Part shown: positions 1 through 64,000 of the stretch, one piece after another
Position numbering within the stretch: position 1 is the first letter of the stretch
Layout of the letters: every line of letters begins with the position of its first letter
Source of the DNA: Bacilli bacterium
Lineage (GTDB): Bacteria; Bacillota_I; Bacilli_A; RF39; UBA660
Length of the DNA stretch: 64,000 nucleotides
Assembly (NCBI GenBank): GCA_016283935.1
Contig: JAEENX010000007.1
Coordinates: 77,123-141,122, forward strand
Direction: 5' to 3'
The notes under the pieces: model-generated
Database searches by the model: none
Seen by the model: only the letters and a program-made list of their open reading frames with translations
Told to the model about the DNA's origin: nothing
Translations under genes and position numbers: made by a program

Positions 1-334
1 TTATTTTAGTAATAGCTATATTATTACCTATATATTTTATATTAACTGTTGAATCAATACTACTATTAATATTGATGTTTAAAACTAATGGTTTATTAAC
101 ATTAAATTCTAAGTTTATATTATCTTTATTAACATCTAAATCTATATTTAAATATTTATTATAATCTAATCCTATTCTAGAATTAAACTTATCTTTAATA
201 GATACATTATAATTTCCATCTATTTTATAATCATCAAAATTAATAAATTCTATATCAGGTATATCAACTTTAATATCATTTATTTTAAATTTATTAGTTG
301 TTCTAACTGGAGTACTATTTAATATTTTTTCCAT
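1..334 (-). CDS. sufD: SufD-like Fe-S assembly protein, N-terminal part (runs off window edge)
   Basis: Open minus-strand frame from ATG at 334 to window edge (MEKILNSTPVRTTNKFKINDIKVDIPDIEFINFDDYKI...), directly downstream of sufB; identity inferred mainly from operon position. Confidence 0.5.
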   Translation of the reverse strand, partial: MEKILNSTPVRTTNKFKINDIKVDIPDIEFINFDDYKIDGNYNVSIKDKFNSRIGLDYNKYLNIDLDVNKDNINLEFNVNKPLVLNININSSIDSTVNIKYIGNNIAITKI

Positions 335-335
335 A

Positions 336-1742
336 TTATCCTATACTCCCTTCTAATTCTAAGTTAATAAGTCTATTCATTTCAACAGCATATTCAACTG
401 GGAATGCTTTAGCAATTGGTTCAGCAAATCCTCTTACTATTAATGCTTTTGCTTCCACTTCAGACATACCTCTAGACATTAAATAGAATATTGCTCTTTC
501 AGATATTTTACCAATTGAAGCTTCATGTGAAAAAACACAGTCAGATGTTTCTATGTTATTAACTGGAATAGTATCGCTTCTTGATTCTGAATCCATCATT
601 AATGATTCACATGAAAGTGCTAATTTAGAATTCTTAGCATTATTCTTAACCCAAGAATAACTTCTAAATAAGCATATACCTCCATCTTTAGAAATAGACT
701 TAGCATTCACTACTGTCTTAGTATTTGGAGCATTATGAATAACTTTAAAACCAGTATCTAAGTTTTGTCCTTTACCTGCAAATGATATATTAGTAAACTC
801 ACATTTAGCATTTCTTCCATTTAATACACTTAATGGATATAACATAGATACTTTAGAACCAAATGAACCCATGATCCATTCAATAGTTCCATTTTCTTCT
901 ACATAACATTTTTTAGTATTTAAATTTAACATATTCTTAGACCAATTCTCTATTGTACTAAATCTTAAATATGCATTCTTTTTAACAAATAATTCTACAC
1001 ATCCAGCATGTAAATTTAATTCATTATAACCAGGAGCTGAACATCCTTCAATAAATTCTAATGATGCTGAATCTTCAACAATTATTAAAGTATGTTCAAA
1101 TTGTCCTGCACCTTTTTCATTCAATCTAAAATATGATTGTAATGGTTGATCTAATTTAACACCAGCAGGTATATAAACAAATGAACCACCTGAAAATAAT
1201 GCATAATGTAAAGCTATATATTTGTGATCTGTTAATGGTACAGCTTTAGTAAAATATTCTTTTACTAATTCAGGATATTCTTGAATAGCAACATCAAAGT
1301 TAGTATATATAACACCTAACTCTTTCATCTTTTCAGTTAAATTATGATATATCATTTCAGAGTCAAATTGAGCTCCTACTCCTGCAAGATTTTTCTTTTC
1401 ATCTTCAGGTATACCTAACTTATCAAATACTTCTTTAATATCATCAGGTACATCTTCCCAACTTCTATTCTCACCTGTACTAGGTTTAACATATGTTAAT
1501 AATTCATCTATATTTAAATAACTAATATCTGGTCCCCAATCAGGATCTTCCATTTTATTATATAAATCTAAAGCTTTTAATCTTATATTTAAAACCCAAT
1601 CAGGTTCATTTTTTTCTTTAGATATATTTCTAACTATCTCTTCTGATAATCCTAATATTTTTTTAGAAGATTCTAAAGTACTTTTAATATTATAAATATT
1701 TCTAGTTTCTTTATCTTCATATTCATTTATATTAGTTTTCAT
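336..1742 (-). CDS. sufB: Fe-S cluster assembly protein SufB
   Basis: 468 aa; SufB-typical stretches FVYIPAGVKLDQPLQSYFRLN, IVEDSASLEFIEGCSAP, SRSDTIPVNNIE, HEASIGKISERAIFYLMSRGMSE. Confidence 0.97.
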   Translation of the reverse strand: MKTNINEYEDKETRNIYNIKSTLESSKKILGLSEEIVRNISKEKNEPDWVLNIRLKALDLYNKMEDPDWGPDISYLNIDELLTYVKPSTGENRSWEDVPDDIKEVFDKLGIPEDEKKNLAGVGAQFDSEMIYHNLTEKMKELGVIYTNFDVAIQEYPELVKEYFTKAVPLTDHKYIALHYALFSGGSFVYIPAGVKLDQPLQSYFRLNEKGAGQFEHTLIIVEDSASLEFIEGCSAPGYNELNLHAGCVELFVKKNAYLRFSTIENWSKNMLNLNTKKCYVEENGTIEWIMGSFGSKVSMLYPLSVLNGRNAKCEFTNISFAGKGQNLDTGFKVIHNAPNTKTVVNAKSISKDGGICLFRSYSWVKNNAKNSKLALSCESLMMDSESRSDTIPVNNIETSDCVFSHEASIGKISERAIFYLMSRGMSEVEAKALIVRGFAEPIAKAFPVEYAVEMNRLINLELEGSIG

Positions 1743-2484
1743 GATTTTCTCCTAGATATTTTTTATATCCATTTTGATCTATATAATTAGCTAAAGACAT
1801 ATCTCCAGATTCAACAATTTTACCATTTACTAATACATGAACTTTATCAACATTTAATCCATCTAAAATCTTAGTACTATGTGTAATTATTAATACAGCA
1901 TTACTATCATTTTTATAAAGATTAATACCTTTTACTACTGTTTTAATAGCATCAACATCTAATCCTGAATCTGTTTCATCTAACATTACTAATTTAGGAT
2001 TATAAGTTAACATTTGTAATATTTCATTTTTCTTTTTTTCTCCACCAGAGAAACCAACATTAAAATCTCTATTAAGATATGATTTATTCATATCTAATTT
2101 ATTCATGTTTTCACTTATCTCTTTTGATAATTCAACAATAGATTGTTTTTCACCTGTAATAGATTTTTTAGTACTCTTTAAAAAGTGAGCTAAAGTAATA
2201 CCAGGAATTTCTTCAGGAGTTTGAAAAGACATGAATATACCTAATTTAGCTATTTCATTAGTTCTCATATTAGTAATATCTTGTCCTTCAAATTCTATAT
2301 TACCTTCAGTTACTATATATCTTGGATTATTTAATATAGTATTAGCTAAAGTAGATTTACCTGATCCATTTGGCCCCATGATAACATGTACTTCACCAGG
2401 ATTAATTTCTAAATCTAATCCATTTAATATTTTTTTATCATGATCATCTTCTGCAATTGTATATAAATTATTAATCTTTAACAT
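1732..2484 (-). CDS. sufC: Fe-S cluster assembly ATPase SufC
   Basis: Walker A GPNGSGKS, signature GFSGGEKKKNEI, Walker B LVMLDETDSGLD; overlaps sufB. Confidence 0.97.
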   Translation of the reverse strand: MLKINNLYTIAEDDHDKKILNGLDLEINPGEVHVIMGPNGSGKSTLANTILNNPRYIVTEGNIEFEGQDITNMRTNEIAKLGIFMSFQTPEEIPGITLAHFLKSTKKSITGEKQSIVELSKEISENMNKLDMNKSYLNRDFNVGFSGGEKKKNEILQMLTYNPKLVMLDETDSGLDVDAIKTVVKGINLYKNDSNAVLIITHSTKILDGLNVDKVHVLVNGKIVESGDMSLANYIDQNGYKKYLGENHEN

Positions 2485-2485
2485 A

Positions 2486-2890
2486 TTACTTATCCTCCAT
2501 CAAATCTTCTAAAGTTTTATTTTCTAAGAAAGTATTAATAGTATCATCTAATTCTTTCCATATACCTATTGATTTACACATACTCTTTCTATTACAAGTA
2601 TTACTTGTAATACATTCTACAGGAGCTAAACTTCCCTCACTTGCTTCTAGTATTTCAAGTATTGTATATTCATTAGGTTTTCTTTTTAATTTATATCCTC
2701 CATCACTTCCACGTGAAGTAATAAAGAAATCTTTATTATTTAAACTAGGAATAATTTTTTCTAAATACTTTAATGATAATTCTTCTTCACTTGCTATTTC
2801 ATTTAATCTAACAAATCTATCTTCATGGTACTTATTAGCTAAATTTTCCATTATTATTAAAGCATATCTTCCTTTTGTTGATATACGCAT
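2486..2890 (-). CDS. Rrf2-family transcriptional regulator (IscR-like)
   Basis: MRISTKGRYALIIMENLA N-terminus, C-terminal CITSNTCNRKSMC cysteine cluster; first gene of suf operon. Confidence 0.93.
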   Translation of the reverse strand: MRISTKGRYALIIMENLANKYHEDRFVRLNEIASEEELSLKYLEKIIPSLNNKDFFITSRGSDGGYKLKRKPNEYTILEILEASEGSLAPVECITSNTCNRKSMCKSIGIWKELDDTINTFLENKTLEDLMEDK

Positions 2891-2913
2891 ATAATCACCT
2901 GTAGATATATTTT

Positions 2914-2930
2914 ACTACTAAATTGGTAGG
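2914..2930. promoter_or_regulatory. Candidate Rrf2/IscR-like operator in suf promoter spacer
   Basis: Near-palindrome ACTACTAAATTGGTAGG lying between minus-strand -35 TTGTAA (2933-2938) and -10 TAAAAT (2909-2914), 18-bp spacer. Confidence 0.45.
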
Positions 2931-2955
2931 AATTACAAGAAAATAAAAAAAGATA

Positions 2956-3576
2956 TTATTTATTAATATCTTTTACTGGTACTAAAGCCAATTCTTTTTT
3001 CATACTTTGAACTATTTCAATTGGATTAGAGAATGCATTTTCTATATTATCATATTTAATACCTAATGCTTTTAAATCAGGCATAATTGATTTAATTGCA
3101 GCTTCTTTATCTACTACTCTTCCTTCTTTAGCTTCTATAACACAGAAAGTTAATAATGCTTGAATAAAATCTTCTTTTAAATCAAAAGCATACATTTCAT
3201 CTGATATATCATTATATCTTTGAATCATATATTTTAAGTATTCATCAGTTGAAGGGAAAATAATTTTCTTTGTTCTTATATAATTTATAATTCTTCTTAA
3301 AATATTAACACATTCATCTTCTGCAGTTATTAAATAATCATATACTGATTCATTTACTAAACCATCTTTAAAGAATTCCATATCATGTTCATGATAAATA
3401 CGAATCATTTCACTTATTTTATTATTAAACATAATTGCAACATTATGCATTCCATTTGCGCCTATTTTAGAACAAAATGGTTTTATAAATTCTATCGAAT
3501 CATTTACTAGTATATATTCAGAATCTATTAAAGATCTAAATCTTAATAAGTTTTTTCTTTCTTCAATCGATACCAT
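2956..3576 (-). CDS. Conserved hypothetical protein
   Basis: ORF; internal ATG (MVSIEERK) preferred because of SD-like GGAGAAGGGG just upstream. Confidence 0.7.
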   Translation of the reverse strand: MVSIEERKNLLRFRSLIDSEYILVNDSIEFIKPFCSKIGANGMHNVAIMFNNKISEMIRIYHEHDMEFFKDGLVNESVYDYLITAEDECVNILRRIINYIRTKKIIFPSTDEYLKYMIQRYNDISDEMYAFDLKEDFIQALLTFCVIEAKEGRVVDKEAAIKSIMPDLKALGIKYDNIENAFSNPIEIVQSMKKELALVPVKDINK

Positions 3577-3626
3577 ATAATCCCCTTCTCCCATTGGTTT
3601 TATATTCTATCATATATTATTAAAAA

Positions 3627-4472
3627 TTAATACAAATTATCTGTAATTGTAACTGTTATTCCTTTATCTAACAATTTATCTTTTTCATTTTGTTTATTAA
3701 CAGTATAAACCACTAATACAAAATTTTTGTTAATTAATCTTTGTAATTCATCATCATTAAAGAATTTCTTATTAAATAAAATAACACTGAAATGATAATT
3801 ATATGCATCCTTCAATGCATCATTTATCAATGGATATCCTTTGTATAAAGATAATACTAAATTTTCTTCTTTAAAATTATATATCTTCATCATTTGTTCT
3901 TTTTGCTTAGGATAATATAATTGAAATATTAATCTATCTTTATATTCATTAGGAATCTTATTTATCATTTCAATTGCAATATCAACAATAGTTTTATCTG
4001 TATGTTGTTCTACTTTAGTATCAACCATGATATATAAATTAGAATTATTTTCCATATATTTAATAACATCATTAAAATCCATTGGAGTAAATCCATCTTT
4101 ATCATAACTCATATATTCTTCATATGTAGGAACATATCTAAAACCTTTATCTCTATATAAATGAGAACATACTAATACATTATCACTTGTATAATCAAAA
4201 TCTAATTCTACTACTCTTATTTCTTCATCTACTGTAGACATTAAAAAGCTTTCTATAGCTTCCTTAGAATTAGTATGATCTAAATTATTAAATATTCCAC
4301 CTGCATGTGCAATCATATTTGTTTTACTATACCAAGCATTTTCATTTCTAACTATATTAGGCATTTTACTTTCATCAAAGTATTCATCTTTATATGGAAG
4401 TAAAGCAATAACAATATAAATAATAGCAACTATTATGATTGCTATAACACATAATAATATTTTCTTTTTCAT
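3627..4472 (-). CDS. Membrane-anchored glycerophosphodiester phosphodiesterase-like protein
   Basis: N-terminal TM; IAHAGGIFNNLDHTNSKEAIESF, VELDFDYTSDNVLVCSHL and C-terminal TVNKQNEKDKLLDKGITVTITDNL resemble GDPD domains. Confidence 0.75.
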   Translation of the reverse strand: MKKKILLCVIAIIIVAIIYIVIALLPYKDEYFDESKMPNIVRNENAWYSKTNMIAHAGGIFNNLDHTNSKEAIESFLMSTVDEEIRVVELDFDYTSDNVLVCSHLYRDKGFRYVPTYEEYMSYDKDGFTPMDFNDVIKYMENNSNLYIMVDTKVEQHTDKTIVDIAIEMINKIPNEYKDRLIFQLYYPKQKEQMMKIYNFKEENLVLSLYKGYPLINDALKDAYNYHFSVILFNKKFFNDDELQRLINKNFVLVVYTVNKQNEKDKLLDKGITVTITDNLY

Positions 4473-4520
4473 AGCTTACCTCGTAATTTATAATATCATA
4501 TAAAAATTAAAAAAAGAAAG

Positions 4521-5540
4521 TTAATTTTTAAATACTTTCTTTTTATATTTAATAACAAAATAAATTGCTACTAGAATACCTACAGGTATTAATAATAATA
4601 GATAATTGAAAATTCCTGTATCAGGATTCTTTGTTATTTCTTGAATTGTTTTTTCTTCTACAATCTCATTTGAATCATTTGAATCATTTTCTTGATTAAC
4701 CATAAGAACTGTTTCAACATTATCTCTTATTGAAATAAAAGATTTTAAATTACCATAATAATCTTTAATAGAATTATTAAACATAATATTTGATAATTGT
4801 AAAATATTATCTGTTGAATCTATATTCTCTATTTCAGATAATGAACCTGTATAAACTGCATCAAATACACCAATTAATTTACCTGGATAATTAGCGTCTA
4901 AAGCTATACCAGCACCTTGAAAAACAAGTGAGAAATCTTCACCATAAACATAAAGTGGATCGTCAATATTAGCTTTTTCAACAATATCATATTCTTTGTC
5001 AGATTTATAATTTTCAATTTTTACTTTATTATTTAAACTTTTTAAAGAAAATGCGAAACCTTTTAAAACTATATCATAATTTAAGATACTATCATCCATT
5101 AAATTAACTTTTTCTTTAGAATCAAGACTTATACCACATTTTGCTTTTCCAGTTGTTTTAAAATTTGTACTATCACATGTTAAAAATAATTCATAATTAT
5201 CATATTCAGATTCTATAGTAATGTATTCATCATTACCAATATCAGAAGTAGTAACAGTCCAATTAACTGATTCATTATTTACATAAGGTAAAACCAATCC
5301 TGAATTTCTATCAATTACTCCATCAACAAAAATACCATTTATAATAATGCGAAACCCTGTTCCATGTAATGAACCATTTACTCCACCATAAACAATATTT
5401 CCAGAAGCTAATTTTGTGCCATTAACATCTCCTACATAATATCTTTCTGCAGTAGCAGAAAAAGATTCATTAAATGCAAAAATAATTGCTAATAATAAAC
5501 ACGCAAATATTAAATATAAACCCTTAAATAGTTTCTTCAT
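4521..5540 (-). CDS. Surface protein with NPDTG sortase-type anchor
   Basis: Signal peptide at N-term; C-term KNPDTGIFNYLLLLIPVGILVAIYFVIKYKKKVFKN (motif, hydrophobic helix, positive tail). Confidence 0.8.
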   Translation of the reverse strand: MKKLFKGLYLIFACLLLAIIFAFNESFSATAERYYVGDVNGTKLASGNIVYGGVNGSLHGTGFRIIINGIFVDGVIDRNSGLVLPYVNNESVNWTVTTSDIGNDEYITIESEYDNYELFLTCDSTNFKTTGKAKCGISLDSKEKVNLMDDSILNYDIVLKGFAFSLKSLNNKVKIENYKSDKEYDIVEKANIDDPLYVYGEDFSLVFQGAGIALDANYPGKLIGVFDAVYTGSLSEIENIDSTDNILQLSNIMFNNSIKDYYGNLKSFISIRDNVETVLMVNQENDSNDSNEIVEEKTIQEITKNPDTGIFNYLLLLIPVGILVAIYFVIKYKKKVFKN

Positions 5541-5562
5541 ACTATCACCTAACTATAATATA

Positions 5563-7485
5563 CTACTTATTATCTTTATCAACAATATGTATGTTAAATA
5601 TAAATATACATATTAACATTACACATGGTATAAAAGCCCTATATGTAAAGAATAAATGTGTTGTTGAATGTGTTGATAAAGTGTAAAATCTTACAATTGG
5701 TATTATTGAAATTAATATTAACCAAAGATATTTTATCCTATCTTTATAATTAAATACGAAATTATATATAGCTATTAATAATACTAATGCTAATACAAAT
5801 AAATCGTATTGTATAAAGCATATAGGAAACATAAATCTAAAAGAATTAATAATTGAAACAGATCCCAAAATAAGAGGACTCATTTTATTGTCGTATATTC
5901 TTACCACCATATCACTTTTTAGAAGATTAATAAATGATGGTCCATAATAAATAATATCTATAAGCCATTTTAATCCGAACGTAATAGCATATCCTAAAAC
6001 CCAGCAAATAGAATACTTTAATATATTTTTTAATTTGATTTCTTTTTTATCTTTAATAAATAAATAAAGATATATAAACATAGGTATTGTAAATGATATT
6101 GTTTCAACTGTTAAAAAATCAAAAAAACATGTTAGCATTCCAGATATAAATAAAAGTACATCCACATATTTACTATTTTTTTTATACATATTAATAATTA
6201 ATAAAGAAATCACATAAGCTATTATAAAAATGAAAGCTGTTTCAAAACATAAATATGCTATATATGAATTTGTAATTATACTTGCTAATAAAAATACTAT
6301 CGCTAACCATTTATCATTCTTAAATAAAACCACTAATAATAATATAAATAAAGTAATACAAATTATAGCAATAATTATATGTATATATTTTGCATTCATT
6401 AATGCTAATAATGGTCTTAAAATAATAATATATCCATGCCAATATCTAGCATATTGTTCCTTTTCGTATATACCATTAGATGTCTCCAAAAATGATTTTT
6501 TTGTTCTATGTAATTCATCTATCTTGTATTGATTCATTTCAATAATTGAATTAATTTTATTATTTGAATCTACTAAACTTGCAATAGAAATCATAACACA
6601 ATCAATACTATTATCTAATTTAAAACCACGATAATCATTATTATCTAATTTATTATGATAATTATCTTCTAAATAATACTTATAACTATCTATAGCATTG
6701 TTACTTATATTATTAGATTTAAAACAACATAAATATAATAATATTATTAGTATAAACATTGTAATAATAAAAGTAGTTAAATATCTAAATAAATATGAAT
6801 TATCATATTTAATTTTATTAATAAGTTTTAAATGTCTAAAACCATCTTTAAAAATATTTAAATGAGACTTTCCTATTCTTTCATCTTTAAAATATTTAGT
6901 ATTATCATTTATCATTTTTAACTTTTTTAGTTTGGCTTTTATAATCATTTCAGAAGCAAATTCCATACCATTAGATTGTAAATCTAATCCTTTTATTTTC
7001 TCAGTATTGAAAGCTCTTAATCCACAATGAAAATCTTTTATTTTGGTATTAAACAATATATTGCCAATTAATGTTAATACTTTAGCTCCAATTACACGAC
7101 TTAATTTAAATGCATCTTTTTTAGATTCTTGATTAAATCTATTACCTACTACTAAATCATATCCTTTATCCAACATTTTAATCATTTTAGGAATAGACTC
7201 AGTATCATAACTACAATCTGAATCTAACATTACTATATATTTTCCATTAGATTCATTTATTCCTTTTTTTAATGCTGATCCATATCCTTTTAGTTCTTCA
7301 TTTATTACTTTTACTTTATTCTTTTTCGCAATAGAAACAGATGAATCAATACTACCATTATCAACTACAATAATTTCATATTTATACTTAGAATTTTTCA
7401 TAACTTGTTTAACTGATTTAATACATTTATCTAAAGTATTTTCTTCATTTAAACATGGAAATATAATTGATACATCATTTTTCAT
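5563..7485 (-). CDS. Family 2 glycosyltransferase fused to polytopic membrane domain
   Basis: N-term VSIIFPCLNEENTLDKCIKSV...VVDNGSIDSS...LDSDCSYD; C-term multiple TM helices. Confidence 0.9.
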   Translation of the reverse strand: MKNDVSIIFPCLNEENTLDKCIKSVKQVMKNSKYKYEIIVVDNGSIDSSVSIAKKNKVKVINEELKGYGSALKKGINESNGKYIVMLDSDCSYDTESIPKMIKMLDKGYDLVVGNRFNQESKKDAFKLSRVIGAKVLTLIGNILFNTKIKDFHCGLRAFNTEKIKGLDLQSNGMEFASEMIIKAKLKKLKMINDNTKYFKDERIGKSHLNIFKDGFRHLKLINKIKYDNSYLFRYLTTFIITMFILIILLYLCCFKSNNISNNAIDSYKYYLEDNYHNKLDNNDYRGFKLDNSIDCVMISIASLVDSNNKINSIIEMNQYKIDELHRTKKSFLETSNGIYEKEQYARYWHGYIIILRPLLALMNAKYIHIIIAIICITLFILLLVVLFKNDKWLAIVFLLASIITNSYIAYLCFETAFIFIIAYVISLLIINMYKKNSKYVDVLLFISGMLTCFFDFLTVETISFTIPMFIYLYLFIKDKKEIKLKNILKYSICWVLGYAITFGLKWLIDIIYYGPSFINLLKSDMVVRIYDNKMSPLILGSVSIINSFRFMFPICFIQYDLFVLALVLLIAIYNFVFNYKDRIKYLWLILISIIPIVRFYTLSTHSTTHLFFTYRAFIPCVMLICIFIFNIHIVDKDNK

Positions 7486-7522
7486 ATTACCACCTATAAG
7501 AATTATAACATAAAAAAAAGAA

Positions 7523-8275
7523 CTATTTTAGTTCTCCTAAAGTCTTTTGTAATTTTATAGTATTTGTTTCATCTAGTTCTTCATTTTTAGAAATATCATA
7601 ATTATTAAATTTATAGAATTGACCATTACTCATATAATAAATATTTTTTATATTATAGAAATCTTTTCTAGCAACATCATAATAAATCATACTTAATTGA
7701 ATTCTTGCATCATCAGCTGCAAGTAATCCACCTGTATAGATAACGATGTTATCTGAAGATGGTTGATGATATTTTTGAAGATATCCAATTGTATATAAAT
7801 CTTGATCAGAATATCTTGTTGTTTTAGTTTTAAATACTTCATTTTTATCATTTATGCCATATGAAGGATGTGTATGAAAATGAACTACTACATTATAAGG
7901 ATTTGGATTCTTTTTAGTTTTCTCAGTTAATATAACTTTTTCTAAAATATTTCTTTTAGTAATATTAACTGATACATCAAAGCAATTATCATTTGCTAAT
8001 TCAAAATCACTTGCATATCCTTCAATTATTAAAGAATTATCTTTTACTCTTCCATAGAAAAAAGTTCCTGTTTCTGTAAATGACTTACTAGTAGTTTCAG
8101 CTAACTTCATGATTTTTTTAAAACATTTTTCGTTAAAAATTACACTTACATAAAAGGGAGCCATATCAGTAGTATGATCTACCCTAGCTTGATTTAATTT
8201 GTTATTAGAAACAGCTTTTGTTTTTAATAATCCATTAATTTCAGTCAATGCTTGTAAAGCTAACTCACCTATCAT
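7523..8275 (-). CDS. JAB/MPN (JAMM) metalloprotease-like domain protein
   Basis: JAMM-like signature: Glu in TETGTFFYG, HFHTHPSYG, then SDQD. Confidence 0.75.
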   Translation of the reverse strand: MIGELALQALTEINGLLKTKAVSNNKLNQARVDHTTDMAPFYVSVIFNEKCFKKIMKLAETTSKSFTETGTFFYGRVKDNSLIIEGYASDFELANDNCFDVSVNITKRNILEKVILTEKTKKNPNPYNVVVHFHTHPSYGINDKNEVFKTKTTRYSDQDLYTIGYLQKYHQPSSDNIVIYTGGLLAADDARIQLSMIYYDVARKDFYNIKNIYYMSNGQFYKFNNYDISKNEELDETNTIKLQKTLGELK

Positions 8276-8352
8276 ATTATCCCTTCTTTATGGTTTCATA
8301 TTCTAGCATATTATATTTTTTTTGGCAAAAAATAAGAGACTTAAAAAGTCTC

Positions 8353-9966
8353 TTATACTTGTATATCATCAAATCTTTTATCAGATACCTTAGTTAATCT
8401 TAACCATAGTAATAAAGCTATTATAGTAAACACTACTAAATATATTATTTGAATAATTGCATTAGATAATCCTAACATAGCTAAACCAATTAAGAATGCA
8501 GTAGATAACATAGCAAGTCCCATTCCTAAAAATACTGATATTGATGAACTCATACTTTGTTTTACTATTTCAGTATCATTAGTTGCATCCATCTTAGGAT
8601 ATTTTAAGTTAACCATTATACCTATTAATTCTGCTATAAACGGTAATAATATAGATGCATATAATGCACATATAATACTTACTATATCAAACTTAAATGC
8701 AATAAAAACTATAATATCACCAAGTAATAAACATGGAATTATTATAACCATTGCAGTTATAACTTTATATAACACAATCATTGATGATTTAATTGGTAAA
8801 CTCTTTAATATATTTAATGATTTACCTTCAAGTGAGATCATTGAACTAGTAATTGATGTCATGAATGCTGAGAATGCAAGCAATGCCATTAAACCAACTG
8901 GTATATAATTAATAAATACTTCAGGTGATACACCTTCCATTTTAGATACCAATTCTTGAATAATAACATCATATTTAACTGAAACAGCTATGCATGCAGC
9001 AACAAATATAACTAAACCAAATCCAGCATTAGTAATAAATACAGGAGTTGATACAAATCTTGAAAATTCTTTTTTTATGAAAGACATTAATCTACTTCTT
9101 GTTTTAATAACATATGGTTTATTATTATGTATTACTGATACACTCTTCATCTTTGAATTTAAATCAAAATATACTTTACCTATTATAAATATAATAATAG
9201 CAAATATAACAATATGACTAACAATATATATTAATAAATTAATAATATTAAAATCATGAACCATAGACATGTAAGCTCCAACTGGATAATAATACTTACA
9301 TATAAAACTATCAATAGTTCCAGCATTATTAGATAACATATTCATTAAAGCATCCATATTAAATGAATAATATAATACAAACAATAATAATGACATTGTT
9401 ATAATTGTTTGAACTAAATTCTTACCTTTAAACTTAGATGATATATAAGTTATTAAGAATCCAAATATACAAGATATTACAATAGGTATAATTGGTATTA
9501 TAAATAATGCAATTATTGATACTAGATAATATATCCATGATTGATTCATATTAACACCATATACAATCATAGATGGTGCCATGAACATACTATTAAATAA
9601 AAATTCAAATGCATAAAATTTAAACATTCTTATAAATAATATAGTCTTTTTATCTAAAGGTAATGAGAATAATATTTGATCATCCTTACAATTAAATAAT
9701 AATGATCCTGATTTATAGAAACCTTCAAATAAAGTAATTATTGAAAAAGCAAAAGTAAATAAAGTAAGCATTATATATTGTTGATTCATTGGTTTAAATT
9801 GTTCCATTAAACTATAAGCATATCCACCCATATAAACTGCAATTATAAGAAAAAATACTACAGGCACAAGAATATTCGAAGTTTTACTAGCCTTTTTAGA
9901 TTTTATCTTAAATAAACTCATATCTTGAGATAGACATACTTTTAATAACTTTAAAGTCCTACTCAT
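8353..9966 (-). CDS. ABC transporter permease
   Basis: 537 aa polytopic protein; adjacent to ABC ATPase. Confidence 0.85.
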   Translation of the reverse strand: MSRTLKLLKVCLSQDMSLFKIKSKKASKTSNILVPVVFFLIIAVYMGGYAYSLMEQFKPMNQQYIMLTLFTFAFSIITLFEGFYKSGSLLFNCKDDQILFSLPLDKKTILFIRMFKFYAFEFLFNSMFMAPSMIVYGVNMNQSWIYYLVSIIALFIIPIIPIVISCIFGFLITYISSKFKGKNLVQTIITMSLLLFVLYYSFNMDALMNMLSNNAGTIDSFICKYYYPVGAYMSMVHDFNIINLLIYIVSHIVIFAIIIFIIGKVYFDLNSKMKSVSVIHNNKPYVIKTRSRLMSFIKKEFSRFVSTPVFITNAGFGLVIFVAACIAVSVKYDVIIQELVSKMEGVSPEVFINYIPVGLMALLAFSAFMTSITSSMISLEGKSLNILKSLPIKSSMIVLYKVITAMVIIIPCLLLGDIIVFIAFKFDIVSIICALYASILLPFIAELIGIMVNLKYPKMDATNDTEIVKQSMSSSISVFLGMGLAMLSTAFLIGLAMLGLSNAIIQIIYLVVFTIIALLLWLRLTKVSDKRFDDIQV

Positions 9967-9967
9967 A

Positions 9968-10672
9968 TTAACCCTCTAATTCAAGGAATACTTTCTCTAA
10001 TGATTTATCCCCTTTTACTTCACTCATACTACCAGTTTTAACTAATATACCTTGTTTAATAATAGCAACTTTTGAACAAAGTTTTTCAGCTACATCTAAT
10101 ATATGTGTTGAATAAAAAACTATCTTACCTTCTTTAACCATTTCATTCATTACTTTTTTAAAATCAAATACTGCTTTAGGATCTAGACCAACAAATGGTT
10201 CATCCATAATTAGTATTTTAGGATCATGAGCCAATGCAGCAATCAATGCAATTTTTTGTTTCATACCATGTGAGAAAGATAATATTTGATCATTTAATAC
10301 ATTTTCAACTTCAAATAATTCTGCATATTTATGAATATTTTTTTCTCTTGTTTCTTGATCAACATCATACATATCACATATAAAATTAATAAAATCAATT
10401 GCTTTCATGTTTTCATATAATTCAGGATTATCAGGAACATAAGCCATTTCTTTTTTACATTCAATTGGATTAGTTTTAATAGATTTCCCATTTATTAAAA
10501 TATCTCCTTCATTAAAATCATGAATACCAACTATAGCTTTTATTAATGTTGTTTTACCTGCTCCATTGTGACCAATAAAAGCAAATATATCTCCATCTTC
10601 TACATTAAAAGTTATATCTTTAATAGCAACTTTATCACCATATTTTTTAGTTACATTTTTTATTTCTATCAT
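9968..10672 (-). CDS. ABC transporter ATP-binding protein
   Basis: GHNGAGKTT, LSFSHGMKQKIALIAALAHDPKILIMDEPFVGLD. Confidence 0.97.
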   Translation of the reverse strand: MIEIKNVTKKYGDKVAIKDITFNVEDGDIFAFIGHNGAGKTTLIKAIVGIHDFNEGDILINGKSIKTNPIECKKEMAYVPDNPELYENMKAIDFINFICDMYDVDQETREKNIHKYAELFEVENVLNDQILSFSHGMKQKIALIAALAHDPKILIMDEPFVGLDPKAVFDFKKVMNEMVKEGKIVFYSTHILDVAEKLCSKVAIIKQGILVKTGSMSEVKGDKSLEKVFLELEG

Positions 10673-10756
10673 ATAAACTCCTCCATTTAAAATTCTAAAG
10701 TAAGTATATCATTATTACATAAAAAGAAAAAGGACTTATAAAAGTCCTTTACTTAT

Positions 10757-11704
10757 TTATAAAGTTTTATTTTCTTCTGTTTTCTTATTCAAATATGAAG
10801 TCATTTTTCTAGTAGTTAAATATCCATTAGATATAAATTCCATTGCTATTGGGAAAGTTTCGTTAGTAAAATCTTTTTTAAAGATATCTAAAATACATAC
10901 TAATTCATCGAAATGTTTTTTTATTAATAAGCAATGATCATTATAAAACTTTGTTTCATCTAATCCTTCATTTTTAAAATCACCATAGCTAACTACTAAA
11001 TATAATGTGTTCAAATCTTGATTGATTGATTTTTTTAATTCTTCTTTATTTTTTTCACTTACTGGTATTCTAATAAAATTTACCTTTGTAGAACCATTAC
11101 TTATTCTTTCAATCGAATTTCCATCTATAAAGTAACGTTTTCTATCCTCTGTATTGTGAATTTGATGAAGAAGTCCTTTTTTTCTTAATTCTAGATATTC
11201 AGCTTTGTTAAGTGTTTGAAGAAGACCAGTTATGAATTTCATACTTTGCACTTCTTTACCACTACGAGCATTAACTGTTCTATCATATGATTCATCTATA
11301 AAATTAGAATATATTGTCAAATTAATATCATCGCTATTTTCAATTAATTCTTCTTCAATTTCTTCTTCAGATAATTCATCTATATATGACTCTCCTGAAG
11401 TTTGTAATTCCTCTATTAAACTTGTATATTCTTCTACTTCGTCTTTATCTAATGAATCAACTTCTGTTTTTAATATATCCATTAATTCAGTTATTTCATT
11501 GTATATTTCTTTTATCTTACATACTCTTGCATATCTTTTTACTTCTTCTTCTGATAAAGAATATGATTGCATATACATTTCAATATTATTACCTTCCAGA
11601 ATATCTTTATAATAATGTGATAGTCCATCTGGTATTTTTCCTTCATACGAAAAAATTGTTTTTTTAGTTTTTTCTAAAAACTCAAGATTGATGTCAGCAC
11701 TCAT
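10757..11704 (-). CDS. Hypothetical protein
   Basis: 315 aa ORF, acidic; no recognised domain. Confidence 0.6.
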   Translation of the reverse strand: MSADINLEFLEKTKKTIFSYEGKIPDGLSHYYKDILEGNNIEMYMQSYSLSEEEVKRYARVCKIKEIYNEITELMDILKTEVDSLDKDEVEEYTSLIEELQTSGESYIDELSEEEIEEELIENSDDINLTIYSNFIDESYDRTVNARSGKEVQSMKFITGLLQTLNKAEYLELRKKGLLHQIHNTEDRKRYFIDGNSIERISNGSTKVNFIRIPVSEKNKEELKKSINQDLNTLYLVVSYGDFKNEGLDETKFYNDHCLLIKKHFDELVCILDIFKKDFTNETFPIAMEFISNGYLTTRKMTSYLNKKTEENKTL

Positions 11705-11781
11705 GATGTCTCCCCTTTTTCAAAAAATAAAATAACATAAAAAAACTATTTAGTACATACTAAATAGTTTTAATTAACAAA

Positions 11782-12981
11782 TTATTTATTATTTTTTTCT
11801 AATAAGCAAACACATTCAACTTCACTTGTTTGTGGAAACATATCTAAACCAGTTACTTTTCTTAAATTATATAACTCACTTAATTTATTTAAATCTCTTG
11901 CTAATGTAATAGTATTACAAGAAACATAAGCAATATTTTTAGGTTTAGAATCTAATAAATATTTTAGTGTTTCATCATTTAATCCACTTCTAGGAGGATC
12001 AATTATAACAGTATCAAATTGTACGTCAATATTCTTTAATACAGTTCCTGTATCACCTACATAAAAATGAGTATTATTTATTTCATTTTCTTTAGCATTT
12101 ATCTTTGCATCTTCTATAGCATTTCTTATTTTTTCAATACCATATATATTATTATATTTTTTACTTAAAGATAGTCCTAAAGTACCTACACCACAGTAAA
12201 GATCTAATAGATTTTCTCCTTCTAAATTACATCTTAAAATATCAAATATTTCTCCAGCTATATAATTATTAATTTGAAAAAATGAATTATAAGATACTTT
12301 AAATTTAATATCTGAAATCATATCATAGAAATAATTATCTCCATATATAGTTTCTTTATTAATTACTATACCTTTAATATTTTCAGGAATATTATTTTTA
12401 TCTATATTAACTTTCTTTTCAGATGTAATAGATATCAATATTTCATCTAAATAATTAGTTCTTATAGTTATTTCTCCATCTATTATATTTATATAATCAT
12501 GATTTCTAATAACTTCATTTATATTGTTATTAACTAATAAGCATGAATCTACTTCTAATAAATTATGAGATTTCTTTTGGTAATATCCCCATTTACTATT
12601 TTCAACTTTTAACACAATTTTATTTCTATAAAACAAGTCTTTATTAGATTTAACAAATTTAATATCCGTATCTATATTTGCATATCTTCTTAATATATTT
12701 TTTATTTTATTACTTTTATATTCTTCTTGAAAACCAATGTTGGAATGCATTAATGAACATCCACCACATATATTATATAAAGGACATTTAGGTAATACTC
12801 TATTTTTATTTTCATGAAGAATATGACTTAATTTTCCTTCACTAAAATTCTTCTTATCTAATGTTATTTCATATTCTACTTCTTCTTTTGGAAGAGTATC
12901 AGGAATAAAAACTACTTTACCCTCATTGTAAGCAATTCCTCTTCCCTCATCATCTAATCTTTCAATCTTACTTGTAATCAT
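11782..12981 (-). CDS. 23S rRNA (uracil-5-)-methyltransferase, TrmA/RlmD/RumA family
   Basis: TRAM-like N-term, Cys cluster CPLYNICGGCSLMH, LLDLYCGVGTLGLSLS, IIDPPRSGL, YVSCNTITLARDL. Confidence 0.95.
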   Translation of the reverse strand: MITSKIERLDDEGRGIAYNEGKVVFIPDTLPKEEVEYEITLDKKNFSEGKLSHILHENKNRVLPKCPLYNICGGCSLMHSNIGFQEEYKSNKIKNILRRYANIDTDIKFVKSNKDLFYRNKIVLKVENSKWGYYQKKSHNLLEVDSCLLVNNNINEVIRNHDYINIIDGEITIRTNYLDEILISITSEKKVNIDKNNIPENIKGIVINKETIYGDNYFYDMISDIKFKVSYNSFFQINNYIAGEIFDILRCNLEGENLLDLYCGVGTLGLSLSKKYNNIYGIEKIRNAIEDAKINAKENEINNTHFYVGDTGTVLKNIDVQFDTVIIDPPRSGLNDETLKYLLDSKPKNIAYVSCNTITLARDLNKLSELYNLRKVTGLDMFPQTSEVECVCLLEKNNK

Positions 12982-13678
12982 ATAATTTATGAACTTCTTT
13001 TATAGTAAGTTCTCTATATTCTCCTGATTTTAAATTTTCTAGTGTAAGGAATCCATATTGTATTCTAGTTAACTTATCAACTAAATAACCACATGCTTCA
13101 AATAATCTTTTAACTATGTGATTACGTCCTTCTACTATAGTTATTTCTACTAATGCAGTATCAGCTACTTTATCATTCTTCTTTAATTTAACTCTAGTAG
13201 GTTTACATTTAATATCATCAATCATGATACCTTTTTCTATCTTATGTAAATCTTCTATTTCTAAACATCTATTTAATTTAGCTACATATGTCTTAGGTAC
13301 ATGATGAGAAGGATGTGTTAAAATGTTATCTAATTTTCCATCATTAGTTAAAAGTAAAATACCTGTAGTATTATAGTCTAATCTTCCTACTGGATAAATT
13401 CTTTTATCAGTATCAATATAATCTAAAACAGTTTTTCTATCTTTATCATCAGAAACAGTAGATACTACTCCTCTTGGTTTATTAAATAAGAAATATACTT
13501 TATCTTCTTTATTTAATATTTCTCCATTTATCATGATAGTATCATCACCTGATACTTTTGTACCAAGTTCAGTTACTCTTTCTCCATTTACAAATACTTT
13601 TCCTGCTTTAATTAATTCTTCAGCTTTTCTTCTTGAAGTATATCCAGATTCAGCTATTACTTTTTGTAATCTTTCCAT
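12968..13678 (-). CDS. RNA pseudouridine synthase, RsuA/RluB family
   Basis: S4 domain plus FNKPRGVVSTVSDD, VGRLDYNTTGILLLTNDG; start at MERLQK after GGAG SD. Confidence 0.95.
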   Translation of the reverse strand: MERLQKVIAESGYTSRRKAEELIKAGKVFVNGERVTELGTKVSGDDTIMINGEILNKEDKVYFLFNKPRGVVSTVSDDKDRKTVLDYIDTDKRIYPVGRLDYNTTGILLLTNDGKLDNILTHPSHHVPKTYVAKLNRCLEIEDLHKIEKGIMIDDIKCKPTRVKLKKNDKVADTALVEITIVEGRNHIVKRLFEACGYLVDKLTRIQYGFLTLENLKSGEYRELTIKEVHKLYDYK

Positions 13679-13733
13679 ATATAACACTCCTTTTTTCTTA
13701 TACTATTTTATCATACATAATAAAAGAAAAGTA

Positions 13734-14078
13734 TTATTTACTCTTCTTTTTAGTTTTCTTTTCTTCTTTCTTGTCTTTTTCAGACTTCATTTCTTTAATT
13801 AAAAATTCATTAAATTTCTTTTCAAGAGTAGTTTTACAAAACATAAATAAAACTACACAGAAAACAATCATAAAACCATATTCAGCAATATAATACCATT
13901 TATCATTAGTAACTACTAAATATCCCATTACTCCTACTCCAAGTAATGCAGCTACTAAACATACATATTGTAATCTAATTAATTTATTATATATATTCTT
14001 ATTATCTTCATTTTCTTTATATCTTTTAATTGCGTTTTTCTTTTCTTCTTTTGTTAATCTTTGATATTTATTCTTCAT
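13734..14078 (-). CDS. Small charged membrane protein
   Basis: Two TM helices flanked by Lys/Glu-rich ends; overlaps recX end. Confidence 0.6.
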   Translation of the reverse strand: MKNKYQRLTKEEKKNAIKRYKENEDNKNIYNKLIRLQYVCLVAALLGVGVMGYLVVTNDKWYYIAEYGFMIVFCVVLFMFCKTTLEKKFNEFLIKEMKSEKDKKEEKKTKKKSK

Positions 14079-14820
14079 AAAAATCACCTTTCTTAAATCC
14101 TTTACGATACATGGCTTCTTTTATTTTAAATTCTAATTCTTTACCTTCATATCTCTTAGATAATTTGTTAGTTATTTTTACTAATTCTTTTTCATATGCA
14201 TCTTTGTCATTTATATTATAACTGGATAATATAGAAATTACCATACTTCTATCATATCCTAGATTTACTAAATCATTTGTTAATTTAGATTTTAACATAA
14301 TACTTGAATTAGTATGATTTACTTTAATCTTTTTATCTACATATGATTTAATTCTATCTTCATATATAGATTCATCTATATTAGATAAATAATCATTTAT
14401 TTTATTTTCAAATATTCCTAATTTAATTAAATTCTTTTTTATTTTATTAGGTCCATCATTTGAAAGATTTAATCTATCTGTAACATATGCTTTTAAATAA
14501 AGATCATCATTTAAGAAATTATTTTCTTTTAATCTATTAATAGTATCATTTATAACTGATTCACTTATATCTTTATTTCTTAAATACTCTTTTATTTCTT
14601 TAGTACTTCTCATTTTTTTAGATATATATTTAATAGATTCATAATAGAAAGATAGTTTATCGTTTTCTTCTAATACTTTATCAAACTCTTCTTTTGATAT
14701 AGATGATTTCATTGTTAAACCATATTTAACAATAATATCATCATATAATCTATAAACTTCATCATCCACATAAACTTTATACTTATTACCATTATCTTTA
14801 ACGAATTTTTGTATCTTCAT
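14068..14820 (-). CDS. recX: Regulatory protein RecX
   Basis: RSTKEIKEYLRNKDISESVINDTINRLKENNFLNDDLYLKAYVTDR, typical RecX repeats; start MKIQKF after AGGAGG SD. Confidence 0.9.
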   Translation of the reverse strand: MKIQKFVKDNGNKYKVYVDDEVYRLYDDIIVKYGLTMKSSISKEEFDKVLEENDKLSFYYESIKYISKKMRSTKEIKEYLRNKDISESVINDTINRLKENNFLNDDLYLKAYVTDRLNLSNDGPNKIKKNLIKLGIFENKINDYLSNIDESIYEDRIKSYVDKKIKVNHTNSSIMLKSKLTNDLVNLGYDRSMVISILSSYNINDKDAYEKELVKITNKLSKRYEGKELEFKIKEAMYRKGFKKGDFYEE

Positions 14821-14890
14821 ATGGATTTCCTCCTGCAATGATTATACCATATATTTATATTATATGATAAAATATATTTATGGTGATAAT

Positions 14891-16144
14891 ATGGCAAAGA
14901 GGTATCAATTAAAACCTATTTGGAAGTTTATATTTGTAATATCATTAGTAGGTATTACCCTTATATATGGATATATAGTAGATCATAGTAAAAAAAGTGA
15001 TAAAGATGATAATGATTTAAATATAATTGAAAAGATTACAAAGAAAAAAGAAGTTAAAAAGAAAGTTAATCTTACTTTAGTTGGCGACTTAATGTTTGAA
15101 GGTTTATACTTAGATTCATTAACCTCTGGTGATGATCCAAATACATACTTATCAATGGTAGCTGATAAATATTTTAAGAAAGATGATTTAACAATTGGTA
15201 ATTTAGAAACTACGATTACAGATAATAATAAACTTAAAGTAAATGGATATGGATATGAATTTTGTACACCTCAAGAAGTTATTAAAGGGTTAGATAACAA
15301 TTCAGTAGATGTTTTAGGAACAACTAATAACCATTCAACAGATCGAGGTATAGATGGCATTAATAATACAATAGATTATTTAAAAAATAATACAAATATA
15401 ATGTCAGTTGGATCATATAAATCTAAAGAAGATAGATCTAATTTAAGAATAAAAGAAATTAATGGTGTTAAAGTTGGTTTTATTGCATATGCTTTAGGTA
15501 TGAATGACTTTGGTAAATATATTACCAATGAAGAATCATATAGATTAGGATTATATAGAAATCCACCAAGTTATAATGTTATTACAGAAGAAAATAAAGA
15601 ATTAATAAGACAAGAAATAAGAGCTTTAAGAAAAGAATGTGATGTACTTGTTGCAATTATGCACTGGGGTCAAGAATTCCATTTTGAAGAACGTGAAGTT
15701 GATCAACATGCATTATCAAGATTGTTAAATGAAGAACATGTAGATATAGTATTAGGTTCTCATTCACACTGCATGCAACCAATTGAATGGTACACCGGAA
15801 GTGATAATTACAAAACTTTAGTATTCTACTCTCTTGGTAATTTTACATCATCTGATTATAGTTTAGATGGACGCGCAGGTCCTGAATATGTTAAAGCTTA
15901 TCAAGTAGCATTACTTGCAAATATAGATTTAGAATTAGATGATAATAATAAAGTATTATTTAATAAAATTAATACAGAACCAATTATAAATTACTTTAAT
16001 AAAGATAAAAAAGATTTTAGAATGATACCTTTATCTATGTATAATGATACATATGAAAAAAATCATTATATGTACGAAACAGGATTAAATAAAACATATA
16101 TAAATAATTTATATTCCAGAATTATTCCTGATGAATTTAGATAA
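14891..16144 (+). CDS. CapA/PgsA-like metallophosphatase (poly-gamma-glutamate biosynthesis-type)
   Basis: VGDLMFEG, GNLETTI, TNNHSTDRG, MHWGQEFHFE, GSHSHCMQPIE; start at MAKRYQ chosen over the upstream in-frame start at 14864. Confidence 0.9.
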   Translation: MAKRYQLKPIWKFIFVISLVGITLIYGYIVDHSKKSDKDDNDLNIIEKITKKKEVKKKVNLTLVGDLMFEGLYLDSLTSGDDPNTYLSMVADKYFKKDDLTIGNLETTITDNNKLKVNGYGYEFCTPQEVIKGLDNNSVDVLGTTNNHSTDRGIDGINNTIDYLKNNTNIMSVGSYKSKEDRSNLRIKEINGVKVGFIAYALGMNDFGKYITNEESYRLGLYRNPPSYNVITEENKELIRQEIRALRKECDVLVAIMHWGQEFHFEEREVDQHALSRLLNEEHVDIVLGSHSHCMQPIEWYTGSDNYKTLVFYSLGNFTSSDYSLDGRAGPEYVKAYQVALLANIDLELDDNNKVLFNKINTEPIINYFNKDKKDFRMIPLSMYNDTYEKNHYMYETGLNKTYINNLYSRIIPDEFR

Positions 16145-16145
16145 T

Positions 16146-16177
16146 AAAAAAAGCAACGTTAAACGTTGCTTTTTTTA
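16146..16177. terminator. Bidirectional intrinsic terminator between convergent genes
   Basis: AAAAAAAGCAACGTTAAACGTTGCTTTTTTT. Confidence 0.9.
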
Positions 16178-16190
16178 TTATTTAATTATT

Positions 16191-19100
16191 TTAATGATAT
16201 GTAGCCCAATGGACACCGGATGTTTCATCATTTGGTCTATAATTTCCACGAATAGTATCAATACCTTTATCTTTATTATTCCATACTTTATAACCCAAAT
16301 CTCCTGAAGAACCGATTGAAGAAATAGTTCCTAGGGATCTACTTAATTCAGTTAGGAATTTACTCTTACATTCACCACATGAATATTTCCAATTCTTATG
16401 TCCATCTGTACATGTATGTTCGTCTGCATCAATAGTACCACATTTTCCAGCATCTGATGAATCAATACTTGAATAGCAATTACAGTCATGATATTTATCT
16501 TTATCAAAAGAATTATAATCATATTTATTATTATATTTCTTAATTGATTTTAAGGCATCAGGGGTTAACTTATATGCATATGTTAAATTGTCTGGAGAAT
16601 ATGTTTTTCCCGCATTCGCATCATCTCTTATTTTTTTCCATGTACGTCCAAAACTACCATCTATCTTTTTCCAATTTAACGCTATAGGATTAGATGTATC
16701 GGTATATCTACCACCAGGGAACATATTTGCAGGATCTACAACTCTAAATTCATATACTTCATTGATAGTCCATGGTTTACAACCATCAAAATTAGAACTT
16801 ATTCCACCATTTGGATTACAACTTCCAATTCTCATACCACCATCTTGAATGTTCAAAGTACAAGTAAATGGTACAACAGAAGAAGAATTTTTCAAAGCCT
16901 CAGCAGTACCCTTTGACCATGCTTGACCAGATTCAGCACAAGTACTACCTTTTTCATTAAATGCTTTGACAAATTTAGTTAAAGTTCGTTTAGAACCTAA
17001 TCCTCTTATATCCCACCAAGTTTCAAATGAAGCACTATAAGTAGTTAAATAAACTGCATATTGATACTTATGACCCATTACATTCATTTCGCCAGATGTA
17101 TCAGTACCACGTGAGAATGTTGGACCAGGATACAATGTCATCGCTCCATCTTCTGATGGATCTGGGAACTTACAATCAATAGAATAAGAAATGTCCTTTG
17201 TTATTCTATTATTAAATATTGCAGTTGTATCATCAGATGTTATATCATCTTCATCCCTTATAGCCTTATCAGAAGAGCCTAGTTTTAAATCAGTCATATT
17301 TTCTTGTGATTTAAAATAATCAGTCGAATAATTTTGTCCACCACCACTATCAGCAGAACAAGTACATCCATCATTACAAGATACACTACCAAAACTTATT
17401 CTAAATTCTTGACTAGAATTTTTTCTACTTGCATTTAAGAATACTTGTAAGTAATGGAAATTTGCGCTCAATTTGAAATTATATTGTTCATCTGCTGAAG
17501 GATGATCAATAAATTCATTACAACCAGCAACAATATTTTCTAGGTCAGTAGCTCTTTTCTTATTTCTATCAAAATTATTGTAATCAGTTTCACTTGCTGC
17601 TGTATTTGCTTTTGACCAAGCATCTTGAGGATCTTGTTTTGTATATCCATTATGATCACTTTTTAGTGGCTCATACGAATAGCTTCCACTCTTAGTCCAA
17701 CCCTTGCCAGTCCATTCTGTTTCAACTGCTGAAACCTTAGTATCACAATCTTGCTTATTCATATTATAGTATGAATATCTTGCATATCTAATATTTTCTG
17801 TAGTACTAGATAGTTTTATTTCAAGACCTTTCCATTTCTTTGTACTAAATGGGAATTCATCATTTGCTTTTACTTGATAAGCTGTTGCAACATATTTTTG
17901 AGAATTACCACTACCTTCAGTAGTTGCACCTAAATAGGACTTTGGTTTTATTTCATATATATCATAATATGTTGTACATTGAGCAGGAGTTGTATCAGAA
18001 TCGGATTTGGTTTTTTCTTCACTTTCATACCCATCCCATTCACAATTTTTAGTTGAAGTTGCAGGACATATATGTTCGGTAGTATTATCTGAAGAACAAT
18101 CGCCTGAATCATCATAATTATATGCATAAACAGTACTACCTGGAGCAGCAGTATATTTTTTTGTTTTAGTACAGAAACTTTTCTTGAAAGTCAATGCTGG
18201 AGGAGTAAATGTATTAGATACTGGTTCGGCTGACGGATTATTTATTAAATCTGCCTTAACCTTATCTTTTTGATATTGATTATACCAATAAACTTCCCCA
18301 TCAGATGAGTTTTCGATATCTTTATTTTTATCATCGCCAACAGAACCTGTAACAGATCTTTCATAATGTGCTCTTAAAGTTCTGTAGTCTACTTTTAATC
18401 TACAATCTTTCTTACCTTTTACAATTGGTGACTTTGGCTCTTTTAATTTAAAGTATTTTCCAGTTGCTGAAGTGATCGAACCAGGGATTTGAACAGAAAT
18501 TTCTTCTCTACAAATAATTTTACAATAAGAATCAACATCTTCTACACCAGACTCTAATGTTATGCTTTCTTTCATTTGCTTTTCTAACTCAGCATCTTCA
18601 TAATACGAATTATTACACTTATCTGTATAATAAGTTGCTCCAATATATGAGTTTTTAGATGCTATAAATAAATAGTTTAAGGGTTTTTCCTTTAAATGAG
18701 ACTCTGTAGACTCTGTATCAGGATTACAACACAATTTGATTACCATATCGCTATCATCAAAATCATCTGGCTCAACTTTTTGATTTGGATCTTGATCATC
18801 TTTATTATCTTTGCTTTTTTGTTCTGTACACCCACCACAATCATCTGTTTCAGTAACAGGAATTGATGTGAACTTATCACCTGCAGGACCAGGTAAAAGT
18901 GCTACATATGATTGAGTAGCTCCATGACCATCACATATATAAGGTGTTGTTGCGGCAGATGTTACACCAGGAATAACACCTGTAATTGTTACTTTACCCT
19001 TACAATCACTTGATGTTGTTTTAGAAACTGTAAATGAGAATTTTGCAGATGTTCCATTCCATTCTTGTTCTATTTTTATTACAGTTCCTGTATCAGGTTT

Positions 19101-19844
19101 AATTGTTACATCTGTAGCTTTTACTCCATTTTTTGTTGTTACAGTATAACTTTTACCGGATTTAGTTAATTTAAAATATTGTCCTTCTAATGAAGTTGTT
19201 GGAGTAATACTTCCAATTGAAGAAGTACTTGCTGCAGTAACATGACTTACATTACCATCCCAATAAGCTGATAGCTCACCAAGTTTGCTTCTTACAGAAT
19301 TAAATGTACCTTCGTTTGGTAGGAAAGGTTTATTAACCTCTTCTACTTCTCCAACGTTATTTACTCCTCTTTCATATAAAGCTTGATGCCAGTTAACTGT
19401 TAAAATTACATTATTCTTTTTTCTATTAAATGCTTCATCAGCACCACTTGCATTGTAATTAACAGTTCCTCTTTCCATTATTCCTAATGTTCTATATAAA
19501 ATATCTTTATAATTAGTACCTGCACCATTTACACCAGCATCATTCAATGCTCTATATATCATAGGATATGAAGATTCATCAATTAATTCACAAGTAACAC
19601 GAGATGGAATACCTGCACCTGGATCTATACAGTATGCATCATAACTTTCATTACCAACTTTAATCGCATAAGTATGTGATGTATATGTCCCATATTCAGG
19701 ATCATCTGCACCAGTTGGAATTGAAATATCACCAGTCTTTTCTAATGCAGCTTCAAATGAAGTTGTTTTAGTAGCAGCTTGTACACTGTCACATATAAAA
19801 AATCCAAGAAATATCAAGGTGATTAATAATACTCTTTTTTTCAT
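16191..19844 (-). CDS. Very large secreted Cys-containing protein with variant thioester-like N-terminal domain
   Basis: Signal peptide; AYCIDPG ... NWHQALYERG; C-terminal half homologous by eye to 23632..27129 (GGMRIGSCNP, YEFRVVDPANMFPGG, TYSPDNLTYAYKL, CGTIDA...CGECKSKFL). Start at MKKRVLL (ORF-track start is 9 codons earlier and overlaps the upstream gene). Confidence 0.85.
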   Translation of the reverse strand: MKKRVLLITLIFLGFFICDSVQAATKTTSFEAALEKTGDISIPTGADDPEYGTYTSHTYAIKVGNESYDAYCIDPGAGIPSRVTCELIDESSYPMIYRALNDAGVNGAGTNYKDILYRTLGIMERGTVNYNASGADEAFNRKKNNVILTVNWHQALYERGVNNVGEVEEVNKPFLPNEGTFNSVRSKLGELSAYWDGNVSHVTAASTSSIGSITPTTSLEGQYFKLTKSGKSYTVTTKNGVKATDVTIKPDTGTVIKIEQEWNGTSAKFSFTVSKTTSSDCKGKVTITGVIPGVTSAATTPYICDGHGATQSYVALLPGPAGDKFTSIPVTETDDCGGCTEQKSKDNKDDQDPNQKVEPDDFDDSDMVIKLCCNPDTESTESHLKEKPLNYLFIASKNSYIGATYYTDKCNNSYYEDAELEKQMKESITLESGVEDVDSYCKIICREEISVQIPGSITSATGKYFKLKEPKSPIVKGKKDCRLKVDYRTLRAHYERSVTGSVGDDKNKDIENSSDGEVYWYNQYQKDKVKADLINNPSAEPVSNTFTPPALTFKKSFCTKTKKYTAAPGSTVYAYNYDDSGDCSSDNTTEHICPATSTKNCEWDGYESEEKTKSDSDTTPAQCTTYYDIYEIKPKSYLGATTEGSGNSQKYVATAYQVKANDEFPFSTKKWKGLEIKLSSTTENIRYARYSYYNMNKQDCDTKVSAVETEWTGKGWTKSGSYSYEPLKSDHNGYTKQDPQDAWSKANTAASETDYNNFDRNKKRATDLENIVAGCNEFIDHPSADEQYNFKLSANFHYLQVFLNASRKNSSQEFRISFGSVSCNDGCTCSADSGGGQNYSTDYFKSQENMTDLKLGSSDKAIRDEDDITSDDTTAIFNNRITKDISYSIDCKFPDPSEDGAMTLYPGPTFSRGTDTSGEMNVMGHKYQYAVYLTTYSASFETWWDIRGLGSKRTLTKFVKAFNEKGSTCAESGQAWSKGTAEALKNSSSVVPFTCTLNIQDGGMRIGSCNPNGGISSNFDGCKPWTINEVYEFRVVDPANMFPGGRYTDTSNPIALNWKKIDGSFGRTWKKIRDDANAGKTYSPDNLTYAYKLTPDALKSIKKYNNKYDYNSFDKDKYHDCNCYSSIDSSDAGKCGTIDADEHTCTDGHKNWKYSCGECKSKFLTELSRSLGTISSIGSSGDLGYKVWNNKDKGIDTIRGNYRPNDETSGVHWATYH

Positions 19845-19845
19845 A

Positions 19846-20763
19846 TTATTTTCTTCCTTTCTTGACAGCAAATAATACTAATAAAACTACTATCGCACCA
19901 AATATTATAGCAAACATTAATTTATTATTGTTAACATAATCAATTATTTTGTTAACAACATTATTAAATGTTACCTCATCCTTTTTACTCTCTTCTTGTT
20001 CTTTCTTTAGTTCTTCTTCTCTTTCATGTTCTTTTGATTTTTCTATCATAATACGTTTGAATTCTTTTAATTCTTCTCTTGAAGTTTTATTACTAAAGAT
20101 AAATGGTTGGCATATATCTAAATCTTTTGTGTAATCTAAGAAACAATCATAAGATCTTGAATTAGTATTAAACTTAGGAAGCATTACTTTAAATTCCCTA
20201 TAAACCTGATCAGTACATCCTTCATTATTTGAATATACTTTTACGTTATATGTTCTACAAAAAACAGTTTCACTTTCATACCAAGTAATAATTCCTTGTT
20301 CATTTTCATCAGTTACATGGAATGTTTTAATATCTTCATCAATATCATTTGAAATAGTTACATAGTTTTTATCAGTCAAGTTATTTAATTTAACTTTTAA
20401 TGCATATCCAATATTTTCAATTACAGGATCATCATCTATAACACCATTACCATTTAAATCTTCATCAGATTCTGCCATATATCCAAAAAAGAAATCATCA
20501 ACAACTTCATATGAAATTGTAATTTTATCAGCAGCTTTCTTGATTTCTTTAGATTGATTACCATCACATGATGTATCAGTATTAACTACTTTTTCATCTG
20601 ATGATAAAACATTTGGATCTTGTATTTCATCTTTTTTTGTAGGTTGATATATTATAGTAACAACTAATAAAGAAACTAATATTATTAATACTATAAATGC
20701 TTTAATAATTGGAGCATATTCACGAGAATTAGTTTTTTCTTCTTTTTCGATTTTTTTTCTCAT
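19846..20763 (-). CDS. Membrane-tethered extracellular protein, cassette component (two TM helices)
   Basis: N-terminal TM anchor, C-terminal TM (LMFAIIFGAIVVLLVLFAVKKGRK); paralogous to 21574..22389. Confidence 0.8.
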   Translation of the reverse strand: MRKKIEKEEKTNSREYAPIIKAFIVLIILVSLLVVTIIYQPTKKDEIQDPNVLSSDEKVVNTDTSCDGNQSKEIKKAADKITISYEVVDDFFFGYMAESDEDLNGNGVIDDDPVIENIGYALKVKLNNLTDKNYVTISNDIDEDIKTFHVTDENEQGIITWYESETVFCRTYNVKVYSNNEGCTDQVYREFKVMLPKFNTNSRSYDCFLDYTKDLDICQPFIFSNKTSREELKEFKRIMIEKSKEHEREEELKKEQEESKKDEVTFNNVVNKIIDYVNNNKLMFAIIFGAIVVLLVLFAVKKGRK

Positions 20764-21506
20764 ATTCTAGATTCACCTACTTTTCTAAATAAATAGATAA
20801 TAATAACTAAATCAATTATAATTCCTGATATCAAACCAAACATTACAACTTGTTTAATTAAAACTAAAGTATTGTATTTATCTTCATTCTTTTTATTTTC
20901 TTCACAGAATAAACATACACCAGTTGTTTTACTTTTTTCTTTATCTTTTTTGGCTTCTATCTTTTTTATGATCTCAGCTTCTCCAAATGGGAATGTTGTA
21001 TCAACCCATTCTTTACAATAAAGATAATCTTCTAAACCATCATATTTACATTGCTCTATTTTTGATATAGGATTATATCTTAACTTTTTAATAGTAATTG
21101 TTTTAAGTATACTTCCACATCCACTTTCAGAACTATAAACAAAGAAAGAGACAGAATATGTATCTTCTATATTATCATCAAAAACTTTTCCAATTCTTGT
21201 ATCAGGATCTAATTCAAGTAATGCAGAATCTGAATACGCACCAGCTTTTTGAGAACCTATTCCACTATAAACAACATACATATTTTCAGGAATGTTATAT
21301 ATTAAATAATTAAATCCAATAACTTCATTATTCTCATTATATACAAACTCATAAGTACCAGTTACTTTTGATGCCTTTTTAATTAATTCATTTAATTCTA
21401 TTGCATCACATGAATTAGTTGATTCAACATCTTCAGCCATTACAATTGGTAAAAATAAAAATATACAAATCATACAAATAAATATATAAAATATACTCTT
21501 CTTCAT
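20760..21506 (-). CDS. Secreted protein with C-terminal TM and juxtamembrane CLFC motif, cassette component
   Basis: Signal peptide, paralogous to 22389..23108; ATGA overlap with next gene. Confidence 0.8.
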   Translation of the reverse strand: MKKSIFYIFICMICIFLFLPIVMAEDVESTNSCDAIELNELIKKASKVTGTYEFVYNENNEVIGFNYLIYNIPENMYVVYSGIGSQKAGAYSDSALLELDPDTRIGKVFDDNIEDTYSVSFFVYSSESGCGSILKTITIKKLRYNPISKIEQCKYDGLEDYLYCKEWVDTTFPFGEAEIIKKIEAKKDKEKSKTTGVCLFCEENKKNEDKYNTLVLIKQVVMFGLISGIIIDLVIIIYLFRKVGESRI

Positions 21507-21547
21507 ATTATCAACTCTTATACATTATTATACCAATTTTTACAAAT

Positions 21548-21575
21548 AAAAAAAACAACTATTCGTTGTTTTTTT
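21548..21575 (-). terminator. Intrinsic terminator inside surface cluster
   Basis: AAAAACAACTATTCGTTGTTTTTTT hairpin plus T-tract. Confidence 0.75.
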
Positions 21576-22389
21576 ATCTAAGTTTTATAAAAATAAATAC
21601 TCCTGCAGCAGCAAATAATACAAATACTATTACAATTGATACAACATCTAATTTAGTTTCTTCTTTTTTGGCTGTTTCAAGCTTATTTAAAACAGATTCA
21701 TTAAAATTATCATATGTATATTCTACGCAGTATTTAGACTCTTTTCCTTCAGTAGTATTACATTTTTCATTATTATGTAAATCATTATATCTTGGTAATA
21801 CTACACTATAATTTTTAAGTAACTTATTACAATTTTCATCATTATTATAAACAAATACACTTACACTTGTTGTTTTGTATGATGAAAAAGGAATAGAAAT
21901 TTTACCATCTTTAGTATCTTTATAATAATATTTAATAGCATCACTATCATCTTCATCAGAAGAATATTCAACAACTACATAAACTTTATCAGTAATATTA
22001 TCAATAACTAGGTCAACGCCATTACGTAAATCTTTTTCATCAGGTTCAATTAATGTTCCATCTTCATCAATCATATTTTTTTGTTCACCAAAATAAAACT
22101 TCTCATCAGATTTTTTATAAGTAAGTTTAATGTTTTTTGAATCTTTAATAGCATCTTCACTGGCATCGCATTTTAATGAGTCACTTATTTTAACATCAGT
22201 TACATTTAAACTTATTTCTATTTTAGAAGAAAAATTATCTTCTGGTTTATATGCTATAAAAAATATTAATGCAATAACTAATGCAACAAAAACACCACCT
22301 AGAATAACTATTTGAAGACTATTGGCATTAGCAAACTTTTTTTCTCTTCCCAAATTTAATTTTGGTGTTTCTTCGTCATTATAATTCAT
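21574..22389 (-). CDS. Membrane-tethered extracellular protein, cassette component
   Basis: N-terminal TM and C-terminal TM; Cys in same relative order as 19846..20763 paralog. Confidence 0.8.
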   Translation of the reverse strand: MNYNDEETPKLNLGREKKFANANSLQIVILGGVFVALVIALIFFIAYKPEDNFSSKIEISLNVTDVKISDSLKCDASEDAIKDSKNIKLTYKKSDEKFYFGEQKNMIDEDGTLIEPDEKDLRNGVDLVIDNITDKVYVVVEYSSDEDDSDAIKYYYKDTKDGKISIPFSSYKTTSVSVFVYNNDENCNKLLKNYSVVLPRYNDLHNNEKCNTTEGKESKYCVEYTYDNFNESVLNKLETAKKEETKLDVVSIVIVFVLFAAAGVFIFIKLR

Positions 22390-23108
22390 TAAAGATCCCC
22401 ACCTTTTCCACTTCTATATAATAAAGCCATTGCAAGTAGTACTAGCACTAAAGATAGAACTGTTGCAATTATAATTGTATATTTATATTTTTTATAAATA
22501 TCCTTTAATGAATATGAAATAGTACCTATTCCACAGTCAACGCATTTTGAAGTAGCAGATGTTGTAGTTGTTTTATTAAGACTCTTCTTTAATAATTCTT
22601 CTACTTCTTTTTGATCCTTATTTATTTCTCTAGTAATCCATTCTTGGCAATAAGTTGATTTAGCATTTTCGTCATAAGAACAATATACTAATTCACTATA
22701 GATATTTCTTTTTGGTTTAACGACCTTTAATGATTTAACTTTATAATTACATCCTTCTGTCAACGAAAAAATATCAATAGAATAAGTATATATGTCAGTT
22801 AAATTATCATCATAAATAGTTCCTTTTCCATTTTCAATTTTTATACTATCATCTTTTTTAAATTTTTTATCTTTAACGCTATATAGTACATTCATATCAT
22901 CAGGAATATTATAAACAGTAATATTAAATCCTTTTACCTTTCCTGCATCATCATAAACGAATTCATATGAAGCAGTAGCAGACGAAACAGATTTTAAAAA
23001 TCCTGACTTCATTTCAGCAGTACATTTGTCAGTATCAGCATAAACAAATTTAGTTACTCCAAACATACTAAATAAAAACATTAATATAAATAATAAAGAT
23101 CTTTTCAT
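22389..23108 (-). CDS. Secreted protein with C-terminal TM and juxtamembrane CVDC motif, cassette component
   Basis: Signal peptide; shared TYEFVY/SYEFVY..GFN..VYNIP..VVYS/VLYS..YCQEW pattern with 20760..21506; stop/start overlap TAATG with next gene. Confidence 0.8.
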   Translation of the reverse strand: MKRSLLFILMFLFSMFGVTKFVYADTDKCTAEMKSGFLKSVSSATASYEFVYDDAGKVKGFNITVYNIPDDMNVLYSVKDKKFKKDDSIKIENGKGTIYDDNLTDIYTYSIDIFSLTEGCNYKVKSLKVVKPKRNIYSELVYCSYDENAKSTYCQEWITREINKDQKEVEELLKKSLNKTTTTSATSKCVDCGIGTISYSLKDIYKKYKYTIIIATVLSLVLVLLAMALLYRSGKGGDL

Positions 23109-23150
23109 ATATCATCATCCTCTATTATAATTATATCAAAATAAATAAAA

Positions 23151-23175
23151 AAAACAACGCAAAACGTTGTTTTTT
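23151..23175 (-). terminator. Intrinsic terminator inside surface cluster
   Basis: AACAACGCAAAACGTTGTTTTTTATTTT. Confidence 0.8.
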
Positions 23176-23180
23176 ATTTT

Positions 23181-23621
23181 TTAATCTTCAGGATTAAATA
23201 CTACTACATTTTTATTGTAATATTGGTTTGTATATAGTATTCCAGTTAATCTATTTGTTACCACATCGTCAACTTCTGTTTTACCTTTTGTACCATCTGC
23301 ATCTGATTTAATTTCAACTGATGCAGCTGGAGGATCTTCATAGATTTGATAGAAGTTAATTTCATATGTTTTGTTAATATTAACACTTTCTGCAAATCTT
23401 CTTAAGAAGTTTTCAACAAATTTTTCAGTATTCATTCTAATTCTTGAAGTATCTCTAAAGTATGCATAGTCTACTGACTCATACATACTAGCTTCTAATA
23501 CGTTTTTAATTAGGTAATAATCTTGTTCATTTGTTGTTGTATAGTTTTGTAATAATACCATTATTGACATGATTGATAGTCCTAAAACTATAAACCAATA
23601 TCCCCACATGCTCTCTTTCAT
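23181..23621 (-). CDS. Small single-TM protein, pseudopilin-like topology
   Basis: 146 aa, N-terminal hydrophobic helix GYWFIVLGLSIMSIMVLLQ followed by extracellular helical/beta region; co-directional with large NlpC/P60 gene. Confidence 0.7.
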   Translation of the reverse strand: MKESMWGYWFIVLGLSIMSIMVLLQNYTTTNEQDYYLIKNVLEASMYESVDYAYFRDTSRIRMNTEKFVENFLRRFAESVNINKTYEINFYQIYEDPPAASVEIKSDADGTKGKTEVDDVVTNRLTGILYTNQYYNKNVVVFNPED

Positions 23622-23631
23622 CTTCTACCTC

Positions 23632-26600
23632 CTATGCCCAATGATTTAAATTATCTCTAACTTGACTATAAGTATTTACTTTATTATTCCATGCATTTGG
23701 CAATTTCTTTGTATCATCAGTATATGTTTTTGTAGTATTAGATAAACTATTTAGGAATCTACTTTCACATTTTCTACAAGTATATTTCCATTTAGTTTTT
23801 GTTCCTTCTGTAATTAAACAACTACTATCTACTGGCTTATCTATAGTACCGCATCCTTTTTCATCAAGATCTGTTTCATCAGGACATGTACATTTCAAGT
23901 TAAAATCATCATAAGTTCTATCACCAGTTTTATTATATTCTTTAATAGCTTTTAAAGTATTAACATCAAGTTTATATGAATATGTTAAATTATCTGGTGA
24001 ATAAGTTTTATCTGCTTGAGCTCTTGCTTCAATTTCTCCTTTAGTACCGCCCCATTGTCCATCAGATTTTTTCCAGTTATGAGCTTTATCATTCCAATTT
24101 CCACTTGGGAAAAGCACTTTAGGATCTACAACTCTAAATTCAAATACTTCTTGAACTTTATTCTCATCACATGATTTATCAGCAGATCCAACACCAGGTT
24201 CACATGTACCTATTCTCATTCCACCTTCTTGAACATAAATAACACATGTTTGTTTTATATTACCTTCTTTATCAGGTTCAACATTTTCAATTTTTTCTGC
24301 TTGACCATTTGAATAAGCTGCACCACTTTGTGCACATGTATTTCCAGCTTCATTAAATGCTTTGATAAATTTATTTTTAGTTCTTTGAGATCCACCAATA
24401 TCTTTTATTTCCCAATAAGTTTCATATTCAGATGCAAAAGTTGTTAAGTATAATGCATATTGGTATTTATGACCAGTTATCATTTTTTCTCCAGCATCTG
24501 CCATTTCTTTAACAACAATTGGTCCAGGATATAATGTGTATTCTTCATCAACAACACTATCATCCCAAATACATTGTGCATCATATTGTGCATCTTGTCT
24601 AAATTTCTTATCAATTATATCGGCAGCATCAAGTGGGATTTGTGCTTCTGATGTAATAAATCCCATATTAGCAGTCCATTTCAAATCTTGCATTGATTCT
24701 TGACCATCTTTAAACTTACTTAGAGAATAATATGAATCAACACCATCGATATCTTCTACTCCAGTATTTTTAAATGTGTATTTACATTTAGCTTGACCAT
24801 ATGGCACTTCATTCCATTTATCATTCTTTGTATTCTTATCTAAATATGTTTGCATGTAATAGAATGTTGTACTTGGTTTTAATTGGAAAATATCACTACT
24901 GTCATGAGGAGCTGAGTCTTCTGCAGCTAAATCAGTATTATGGAACATTGTTTGACATTTAGTCATCGCATCTTCCAACTTTGTAGCATCAGATGTATAA
25001 CTACTTACATTATTTCTTGCATCATTTGCTTTACCTTCATAGCTATCAGCTTCAGCCTTCATATCAGCTTTTTTCAAACCATCTGGTAATTCTTTAGGAG
25101 TGCTATTTGCTGTACATGTCCATCCACCAGACTCACTACTTATTTTACTATTAACTGCTCCAGTACATGCATCTTCTTTAGGCATACCTGTAATTTCATC
25201 ATAAGTTGCTGTTTCAGTTCCTTTAGAAACAATCTTTAATCCGTTATAAGAAGTTCCATCAGTAAATGCATCATTTGGTTTAACTTGATAATATTTAATT
25301 GAACATTTACCACCACTGCAACTTATTGTAGTAGCTTTTCCACTTGTTTTAATCTTATATTGCCAATATTTATTATTACATGTTACTTTTTCTTCTTTTT
25401 CAGGAATATATGATTCATAATCAGCACATGTTGTAGTTCCACATGTTGCAGATTCACCAGAAGAATTAGTATATGTTGAATCTTTTAATACATAAACATC
25501 AACTTCACAGCCATCACTACTTCCACATGTAGCAACTGTACCATCACTTAAGTAATAACTTGTTCCATTACTAATCTTAGATTTCTTTTGTCTATATGAG
25601 CTTGTCTTGCTTACACATTTTAATGAAATATCTTGAGAGAATGATTTTTCTTCTTTAGAAGCATCTTTTAATAATTCATAGTAAGCTAAATTCTTTTGTA
25701 ATTCATTATATGCTTTAACTTCTAATTTAATTTGATCTTCGTAATCTTTTCTCCACTTATCATAAGCAATTTGTGCTGTACAAATCTTTCTACCAGTAAT
25801 AACTGGAGCTTTAGTAGTAGCAGAAGCTCCACTTAAATCAGTATATGTTAATTCTTTTAATTTGAAGAATTTACCAGTTGCTGATTCAATTTGTTTTGGA
25901 GTTTTTAAATCCATTTCTTCAACACAATACATTTTACAATAATCATTATTTAAATTTTTATCTTTAAATACGTCATCTTCATATAAATCATTATTACATT
26001 GATTTTTATAATATTTAACTTTTGTATTTTCGTCTTCATCTTTACAGAATAATTCACTTACATAATATTCTTTAATATGAGAATCACCATCTAAACAACA
26101 ATTGTTTATAACAGATGTTCCTTTATCAACGTAGTCTTCTTTTATAACAATGTCATCACATGTATCACATGTACATAATTCACTATTATCTAAATGTAAT
26201 GGTTCAGCTCCGCTACAAGTATCATCTGCTTTAGGTCCGCCACCTGATACTACAGCAGGAACTCTCCAATAGTAAACAGCTTTACCAGATGCTTGTGCTT
26301 GATCGAAATAAGCATTTTCAGCAACATTATCATCTGTACCATTTGTATGAATAAATGCCCAAGATCCTCCACTTGTTGGTGTACTTGATACAATACCAAT
26401 ATGTTTTACTTTACTGTCTTCTGGCTTAGTACTTGAAACTAAGTCACAAACTTGAGCTTGATCTTTTGTAATTGAAATAACTTGTCCACCAGAAGTTATA
26501 TTAGCAACGCTAGCATTAAAAGCTCCTCCAGATGGATATAAATCAATACCATGTCTTTTATAAATCCACCAAACAAAACCAGAACAGTCTAGACCAGTAT

Positions 26601-27129
26601 GTCCTTTACCATCACCATGTCTACTTAAATTCTTAGCTTTATTTCTAGGATTTGCAGGTTCCATAGAATTAATACCTTTTATATGTGGATATGAATCAGT
26701 CCAAATTGTATTAAATTTACATTCTTCAAAACTTGTAGACTTACATTTACCACCATATTCATAAGGAATCTTACCAATCATGCTTCTAGCATCACTAATA
26801 ATAGATTCACATTCTGCTGAAGGTGTTGCACTACTACATCCTTCAGTCTTATCATATTTTAAAGTCACATCTCCAATGCAATCAGGAGAAGAAAAAGTTA
26901 CTGTTAATAAACCAGATACTCCATCAGCATTCCAAACTAAGTTAGCACTTGAAACGCCTTCACCTTTTTCTACAGTAACATGAGTGTATTTTATTGATGA
27001 AGTTATATTATACTTTGCAGTCTTACCACTACTAGATTGAAGTGTATATTTAAACTCAGCAAATACATTTCCCTTCATACATAAGAAACTCAACAAAAAT
27101 ACTACTACAAAAGTTAAATACTTTCTCAT
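23632..27129 (-). CDS. Very large secreted Cys-containing protein with NlpC/P60 peptidase-like domain
   Basis: Signal peptide; GLDCSGFVWWIYKRHGIDLY catalytic Cys block, HIGIVSS and FIHTNG His blocks; C-terminal half homologous to 16191..19844. Confidence 0.85.
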   Translation of the reverse strand: MRKYLTFVVVFLLSFLCMKGNVFAEFKYTLQSSSGKTAKYNITSSIKYTHVTVEKGEGVSSANLVWNADGVSGLLTVTFSSPDCIGDVTLKYDKTEGCSSATPSAECESIISDARSMIGKIPYEYGGKCKSTSFEECKFNTIWTDSYPHIKGINSMEPANPRNKAKNLSRHGDGKGHTGLDCSGFVWWIYKRHGIDLYPSGGAFNASVANITSGGQVISITKDQAQVCDLVSSTKPEDSKVKHIGIVSSTPTSGGSWAFIHTNGTDDNVAENAYFDQAQASGKAVYYWRVPAVVSGGGPKADDTCSGAEPLHLDNSELCTCDTCDDIVIKEDYVDKGTSVINNCCLDGDSHIKEYYVSELFCKDEDENTKVKYYKNQCNNDLYEDDVFKDKNLNNDYCKMYCVEEMDLKTPKQIESATGKFFKLKELTYTDLSGASATTKAPVITGRKICTAQIAYDKWRKDYEDQIKLEVKAYNELQKNLAYYELLKDASKEEKSFSQDISLKCVSKTSSYRQKKSKISNGTSYYLSDGTVATCGSSDGCEVDVYVLKDSTYTNSSGESATCGTTTCADYESYIPEKEEKVTCNNKYWQYKIKTSGKATTISCSGGKCSIKYYQVKPNDAFTDGTSYNGLKIVSKGTETATYDEITGMPKEDACTGAVNSKISSESGGWTCTANSTPKELPDGLKKADMKAEADSYEGKANDARNNVSSYTSDATKLEDAMTKCQTMFHNTDLAAEDSAPHDSSDIFQLKPSTTFYYMQTYLDKNTKNDKWNEVPYGQAKCKYTFKNTGVEDIDGVDSYYSLSKFKDGQESMQDLKWTANMGFITSEAQIPLDAADIIDKKFRQDAQYDAQCIWDDSVVDEEYTLYPGPIVVKEMADAGEKMITGHKYQYALYLTTFASEYETYWEIKDIGGSQRTKNKFIKAFNEAGNTCAQSGAAYSNGQAEKIENVEPDKEGNIKQTCVIYVQEGGMRIGTCEPGVGSADKSCDENKVQEVFEFRVVDPKVLFPSGNWNDKAHNWKKSDGQWGGTKGEIEARAQADKTYSPDNLTYSYKLDVNTLKAIKEYNKTGDRTYDDFNLKCTCPDETDLDEKGCGTIDKPVDSSCLITEGTKTKWKYTCRKCESRFLNSLSNTTKTYTDDTKKLPNAWNNKVNTYSQVRDNLNHWA

Positions 27130-27212
27130 ATATCATCATCCTTCACTATAATGATAACAAATATTAATATAAAAATCATTAAAAATAGTAAAGTTTTTAT
27201 AAAAAATTGCAC

Positions 27213-27245
27213 AAAAAAAATATATAGCTGACAACTATATATTTT
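27213..27245 (-). terminator. Intrinsic terminator of ncRNA candidate
   Basis: Minus strand AAAATATATAG-TTGTCAG-CTATATATTTTTTTTT, 11-bp stem. Confidence 0.8.
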
Positions 27246-27610
27246 CTAGTTTTGCATGATCATTTTTTACTATGTGATGTCAGGCACTAATGTAAAAAAC
27301 GCTTAACAAATAAATAATGAGTTTTCTTTCTCAATAGTTCGAACAATACTTAGTAGCTGTTAAGACCAAATTTCTTTGGCATCTGGTAACTGAAGTTCCA
27401 AATGAAGTAATATAAACATCCCGTCCATAAAACTTCACTCAGAAAACGCTAAAATAAATCATGTATTTTATATATTCAAATAATTATCAATCAGTATAAT
27501 TATTTAGAAGTATATATCCTACATATAAGTGGAAATACTAATGAAATCATAGTTTGGATTATGACCACAAATAAAATATTTCCACTTCTTAGTTCGTTAC
27601 CTTACTAAGT
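27213..27610 (-). ncRNA. Candidate ~400-nt structured ncRNA (unknown class)
   Basis: ORF-poor; minus-strand promoter TTGACT (27640-27645), 17 bp, TATAGT (27617-27622); 11-bp helix 27527-27537/27577-27587; 10-bp long-range helix 27603-27612/27346-27355; GAAA tetraloop hairpin 27366-27379; terminator at 27213-27245. Confidence 0.65.
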
Positions 27611-27616
27611 ATCTTA

Positions 27617-27645
27617 ACTATACTACGTAATCATTCTATAGTCAA
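27617..27645 (-). promoter_or_regulatory. Sigma-A-type promoter for ncRNA candidate
   Basis: TTGACT-N17-TATAGT. Confidence 0.7.
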
Positions 27646-27772
27646 TAATATTTTTTAAATTTTTTTAATTAATTTACACATTATTTTTTTCTTTTCTATA
27701 TATATAATATATATTTACAAAAAAATTATATTTTGTTATAATTTTTAAGAGAATACGAAAGAGGTTGTAAAC

Positions 27773-28549
27773 ATGAATGATTTAATAAAAGAAACTAACT
27801 CAACACTTGAAGAAGCAATTGTTAACCTATTTTCTTTAAAAACAGAAAATGAACATAAATTAACAGATTTATCTAAAGAAGTTGATAAGCAATTACAAAA
27901 TGTAAAAGAATATAAAGATTCATTTAACAGATCAAAAGATCAAATTGCTAAATGGAATGATGATATAAATGGATTTGAAGCAGATTATCAAAATCTTGTA
28001 GAAAAATTCCAAAACGATGAACTTCAAAATATCTTAGTAAGTGCTAACAAAGAAATTACTTTAAAGATTGATGAAAGAAAGAAAAAGATTAAAGATGAAC
28101 AAAATGAAATGAATAAGCTTATTCAAAAGGCATCAATCAGCAAACAAAAGTTAGTTAAGTTAACAGCTGAAAAGAAAGCTATTCAATTAAAGTTAGATTA
28201 TATATTAGATGCATATGAATTCTATAATAAAACTCTTTCAGATATAATTGAATACTCTACTTCTCATTCAGATGACTTATGTTCTTACTTTGGTGAATCA
28301 AAATCAAAAGAAGAACCAATCGAAGAAACTACTGAAGAAGTTGTTGAAGAAAGAAAAGAAGAAAAGAAAAACAAAAAAGATAAACATAAAGAATCAAAAG
28401 AAATCGAAATAGTTGAAGCTGAAGAAGATGTTGTTGAAGAAGAACCACAAACTGAAGAAGTTCAAGAAATTGAAATACATGAAGAACCAGTTGAAGAAGA
28501 AACTGATATGGATAATTTCTTCAATTTCGATGATTCAATTCCAGACTAA
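27773..28549 (+). CDS. Coiled-coil protein with long acidic C-terminal tail
   Basis: 258 aa ORF with GAGG-like RBS (gaaagaggttgtaaacATG); heptad-rich then Glu-rich tail. Confidence 0.75.
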   Translation: MNDLIKETNSTLEEAIVNLFSLKTENEHKLTDLSKEVDKQLQNVKEYKDSFNRSKDQIAKWNDDINGFEADYQNLVEKFQNDELQNILVSANKEITLKIDERKKKIKDEQNEMNKLIQKASISKQKLVKLTAEKKAIQLKLDYILDAYEFYNKTLSDIIEYSTSHSDDLCSYFGESKSKEEPIEETTEEVVEERKEEKKNKKDKHKESKEIEIVEAEEDVVEEEPQTEEVQEIEIHEEPVEEETDMDNFFNFDDSIPD

Positions 28550-28552
28550 AAT

Positions 28553-28580
28553 AAAAACGAGATTTAAATCTCGTTTTTTT
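28553..28580. terminator. Bidirectional intrinsic terminator
   Basis: AAAACGAGATTTAAATCTCGTTTTTTT. Confidence 0.9.
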
Positions 28581-29463
28581 ATTCTTCATATTTTTCTTTT
28601 TCCCATCTTGCATATATACCACATGGTAATACAAGATCAGAATCTTTCATAGGAATACCTACTTCATCACAGTCAATATAACCTTTATATTTTTCATTTA
28701 CAGTAAGCATTAAAACATCTTTTAATACATTCATAGATAATCCAGTAGTATACGAATTAATTAAGAACATAATAGGATCATCACTTAGTATTTGAGTACA
28801 TAATTCAACTAAATTATATAAATCAGATTCTATATTCCATATTTCTTTATTAGAACCTCTACCAAATGAAGGAGGATCCATAATGATGATGTCATATTTA
28901 TTTCCTCTTCTAATTTCTCTTTCAACAAATTTAACAACATCATCTACTAAGAATCTAATTGGTTTATCGCCTAATCCAGATGATCTAACATTTTCTTTTG
29001 CCCATTCAACCATACCTTTAGATGAATCAACATGAACTACTTCAGCTCCTGCTGATAAAGCAGCAACTGATGCACCGCCTGTATAAGCAAATAAGTTTAA
29101 TACTTTAACACTCTTTTTAGTACTATTAGCTATTTTATTTCTAATTATATTCCAATTATATGATTGTTCTGGAAATAAACCTGTATGTTTAAATCCCATT
29201 AATTTTAAATTAAATGTTAAATCTTTCCAAGAAACTGTCCAAGAATCATCCATATCTTTATTATAAACATGCCATTCTCCCCCACCAGTTTTACTTCTTG
29301 TATATTTAGCATCTACTGAGTCCCATAAACTCTTTTTAGATTTAACAGGCCATATTATTTGTGGATCTGGTCTTGATAATAATACTCCATTCCATCTTTC
29401 TAATTTTTGGCCACTTGCCATATCTAATATTTCATAATCTTCAAAGTCTTTTATAACTTTCAT
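28579..29463 (-). CDS. Class I SAM-dependent methyltransferase (RlmI/RlmL-like)
   Basis: VLNLFAYTGGASVAALSAGAEVVHVDSSKGMVEWAKEN, IIMDPPSFGRG. Confidence 0.92.
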   Translation of the reverse strand: MKVIKDFEDYEILDMASGQKLERWNGVLLSRPDPQIIWPVKSKKSLWDSVDAKYTRSKTGGGEWHVYNKDMDDSWTVSWKDLTFNLKLMGFKHTGLFPEQSYNWNIIRNKIANSTKKSVKVLNLFAYTGGASVAALSAGAEVVHVDSSKGMVEWAKENVRSSGLGDKPIRFLVDDVVKFVEREIRRGNKYDIIIMDPPSFGRGSNKEIWNIESDLYNLVELCTQILSDDPIMFLINSYTTGLSMNVLKDVLMLTVNEKYKGYIDCDEVGIPMKDSDLVLPCGIYARWEKEKYEE

Positions 29464-29470
29464 AATACAC

Positions 29471-30091
29471 CTACTTTAATTTGATCTTATTTAAAAATCT
29501 TTGAGCTTTTAACATAGCTTTAATAGATATATTTACTCCATCTAATATTCCTATAATAATAAATAAGAATCCTAACATAATTGTTTGAATAGCAGAATCT
29601 TTAAATAAATTAACTGATATAACTACTCCAACAATAAGGAATAAACATAATAACATTGTTTCAATATAGAAAAAAGCATCTTTTCTTTCATGATAATAAT
29701 CAATAGTATATAGTTTGACTGTTGTCATTGATAAAACAAATACTAGAATTGATATAGCTAATACCATATGTTGGTCTTCAAAAAAACCACCTAATATAAT
29801 ATCAAGTGCACCAGATCCAGCACATGCAATAGTCATATATACTCTTTCAGAAGTCGGATTCTTTCCAACAACAATGTACTTAACTAGATTAACACAAGCG
29901 AACATCAAAAGTCCACTAACAAATATATTATTTGCATTAACATTATTCATTGCATCTAATCCATAGTATGCAGGAATAGTTAAATAAATAACTCCCATTA
30001 AAAATATTGCTACACTACAAAGTATACCAACATAGAAATTTTTCTTATTTTCACTTATCTTTTTACTCTTCTTTTTTAACATGTTCATCAA
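29471..30091 (-). CDS. Polytopic membrane protein (DUF308/HdeD-like)
   Basis: About six predicted TM helices. Confidence 0.6.
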   Translation of the reverse strand: MMNMLKKKSKKISENKKNFYVGILCSVAIFLMGVIYLTIPAYYGLDAMNNVNANNIFVSGLLMFACVNLVKYIVVGKNPTSERVYMTIACAGSGALDIILGGFFEDQHMVLAISILVFVLSMTTVKLYTIDYYHERKDAFFYIETMLLCLFLIVGVVISVNLFKDSAIQTIMLGFLFIIIGILDGVNISIKAMLKAQRFLNKIKLK

Positions 30092-30201
30092 CCCATTCTA
30101 TTATCTAATTTAATAATACTTTTATGTACTTTAAAAGTCAATAGTTGCTTTACTTTTGGTACATATAAAACTATAATAATTAATAAGAAAGGATGAGAAT
30201 T

Positions 30202-30999
30202 ATGTTAGAAATTTTATTATCACTTATGGGACCTTTTATTATATTTTTATTATTAATAATATTATGTTCTATAAAACAAGTAAACGAATATGAAAGAGGA
30301 ATATTATTTGAATTTGGTAAATTTAAAAAAGTATTAAATCCAGGTTGGAATATAGTATTACCTATTATTCAATCTTTCCAAAAAATTGATATTCGTACTA
30401 AAGCTGTAGATGTACCTGAACAAGATGCAATCACAAGAGATAACGTTTCAATTAAAATCAATGCAGTCTTATACTACAAAGTATTTGATGCATCTAAAGC
30501 TGTTATAGCAGTTGAAAGATATCAATATGCTGTAGCACAATTAGCTCAAACTACAATGCGTAATGCTGTAGGTGCTGTATCATTAGATGAATTACTTTCA
30601 GAAAGAGATAAAATCTCAAATGAAATATGTGATATCATTGATAAAGCAACTGACCCATGGGGAATTAAAGTTGAAAACGTTGAATTAAAAGACATTAAAT
30701 TGCCAATGGAAATGCAAAGAGTTATTGCTAAAGCTGCTGAAGCTGAAAGAGAAAAAGCTGCAGTTATTACTAAATCTAAAGGTGAAGTTGAATCAGCTGA
30801 AAACTTAGCTAAAGCTGCTGAATTATTATCAAGTGCACCTGGTTCATTACACTTAAGAACATTATCAACATTAAACGATATTTCTTCAGATCAATCAAAT
30901 ACAATTATATTTGCAATTCCAATTGAAGTATTAAATGCATTTGGTCAATCTAATGTATCTAAAGCAGTTGATAAAGTTAAAGAAATTACTAAAAAGTAA
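30202..30999 (+). CDS. SPFH/band-7 (slipin-type) membrane protein
   Basis: VNEYERGILFEFGKFKKVLNPGWNIVLPIIQSFQKIDIRTKAVDVPEQDAITRDNVSI. Confidence 0.95.
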   Translation: MLEILLSLMGPFIIFLLLIILCSIKQVNEYERGILFEFGKFKKVLNPGWNIVLPIIQSFQKIDIRTKAVDVPEQDAITRDNVSIKINAVLYYKVFDASKAVIAVERYQYAVAQLAQTTMRNAVGAVSLDELLSERDKISNEICDIIDKATDPWGIKVENVELKDIKLPMEMQRVIAKAAEAEREKAAVITKSKGEVESAENLAKAAELLSSAPGSLHLRTLSTLNDISSDQSNTIIFAIPIEVLNAFGQSNVSKAVDKVKEITKK

Positions 31000-31016
31000 T
31001 TAATAATAAAAAGGAC

Positions 31017-31832
31017 TTATTTAAGTCCTTTTTTCTTTTGTATAATACTTTTCTTATATTCACTTTCTAATACTTTTAAGAATATTTCTTTATGTTTATT
31101 AAATACTTCTTTTTTCTTATCATCCATTGTATGAACTAAATAATCTACTTTTGCAAGAATATCTGATTCAATATCTTTATTTAGTTCCATTAATAATGCT
31201 AATGGCCCACATCCATTTACATGTAAGAATGTAGCTACATTTAATAATTCATCTTCATTATACATTAACATATATTGAAATCTTTCACACATCTCTATAG
31301 CATTAGGAATATTATTAGTTACAAACCAATATCTTAATAAATCTTGTGTACTACATGTGCGTTCTATTTCGTCATAGTATTGACTTGTAATATAAAGACA
31401 TCCATTTTGAATAATATATTTATTTAATCCTTCATAATATTCTTCATCTAAATATTCAAACTCTTCTGGAAGACAATATTTTAATTCTTCTCTAGGAAGT
31501 TTCTTTGATTCAAAAAATTTCAAAAAATAGCTATCATTAAATATCTTAGCTTCATATCCTACAGCAATTAATTGTTCAAATAATTCTAAATCTCTTCTAT
31601 TATCAAGTTTAATCCATTCATTGCCATATGAATCATATCTTAAAGCATCATAAGACATATTAAGTCCACATATCATAAAATTAGCTTTATAAAAATCTAT
31701 TATCTTTTGTCTGTCTTGTTTAATTTTATTTTTATTTAATTCAATATATCTAGTAATACTTTCTTGTCTATAATCACTTTTAGAATCAATATATTCACTT
31801 ATAAAATTTCTAATATGATCTTTCTTTTCCAT
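31017..31832 (-). CDS. Hypothetical protein
   Basis: 271 aa ORF, no recognised domain. Confidence 0.6.
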   Translation of the reverse strand: MEKKDHIRNFISEYIDSKSDYRQESITRYIELNKNKIKQDRQKIIDFYKANFMICGLNMSYDALRYDSYGNEWIKLDNRRDLELFEQLIAVGYEAKIFNDSYFLKFFESKKLPREELKYCLPEEFEYLDEEYYEGLNKYIIQNGCLYITSQYYDEIERTCSTQDLLRYWFVTNNIPNAIEMCERFQYMLMYNEDELLNVATFLHVNGCGPLALLMELNKDIESDILAKVDYLVHTMDDKKKEVFNKHKEIFLKVLESEYKKSIIQKKKGLK

Positions 31833-31858
31833 AGCTATCCCCTCTAAAGTGATTGCTA

Positions 31859-32626
31859 TTATACATCTTTTTTATTGATTTTTCCACTTTGATAATTATA
31901 AATAAATTTCATAACTAATTTAATTGGTAAAAATCTTTGAATAAATGTCGCAAATTTTATTTTAAATGTTGGTACTATAATTAATTTGTTTTTAAACATG
32001 TTATCAATAGCATATTTAGCAACATATTCTGCACTTACACCTTTAGATGCAAATTCTCCATGTGCAACTTGATTAAATTCAGTTTCAACAGGACCTGGAC
32101 ATAATACACTTACATGTACATTAGAATTATCATGTTTTAATTCTTCATATATAGCTTCTGTTAATCTTAAAACATAATTTTTAGTAGCATAATAAGTTGA
32201 TAATTTAGGACCAGCAGAAAAACCTGCAGATGATGCTACATTTAAAATATAACCAGAATCTTTTTCTTTAAAATCAATTAAGAATTTCTTTGTTAAATAA
32301 TGTAACGATTTAATGTTTAAATCAATCATATTAAATTCAGTTTCTAAATCTGTTTTATCAAAATCACCAAATAAACCAAATCCAGCATTATTAATTAATA
32401 TATCTATGTCTTCATCTTTAACTGAATTATATAGTAATTCTAAATTATCATATAAGCTTATATCTAAAGGAATAACTTTTACATTTATATTTTTAAATTC
32501 CTTTTTCATTTTATCTAATCTACTTTTTCTTCTAGCAACTAATATTAAATCTATATCTTTAGATGCTAAATACTTGGCCATTTCATAGCCAATTCCAGAT
32601 GATGCTCCTGTTATTAGTGCTTTCAT
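31859..32626 (-). CDS. Short-chain dehydrogenase/reductase
   Basis: TGASSGIGYEMAKYLA, NNAGFG, YYATKNYV. Confidence 0.96.
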   Translation of the reverse strand: MKALITGASSGIGYEMAKYLASKDIDLILVARRKSRLDKMKKEFKNINVKVIPLDISLYDNLELLYNSVKDEDIDILINNAGFGLFGDFDKTDLETEFNMIDLNIKSLHYLTKKFLIDFKEKDSGYILNVASSAGFSAGPKLSTYYATKNYVLRLTEAIYEELKHDNSNVHVSVLCPGPVETEFNQVAHGEFASKGVSAEYVAKYAIDNMFKNKLIIVPTFKIKFATFIQRFLPIKLVMKFIYNYQSGKINKKDV

Positions 32627-33154
32627 TTATTTTCCTCCAACTCCTATTTTATTTAATACTTTTGAAACTGTTAAAGTAATACTATCAGCTTTTGTTAAAG
32701 CAACTTTCTTAAATATTGCTTTACCACCTACAGTCATTGAAGAAATAAATGCTGATACAATTATACTTATAATTGTACTATTAATACTAAATCTAGTACT
32801 GAAAGATATAGCTATCATAGCTCCTAAAGCACCAGATATAATACCACATACATCACCTACTATATCATTACAAACAGATGATATTCTACTACTATTCTTT
32901 ATTAAAAATAATCCTTGTTTAGCGCCTTTTATTTTCTTACTATTTAAAGCATGAAATGAAGCTTCATTTGCTGATATAACAGCTGTACCAATTACATCAA
33001 ATAATATACCAAATGCTATTGTAATAATTAATAAAATAGTTAATACTATTTCATTAAAAGTAGCTGCCATTACATTTGAAATAGCACTAAATATAATTGA
33101 TAGTATAAAAGTTAAAATAAATACAATAAAAATCCAATTATCATGTTTTTTCAT
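32627..33154 (-). CDS. Membrane protein, DUF21-like (CNNM/CorB N-terminal region-like)
   Basis: Four TM helices with ISANEASFHALN motif. Confidence 0.55.
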   Translation of the reverse strand: MKKHDNWIFIVFILTFILSIIFSAISNVMAATFNEIVLTILLIITIAFGILFDVIGTAVISANEASFHALNSKKIKGAKQGLFLIKNSSRISSVCNDIVGDVCGIISGALGAMIAISFSTRFSINSTIISIIVSAFISSMTVGGKAIFKKVALTKADSITLTVSKVLNKIGVGGK

Positions 33155-33196
33155 ATAATCACCGTATGAATATTATAACATAAAAAAAGATATGTA

Positions 33197-36100
33197 TTAC
33201 ACATATCTTTTAAATATATTACGCTTACTTATTCTAATTAATAATAAAGTTAATATTATAATTGGAATAGATAATAAATAATACGTTTTAAACTCACCAG
33301 TTGATGGGTTTTCATCAACTTTAAGTATTTCTTCTTGTACTACTTCTTTAACTCTCTTCTTATATTTATAAGTTAAAGTTTGATCTACAAGTTCTACTTT
33401 ATAATTTGATGAACTTGGTGTTTCTACTAAAGTATATTCTTCTATATTTTTAGATATAGGAGTTATTAATGTTCCAACTAAATCATTAAATATTACTTGT
33501 TCACTTATTTCTTCATTTGTATCAATATCTAAATATTTAACAATTATATTTCTATATACTTTAACATCTGTTATACCAGATGTTTCTTTTATATTAGAAT
33601 TATTATCTAATACTATACTTCCTGAAACATTATTAATAATTGGTTCATTTATTTTAGCATCAAGGAATACTATCTTTATACCTTTAGTATATTCTTTTTC
33701 AGTAGATTCTAGGTTATCAACATTATCATTTATAATCCATGTAATTGTTCTTGTAGATGAATTATATGTACCTCCATCTAAATTAGATTTTTCTTCATCT
33801 ATTTTATATGGTAATACATCTTTTATAATTACTTTAGATTCACCTAAATAATTAGATGTTTTAAACTTATAAGTTATTTTAATATTAACTTCTTCATCAA
33901 CTTCACTTATTACTTCAGGAGCTTCTACTTCAATATTTGTTATTAAATCAGAATCAATCATTTCATAGTAATATACTACTTCAGTAACTTCTGATTTAAT
34001 AGTACCTTTATAATTACTTGGAGTAATCTTTAAAGTATAATTATCAGTTACATTAGATGAAGCTGAAGTTTCATACTCTTCTCCATATAATTTAAAGTAT
34101 TCTTCTTGAGTAGCTAATTCCTTATTAGTTTCATATTGTAAGTGTTTAACAACTAATTTATATTTTTCTAATACATTTATAGTATTTAAAGATTCTCTTG
34201 TATCAGATGTATTTTCAGCATTTAAAACACTTGTAACCTTAGCTTCATACCTTTTAGCACTTATTGGTACATTCTTATAAGTAACTTTTATATTATGTTC
34301 ATAATTATAAGTTTTTATATCTATAGTAGTCGTTGAATCAACATAATTCCATGTAATAGTTTTATTACTTGAATTATATGTTCCTCCATTTACATTAGAT
34401 TTATCAATATCTATTTCATATGGAAGTTCAACTACTATATTAGTACTATATTCGCCTATTAAATCTTTAACTGAACCCGAATAAGAAATCTTATAATCTA
34501 TAGATTCAAATCTGTTTTCAATAGATTCAGGTCCCGTCATATTAACAAATCCCATTAATACAGGTGTCTTCTTTTCATATAAATAAGTTACTATTGTTTC
34601 TTCAGCTAATATATTACCTTTATAATTGCTTGGTCTTGTTTTTAACTTATAATTTGCTGGTAATTTTTCACTTATACTAACTTCATAAGATTCATTGTAA
34701 TATTTTTCAAAGACATCATTATCAGCTAATACTTTATTAGTTCCATATTCTAAATGCTTAACTATAATTTTATATTTTTCTTTTATTTCAGTTGATGTTT
34801 CTTTATTAGAAGACATAGTTCCTAATTCATTTGAAATAGTACTTATATAATTAACATTTAATGTTAATACATCAATTGGAATGTTTTTATATACTAAACT
34901 AATATCATGACTAGTACTATAATTACCTACATTTGCTGTTGTTGTTTCATATGGAGTTGTCCATGTAATCTTCTTTGTTGAATTATTATATGTTCCTCCA
35001 TCTAAATTAGATTTAGTTAGATCTATTTCATATGGAAGTTCTATAACATCAGTAATTGTTCCTGATCCAATGAAATCTTTTACAGTAGAAGCACTTACTA
35101 TACTATACGTAATAGGATCTACTCTATGTTCAATTAAATCAGTAGATGTAATTGAAACATTACTTGTTAAATTTGGATTTTTCTTTTCATATAAATAAAT
35201 TACAACTGTTTCTTCTGATTTAACAGTTCCTTTATAATTATCTGGTCTTGTTTTTAATTTATAATTACCAGGTAAATTAGAAGACTCACCTACTTCATAT
35301 GATTCATTGTAATACTTATAATATGTATCAACTGGAGCAATTTCTTTATTAGTTCCATATTCTAAATGTTTAACTGTTATTTTATATTTTTCTTTTATTT
35401 CAGTTGACTTAGAAGCAGTCTTTTCAATTTGATTAATGTCATTTATATACTCACTTACATAATTAGCATCTATATTTAAAACACTTATTGGAATATTTTT
35501 ATAAACAATACTTATTTCATGACTTGTTGTAATTGTATTAATATCTACATTTTCAACATCAACTTCTTTTATCCAAGTTATTTCTTTATCATTTTTATCA
35601 TATGTTCCACCAGCTAAATTAGATTTAGTTGTATCTATTTCATATGGTAATTGAATAGTTTCTATTAATGCACTATAACCTAAATAATCTTTAACAGTAA
35701 CTGTACTATTAACTTTATAAGTTACAGATGCTGTTCTTGAATCAATAGTATCACTTCCGGTTATAATTATTTCATTTGTTAATACAGGTGTTTTCTTTTC
35801 ATATACATAAGTAACTGTTGTTTCTTCAGCCAATACATATCCTTTATAATTATCTGGTCTTGTTTTTAATTGATAGTTTCCAGGTAATGAAGAACTTATT
35901 CCATATTCATATGATTCATTATAATATTTATAATATGTTTCCTCAGGTGCTACAACTCTATTTTCTTTGTCTAAATGTTTAACTGTTATCTTATATTTTT
36001 CATTTATTTCAGTAGATGCAGATGCACTTGAAGATTTATCATTTAAATCATTACTGATTTTACTTGTATAAGTAGCAGTCATATTTCTTGCACTTATTGG

Positions 36101-39100
36101 TATATTTTTATATACAATTCTTACTTCATGTGAAGTATCAATTGAATTAATATCAGCAGATGTTGTTGAATATGATTTAGTCCATGTAATAGTTTTTCTA
36201 TAAGCATCATATGTTCCTCCTGTAAATAATGATTTACTTATATCTATTACATATGGAAGTTCTAATACTTCAGTAACTTTACCTGTTCCAATATATTCTT
36301 TTATAGTTGATGTACTAGAAAGATTATATGTTACTTGTTTAGTTCTATTATCAATTTCACTTGTACCAGTTATATTACTTTCACTTGTTAATACAGGTGT
36401 TTTCTTTTCATATAGATAAGTTATAACTGTTTCTTCAGCAAGAACATTACCCTTGTAATTATCTGGTCTTGTTTTTAATTTATAGTTGCCAGGTAATGAA
36501 GAACTTTCTCCATATTCATATGCTTCATTATAATATTTATAATATGTTTCTTCTGGAGCTATTACATTGTTTGTACCATCTTCTAAATGTTTAACTGTTA
36601 TTTTATATTTTTCATTTACAGTAGTATATAATCCATCTACGCTTCCTGTTCCACGTGGTACATCTGTTTGATAACTGCATCCATAACTTGCTTGTGCGGC
36701 AATTTCTCTATCACTAATTGGAACATTTTTATAAACAACACTTATTGTATGATCAGTTTCAAATTCATGTTTATCTACTGAATCAATATCAGTATTAACA
36801 TGCCAGTCAACTCTATTATTTTCAGAATCATATGTTCCACCATCTAAATCAGATTTAGTTAAATCTATTTCATAATGGAATGTAAAAGATTCACCATATC
36901 CATAAGTACCAATGTAATCCTCAATACTATAGTTTGTTTTAATTGAATAAGTTACAGCATCAGTTCTATGATCAATGGCCTCAGTTGCACTTCTAGTACT
37001 ATTAAAGGATACTATTGGATCTTTATATTTGTAATAATAATTAACTTCTGTTACACCTTTGCTAATTGTTCCATTTGGTTCATCTCCATCTGTTCTATAG
37101 AACACATAATTTGGAGGAAGACTATCACTTTGTGATGTAGTATAAGTCTTACCAAATAGAAGATTATCATATACTTCATCTGGAAGGAATGGAATAACTT
37201 GACCTTCAAGATAATGTTTAACAATTAATTTAGCTGGTAAAGATACTGTTGCAACATTTGAGTTTATTCCTACTACATCAGGAATGATGTTATTAGTTGA
37301 ATCTAATGCATTCCATTCAACCCATGAACCATTGTAAGTACGATATTTAGTACCACTTATTGCAGATGGAGATCTCATGATTACTTCTACATAAGTCAAA
37401 GTATCTTCAGGTAATACTGCTTTATTACCTGATCCATCTAAATATTCAAATGCTAATGATTTAACTTTAGATTTATCAGTCGAAGAATTATAAACTTTCC
37501 ATGAAGTATCACTTGATAAACTTCCTGGTTTATCATTTTCTGAATAATAAACTTTAACTGTATATCCTTGAGATTCAGCAAATGATGTGTCTACATCTTT
37601 AAATGTACCTTGGAAATAATTATTCTCACCTGCTGCTAAAACATAATTACTATCTCTCTTTATATACTTTTCTAATGAATCATATATAACCATATTAGTA
37701 ATTTTGTTTGCACCACTTCTAGCTCTTAATTTATAAGTATACTGATTATTTAAAGATACATTTACTTCTTCACCATAGTTATCTTTATCAGTCTTAGCAG
37801 TTGTTTTTAAACTTTGACTAGATTCTGTAGCTGTTGTAATTGTTCTATTAGAAACACTACGATATAAATACTCTTCTGTATCACCATTACCATTTACATC
37901 ATAAGAATCCTTTACATATCCATATTCGCCAGCTGTTCCCTTTTTAGTAAAGGAATCAATAAATGATTCAAGGGCAACATTTTTTCCATATTCACTTAAA
38001 GAATCACTATTTATATATGTTTTAAAATTAATATCCATAAAAGACATAGCTCCATAAGGATAATATACCCTGTTGGAATAATTTTTAAACCATGATAGAT
38101 CTAATGGATCATCATTTAAATCAATTGTAATTATTAACATTTGTCTATCAGAATCATTCCAATTATTAATTACTTCAAACGTCATATGTTGATTAATATA
38201 GTCTTTAAATTCATCAGAATTCATGTAACCACGATTTGTAGAGCGATATAAACTGTGATTTATTCCAGATTCAGCCCATGGACTAACATAAGAAACTTTT
38301 ACAGAAAATTCAGATTCATCATCTACATATAGTCCTTCCGACAATAATGCATATATTGTTTCTCCTTTATAATTATTAGATTGATCAGAAAAATGTAATG
38401 ATAAACCTCCTTCAGAATAATATAAATTATTATTCATATTTTTAAAAGGAATTAAATTAGCATATTGAAATGCATAACAATTTATTATTTTTCCAACATA
38501 ACTATAATATGTTCTTTTTAAATCTGTTCCAAAATGATTAAGATCATATTCATGTACGTAATCATAGCCATCTGATGTGGAATCAAGAGCAGTAGGACTA
38601 ATTAATTCGTTATCATTATAGACGGCCATCATTGGAGATATTCTGATAACATCATCTATGTCTAAATTAGTATCACTCAATCTTATAAAAGAATATGTAC
38701 TCATTGACATTGATAAATTATACTCGTGAATAGTAAAATAATAACCGCAAACCTTCTTTGGAAAATTTTCAAATATTTTCCCAGAGTTATTAAATGATTC
38801 ATATAAAGTATAATTATTTTCATTTTCATATCTAACATACAAATCAACCAAATATTTGCCATTTTTTATATTATTCCAATTACCATCTTTAAAATAATCT
38901 TGAAATAGTTTTGATTCATCTTCATTATACCCAGGAAATATAATTGTTTCATATCCGAATTCTTCGTCAGACAATTTTTTTTCAACACCATTTTTATACT
39001 TTATATATATGACATCGCTTCCTATTTGTTGTGTCAAAGTTCTTCTTGATGGATTTTTTAATTCATAATTTACTTGAAGAGGAATAATACCATTGTCTTT

Positions 39101-40276
39101 TCCTAATAAACTATAATCATAATTATTATCATACAATCTACCAGTAATATAATATTTAATTGAGTCTTCAAGTTTATATTTTGATAAATCAATATTATTA
39201 TCAAATTCTAATATTTTTTCTAAAGGAAGATTATCATCTAAATAACCACCATAATAATAATTTCCATACATTCCAACTTTAAAATTAAAATTATCATCAA
39301 CGCTTGATGGAATACCTACTGATACTCTACCAAAACACTTGGAATTCTCCGATAAATATCCTACTGGATCATGAGCATCAAATGATACAATACCTCCATA
39401 CACACAACCGGTTGTAAAATAATCATTAATTGGTTTATCTACTCCAGAATATAATATTTTTGATCCTTCTGGTAAATCAAATTTAAAATGGAAGTTTGAA
39501 TATGCCTTTGCACCACCATCTTGATTAAATTCGAAATCGTATTCAAACCATGTATAATCTCCTTCTGGTAATCCGTCATAAGAACTGTAACTATAAATCC
39601 TAGTTTTTTTTAAAACCATTTCATCATTAGTAGCATCAAATGCTATAGTAATAGGATTACTATTAACTGTTGAATTTAAAACACTGCTAAATGTACTTGT
39701 AGTATTATTTTTTAATGTAGCAGCATACATAACATATGATATTTGAATACTTCCTTCATAATTAATATTAGCAAGTATCTCATTATTATTATAAAGAATT
39801 ATCTTTGTTTTATCTGATGAATATTTATATGACCAATCGTAATAATGAGGTGAATTACCACTATAATTAATATCAGCACTAATTACTATTACATCTGACA
39901 TATAAGAAACAAGCGCACTAGACAAATTCATAAACCCAGCAAATATATTATCTACTTCAATCTCCAAATCTCCTGCTTTATATGATGCAGATAAATCTGT
40001 TTTTTTATAATTTACTTGATATGTTAAAGTTCTTTGATCTTCAAATTCGGTAGCATGCCACTCATAGTTTGTATATTGATTTTTATCTTCATCTAATAAT
40101 ACAGCAGATATTTCCATACCTGATACATCTACTGTAGATAAATATAATTTATGAACTGTTTCTCCAATATAAGTTTTAATATTTTTATAATTATATGCAC
40201 ATAAAGATAGTACTAAATCAAATAGAATAAATGCTATAACTAATACAATTATTTTCTTTCTATTTATTTTTCCCAT
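33197..40276 (-). CDS. Giant repeat-containing cell-surface protein (MucBP-like repeats) with NPSTG sorting signal
   Basis: 2359 aa; N-terminal TM/signal; repeated KYKITVKHLE..YYKYYNE.YE.GESS.LPGNYKLKTRPDNYKG...ETVVTYLYEKK units; C-term ENPSTGEFKTYYLLSIPIIILTLLLIRISKRNIFKRYV. Confidence 0.9.
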   Translation of the reverse strand: MGKINRKKIIVLVIAFILFDLVLSLCAYNYKNIKTYIGETVHKLYLSTVDVSGMEISAVLLDEDKNQYTNYEWHATEFEDQRTLTYQVNYKKTDLSASYKAGDLEIEVDNIFAGFMNLSSALVSYMSDVIVISADINYSGNSPHYYDWSYKYSSDKTKIILYNNNEILANINYEGSIQISYVMYAATLKNNTTSTFSSVLNSTVNSNPITIAFDATNDEMVLKKTRIYSYSSYDGLPEGDYTWFEYDFEFNQDGGAKAYSNFHFKFDLPEGSKILYSGVDKPINDYFTTGCVYGGIVSFDAHDPVGYLSENSKCFGRVSVGIPSSVDDNFNFKVGMYGNYYYGGYLDDNLPLEKILEFDNNIDLSKYKLEDSIKYYITGRLYDNNYDYSLLGKDNGIIPLQVNYELKNPSRRTLTQQIGSDVIYIKYKNGVEKKLSDEEFGYETIIFPGYNEDESKLFQDYFKDGNWNNIKNGKYLVDLYVRYENENNYTLYESFNNSGKIFENFPKKVCGYYFTIHEYNLSMSMSTYSFIRLSDTNLDIDDVIRISPMMAVYNDNELISPTALDSTSDGYDYVHEYDLNHFGTDLKRTYYSYVGKIINCYAFQYANLIPFKNMNNNLYYSEGGLSLHFSDQSNNYKGETIYALLSEGLYVDDESEFSVKVSYVSPWAESGINHSLYRSTNRGYMNSDEFKDYINQHMTFEVINNWNDSDRQMLIITIDLNDDPLDLSWFKNYSNRVYYPYGAMSFMDINFKTYINSDSLSEYGKNVALESFIDSFTKKGTAGEYGYVKDSYDVNGNGDTEEYLYRSVSNRTITTATESSQSLKTTAKTDKDNYGEEVNVSLNNQYTYKLRARSGANKITNMVIYDSLEKYIKRDSNYVLAAGENNYFQGTFKDVDTSFAESQGYTVKVYYSENDKPGSLSSDTSWKVYNSSTDKSKVKSLAFEYLDGSGNKAVLPEDTLTYVEVIMRSPSAISGTKYRTYNGSWVEWNALDSTNNIIPDVVGINSNVATVSLPAKLIVKHYLEGQVIPFLPDEVYDNLLFGKTYTTSQSDSLPPNYVFYRTDGDEPNGTISKGVTEVNYYYKYKDPIVSFNSTRSATEAIDHRTDAVTYSIKTNYSIEDYIGTYGYGESFTFHYEIDLTKSDLDGGTYDSENNRVDWHVNTDIDSVDKHEFETDHTISVVYKNVPISDREIAAQASYGCSYQTDVPRGTGSVDGLYTTVNEKYKITVKHLEDGTNNVIAPEETYYKYYNEAYEYGESSSLPGNYKLKTRPDNYKGNVLAEETVITYLYEKKTPVLTSESNITGTSEIDNRTKQVTYNLSSTSTIKEYIGTGKVTEVLELPYVIDISKSLFTGGTYDAYRKTITWTKSYSTTSADINSIDTSHEVRIVYKNIPISARNMTATYTSKISNDLNDKSSSASASTEINEKYKITVKHLDKENRVVAPEETYYKYYNESYEYGISSSLPGNYQLKTRPDNYKGYVLAEETTVTYVYEKKTPVLTNEIIITGSDTIDSRTASVTYKVNSTVTVKDYLGYSALIETIQLPYEIDTTKSNLAGGTYDKNDKEITWIKEVDVENVDINTITTSHEISIVYKNIPISVLNIDANYVSEYINDINQIEKTASKSTEIKEKYKITVKHLEYGTNKEIAPVDTYYKYYNESYEVGESSNLPGNYKLKTRPDNYKGTVKSEETVVIYLYEKKNPNLTSNVSITSTDLIEHRVDPITYSIVSASTVKDFIGSGTITDVIELPYEIDLTKSNLDGGTYNNSTKKITWTTPYETTTANVGNYSTSHDISLVYKNIPIDVLTLNVNYISTISNELGTMSSNKETSTEIKEKYKIIVKHLEYGTNKVLADNDVFEKYYNESYEVSISEKLPANYKLKTRPSNYKGNILAEETIVTYLYEKKTPVLMGFVNMTGPESIENRFESIDYKISYSGSVKDLIGEYSTNIVVELPYEIDIDKSNVNGGTYNSSNKTITWNYVDSTTTIDIKTYNYEHNIKVTYKNVPISAKRYEAKVTSVLNAENTSDTRESLNTINVLEKYKLVVKHLQYETNKELATQEEYFKLYGEEYETSASSNVTDNYTLKITPSNYKGTIKSEVTEVVYYYEMIDSDLITNIEVEAPEVISEVDEEVNIKITYKFKTSNYLGESKVIIKDVLPYKIDEEKSNLDGGTYNSSTRTITWIINDNVDNLESTEKEYTKGIKIVFLDAKINEPIINNVSGSIVLDNNSNIKETSGITDVKVYRNIIVKYLDIDTNEEISEQVIFNDLVGTLITPISKNIEEYTLVETPSSSNYKVELVDQTLTYKYKKRVKEVVQEEILKVDENPSTGEFKTYYLLSIPIIILTLLLIRISKRNIFKRYV
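33480..37230 (-). repeat. Tandem ~610-bp protein-coding repeat array in giant surface protein
   Basis: The 'VKHL' block recurs at about 37.21, 36.59, 35.98, 35.37, 34.76, 34.14 and 33.53 kb. Confidence 0.8.
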
Positions 40277-40309
40277 ATCTTAAACTCCACACTCTTAATC
40301 TTACCTCAT

Positions 40310-40318
40310 ATTATATCA
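40310..40318 (-). promoter_or_regulatory. Extended -10 promoter element for giant surface protein gene
   Basis: Minus strand TGATATAAT 34 bp upstream of ATG, downstream of ncRNA terminator. Confidence 0.5.
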
Positions 40319-40361
40319 TTTATGGATTTATAAATATATAAATAATAATAAATTATTGCAT

Positions 40362-40396
40362 AAAAAAACTTCAACTCGGTCTTCCCCAAATCAAAG
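40362..40396 (-). terminator. Intrinsic terminator of ~515-nt ncRNA candidate
   Basis: Minus strand CTTTGATTTGG-GGAAGA-CCGAGTTGAAG-TTTTTTT, 11-bp stem with wobbles. Confidence 0.75.
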
Positions 40397-40877
40397 TCTA
40401 TTTGTATGGTATACTATAAATCAAATTTACGGCTTAGGTCGAGAAGAGTTTCTCAACTTCCAACTCTTGATTACTCTTAAGCACTTTCGTTTTAATGGAA
40501 GTTGTTAAGCATCTCTACTTAACGTCTCGATTACCACTTAGTCCGCACCTCAATACCTATAGTATATACACGCTAGAGGTTTTCCCTAACATAAGTGACT
40601 ATTCTTATATGCTTTTGCATTAATCATTTCATGTCCATTTCGAATCAATCCCGGATTAACACTCACATCATGTACGTATTATATTATTCTCATTATTGAG
40701 TGACGCGATATAAGGAGTTATCAGCTACATGCCATTGTAGTTATCCTCATGTCTTAAATTACTATCTCACCCCAACTTGGGCAGAAGAAGCAAAATAGCA
40801 AAGTGTCATTCGACATTCTGGTGGATTTTTAGCCCCACCTTCAAATAGTATAATGACTAGCATAATGCACCACACAT
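40362..40877 (-). ncRNA. Candidate ~515-nt large structured ncRNA (unknown class; ROOL/GOLLD/OLE-like size)
   Basis: ORF-poor and visibly less AT-rich than other intergenic DNA; promoter TTGCCA-N17-TATAAT (40884-40912); many local hairpins (GGTGG..CCACC; TGTCGAATGACA; CTACAATGGCATGTAG; CTCAATAATGAG; GTTAAGTAGAGATGCTTAAC; ATGCAAAAGCAT); terminator at 40362-40396. Confidence 0.72.
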
Positions 40878-40883
40878 GTGAAC

Positions 40884-40912
40884 ATTATAGCAAATTTTTA
40901 TCATTTTGGCAA
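40884..40912 (-). promoter_or_regulatory. Sigma-A-type promoter for ~515-nt ncRNA
   Basis: TTGCCA, 17-bp spacer, TATAAT. Confidence 0.8.
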
Positions 40913-40935
40913 ATCCATAAACTAAAAAAGAATGC

Positions 40936-41025
40936 TTATAAGCATTCTTTTATTAATATAATTACGCCTGCAACGCATGTAATTACAGATAGAATAAATA
41001 TTATATTTTCCTTTAAATATTTCAT
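40936..41025 (-). CDS. Putative 29-aa single-TM micropeptide
   Basis: MKYLKENIIFILSVITCVAGVIILIKECL*, ATG immediately after pyrophosphatase stop, stop codon inside terminator stem AGAATGCTTATAAGCATTCT; not in ORF track. Confidence 0.45.
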   Translation of the reverse strand: MKYLKENIIFILSVITCVAGVIILIKECL

Positions 41026-41026
41026 C

Positions 41027-42649
41027 TTATCTGCTTTCTAATACATCCATTAAGTTAGGTACTATTTGTTTCTTTCTACTAACTACATCCTTAAGTAAGA
41101 AACCTTCTTCTATATGTTTAATACCAAATGCAGTAGCAACTAAATCTTCACATTTATGTGCATATAACACATTAGAATTATTAGTTAAGAAATTAGTTAC
41201 AAATAATACACATGCATCATAGTCATGGTTAGCTTGAACTCTATCTAACTCTTCTACTAGTTCATTTTCAATTCTTGCAAATTCTTTATAATCAGTGGTA
41301 AATACTTGACCTACTACCATATTTCTTTCATTTACAGTATAGATTTTGAAATCCTTGAAGATTATATCAGAAGGAGACATTCCTTCAATTGATACTCCAC
41401 TTTCAAGTAATTCTAAACCATACTTATTAATATTTAATTTAGCTATACGTGCTAATTCTTTAGCAACCATTTTATCTACTTCAGTAGTTGTTGGACTCTT
41501 TAACATAAGAGTATCTGAGATAATACCACTTAATAATAGTCCAGCAATATCTTTAGTAACCTTAATATTATTTTCTCTATATAAGAAGAATACTATAGTA
41601 CAACTTGATCCAACAGCCATATTTCTAAAATTAATTGGATTAGAAGTATTAATATCTCCTATATTATGATGATCTATAATTTCTAGAATATCAGCTTCAT
41701 ATAAACCATCTACTGATTGTCCAACCATGTTGTGATCAACTAATATAACTTTTTTCTTATTAGTTTCATGAGCATCAATAGTTCTTAACATTCCTAAACA
41801 AACATTATCACTATCAACAATTGGATAGTTAGTATGTTTTAATTTAGATGTTGCTTCAATAAAGTCTGTTAAATAATCATCTTTATTAAATGTAATAACT
41901 GATCCACCTCTTTTAATAGATTTAATTGGATTAGCTAAACATAATACTCTAGCAATCTTAAATGAAGATTTTGGAGTACATATTACATTTATATTATTTT
42001 CTTTAGCAATCTTCTTTTGTTCTTTAGTTAATTTCTTATCTTTAACTACAATTATTAATTTAACTTTACTAGTTAAAGCATAGCTAATGATAGAAGCTCT
42101 ATCACCTACTATAAGAATAGATTCATTATCTAAAGGAATATCTCTTATAAATGAAGCGTCATCGAATGTTGCAGCATGTGCATAACCTTCAATGACTTCA
42201 TCACATTTAATATATTCTTTAGATTCAAGAATATTAACTAAATCATCAAATGTTGTTGATATTTTAATTGATTCATTAAAGATCATTTCATTAGCGACTT
42301 CTTTTAATGAAACATATCCTGTTAACTTATTATCATCATCTACTAAAGGAATACCTGTAATACTATGCTTATTCATCATATTATAAGCATCTATAATAGG
42401 TTTATTTTCATTTATTAAATAATTCTTATGAAATTTAACATCTTTAATTTTAACTTTAACATCATTTAAATATTTAGGTTCTTCTAAATTAAATTTATCT
42501 AAAACAAATTTTGTTTCTGGATTAATTGGACTTAATATTCTAGGTTCTGCATTAAAACCTAATTTATTTTTTAAATTTGCATATGCAATAGAACTACATA
42601 CTGAATCAGTATCAGGGTTCTTATGACCAAATATATATATTTTATCCAT
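41027..42649 (-). CDS. Manganese-dependent inorganic pyrophosphatase with CBS/DRTGG insert
   Basis: FGHKNPDTDSVCSSIAYA, VDHNMVGQSVDG, IDHHNIGDI, SSCTIVF; CBS-like segments between. Confidence 0.93.
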   Translation of the reverse strand: MDKIYIFGHKNPDTDSVCSSIAYANLKNKLGFNAEPRILSPINPETKFVLDKFNLEEPKYLNDVKVKIKDVKFHKNYLINENKPIIDAYNMMNKHSITGIPLVDDDNKLTGYVSLKEVANEMIFNESIKISTTFDDLVNILESKEYIKCDEVIEGYAHAATFDDASFIRDIPLDNESILIVGDRASIISYALTSKVKLIIVVKDKKLTKEQKKIAKENNINVICTPKSSFKIARVLCLANPIKSIKRGGSVITFNKDDYLTDFIEATSKLKHTNYPIVDSDNVCLGMLRTIDAHETNKKKVILVDHNMVGQSVDGLYEADILEIIDHHNIGDINTSNPINFRNMAVGSSCTIVFFLYRENNIKVTKDIAGLLLSGIISDTLMLKSPTTTEVDKMVAKELARIAKLNINKYGLELLESGVSIEGMSPSDIIFKDFKIYTVNERNMVVGQVFTTDYKEFARIENELVEELDRVQANHDYDACVLFVTNFLTNNSNVLYAHKCEDLVATAFGIKHIEEGFLLKDVVSRKKQIVPNLMDVLESR

Positions 42650-42730
42650 GTTATCCCCTCCAATAACGTGTATAATTATAGCATAAAATAAAAAGATATA
42701 GAATACTTTTTTCTATATCTTTTCCTGTTC

Positions 42731-43051
42731 TTAAACTTCAATTAATTCATAATCATGGTTGCCGTTGATTATGTCTTCTTTATAAATTTTTGAGTTGCCT
42801 ATATTATTTTCTAAACTGTAGTTCTTTGCGCCTTCCATAGTAGCAAATACAGAATCTCTAAGTGAAATGCCGTCTTCACTTACCTCTGCTACACGATATA
42901 CACAATCAGATAAGCTATCTAATGTTTTTTGAATAATAGATATCTTACGATTATAGTATTTCTTGCTAGCTATCATAGCACTTTCTTCTGTCTTGAACAC
43001 TGGGTCTAGAACCATATCTAGGTCATCAATCTTCAATTGATATACGTTCAT
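42731..43051 (-). CDS. Hypothetical protein
   Basis: 106 aa ORF with GGAGAGG SD. Confidence 0.65.
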   Translation of the reverse strand: MNVYQLKIDDLDMVLDPVFKTEESAMIASKKYYNRKISIIQKTLDSLSDCVYRVAEVSEDGISLRDSVFATMEGAKNYSLENNIGNSKIYKEDIINGNHDYELIEV

Positions 43052-43209
43052 CTTTTACCTCTCCTTTTCTATTATAATTATATAATAAAAAGAGTATATT
43101 TTAATCCTTAAAAACATACTCTTTACAACAAAAAATTAACTTAATTTTATAAATAACGTTTTTATGTTATTTTTAAAAATGTTCGCTTTACATCATAAAA
43201 AAATCTAGC

Positions 43210-44001
43210 TTATTTGCTAGACTTTTTAGTTGTTGTTTTTGCAACTTTTTTAGTAGTAGAAGTTGCTTTTTTTGGTTCTTCTACTTTTGTTGTTGTATTC
43301 TTTTTAGCTGTTGTTTTTTTCTTAGCTTTACTATCGTGATGTTCTCTTACTTTCTTTTCTAAAGCAATTATTTCAGCTTCTTGTTTTTCTTCTTCTACTT
43401 TAGCAAGTTTTCTTTCATAAGATTTAATTTTCTTTTCTAAATCTAATCCATTATCAACAACTATATATAATACAATTGATATGATTGCAAATGGAATACC
43501 AATGAAATTATAACTTCCAAATGAATCATTTATTTTAATTATATCTCTTATAAGAGTAATAACTATAGGTTGAGTAAATAATAATATTAATGTAAGTGGT
43601 ACAGATTCTTTTAATATTTCTAAATTTTCTTTTGTATAAATATTTTCTAATATTAATGCTTTAAATATTCTAGAATATCCACCTATTACAAAGAATAGTA
43701 ATAAGAATGTAATTGAATCAGCAAATCCAATTCCAGATGCTGATACAATAGTATCTAATTTACCATATTTAACAATAGCTTCTAATATTTCATGAATATC
43801 ATTTCCTGTAATACTTCCAACCATTGTTGCAATTAATGTATTTGGCATAGCATCACCTTTAATTAAACTATATACAGTTAATCCTATTGTTTTACCTGCT
43901 GTAAATATAAATAAGAATAAACAAAAATACTTAATAATTAATAAAGAAACTTTACCAACATAATAAACTATTTTATTATTTCTAATATCCACTTTAACCA
44001 C
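43210..44001 (-). CDS. Polytopic membrane protein with Lys/Thr-rich C-terminal tail
   Basis: TM helices, then KAKKKTTAKKNTTTKVEEPKKATSTTKKVAKTTTKKSSK. Confidence 0.7.
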   Translation of the reverse strand: MVKVDIRNNKIVYYVGKVSLLIIKYFCLFLFIFTAGKTIGLTVYSLIKGDAMPNTLIATMVGSITGNDIHEILEAIVKYGKLDTIVSASGIGFADSITFLLLFFVIGGYSRIFKALILENIYTKENLEILKESVPLTLILLFTQPIVITLIRDIIKINDSFGSYNFIGIPFAIISIVLYIVVDNGLDLEKKIKSYERKLAKVEEEKQEAEIIALEKKVREHHDSKAKKKTTAKKNTTTKVEEPKKATSTTKKVAKTTTKKSSK

Positions 44002-44049
44002 CTATTTTCTATTTAAATAATATCATATTAAATATAAAAAGTGAAGATT

Positions 44050-46011
44050 TTACTCTTCACTTTTTATTTCAAAGATAATATCTCTTAATTCCATAGCTCT
44101 TTCAAAGTCTAAGTTCTTAGCAGCTTCTTTCATTTCTTTTTCTAAGTCAACTAATAACTTATCTTTATCTTTCTTAGATAATTTATTATTTTCAGCTTTA
44201 ATAGCATTATCTTCTTCAGAAGTATTAGAAATAAGATCTCTAATTTCTTTAATAATTGTTTTAGGTACTATACCATGTTCTTTATTATATTTATCTTGAA
44301 TGCTTCTACGTCTTTCAGTTTCTTCAATAGCTGTTTTCATGCTATCTGAAATAGTATCAGCATACATGATAACTTCACCATTTTCATTACGAGCAGCACG
44401 TCCAATTATTTGGATAAGTGATCTATCACTTCTTAAGAATCCTTGTTTATCTGCATCCATGATAGCTATCAATGATACTTCAGGTAAATCAATACCTTCT
44501 CTTAATAGATTAATACCTACTAATACATCATATTTACCTAATCTTAATTCTCTTAATATTTTCATTCTTTCTAAAGTTTTAACTTCTGAATGTAAGTATG
44601 CAACTTTAATACCTATATTCTTTAAATATGATGTTAGTTCTTCAGCCATTCTTATTGTAAGAGTTGTTATTAATACTCTTTCATTCTTTTCTATTCTAAT
44701 ATTTATTTCATTTATTAAATCATCAATTTGACCTTCAGTTTTTCTTACTTCAATCTTTGGATCTAATAAACCAGTTGGTCTAATGATTTGTTCAGTAACT
44801 TTATTATTAACAAGTTCCATTTCATAGTCACCTGGTGTTGCAGATACATATATTGTTTGATTTAACTTCTTTTCAAATTCATCAAATTGAAGAGGTCTAT
44901 TATCTAATGCACTTGGTAATCTAAAACCATATTCTACTAATGTAGTTTTACGCATTCTATCACCATTATACATACCTCTTACTTGAGGAATAGTAACATG
45001 TGATTCATCTACTATAAGTAAGAAATCTTTAGGAAAGAAATCAATAAGTGTAGAAGGAGTTTCTCCTTCTCCTCTTAATGCTAAATGTCTTGAATAGTTT
45101 TCAATACCATGACAGAAACCAGTTTCTTTTAACATTTCTATATCATAAGTACATCTTTCTCTTAATCTTTGTTCTTCAAGATGTTTATTATTCTCTTTAA
45201 AGTATTCTAATCTTTCTTTTAACTCTTCTTCTATTCTTCTAATAGATTCATCTATTTTATCTTTATTAGTAACAAAGTGAGTTGCTGGGAATAACATAGC
45301 AGTTTTCTTTTGTTGAATAATGCTTCCTGTTAATACATCAAATTCAACTATTCTATCTATTTCATCACCAAATAATTCCACTCTTATACCATTTTTCTTT
45401 TCGGAAGAAGGAACTATATCAATAGTGTCTCCTTTAGATCTAAAAGTACCACGGTGAAAATCTAATTCATTTCTTTCATATCCCATATCTACTAATCTAC
45501 CTAAGATATATTCCTTACTTTTTTCATCACCTGTACATAAAACTAAAGCTTCTTTTTCATAATCTGCTTTATCACCTAATCCATATATACAAGATACAGA
45601 TGAAACAATAATAGTATCATCTCTAGTCAATAAAGATTCTGTAGCAGCATGTCTAAGTTCATCTATTTCATCATTTATAGATGCATCTTTTTCTATATAA
45701 GTATCACTTTGAGGAACATATGCTTCTGGTTGATAATAATCATAATATGATACAAAATATTCTACTCTATTATCAGGAAATAATTCTTTCATTTCAGCAT
45801 ATAATTGACCAGCAAGTGTTTTATTATGCGCAAGTATTAAAGTTGGTTTATTTACTTTAGCTATTACATTAGCCATGGTAAATGTTTTACCTGTTCCAGT
45901 TGCACCAAGTAATACTTGACTCTTTTTACCTTCTTCAATACCTTTAACCAATTCATCAATTGCAGTTATTTGATCTCCTGCAGGTTCATATTTAGAAACC
46001 AACTTAAACAT
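44050..46011 (-). CDS. uvrB: Excinuclease ABC subunit B
   Basis: [58 protein letters not shown]-terminal UVR motif. Confidence 0.99.
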
Positions 46012-46065
46012 ATTATTCCTCCTCTCATGCTTGTATTATAGCATTAAAAAAGTAAGATATCTATC

Positions 46066-46824
46066 TTACTTTTTTGTATATGTTAATACTGCATCATTAG
46101 AATTACCACTTTCAAATTCATATGAATTCAAATAATATCCATGTAATGCTAATAATATATCTGATACTCTAAATCCTTCTGTATCTAATGGTGTATTACC
46201 AGAATAAGAATATATATATAATAATTGTAATATTCCATCATCATTTAAATGTCTACAAAATTGTTCAAAATTCATTCTTATAAAATCTCTTAAAGGAATA
46301 TTTCCTCTAAATTGATTACAATATTGTAATACATTAGATAATATCATTCTATCGTATTTGTTATCACCTAATACATTATCCATATCAAATATACTACCAT
46401 GAACATATTTAATAGATATATTATCTAATTTTTCTTTTAATGATTGATATGATTCTTCATCTTTCATATATGGACACATACTTTTTAAGGCAAAAGGTCC
46501 AAATAATTCATCTTTATCATATACAAATTCTCTAGATGAAGTTATTAATCTATATAATTCAGATGGTGTATTAGTTTTATGAACAGCATCTATTTTATAT
46601 AATAAATAATCTAAAGTTTGTTCACTTATATCAATTAAAGTTATATCTTTTGAGCCATATAAACAAGCAGATAACACTTGGTCAATTGATGAACCAACTG
46701 TTAAGACAGACTTGTTTTCCATATCCATTTTATTCATATATCCAGTTATTGACTCAGTTGTGAATGGATATATCTTATTAACAAAATCAGCCAAAATTTT
46801 CATGTCCCCTTTGTAAAAACTCAA
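46066..46824 (-). CDS. SAM-methyltransferase-like protein (DUF3419-like)
   Basis: SVLTVGSSIDQVLSACLYGSKDITLIDIS Rossmann-type motif. Confidence 0.6.
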   Translation of the reverse strand: MSFYKGDMKILADFVNKIYPFTTESITGYMNKMDMENKSVLTVGSSIDQVLSACLYGSKDITLIDISEQTLDYLLYKIDAVHKTNTPSELYRLITSSREFVYDKDELFGPFALKSMCPYMKDEESYQSLKEKLDNISIKYVHGSIFDMDNVLGDNKYDRMILSNVLQYCNQFRGNIPLRDFIRMNFEQFCRHLNDDGILQLLYIYSYSGNTPLDTEGFRVSDILLALHGYYLNSYEFESGNSNDAVLTYTKK

Positions 46825-46905
46825 ACAAACGAATCATAGTATAACAAAAAAAATTATACATTTCAAATTACACTAAAAATGTTATAATAACTTCAGGTGT
46901 TTTAT

Positions 46906-47658
46906 ATGAATGAAAAAGAATTAGTAGAATATTACAATAAACACAATGAAGATAAAAGATTAAAAACTAAACATGCAAATATAGAATTTATAACTGCTAT
47001 GAAATATATACATGAGTATATTAAAGAAGGAAATTCTATATTAGATGTAGGTGCAGGAACTGGAGCTTACTCTATTCCATTAAGAGATGAAGGATATGAT
47101 GTTACTGCAGTAGAATTAGTTAAGCAAAATCTTAAATATATGGAAAAAGCTAATATAAACTGTTATCAAGGATCAGCAGTAAATTTATCTAAATTTAAAG
47201 ATAATTCATTTGATATAGTTTTATTATTTGGTCCTATGTATCATCTATTAACCATGGATGAAAAATTAAAAGCTTTAGAAGAAGCTAAAAGAGTTTCTAA
47301 AAAATATATTTTTATATCTTATTGTATGAATGAATTTGCTCTTATATATCATGGTTTCATGGAAGGATATATTAAAGATGATTTAAATAATATAGATGAT
47401 AATTTTAAGATATTAAAAGACAACAATAATCTATATTCATATGTTAGATTAGAAGATATTAATTATTTAAAAGATAAATGTAATTTAAAAAGAGTTAAAA
47501 TCATTAATCAAGATGGTCCAACAGAATATATTAAAAAGATTGTTAATAATATGGATGATGAGCAATATGAATTGTTCATAAGATATCATTTATCAACATG
47601 TGAAAGACCTGAACTATTAGGTGCAGGTAGACATATTTTAGATATATTAGAAAAATAA
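46906..47658 (+). CDS. Class I SAM-dependent methyltransferase
   Basis: ILDVGAGTGAYSIPLRDEGYDVTAVEL; AGGTG SD before ATG at 46906. Confidence 0.88.
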   Translation: MNEKELVEYYNKHNEDKRLKTKHANIEFITAMKYIHEYIKEGNSILDVGAGTGAYSIPLRDEGYDVTAVELVKQNLKYMEKANINCYQGSAVNLSKFKDNSFDIVLLFGPMYHLLTMDEKLKALEEAKRVSKKYIFISYCMNEFALIYHGFMEGYIKDDLNNIDDNFKILKDNNNLYSYVRLEDINYLKDKCNLKRVKIINQDGPTEYIKKIVNNMDDEQYELFIRYHLSTCERPELLGAGRHILDILEK

Positions 47659-47721
47659 CATAATCTATTTAGATTATGCTTTTTTTATGTTATTATATTT
47701 TTATAATAAAGGGTTGTTAAT

Positions 47722-49065
47722 ATGATAAGAAAATTTTTAGACTCAACTATGTTTTATATTATATCAATAATTATAATAGCTATATTAATAACCTTATTAG
47801 CTTTAAAAATGTATACTAATAAAACAATGATTAATTTAGATTTAGTAGAAATATCATATGAGAATAAAATAAATAAAAATGGCGAATATCATGTAACAAT
47901 TTCTTTTGAAGATGACAAACCAACTTATTGTTCTATAAATGGAATACATTATAAAGAGATAAAGGATTGTAACTTTGATTTAAAACCTGGTAATTATACT
48001 TTATATTTAAAACAAGAAGATCAAACATATAAAAAGAAATTTGATGTTGTTTCTAATATAGTTGGAGAATTTTCCTCTACCCTAGATAGAGTACCAACTT
48101 ATTATCTTGCTTTAAATGGAACTAAAAAAATGCATTATGAATTTAAATATGATGAAGATTTTAATAAAACAGTTTCATACGAAATAGAAGATTCTTCAAT
48201 TATATCTATAGAAAATGATACTATTAAAGGATTAAAAAAAGGAACTACTACTTTTACTGCAACATTATTAGATGGAAATAATAAAACATATACTGTTCAA
48301 GTTACTGATTTAATTCAACCATTCTCCCCTAACAATGATAAACCATATTTACCATGTGGAAGATATTCAGAAGAAGAAGCAGACCTTTTAGATAAAATAT
48401 TAGAATCACGTATACAAGAAGCTGGAGATGGAACAAGAGGTGCTGTACTAGCAGCAGCAAGATTCCTAAGTATGGAACTTCCATACTCTATTCGTTACTT
48501 TAATGAAAATGGTAGATTACAAGGACATGGTAGACCAATGATAGATGGTGAAGGAAGATATTATCATAAAGGATTATATTTAAGTACTAAGAAATATAAA
48601 GATATATCTAAATCTACTGCAACTGGACCTAAAATGTGGGGATGCCAAATATATGATCAATTTATTTCTAAAATGAATATGAATGGATTTACTTGTTCAG
48701 GATTTGTTACATGGGCTATGTATAATGGTGGATATGATGTTGGAGATGTAGGTGCTGGTGATTTTGCTCAATACAATGATGATTTATCAGATATGGGACC
48801 TCATCATCAAATAACAACAGAATACATGACAAATGGTAATTTCAAACCTGGAGACTTCATTGGAAGAAATGGACATGCTGCACTTATAATTGGTGTTGAT
48901 GAAAACTATGTTTATACTGCTGAATCATTACCAGCTAAATTAAAAGTATATACTTATGAAAGATATCATGGAATTGTAAAAGATGATAATCTAACTTATG
49001 TAATCGAAATGTCAGATATATATCCAAATGGTGATGGATTCTGGACATGGATGTGGAACGATTAA
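47722..49065 (+). CDS. Membrane-anchored NlpC/P60-like cysteine peptidase with N-terminal Ig-like region
   Basis: N-terminal TM; GFTCSGFVTWAMYNGGYD, KPGDFIGRNGHAALIIGVDENYVYTAES. Confidence 0.75.
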   Translation: MIRKFLDSTMFYIISIIIIAILITLLALKMYTNKTMINLDLVEISYENKINKNGEYHVTISFEDDKPTYCSINGIHYKEIKDCNFDLKPGNYTLYLKQEDQTYKKKFDVVSNIVGEFSSTLDRVPTYYLALNGTKKMHYEFKYDEDFNKTVSYEIEDSSIISIENDTIKGLKKGTTTFTATLLDGNNKTYTVQVTDLIQPFSPNNDKPYLPCGRYSEEEADLLDKILESRIQEAGDGTRGAVLAAARFLSMELPYSIRYFNENGRLQGHGRPMIDGEGRYYHKGLYLSTKKYKDISKSTATGPKMWGCQIYDQFISKMNMNGFTCSGFVTWAMYNGGYDVGDVGAGDFAQYNDDLSDMGPHHQITTEYMTNGNFKPGDFIGRNGHAALIIGVDENYVYTAESLPAKLKVYTYERYHGIVKDDNLTYVIEMSDIYPNGDGFWTWMWND

Positions 49066-49090
49066 AAAAAGAGACTTAATAGTCTCTTTT

Positions 49091-50545
49091 TTAATTATTT
49101 ATTCCATGATGTACAATTGGTCCATTTATATCTAATGTTCCAAATTTATAACCATTATTAGTCATATATCTTAACATATCATCTAAAGCATTTAATGTAC
49201 TTTTCTTTATATCATGCATTAATATAACTGGTTTAGATGAATTCTTAATACCTCTTATTACATTATTATATACTTGTGTACTATTAGCACCAGCAGCATC
49301 ATTTGAATCTACATTCCAATCAAAATATTGATATCCATCTTGTTGCATTACTTGTGTTAATGTTGTCATGATTCCTTTTTGATGTCCTCTTGAAACAGTA
49401 TTTGAAGAACCTCCTGGGAATCTAAATATATTAGTTCTCTTTCCAGTTTGTTGTTCAATTATATCATTCATAGCATTAAAGTCATTTTTATATGCTTCTA
49501 CTGAATTATATATATTCCAATTATGAGTTAATGAATGAACAGCAACTGTATGTCCTCTTCTTGCTTCTTCTCCAATTAACCATTGATAATTAGGAAATTG
49601 ATTAGTAACAAAGAATGTTGCTTTAGCATTATATTTATCTAATATATCTAGAAATTGTTTTGTATATCCGCCTGGTCCATCATCAAATGTTAAATAAACA
49701 ACTTTACCATTTCCTGGTTTATCAGTTTCAACATTTATAACAGGTTCAGTTTTTTTAGTAACATTTATAGTTCTAGTTTCACTTATATTATATTTTTCAT
49801 TTTTATATGTTAATACATAAGACCCTAATGTATTTGTATCAACAGTTCCTTCTACTTTAATTTCTTCATTTGGTAATTCTATTCCACATCCTGTATATAC
49901 TTTAGCACCAGCATCTACAAATGAATTACCTTGATATATTGTTTGAGTTGAATAACCATTTAATACTATTTTATTTTTAGGTTCTTCTTCATCCTTTATA
50001 GGAATAGATACTTCTGATTTATTACCATACGAATCTACAACACTTATTAAGTATTCAGAACCTAAATCTTTCTTTTCTATCTTATCTAATAAGTCTGAAT
50101 CATAATTATCTGTTACTTTTATAGTAGGTTCTTTTGAAATTGCTTTTGAACAAAAATTTCTAGTTAATTCTTTTTCTTCAACTTCAATTATAGGTTTACT
50201 CTTATCACCTACTTCAATATTTCTAGTAAGTTTATAATTTTTACCATCTACTACTACATCATATTCATATATATAATTTCCGAATTGTGATGTATCAACA
50301 TTAGTATTTTCTTTTACTTCATATTTCACTTCTTTACCATGTCGATTAACTATAATACCAGGATCATTATAATCTTCATTTATATTAGCAATTAAATTTG
50401 TATCACCTTTTAATTCTACAGTAACTTTATTTAAATTATTATTAATTCCAAATATAGTTAAACAATTAACAATAATAACAATTAATATACCTGTGATAAC
50501 AAATACTTTATATAATTCACTTGCTCTCATTTTATGTACTAACAT
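49091..50545 (-). CDS. Polysaccharide deacetylase with DUF5011-type Ig-like repeats
   Basis: VYLTFDDGPGGYTKQFLDILDKYNAKATFFVTNQ, VAVHSLTHNW, FRFPGGSSN; N-terminal TM; DPGIIVN / DAGAKVYTG repeats. Confidence 0.93.
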   Translation of the reverse strand: MLVHKMRASELYKVFVITGILIVIIVNCLTIFGINNNLNKVTVELKGDTNLIANINEDYNDPGIIVNRHGKEVKYEVKENTNVDTSQFGNYIYEYDVVVDGKNYKLTRNIEVGDKSKPIIEVEEKELTRNFCSKAISKEPTIKVTDNYDSDLLDKIEKKDLGSEYLISVVDSYGNKSEVSIPIKDEEEPKNKIVLNGYSTQTIYQGNSFVDAGAKVYTGCGIELPNEEIKVEGTVDTNTLGSYVLTYKNEKYNISETRTINVTKKTEPVINVETDKPGNGKVVYLTFDDGPGGYTKQFLDILDKYNAKATFFVTNQFPNYQWLIGEEARRGHTVAVHSLTHNWNIYNSVEAYKNDFNAMNDIIEQQTGKRTNIFRFPGGSSNTVSRGHQKGIMTTLTQVMQQDGYQYFDWNVDSNDAAGANSTQVYNNVIRGIKNSSKPVILMHDIKKSTLNALDDMLRYMTNNGYKFGTLDINGPIVHHGINN

Positions 50546-50670
50546 TTTAATCACCTTATCAAATAAAATTATATCACTTATATATTTTTAATCCCATACT
50601 TAATGCTATTTTTTTACTATTTTAAATATATATATGGTATAATAATACTTGTTTAGGGAGGACGAATAGA

Positions 50671-51699
50671 ATGAAAAAAAATATCAATTTAATCATTATT
50701 GCTATACTAGCTATTGCTGTAATTTGTGAAACAATTTATATTGCATCTGGTAAAGCAAACATGATTCCAAAATTAGAAAATGGAGAGGAAGCAATCGTTG
50801 AATTAAATGATGGTACTAAATATTCAGCTACTGAAATTTGGAATGAAATTAAATTAAGTAATGGTTTAACAAATTTACTTGATAAAGTAGATTCAAAAAT
50901 TTTAGAAGAAGAATATAAAGATGCTCAAGCAGATATTAATACATATATGCAAACAGCAGAATTATCAATCAAAGCTCAATACAAAGATGATAATGGAAAC
51001 TATGATGAAAAAGCATTAACAGATGCATTACAAAATTATGGTTATTCATCATTAGATGCATATTTAAAAACTGTTAAATCTAATTATTTAACAAATAAAG
51101 CTGCTACTGATTATGCTAAAACATTATTAACAGATTCAGAAATTAAAGCATACTATAAATCAGATATTAAACCTGATTTAACTGGTGTACATATTTTAGT
51201 GAAACCAACTGCTACTGATGATGCATCAGTTGCTGCTGCTAAAACTAAAGCTGAAGAAATTATTAAAGATATTAACAAAAAAGTTCAAACTGGTATGAAG
51301 ATTGAAGATGCTTTCAAAACATATGATGAAGATTCAGACGATGCTACATTATATCAAGATTTAGGAACATTCAACTATGCTGATATGGTTGAAGATTTCT
51401 CTAAAGCTGCATATGATTTAAAAGAAGGACAAATGTCTAAAACTCCAGTTAAAACTTCATATGGATATCATGTAATCTTAATTACTAAAGTTGGTGAAAA
51501 GAAATCTTTAGATGATGTTAAAGAAGAAATTAAAACAAAATTAGCTGAAAAGAAAGTTGAAAATGATTCAACTATTTCTATTACAGCTATGGATAAATTA
51601 AGAGAAAAATATGGTATGAAGATTATTGATTCTGAATTATCAGAAAGATATAAGAGATATATTAATTATCAATTAAATCAAAAATCTAGTAACCAATAA
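50671..51699 (+). CDS. PrsA/SurA-like parvulin peptidyl-prolyl isomerase
   Basis: N-terminal TM; GVHILVK...F..YDEDSDDATLYQDLGTFNYADMVEDFSKAAYDLKEGQMS..PVKTSYGYHVI. Confidence 0.92.
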   Translation: MKKNINLIIIAILAIAVICETIYIASGKANMIPKLENGEEAIVELNDGTKYSATEIWNEIKLSNGLTNLLDKVDSKILEEEYKDAQADINTYMQTAELSIKAQYKDDNGNYDEKALTDALQNYGYSSLDAYLKTVKSNYLTNKAATDYAKTLLTDSEIKAYYKSDIKPDLTGVHILVKPTATDDASVAAAKTKAEEIIKDINKKVQTGMKIEDAFKTYDEDSDDATLYQDLGTFNYADMVEDFSKAAYDLKEGQMSKTPVKTSYGYHVILITKVGEKKSLDDVKEEIKTKLAEKKVENDSTISITAMDKLREKYGMKIIDSELSERYKRYINYQLNQKSSNQ

Positions 51700-51709
51700 A
51701 AAAGAAGGT

Positions 51710-52246
51710 TTAAAACCTTCTTTTTTTATGTCTTGCTAATGCTAATATTTGATTATATTTATCTTTCCAATTATCATTTTCTTTAAATAGTAATGTATCA
51801 ATGCCATATGATTTAATATCATCTAAATTCATTTGAGTATCATCTATATGTAAATCAATACCATGTTTTTTACAAGTCTCACCTTTATATCTTGCATCTA
51901 ATATTAATTCATCAAATGTTAATAATTGACTCTTTAATGATTTTAAAGATACTAGTCTTTGATTTTCCGGTCTAGCAGTTACAACTTTAATTACATGACC
52001 ATTTAATTTTAATTTATATAAAGCTTCTTTTGCATAGTCTTTAGCTACTGCTCTTTCAGCTATTTTAGTTCTATATAAATCCCAAAATTGTCTAATATAG
52101 AAATCATTCCATCCTGTATTAATATTATCTGGTACATTTGACGTATAATTTCCTAAATCATATAAATTATAATACTCTTCCCAAGCTTTAATAATCTCTG
52201 ATTTAGAATCTAATAATGTATCATCTATATCTATACCTATAACCAT
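51710..52246 (-). CDS. HAD-superfamily 5'-nucleotidase-like (NT5C type)
   Basis: IGIDIDDTLLDS, VVTARPENQ, DLHIDDTQMN. Confidence 0.85.
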   Translation of the reverse strand: MVIGIDIDDTLLDSKSEIIKAWEEYYNLYDLGNYTSNVPDNINTGWNDFYIRQFWDLYRTKIAERAVAKDYAKEALYKLKLNGHVIKVVTARPENQRLVSLKSLKSQLLTFDELILDARYKGETCKKHGIDLHIDDTQMNLDDIKSYGIDTLLFKENDNWKDKYNQILALARHKKRRF

Positions 52247-53370
52247 TATTTTTTTAATTCCAATCTTACAGCATCTTGCAAACTTTGTATTATTTGATAA
52301 CTCAAAGTATCTTTATTAGATACTACATAATTATATAAATAATTTACTTCAGGATAATTTATATATTTCTTACCTTTTTTCAAATATGCATTTCCTAAAT
52401 TAATTATATTTTTCTTAAATGCTTCTCTTGCAATTAATAAATATAACAATCCTTTTTCTTCTTCAGTATATGATGTAACATCTATTTCTTTTCTTTTCTT
52501 TATTTGATTTAATAATTCTTCTAAATTATCAAATCCATAACTATATGAATATAAGACATTATATGAAGTATCTTCTTTTTCAGATTCGCATATACGTCTT
52601 TCTAATCTAGTAATTTTTTCATTTTTAAATAATTTATTATATAGTCTTACTAAGTCAGGATTAAATCCTTCAGTATGTACTAATCCTTTTCTAACCATTT
52701 CTTTTGCTTTATCAAATCTACCTAAATATATTTCATAATCTACTTTATTTATTAATGTATCTATATCTAAATCTATTATCTCTTCATTTACTTTAGCAAA
52801 AGTATGATATCTACCTTTCATATCAGAACAACTATATGTACTAATATTAGGATACAATTTCATAATAAATTCTTTCTTTAATGAATCTAATTTATCAGTA
52901 GAAACAACATCTTTAATTGTATGAGATTTATTTAACTCATCCATTACCTCTTGTTCTAAAGTTAAATCATATTCAAGTGATTTATAATCAGTTTGTCTTA
53001 ATCTATTACTCATAAAATTATAAGCAAATCTTAAATATGGCATATTAACTTCTTGATGAGTTCCCTTTCCTCTTGATCCAATAAAATCAATTAAATATTT
53101 AGCTGATTCTAAATCACCATTCATTAATTTTTCAATTGCCTCATCTTGTATTACCTTTAGATCAATCTTTATTCCTTTTCTTAAATTATCCATATAATCA
53201 AATAAGTATTCAAAGTCAAAATGTTTTGCTAAATAAAGCAATAACATTCCATCTTTACAATTACATTCATTTGTAAATAAGAATAATATATTTCTTAGAG
53301 ATTCCCATCTTTCATCTAAAGAATAATAATATACATCTTCAATATAATTTAAAAACTTTTCATCACTCAT
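52246..53370 (-). CDS. Hypothetical protein (alpha-helical)
   Basis: 374 aa ORF overlapping next gene by 1 nt. Confidence 0.65.
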   Translation of the reverse strand: MSDEKFLNYIEDVYYYSLDERWESLRNILFLFTNECNCKDGMLLLYLAKHFDFEYLFDYMDNLRKGIKIDLKVIQDEAIEKLMNGDLESAKYLIDFIGSRGKGTHQEVNMPYLRFAYNFMSNRLRQTDYKSLEYDLTLEQEVMDELNKSHTIKDVVSTDKLDSLKKEFIMKLYPNISTYSCSDMKGRYHTFAKVNEEIIDLDIDTLINKVDYEIYLGRFDKAKEMVRKGLVHTEGFNPDLVRLYNKLFKNEKITRLERRICESEKEDTSYNVLYSYSYGFDNLEELLNQIKKRKEIDVTSYTEEEKGLLYLLIAREAFKKNIINLGNAYLKKGKKYINYPEVNYLYNYVVSNKDTLSYQIIQSLQDAVRLELKK

Positions 53371-53463
53371 AAATATCCCTCACTAATAAGCATATTATAT
53401 ATTAATATATATTCTAAATCAAACAAAAAAAGAGGATAAATCCTCTTTCATTTTTTTATAAAA

Positions 53464-53916
53464 TTAACACTCTAAAGTTACTTTAATATCGTAATCCTTA
53501 ACACCATATGGTTCTTTAGGATAAATAGCTACTTTAGTCTTTTTATAATCACAAGCTTGTCCAGATGAATTTTTAAATTCATTTAATACATCTTGTTTTT
53601 TTGAATAATTAGTTTTAACTATATTATCTAGATTAATAATAACTCCTTGATTTGCATATTTTTTAGCAAAATCTTTTTTAGATTGATCATCTTTACCATG
53701 TTCATCATAATAATATGATTCATAGAAATCTCTTCCTAATTCTTCTAATTTAGTTTCTAATTTCTTTTGTATTTTTTTATTTTTATTACCTATTACACCA
53801 GTTGCTAATAAAGAGCCAACTACTACAATAGCAATTACTACTATTGTTCCAATTATAATTCCTAATGTTTTTTTACTATTTTTAGTATTAAATAAATTAG
53901 CAAAAAATTTCTTCAT
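53464..53916 (-). CDS. Hypothetical membrane-anchored protein
   Basis: N-terminal TM, small extracellular domain. Confidence 0.65.
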   Translation of the reverse strand: MKKFFANLFNTKNSKKTLGIIIGTIVVIAIVVVGSLLATGVIGNKNKKIQKKLETKLEELGRDFYESYYYDEHGKDDQSKKDFAKKYANQGVIINLDNIVKTNYSKKQDVLNEFKNSSGQACDYKKTKVAIYPKEPYGVKDYDIKVTLEC

Positions 53917-53980
53917 ATAATCATCTCTCCTATTTTTATTCTCATACTAAATATAACACATTACATTAAATATATAAATA

Positions 53981-55375
53981 TTATTCTCCAATTATTCTAT
54001 AAGTTGTTCCTTCTCTTGTATCTAATAGTTCAATACCTTTAGATAATAAATCATCTCTTATAGAATCAGCTAATTCAAAATCTTTATTTTTCTTAGCTTC
54101 TTTTCTCTTTTCAATTAATGCTAATATTTCAGCTTCATTTTCAACAGTTTTCTTTTCAGGTATTAAGTTAAGTGAGAATACTTGATCAAATGATTTAACT
54201 AATTCTAATTTAGTATGTCCATTTATATTACTATCTTTTAATACTTCATATAATACTGAAACAGCATTTGCAGTATTTAAATCATTTGAAATTTCTTCTC
54301 TAAACTTATTATCATAAATATCAAATGTTGTTTTATCTAAATCTCCAGTGTCAGATATATTAGAAATTCTAGTTCTTAATTTCTTTAATGTATCTTCTGC
54401 TTGAGCTAAATTATCATATGTGAATAATAATTGTTTTCTATAGTGAGAATTAATAACCATAAATCTAAATGCTAAAGGATCATATCCTTTTTCTTCTAAT
54501 ACACTTACAGTTAAGATAGCTCCATTTGATTTAGACATCTTACCAGATTCATCTAATAAGTGTTCATTATGGAACCAATAATTACACCATTTATGTCCAA
54601 GATAACTTTCACTTTGAGCTATTTCATTTGTATGATGTGGGAAGATATTATCTACTCCACCACCATGGATATCTAAATATTCACCTAAGTATTTAATTGA
54701 AATACCTGAGCATTCAATATGCCATCCTGGATATCCTTTTCCCCAAGGTGAATCCCATAGTAATTCATGATGTTCAAATTTACTAGTAGTAAACCATAAA
54801 GCAAAATCTGCTTGATTCTTTTTAGCAGAATCTTCTTCTACAGATTCTCTTGCTCCTACTACCATTTCATCCATTTTATGATTAGTTAATTTATAATAAT
54901 CATCTAATTTAGATATATCAAAATAAACATTACCACCTGAAATATATGCATATCCATCATCTAATAATTTAGTAATCATCTTAATATACATATCAATATT
55001 TTCAGTTGCTGGTGATACTATTTCAGGTCTCTTATTATTAACTTTTTCAAAATCTTTGAAGAATTCTTCTGTATAGAATTTAGCTATTTCCATAGCTGAT
55101 TTGTGTTCTCTTGCAGCAGCCTTCATCATCTTATCTTCACCAGAATCTGAATCACTTGTTAAATGACCTACGTCTGTGATATTCATTGCTCTAGTAACAT
55201 CATATCCTAAATATCTTAATGTTTTTTCTAATAAGTCATGCCCAATATAATTTCTCATATTTCCAATATGAGCATAATGATATACAGTTGGACCACATGT
55301 ATATATTTTTACCTTTCCTTCTTCATGAGGAATAAAATCTTCTACTTTTCTTGTTAATGTATTATAAATTTTCAT
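53981..55375 (-). CDS. cysS: Cysteinyl-tRNA synthetase
   Basis: YTCGPTVYHYAHIGNMRNYI, GWHIECSGIS, HHTNEIAQSE, KMSKSNG. Confidence 0.99.
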   Translation of the reverse strand: MKIYNTLTRKVEDFIPHEEGKVKIYTCGPTVYHYAHIGNMRNYIGHDLLEKTLRYLGYDVTRAMNITDVGHLTSDSDSGEDKMMKAAAREHKSAMEIAKFYTEEFFKDFEKVNNKRPEIVSPATENIDMYIKMITKLLDDGYAYISGGNVYFDISKLDDYYKLTNHKMDEMVVGARESVEEDSAKKNQADFALWFTTSKFEHHELLWDSPWGKGYPGWHIECSGISIKYLGEYLDIHGGGVDNIFPHHTNEIAQSESYLGHKWCNYWFHNEHLLDESGKMSKSNGAILTVSVLEEKGYDPLAFRFMVINSHYRKQLLFTYDNLAQAEDTLKKLRTRISNISDTGDLDKTTFDIYDNKFREEISNDLNTANAVSVLYEVLKDSNINGHTKLELVKSFDQVFSLNLIPEKKTVENEAEILALIEKRKEAKKNKDFELADSIRDDLLSKGIELLDTREGTTYRIIGE

Positions 55376-55533
55376 AATTGTTCTCTCCTTCTTATTTTTG
55401 TATTTTTATAATAAAAAGAATTAACAACATCGTTTAACATTTTTTCTCATAATTCTCATCTCTTTATATATTATACCTTAAAAATGGCATTATTTAAATA
55501 AAAAAAACTATTCCCGGGAATAGTATGTATTTC

Positions 55534-55878
55534 TTAACTACATGTTTTCAAATAATAAACAACTGTATTAACAAATAGTGCATTACTAGGATAACTATTG
55601 TCATAGCCGATTGAATATCCAAATACTTTTTCTATTAAGTCCACACTTCCGTTGTTCCATGATTTCTCTATTGATTCTCTAATACATTTAGTTATATTAT
55701 TACAACTAGAACCATACTTTAGAGAAAGTGATTCGTATAAATCATTCATCTTAAAAGAATTTTTATTATTAGAAATAATATCAAATATAATGTCTACCAA
55801 ATAACCAAACCCTTTTAATTTGGATGATATACCAAGCCCATGCAACAATCCAATAATGTCAAATTCACAACACATCAT
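55534..55878 (-). CDS. Orphan Spo0A-type C-terminal DNA-binding domain protein
   Basis: LLHGLGISSKLKGFGYLVDIIFDII...LYESLSLKYGSSCNNITKCIRESIEKSWNNGSVDLIEKVFGYSI matches remembered Spo0A effector domain; no receiver domain. Confidence 0.85.
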   Translation of the reverse strand: MMCCEFDIIGLLHGLGISSKLKGFGYLVDIIFDIISNNKNSFKMNDLYESLSLKYGSSCNNITKCIRESIEKSWNNGSVDLIEKVFGYSIGYDNSYPSNALFVNTVVYYLKTCS

Positions 55879-55944
55879 GGGTGTCTACCTCCCTTTATTC
55901 TAGTTAGAGTTTATAATATTTAAACTCTCAAAAATTATAGTTAA

Positions 55945-55968
55945 TTTTTGGTATACATATACCAAAAA
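55945..55968. promoter_or_regulatory. Perfect palindrome at promoter of orphan Spo0A-like gene
   Basis: TTTTTGGTATA-CA-TATACCAAAAA, overlapping the -35 region upstream of TATAAT. Confidence 0.6.
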
Positions 55969-56005
55969 GAGATAATATACCTATTATCTCCTTTTGTCAA
56001 ATATC

Positions 56006-57226
56006 TTATCTATTACTTAAAAATTCTATAGCTTTTTGTAATTGATCATCATTATCAAATGATGGATTTTCACTATACTTATCTCCTAACTCAACACTTA
56101 TTCCAGGAGTAAGTCCTACACCATCAATTGAGTTACCACTTGGTGTTGTCCAATTAGCAACAGTATACTTAATCATATTCTTTTTACTTAATGAAGCAGT
56201 TTGTTGAACTTTCCCTTTACCATAAGATTTCTTTCCAATTAATATAGCTCCATATGATTCTTTCATAGCACCTGCTAATACTTCACTTGCTGATGCACTT
56301 CTTTCATTAATTAATATAGCTATAGGATAACTTCTATTTGAGTTAGATGATGATCTAACTAATGTTGTATCATTCTTAGTTGTTAATCCATATAATACTT
56401 TATCATTCTTAATAAATAATTCTAGTATATCTTTACATCTTTCTAATAGACCTCCACCATTAGATCTAACATCTATAATTAAAGAATCTATTTCGTTTGC
56501 TTCAAGACTTTCTAATTCCTTTTTAAATTGTTTATAAGAATTTTCATTAAAAGTTTGTAAATATATATATCCTATTTTTTTATTATCTTTTTCAAATATC
56601 TCACTTAGTGTTATAGGAATTTCTACATTCTTAACATCTATTACAGTATTAAATGTATTACCATTTCTTTCAATTGTTAAAGAAACAGTATCTTGATTTT
56701 TAAGATTTTTTCTATATTCTTCATAATTAAAATCATCATTTACTTCTTTACCATCAAATTTAAGAATTTTATCTCCAACTTGAATACCAGATTTTGCTGC
56801 TGGAGTATCTTCAAATACTTCTACAACATAATAAGCGCCTTCATATCTAACCATAGATATTCCGATTCCTTTATATTCTCCATCTAAAGTATTAGTTAAA
56901 GAAGTTGTATCTTCTGAATCTAATATAATTGAATATTTATCATTTAAATAATTCATCATACCATTTATAGCAGCAGATGATAATTCTGATTCATTTACAT
57001 CTTCATAATAATATTTAGTTATTTTATTATAAGATTTAATAATATCATTTAAATTATTATTAGTTATAGTTCCTGTTCCAAATCTAACAGTTATAACATA
57101 TGTTAAAGATACGCTTAATATAATAAAAGCTAATGTAATAAAAACTACTTCTTTAAGGCTGAATTCATTTAAATTTTTTCTAGTCTTTTTTCTTCTTGTT
57201 TTCTTCTTGTTGTCTTTCATCTTCAT
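56006..57226 (-). CDS. S41-family C-terminal processing peptidase (CtpA-like, PDZ)
   Basis: PDZ region GIGISMVRYEGAYYVVEVFEDTPAAKSGIQVGDKI, IDVRSNGGGLL, NERSASASEVLAGAMKE, GKKSYGKGKVQ. Confidence 0.96.
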   Translation of the reverse strand: MKMKDNKKKTRRKKTRKNLNEFSLKEVVFITLAFIILSVSLTYVITVRFGTGTITNNNLNDIIKSYNKITKYYYEDVNESELSSAAINGMMNYLNDKYSIILDSEDTTSLTNTLDGEYKGIGISMVRYEGAYYVVEVFEDTPAAKSGIQVGDKILKFDGKEVNDDFNYEEYRKNLKNQDTVSLTIERNGNTFNTVIDVKNVEIPITLSEIFEKDNKKIGYIYLQTFNENSYKQFKKELESLEANEIDSLIIDVRSNGGGLLERCKDILELFIKNDKVLYGLTTKNDTTLVRSSSNSNRSYPIAILINERSASASEVLAGAMKESYGAILIGKKSYGKGKVQQTASLSKKNMIKYTVANWTTPSGNSIDGVGLTPGISVELGDKYSENPSFDNDDQLQKAIEFLSNR

Positions 57227-57294
57227 ACACCATACACCCTAATAAAAGTATAACACATAATAAAAAAAGATGTGATATAAATCACATCTTTTTA

Positions 57295-57822
57295 TTAATT
57301 AAATTTAACTCCATCTATTTTAGAATAGATTTTATCTTTTTCAGTTAAAGTTTCAACAATCTTTCCTTTTTTAACAACATATAATGTTGGATTAGATACT
57401 TGCTTCTTAGATACAAAATCAGCATTCATCTTATTACTTAAATCTACTGAATAAATTTTTGAATCACCTTTATATCCACTTACTAAACTAGATATATAAG
57501 ATGCATCATCAGTACTCTTATCAAATAATACAACCATATATTCTTTTTCTTTTTGCTTTAAAATATCTTCTGCTAATATAACAGTAGCATCATATGATGG
57601 TTCTTTAGTTGTTGTAGTTGTTGTATCATCTTGATATTTATCTTTAGTTACATATTTAGCATTAACATAATATAAACCACCTACTAATAAGGCAATTACT
57701 ATTAATGCAACTATAAATGTAACAACAGCTGAATTATCATGATCAACTGTAGTGTTTTTTAATTGTGTTGTTTCAAATTTTATTTCCTTTGATTTATTTG
57801 TGTCTTTTTTATTTTTCTTCAT
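57295..57822 (-). CDS. Membrane-anchored thioredoxin-fold-like protein lacking CXXC
   Basis: N-terminal TM; YMVVLFDKSTDDASYISSLV...NPTLYVVKKGKIVE. Confidence 0.55.
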   Translation of the reverse strand: MKKNKKDTNKSKEIKFETTQLKNTTVDHDNSAVVTFIVALIVIALLVGGLYYVNAKYVTKDKYQDDTTTTTTKEPSYDATVILAEDILKQKEKEYMVVLFDKSTDDASYISSLVSGYKGDSKIYSVDLSNKMNADFVSKKQVSNPTLYVVKKGKIVETLTEKDKIYSKIDGVKFN

Positions 57823-57834
57823 GTTAATCACCTA

Positions 57835-58044
57835 TTACTTATTATAACACATATTAACGTTATTTTTAACATTAACATTAGAAGATTCCATAGAAGAATC
57901 AATTGTTCCATCTAGAATACTACTTATCTCATTTTCAATGGATTTGATGCTTTCTTCATTACGTTTAATCTCTTCTGTAAGTAATTCATTTCTTGATTGA
58001 ATAACCTTTAATATTTTGTTTAACTCTTCAAGTTTATTTTCCAT
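57835..58044 (-). CDS. Small coiled-coil protein
   Basis: 69 aa heptad-like. Confidence 0.5.
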   Translation of the reverse strand: MENKLEELNKILKVIQSRNELLTEEIKRNEESIKSIENEISSILDGTIDSSMESSNVNVKNNVNMCYNK

Positions 58045-58124
58045 CTTCCTAATCTCCCAACAAGGAGTTATTATAAATTAAAACATATATATAATCAATA
58101 AAAAAATAGGAAGTTTTTAACTTC

Positions 58125-58841
58125 CTATGCTTTTTGTTCTGCGACATATAATTTGTCATTATCTTTAATAACAATTATAGTTGCTTGAGTATCATATCCA
58201 TACTTAATTCTATATGTCCAATTTAACTCTATTTCATATGCTTCATATGTAACATCATCTTTAGTATCTTTATCTGTTCCATTATTATAAATGTACTTAG
58301 TTTCCTTAATACTATCAACTTCTATAGATTTAACTTCAGGTAAATTTTGATCTCTTTGTTTTCTAGAATTATCTTCTACATATAAATATAAAGTATCCAT
58401 TACTTGAGTTCTATAATTTTCAGCAATAGTTGGCCAAATTAATTCAGTACTAATATCATATTTATTTAATTTGTTATTAATACTATATAAATCTACTATA
58501 TACATTTTAGCTACTGACTTAGCATATTCTTTATAATCAATTTCTTTACCTTCAAGATTTTTCTTTAATTCAGTAAATAATTCTTTATATAATTCAGAAT
58601 CTAAATCATCTAATGTAATTCCATATCCAGCTATTTCATTTAAATTCTTTTTAACTGTTTCTTGAGGTTTATTAGAATTACCATTTCCAATTACTAAGAA
58701 ACATAGATAACCAATTATACTTATTACAGCAATTATTACTAAAACGAATGAAATAGTTTTAACAACTTCTTTATTAACTGGTTTCTTCTTTTTCTTATCA
58801 TCTATTTTTTTTACTTTAATATCATCTTTAGTCATTTCCAA
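58125..58841 (-). CDS. Membrane-anchored hypothetical protein
   Basis: Lys-rich N-terminus plus TM; overlaps ltaS-like gene. Confidence 0.65.
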   Translation of the reverse strand: MEMTKDDIKVKKIDDKKKKKPVNKEVVKTISFVLVIIAVISIIGYLCFLVIGNGNSNKPQETVKKNLNEIAGYGITLDDLDSELYKELFTELKKNLEGKEIDYKEYAKSVAKMYIVDLYSINNKLNKYDISTELIWPTIAENYRTQVMDTLYLYVEDNSRKQRDQNLPEVKSIEVDSIKETKYIYNNGTDKDTKDDVTYEAYEIELNWTYRIKYGYDTQATIIVIKDNDKLYVAEQKA

Positions 58842-60921
58842 TTAAACCTTCCTTTTCTTTAGTCTTCTCTATTAAATCATATACTATTATATCATTACTT
58901 ATGTTTAATATGTCAGATGTTAATTTTCTTCTATCTTCAATATAATTCGCATCAAGTGTTGTGTCAACATTTAATACCTTATAATTATTTTGACTATCAT
59001 AATAATAAACATCTTTTGTTAAGAAATTTCCATTTGGGAATATTACTGTATTATTATTTTTTATATTAAAAATATCATTACCTAAAGCATATTTAGGTTC
59101 TATTCCTAACATATTTCCTATTGTAGGTAATACATCAATCATTCCCATAGGATATGAATATGTTCCTTTTATTTTTTTATCTTTAGTAAATAGTATTAAA
59201 GGAACTTTTTTAAATACTTCATGATCATAATAATCATATTCATCATATAGAGGATCATCTTCACTTCTATCCTCTCCAGTTTCTGGATCAAAATTAATCA
59301 TATGTTCAAAATCATTTTTACTTATTTGAGCAGCATGATCACCATAGAATACAAATAAAGTTTTATCAAATGCAGGATTACTATTAATATAATCTAAAAG
59401 TTCTCCTATACATTTATCTGCATAATGAACTGATTGAATATATCTACCTAATAAGCTCATATCAGATCTACTTAAATATTCCCATACTATTTCTTTTTTA
59501 GTAGTAGGATCTATCTTACCTGTATGATATGTAATATCAAATGCATCTTCACCTTGAGTATAAATAGGATCATCAAATGGTGTATGATTAGTCAAACTAA
59601 TTAATGTTCCCATGTAATGTTCATATTCACTACTTTCTTTAACCATATTATTTATTTCAGTAATCATATCATTACTTTGTCTATAGAATGATTCATCACT
59701 TAAACCTAATCCTACAAGTTCATCTAATTCATATTGAGTTTCATCATAGAATTTTTTATATCCCATAGAATAATGCATTTTATTTCTATTCCACATAGCA
59801 GCTTTATTGCCATGCATTGAGAAAGTATAATACTTTTTATCACTTAATAGTTTTTCTAATGTCTCATAATTTCTATTATAATATGATACAAATACTGTAC
59901 CAGATTGAACTGGCATAAGTGATGAATTTAAAGTAAATTCAGTATCACTTGAAGTACCAACACTTACTTGTGCATAGAAATTATCAAAGTACATACTATT
60001 TTCTTCTTTAACTAATTTATTTAAATTAGGAGTTACTTCTTTTCCATTTATTTCTAATCCTATTAAGAATTGCATAATTGATTCCATATGTAATACTATT
60101 ACATTGTAACCTTCTAACATATTAGTATATTTGTTTTTCTTATGTTCCTCTTTTTCAGAATAATATTCAATAAATCTCTTTTCTGCTTTTTCTTCACCAA
60201 ATGCAGCATTTATTTTAGTATCAATTACTTTAGAAATATCATTTCCTTGATATATTAAGAAACCAAATCTTTGAACAATATATTCTCTATTCCATTGTTG
60301 ATCTAATCTTTGAGTTTCCCAGCTCTCTAAACTAGCAATATTACTAAATAAAATAATTCCACCTATAATAATTGCATATATAAATGTCTTTAAAGATTTT
60401 TCTTTCTTTTCAACTGCCTTTATATAATCTTTATTCATCAAGTATCTATGATATATAAAGAATAAAATTGGCATTAATAAATATATAAAATCTAATACTT
60501 TTACTTTATCCCAAATAGCATTTGTTACTTCACCAGTTTGTCCAATTGTTTCAAGTAAACCAACAGATACAAAACTATAAAAGAATGCATAATAGATTGA
60601 ATTAATAATATTTAATAAAGTAATAATTATTAACAATACATTCCAATATATAAATTGTCTTTTAACCTTAAAAGCATATCCTAATGATCCTAACAATATA
60701 ACTATAGCAACATCAAAGAAATAAGCTCCAAAGTAAAATTTATTCATAGTTATTAACATACATAATAGATAACTAATACAAGAAAGTAATACAAATGATA
60801 GATATTGTCTATTATAGTAAATAAAATCTTTGAATTCATTCCAAGCATACTTTAAAGCATCTTTAATATTTATGCTTTTAATTTTACTAATTAAATTCAT
60901 TTCTTTCTTCTTTTTTTTCAT
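58828..60921 (-). CDS. LTA synthase family membrane sulfatase
   Basis: About five N-terminal TMs; VIVLHMESIMQFLIG, FYAQVSVGTSSDTEFTLNSSLMP, LFVFYGDHAAQI. Confidence 0.93.
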   Translation of the reverse strand: MKKKKKEMNLISKIKSINIKDALKYAWNEFKDFIYYNRQYLSFVLLSCISYLLCMLITMNKFYFGAYFFDVAIVILLGSLGYAFKVKRQFIYWNVLLIIITLLNIINSIYYAFFYSFVSVGLLETIGQTGEVTNAIWDKVKVLDFIYLLMPILFFIYHRYLMNKDYIKAVEKKEKSLKTFIYAIIIGGIILFSNIASLESWETQRLDQQWNREYIVQRFGFLIYQGNDISKVIDTKINAAFGEEKAEKRFIEYYSEKEEHKKNKYTNMLEGYNVIVLHMESIMQFLIGLEINGKEVTPNLNKLVKEENSMYFDNFYAQVSVGTSSDTEFTLNSSLMPVQSGTVFVSYYNRNYETLEKLLSDKKYYTFSMHGNKAAMWNRNKMHYSMGYKKFYDETQYELDELVGLGLSDESFYRQSNDMITEINNMVKESSEYEHYMGTLISLTNHTPFDDPIYTQGEDAFDITYHTGKIDPTTKKEIVWEYLSRSDMSLLGRYIQSVHYADKCIGELLDYINSNPAFDKTLFVFYGDHAAQISKNDFEHMINFDPETGEDRSEDDPLYDEYDYYDHEVFKKVPLILFTKDKKIKGTYSYPMGMIDVLPTIGNMLGIEPKYALGNDIFNIKNNNTVIFPNGNFLTKDVYYYDSQNNYKVLNVDTTLDANYIEDRRKLTSDILNISNDIIVYDLIEKTKEKEGLIGND

Positions 60922-61001
60922 ATAATACCTTCTATCATTTTATATAAAGAATTATAACATAATTTACATAATAATAAAATTCACTTTTTACTTATTTCTT
61001 C

Positions 61002-61030
61002 TTGATTTCATATCCATATTTTGTTATATT
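61002..61030 (+). promoter_or_regulatory. Promoter for tRNA-Gly
   Basis: TTGATT-N17-TATATT. Confidence 0.7.
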
Positions 61031-61048
61031 ATTAGTACGTAATGAAAC

Positions 61049-61123
61049 GCAGGTGTGGTTCAACGGCTAGAATGCGACCTTGCCAAGGTCGAGACGAGGG
61101 TCCGACTCCCTTCACTTGCTCCA
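61049..61123 (+). tRNA. tRNA-Gly (anticodon GCC), CCA encoded
   Basis: GCAGGTG acceptor pairs CACTTGC; anticodon arm CGACC-TTGCCAA-GGTCG; T-arm GAGGG-TCCGACT-CCCTT; discriminator T and CCA. Confidence 0.95.
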
Positions 61124-61136
61124 TTTGAAATTAAAA

Positions 61137-61160
61137 ACGAACTTAACAGTTCGTTTTTTT
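61137..61160. terminator. Terminator of tRNA-Gly unit (shared with convergent gene)
   Basis: AACGAACTTAACAGTTCGTTTTTTT. Confidence 0.85.
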
Positions 61161-61950
61161 ATTTTATATTATTTAAATCATATCTAAATACTTGAGTCGT
61201 ATTACCTCTTATAGTTTTCATCATATCTATTAATTCAAATCCATATTTTTGGTACATACCTTCATTATCAGATGAAATATAAACATATTTGTTTCCTTCA
61301 TTCTTTGCATATTTTAATGCATATTTAATTAATGTTTCGGAATATCTATTTCCACGATAAGGTCTAAATGTATATAAGTTACCTATCCAAGGTTTTAATT
61401 CATCAGATTCAATTTCATCAAAATCACATAAAATACAAAATGAAATAATATGATTTCTTTCTTTATCAAACATTATAAATAGAGTTTTATCTTCAACTTT
61501 ATTAACTACTCTATCATATAAATTTTTAGCGCCTTTCCAAATAGGTTCTGCTATTTGATCAAGAAGAATCTTTTTAAAACTTTCTTCTTGTTTAAAATAA
61601 TCAAATATTTCTATATTAGATGGTCTAAATTGTTCATATTTTCTAATATACTTATTTCCTTCTAAAGCAAATCCAAATTCAGATAATCCTTCTATTTCTT
61701 TTTCAATAGAAATATCTTTATTTGCATTAAAAACAATATGCTTTAAAAATGAATAATTATTTCCAATTAATTCTTTTATATGAATATAATTACCATCATC
61801 TAAACAAATCATATATCCATCTATATCATCATTTATTGATATATACATATATTCTTCTCTGTTGTCAGATAAACGATTTAGATAATTAATATCTAATCCG
61901 TATTTTTCTGATAAAGAATCTATATATTGATTTTCTAATAATTTAATCAT
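61159..61950 (-). CDS. GNAT-family N-acetyltransferase
   Basis: C-terminal IGNLYTFRPYRGNRYSETLIKYALKYAKNEGNKYVYISSDNEGMYQKYGFELI. Confidence 0.85.
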   Translation of the reverse strand: MIKLLENQYIDSLSEKYGLDINYLNRLSDNREEYMYISINDDIDGYMICLDDGNYIHIKELIGNNYSFLKHIVFNANKDISIEKEIEGLSEFGFALEGNKYIRKYEQFRPSNIEIFDYFKQEESFKKILLDQIAEPIWKGAKNLYDRVVNKVEDKTLFIMFDKERNHIISFCILCDFDEIESDELKPWIGNLYTFRPYRGNRYSETLIKYALKYAKNEGNKYVYISSDNEGMYQKYGFELIDMMKTIRGNTTQVFRYDLNNIK

Positions 61951-62018
61951 AAAAATCACCAATTCAATTATAACATTTACTATAACAATACAAATAAAAA
62001 AATAACTATTTAAAATAG

Positions 62019-62438
62019 TTATTTTGTTTTTCTTGGTTGTGTTACTGTACCAAATTCATTATAAGTTGTATTACCTTTTTTATCAGTTTTACCAATTGCT
62101 ATAACTGGTTCAACATTAACATAATAAACTTTATTATTACATTTCCAACCTTTAGTTTCTACCATATTAATCATATAACCATCTACAGTTTCATATTTAT
62201 GATAATATGCATCATTTCTAGATACTTTTATAACATGTTCTCCAGGTTCAAAATAACAACATGTTTGTCCTTCAGAATCTATATAAACATTACTATCATC
62301 AATATTACATTCTATTACTTGTGTTTGATTATCATATGTATAATAAGCAACTCCATATCCCATTACAGCAAGACCAAAACCTATTTGAACTATTCTAACT
62401 GTAGTCTCAAAATCTAATTTTAAATTTTTAATCCCCAT
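62019..62438 (-). CDS. Hypothetical protein
   Basis: Start MGIKNL after AGGAG SD. Confidence 0.6.
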   Translation of the reverse strand: MGIKNLKLDFETTVRIVQIGFGLAVMGYGVAYYTYDNQTQVIECNIDDSNVYIDSEGQTCCYFEPGEHVIKVSRNDAYYHKYETVDGYMINMVETKGWKCNNKVYYVNVEPVIAIGKTDKKGNTTYNEFGTVTQPRKTK

Positions 62439-62509
62439 TTTTCTATCTCCTTTAATTGCTGGATATAATAGCATATTTTTAAAGTTTTCGCAAATTAAAA
62501 GAAGATGAA

Positions 62510-62827
62510 TTATTCACCTTCTTTATTATCATTTTTATAATAAGCACCTATAACTGCATCACAATATAAACCAAAATCATTTTTCATATCTAAAAAGTCT
62601 TCATATAGTCCAGTTAGATAATCTTGTTCATTCATTATAGCATCAAATAGATTATCATATTTATTTGTATCTTTATATTGAAAATCTGGTGCTAAATCTT
62701 TTATCAGTTTTTGAATAGTTAAATGCATTTGAGTTATTTCCCAACCTAATTCTTTTCTTTTCTCTTCAATTGGTAATCCTCGATATTCACTTATTAGTTC
62801 TTTTTTAATATCCTCTTCCATATCCAT
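62510..62827 (-). CDS. Hypothetical protein
   Basis: Short acidic ORF overlapping upstream gene end. Confidence 0.55.
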   Translation of the reverse strand: MDMEEDIKKELISEYRGLPIEEKRKELGWEITQMHLTIQKLIKDLAPDFQYKDTNKYDNLFDAIMNEQDYLTGLYEDFLDMKNDFGLYCDAVIGAYYKNDNKEGE

Positions 62828-63479
62828 GTTCCTTTTCATCATCTTGCATCATTCTTTGACGATAGTCAGTTCTTCTCATACAACTAGTCATATCATTAAC
62901 TCTACGATCCCATCTCTCTTGTTCAGCTTTACCATGAACATAGCGATGTTCAGATTCATATTTTTCTTGGAATGAAGCTTTACCTGATCCAACTTTAATT
63001 AAAAACTCAAGTTCTTCCTTGGAAAGTTTTTGAACATTTTTCCAATTTGGTGAATGACCATTAAGTTTGTTTAATACTCTATCAAAGAAATTAAGTTTCT
63101 TATATTGTTCTTTAACTTTTTTGAAAGTTCTTACTTTTTCTTGTTCTAATCTTCTTTGTTCTTCACGTTCTTTTGCTCTTGCTTCTTTATCTCTTTGTTT
63201 TTTAGCTTCTGTTTCCTTTTTATTCTCAGCATCTCTCGTTGGCTTTTCAGCATCAAATTTTTGTCTTTCTCTTAACTCTTCTTCTAATCTTGCGATTTTT
63301 TCCATTTGAGCTTTTATTTCTTCCTTAGTTCCAACTGTGCGTTCTGATCTTTCGTATCTACCATCTCCGCCAGTTAAATCCATATCATAAGTACCTTCAT
63401 TAACAACAACTCTAGTTAGCTCACTTAATCTTTGTTGAGCTTGATAAAGTTCTTCCTTAATGATATATTCATATCTCAT
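62805..63479 (-). CDS. Hypothetical coiled-coil charged protein
   Basis: KKETEAKKQRDKEARAKEREEQRRLEQEK charged helix. Confidence 0.65.
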   Translation of the reverse strand: MRYEYIIKEELYQAQQRLSELTRVVVNEGTYDMDLTGGDGRYERSERTVGTKEEIKAQMEKIARLEEELRERQKFDAEKPTRDAENKKETEAKKQRDKEARAKEREEQRRLEQEKVRTFKKVKEQYKKLNFFDRVLNKLNGHSPNWKNVQKLSKEELEFLIKVGSGKASFQEKYESEHRYVHGKAEQERWDRRVNDMTSCMRRTDYRQRMMQDDEKEHGYGRGY

Positions 63480-63648
63480 ATAAACACTTCCTATCTATAT
63501 TAAAAATAACATATTATTGTTTAATCTAAATAAAAATAATATCAACTATACACTCACATTACAAATTGTGCTTTATAGTATTAAAATAATAAAAAAATGA
63601 AAATTATCAACAAATTTATAATAAATATACGTAAAATAAAAAAAGGCA

Positions 63649-64000
63649 TTAAGCCTTTTTTATTTTTCTATATAAGTATTCTATTAATATAATTAAACCA
63701 GTAACGATTAAAGGTATATAGAAGTTAAATGCTCTAGTTAATAACATACCTACATCTGCTAATTTAGATGCAAATATAATTACAAATAAGTTATGCATAA
63801 AACTTTCCGATAAACCTGCTCCACCTGGTAAAGGTGCAGCTTCCATAGCTATTTGAACACATACTTGAATAGCTAATAAATCAAAGAAGCTATAATCACT
63901 AAATCCAAGTGATCTATACACTACATATATTATTGAGAATAAACATAATCTTTGTATTAAAGTAACAATAAAAGTTAAGAAGACAGTAAATACATGTGTT
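63649..64000 (-). CDS. Lysylphosphatidylglycerol synthase TM-region / UPF0104 protein (partial, runs off window)
   Basis: AMEAAPLPGGAGLSESFMHNLFVIIF; frame stays open to position 64000. Confidence 0.8.
   Translation of the reverse strand, partial: THVFTVFLTFIVTLIQRLCLFSIIYVVYRSLGFSDYSFFDLLAIQVCVQIAMEAAPLPGGAGLSESFMHNLFVIIFASKLADVGMLLTRAFNFYIPLIVTGLIILIEYLYRKIKKA

Follow-up and report, generated by a model that had tools for sequence, protein, structure and literature searches.

A duplicated locus for giant secreted proteins and a DUF5411 protein, probably the extracytoplasmic arm of a Tad-like pilus machine

Judging from their sequences and gene neighbourhoods, seven consecutive minus-strand genes of a monoderm gut bacterium probably encode those parts of a Tad-like (type IVc-like) pilus machine that lie outside the cytoplasm. 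They occupy positions 16191-27129 of the window, i.e. the whole 64,000-nucleotide stretch of DNA that was analysed, which forms part of one contig (C4) of a 1.29-Mb genome (27 contigs, 96.5% complete). The named relatives of this organism are uncultured Bacilli, Erysipelotrichales and Tenericutes MAGs, many of animal-gut origin. The initial annotation of the locus had recognised a duplicated cassette that resembled no named system. The duplication is consistent with everything found since. The second statement must be abandoned: a Tad/type-IV-pilus-like operon begins with this cassette, and the one gene that had been left without a name (23181-23621) encodes a DUF5411 protein, which explains the locus. 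The Tad-like pilus is a known kind of system, and what would be new here is a set of interchangeable giant adhesins.

Gene order and the small membrane partners

All seven open reading frames were confirmed in place. Their order of transcription is A2-D-C2-B2-C1-B1-A1, where A1 and A2 are the giant proteins, B1, B2, C1 and C2 the small partners and D the DUF5411 protein. A hairpin scan placed a terminator-like structure between D and C2 (23149-23175, minus strand) and a bidirectional one after A1 (16139-16183); 7 terminator-like hairpins were found versus 2.6 expected in shuffles. Sequence searches of Pfam, NCBIfam and the PDB with the window's proteins recognised DUF5411 and NlpC/P60 only. 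The two copies of the cassette had been described as having different gene orders. This is accounted for by the situation in close relatives, in which one or two units, mostly ordered C-B-A-D, lie at a constant site flanked by a coiled-coil/methyltransferase pair on one side and a PGA_cap/RecX pair on the other. A second D, or a remnant of one, was looked for in the window and not found.

Among the small partners, all encoded on the minus strand, B1 (19846-20763) has an N-terminal and a C-terminal transmembrane segment (TM) and an Ig-like ectodomain with four invariant cysteines, and B2 (21574-22389) is its paralogue. C1 (20760-21506) consists of a signal peptide, an Ig-like ectodomain and a C-terminal TM, and is paralogous to C2 (22389-23108). 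The two pairs noticed earlier are genuine (C1 and C2 share 31% identity, 8e-26; B1 and B2 26%, 9e-9), but they are not separate families. B and C proteins match each other (B1-C1, 1e-7; B2-C1, 1e-8), and four cysteines and one asparagine are invariant across 51 relatives. All four are therefore members of one family existing in two anchoring forms, the C types with a signal peptide and a C-terminal TM, the B types with two TMs. C1 is modelled by AlphaFold with a pLDDT of 88; a Foldseek search with its ectodomain returned nothing more specific than generic Ig-like beta sandwiches, the best at E 3e-3, and profile searches of the small partners against the PDB gave no usable match. Weak matches of these proteins to eukaryotic membrane families were rejected as effects of TM composition.

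Elsewhere in the window, a full-length OLE RNA (RF01071; 226.9 bits, E 1.2e-62) lies at 40390-40889 on the minus strand, just upstream of a gene on the same strand (33197-40276). The 2359-aa surface protein encoded by that gene has a C-terminal TM and contains repeats of the form '..KHLEYGTNKEIA..YYKYYNESYE..'. OLE RNA is known from extremophilic and anaerobic Gram-positive bacteria.

The giant proteins and their N-terminal modules

A1 (16191-19844, minus strand; best start the ATG at 19844) is a protein of 1217 residues with 34 cysteines, predicted to comprise a signal peptide, a class-II-like thioester domain, a beta domain and a stalk/base region shared with A2. The latter (23632-27129, minus strand; 1165 residues, 42 cysteines) has a signal peptide, a beta domain, an NlpC/P60 domain and the shared region. 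As had been noted before, neither carries an anchor: the LPxTG motif and a C-terminal TM are absent from both. The resemblance between the two, first seen as a common C-terminal region, reaches well beyond the C-terminus, over about 860 residues (A1 357-1214 against A2 329-1165; 32% identity, E 5.6e-101), leaving the N-terminal modules as the only part that differs. This conserved region, delimited by aligning each protein with the other and with 40 giants, corresponds to positions 16203-18776 in A1 and 23635-26145 in A2 (both minus strand) and is common to both head types. Profile searches of the giants against the PDB gave no usable match. The AlphaFold model of A1, built with 40 relatives, had a mean pLDDT of 65.7 and a pTM of 0.52 and found no Foldseek match at E < 0.04; no fold is therefore claimed for the giant. 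One match to the A profile (locus L035) was rejected as spurious, being 280 residues long and devoid of cysteine. When the window was compared with a sister genome (L108), the giants had a dN/dS of 0.39-0.51, compared with 0.12-0.13 in flanking genes and 0.08 in D; these ratios are rough since dS is high.

The N-terminal module of A1 (residues ~24-320; 18885-19775, minus strand) is predicted to be a class-II-like thioester domain. The prediction draws on an alignment of 43 distinct giants with this type of module, chosen by their C-x-D motif, in which the motif's cysteine is present in 43/43 and a distant glutamine in 42/43, the runner-up glutamine column reaching 12/43. The predicted thioester residues of A1 are Cys72 (within YCIDP; codon 19629-19631, minus strand) and, some 240 residues further on, Gln311 (within TQSYV; codon 18912-18914, minus strand); such a residue pair serves other bacteria for covalent attachment to surfaces. 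A first alignment of the module had suggested a conserved arginine in place of the glutamine, a reading overturned by the longer one. The Pfam TED/TED_2 profiles gave 4 hits in a set of 25 N-terminal regions (best 1.7e-5), in relatives and not in A1 itself, and AlphaFold confidence is low over this part of A1. The corresponding residues of TIEpLS20 are Cys68, also in YCID, and Gln256; its C68S mutant is inactive, making the cysteine essential (PMC8092201). The YCID of A1 is the same motif and fits the pattern [YFL]C-hydrophobic-polar near the N-terminus. A1 resembles the class II thioester adhesins TIEpLS20 and BaTIE in its signal peptide, its [YF]C[hydrophobic]D motif and its conserved distant glutamine. 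It differs from them in having no sortase signal, in being encoded with pilus genes and in the Cys-rich conserved region, instead of recognised Cna domains, that follows the thioester module.

The module of A2 is of another kind. Residues 174-273 (26311-26610, minus strand) match NlpC/P60 in Pfam (32.9 bits for a cut-off of 23; 6.8e-8), with the candidate Cys-His-His residues C182, H243 and H261 all present, and the domain is also found in the A2 orthologue of the sister genome L108. Apart from the locus, a 447-aa protein with an N-terminal TM, encoded at 47722-49065 on the plus strand, has a C-terminal FTCSGFV which, read by eye only, is suggestive of a further wall hydrolase of the NlpC/P60 type.

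The DUF5411 protein and its operon

D (23181-23621, minus strand; 146 residues) is assigned to DUF5411 with 174.6 bits (cut-off 30; E 1.2e-51), a domain that 121/147 genomes of the organism's family possess, against 0/14 control genomes. Its pilin-like N-terminus (MKES.WG, then a TM) has the short M[KR][ED]..G start that D has in common with the pilin-like and TadE/F-like proteins described below, and for this reason we propose that D is a minor-pilin-like adaptor.

The neighbourhood was surveyed twice, around DUF5411 or a giant in the family genomes and, by DUF5411 alone, at 75 loci in GTDB genomes. In the latter survey, the gene directly upstream of D encodes a giant in 72/75 loci and the gene directly downstream CpaB in 50/74. 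The usual order, seen in dozens of loci, is small partner-giant-D-CpaB-CpaF-TadB-like-TadC-like, after which come one or two pilin-like genes (65-95 aa), two TadE/F-like genes, a protein in the TadZ position and VirB2/VirB6-like genes. The cassette components thus co-occur in relatives. Across 53 genomes, the CpaF-type ATPase is present in 31/33 that have D and in 2/20 that do not (Fisher P 5e-10, a value that overstates independence, the genomes being related). G061 and G074 have the ATPase and no D; G036 (contig C6, L091) has DUF5411, a giant-sized open reading frame and a small partner, and no CpaF-type ATPase.

In the window's own genome, CpaB (two copies), CpaF and the TadB-like and TadC-like proteins are encoded on contig C18 (L027, 5483-10664), and the pilin-like, TadE/F-like, TadZ-like and VirB2-like genes on contig C8 (L088, 11413-14880). 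The operon thus occupies three places in the window's genus, a three-contig split that is read from a MAG, and two relatives, G043 and G021, show this split too. The window therefore carries the exported part only.

Assignment of the machine components varies in firmness. CpaB matches RcpC (PF16976) with 29.2 bits for a cut-off of 28.8. The C18 ATPase matches T2SSE (2.2e-25), the solved CpaF (9e-14) and also the solved FlaI, as well as the TadA (2.5e-27) and VirB11 (2.2e-30) families, both below their equivalog cut-offs; its sequence places it in the TadA/VirB11/FlaI group. The TadB-like and TadC-like proteins are adjacent and of the right size and TM pattern, but they have no profile match to T2SSF (PF00482) and no support from hhalign, for which the profiles were shallow, so that homology with TadB and TadC is not proven. 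The pilin-like, TadE/F-like and TadZ-like proteins are without a Pfam match and were labelled from position, size, TM and N-terminal pattern, the ~80-aa and 140-190-aa proteins each starting with a short M[KR][ED]..G leader and having a single TM, at the N-terminus. Hence our wording "Tad-like". The genome has one Peptidase_A24 prepilin peptidase, on contig C14 adjoining a PilC-like gene, which is possibly shared.

A conventional type IV pilus set is also present in this genome (C14, L183; C27, L026), with a PilC-like protein having two T2SSF domains, the prepilin peptidase, a PilB-like ATPase and a GFTLVEL pilin. In relatives, VirB2-, VirB6/TrbL- and VirB4-like genes follow the tad-like genes (L090, 9651-15021) and a VirD4-like gene follows TadC (L033, 3-1892), so that a chromosomal type IV secretion system is linked to the pilus operon.

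In genomes with two cassettes, the D copies are 99.2-100% identical at the DNA level in 5/6 cases (L108, 100%; L111, 99.3%; L112, 100%; L115, 100%; L132, 99.2%; L148, 80%). Short-read assembly can inflate the identity of such near-identical repeats; mismatches are kept in L111 and L132. In the same genomes, the giants are 32-50% and the best-matching small partners 32-43% identical (protein), the latter with no homogenisation between copies, and in most of them identity ends within tens of bases of D. Near-identical D copies next to divergent giants suggest alternative heads on one conserved adaptor.

Several of these features have counterparts elsewhere. Like the Tad/Flp (type IVc) pilus, the system has a TadA/CpaF-family ATPase, CpaB/RcpC, two proteins of TadB/TadC topology, ~80-aa pilin-like and TadE/F-like proteins and a protein in the TadZ position; unlike it, its TadB/TadC-like proteins do not match T2SSF, and DUF5411, the giants and the Ig-like membrane partners are added. 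A secretion operon predicted for Clostridia by Miller et al. 2022 (PMC9523054) combines DUF5411 with CpaF, PilC/GspF and an internalin-B-like protein. Both operons set DUF5411 beside a CpaF-type ATPase, an inner-membrane protein and a surface protein in gut Firmicutes; the window comes from a different class of bacteria, and the passage on the Clostridia operon mentions neither giants with thioester or NlpC/P60 heads nor a B/C family or identical D copies. In the Caulobacter Tad pilus, CpaL is a candidate pilus-tip minor pilin (PMC12607857). There too a large adhesive or sensing module is proposed to sit at a Tad pilus tip with minor pilins, but CpaL joins pilin and vWA in one chain, whereas the pilin-like D and the giant head are separate genes.

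Possible functions of the complex

Taken together, these data lead us to the following model. The giants would leave the cell via Sec and be held or chaperoned by the membrane-anchored Ig-like B and C partners. The initial annotation had likewise supposed that the small proteins tether the giants, which agrees with everything found, the holding itself being deduced from sequence. The conserved 860-residue part would dock on D, on the B/C partners or on both, and D, as a minor-pilin-like adaptor, would couple the giants to the Tad-like machine. The variable N-terminal module would then be displayed at the cell surface or at the pilus tip and act on a target: A1 may grip it covalently through a Cys72-Gln311 thioester, and the NlpC/P60 domain of A2 may cleave peptidoglycan. 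With two cassettes, one machine would have two interchangeable heads, and the sharing of one filament by both heads would explain why D stays identical from copy to copy. A more tentative proposal, which we regard as possible though somewhat doubtful, is that the giants are non-pilin heads that can be exchanged, some being covalent thioester adhesins, and that they are mounted on a DUF5411 adaptor homogenised by gene conversion, so that a filament machine is re-tooled by head swapping.

Other explanations deserve consideration. The complex could be independent of any pilus, with B and C holding the giants on the membrane as a static adhesin or for wall remodelling, and its linkage to Tad-like genes merely historical. 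The separation of the cassette from the motor operon in the window's genus, the lack of a recognised pilin-like segment in the giants and the G036 locus, which keeps D, a giant-sized open reading frame and a small partner without the ATPase, would fit. We nevertheless consider it unlikely: almost every giant has D as its conserved neighbour, and D starts with a pilin-like N-terminus, co-occurs with the ATPase (31/33 vs 2/20) and is kept identical between cassettes. A contact-dependent delivery or killing machine, in which a Tad-like apparatus puts giant effectors onto other bacteria, is highly improbable. The Kil apparatus of Myxococcus reportedly acts in this way on prey, a Tad-like apparatus for predation has been described (PMC8460266), and both A2 and its sister-genome counterpart have NlpC/P60, but this domain is equally explained by remodelling of the cell's own wall, most giants have no recognised enzyme domain and no immunity gene was recognised.

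The giants might also join cells for DNA transfer, as mating-pair adhesins of a chromosomal type IV secretion system. The VirB2-, VirB6/TrbL-, VirB4- and VirD4-like genes directly after the operon in relatives point that way, as does the role of the TED adhesin TIEpLS20 in conjugation (PMC8092201). However, the constant neighbours of D are CpaB, CpaF, TadB and TadC, with the secretion genes more distant; such genes were not located near the window's cassette, and neither a relaxase nor an element boundary was seen. We hold this to be very unlikely, and retain the arm of a Tad-like pilus machine as the probable identity of the locus.

The operon is kept in most genomes of a little-known gut family with reduced genomes, and therefore probably has a central part in the attachment of these bacteria to hosts, food particles or other cells. 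If the model is true, a type IV filament machine would here serve a thioester adhesin, bringing together two ways of adhering that are each known on their own. DUF5411, being conserved, offers a marker for finding the system, and this domain of unknown function acquires a testable role.
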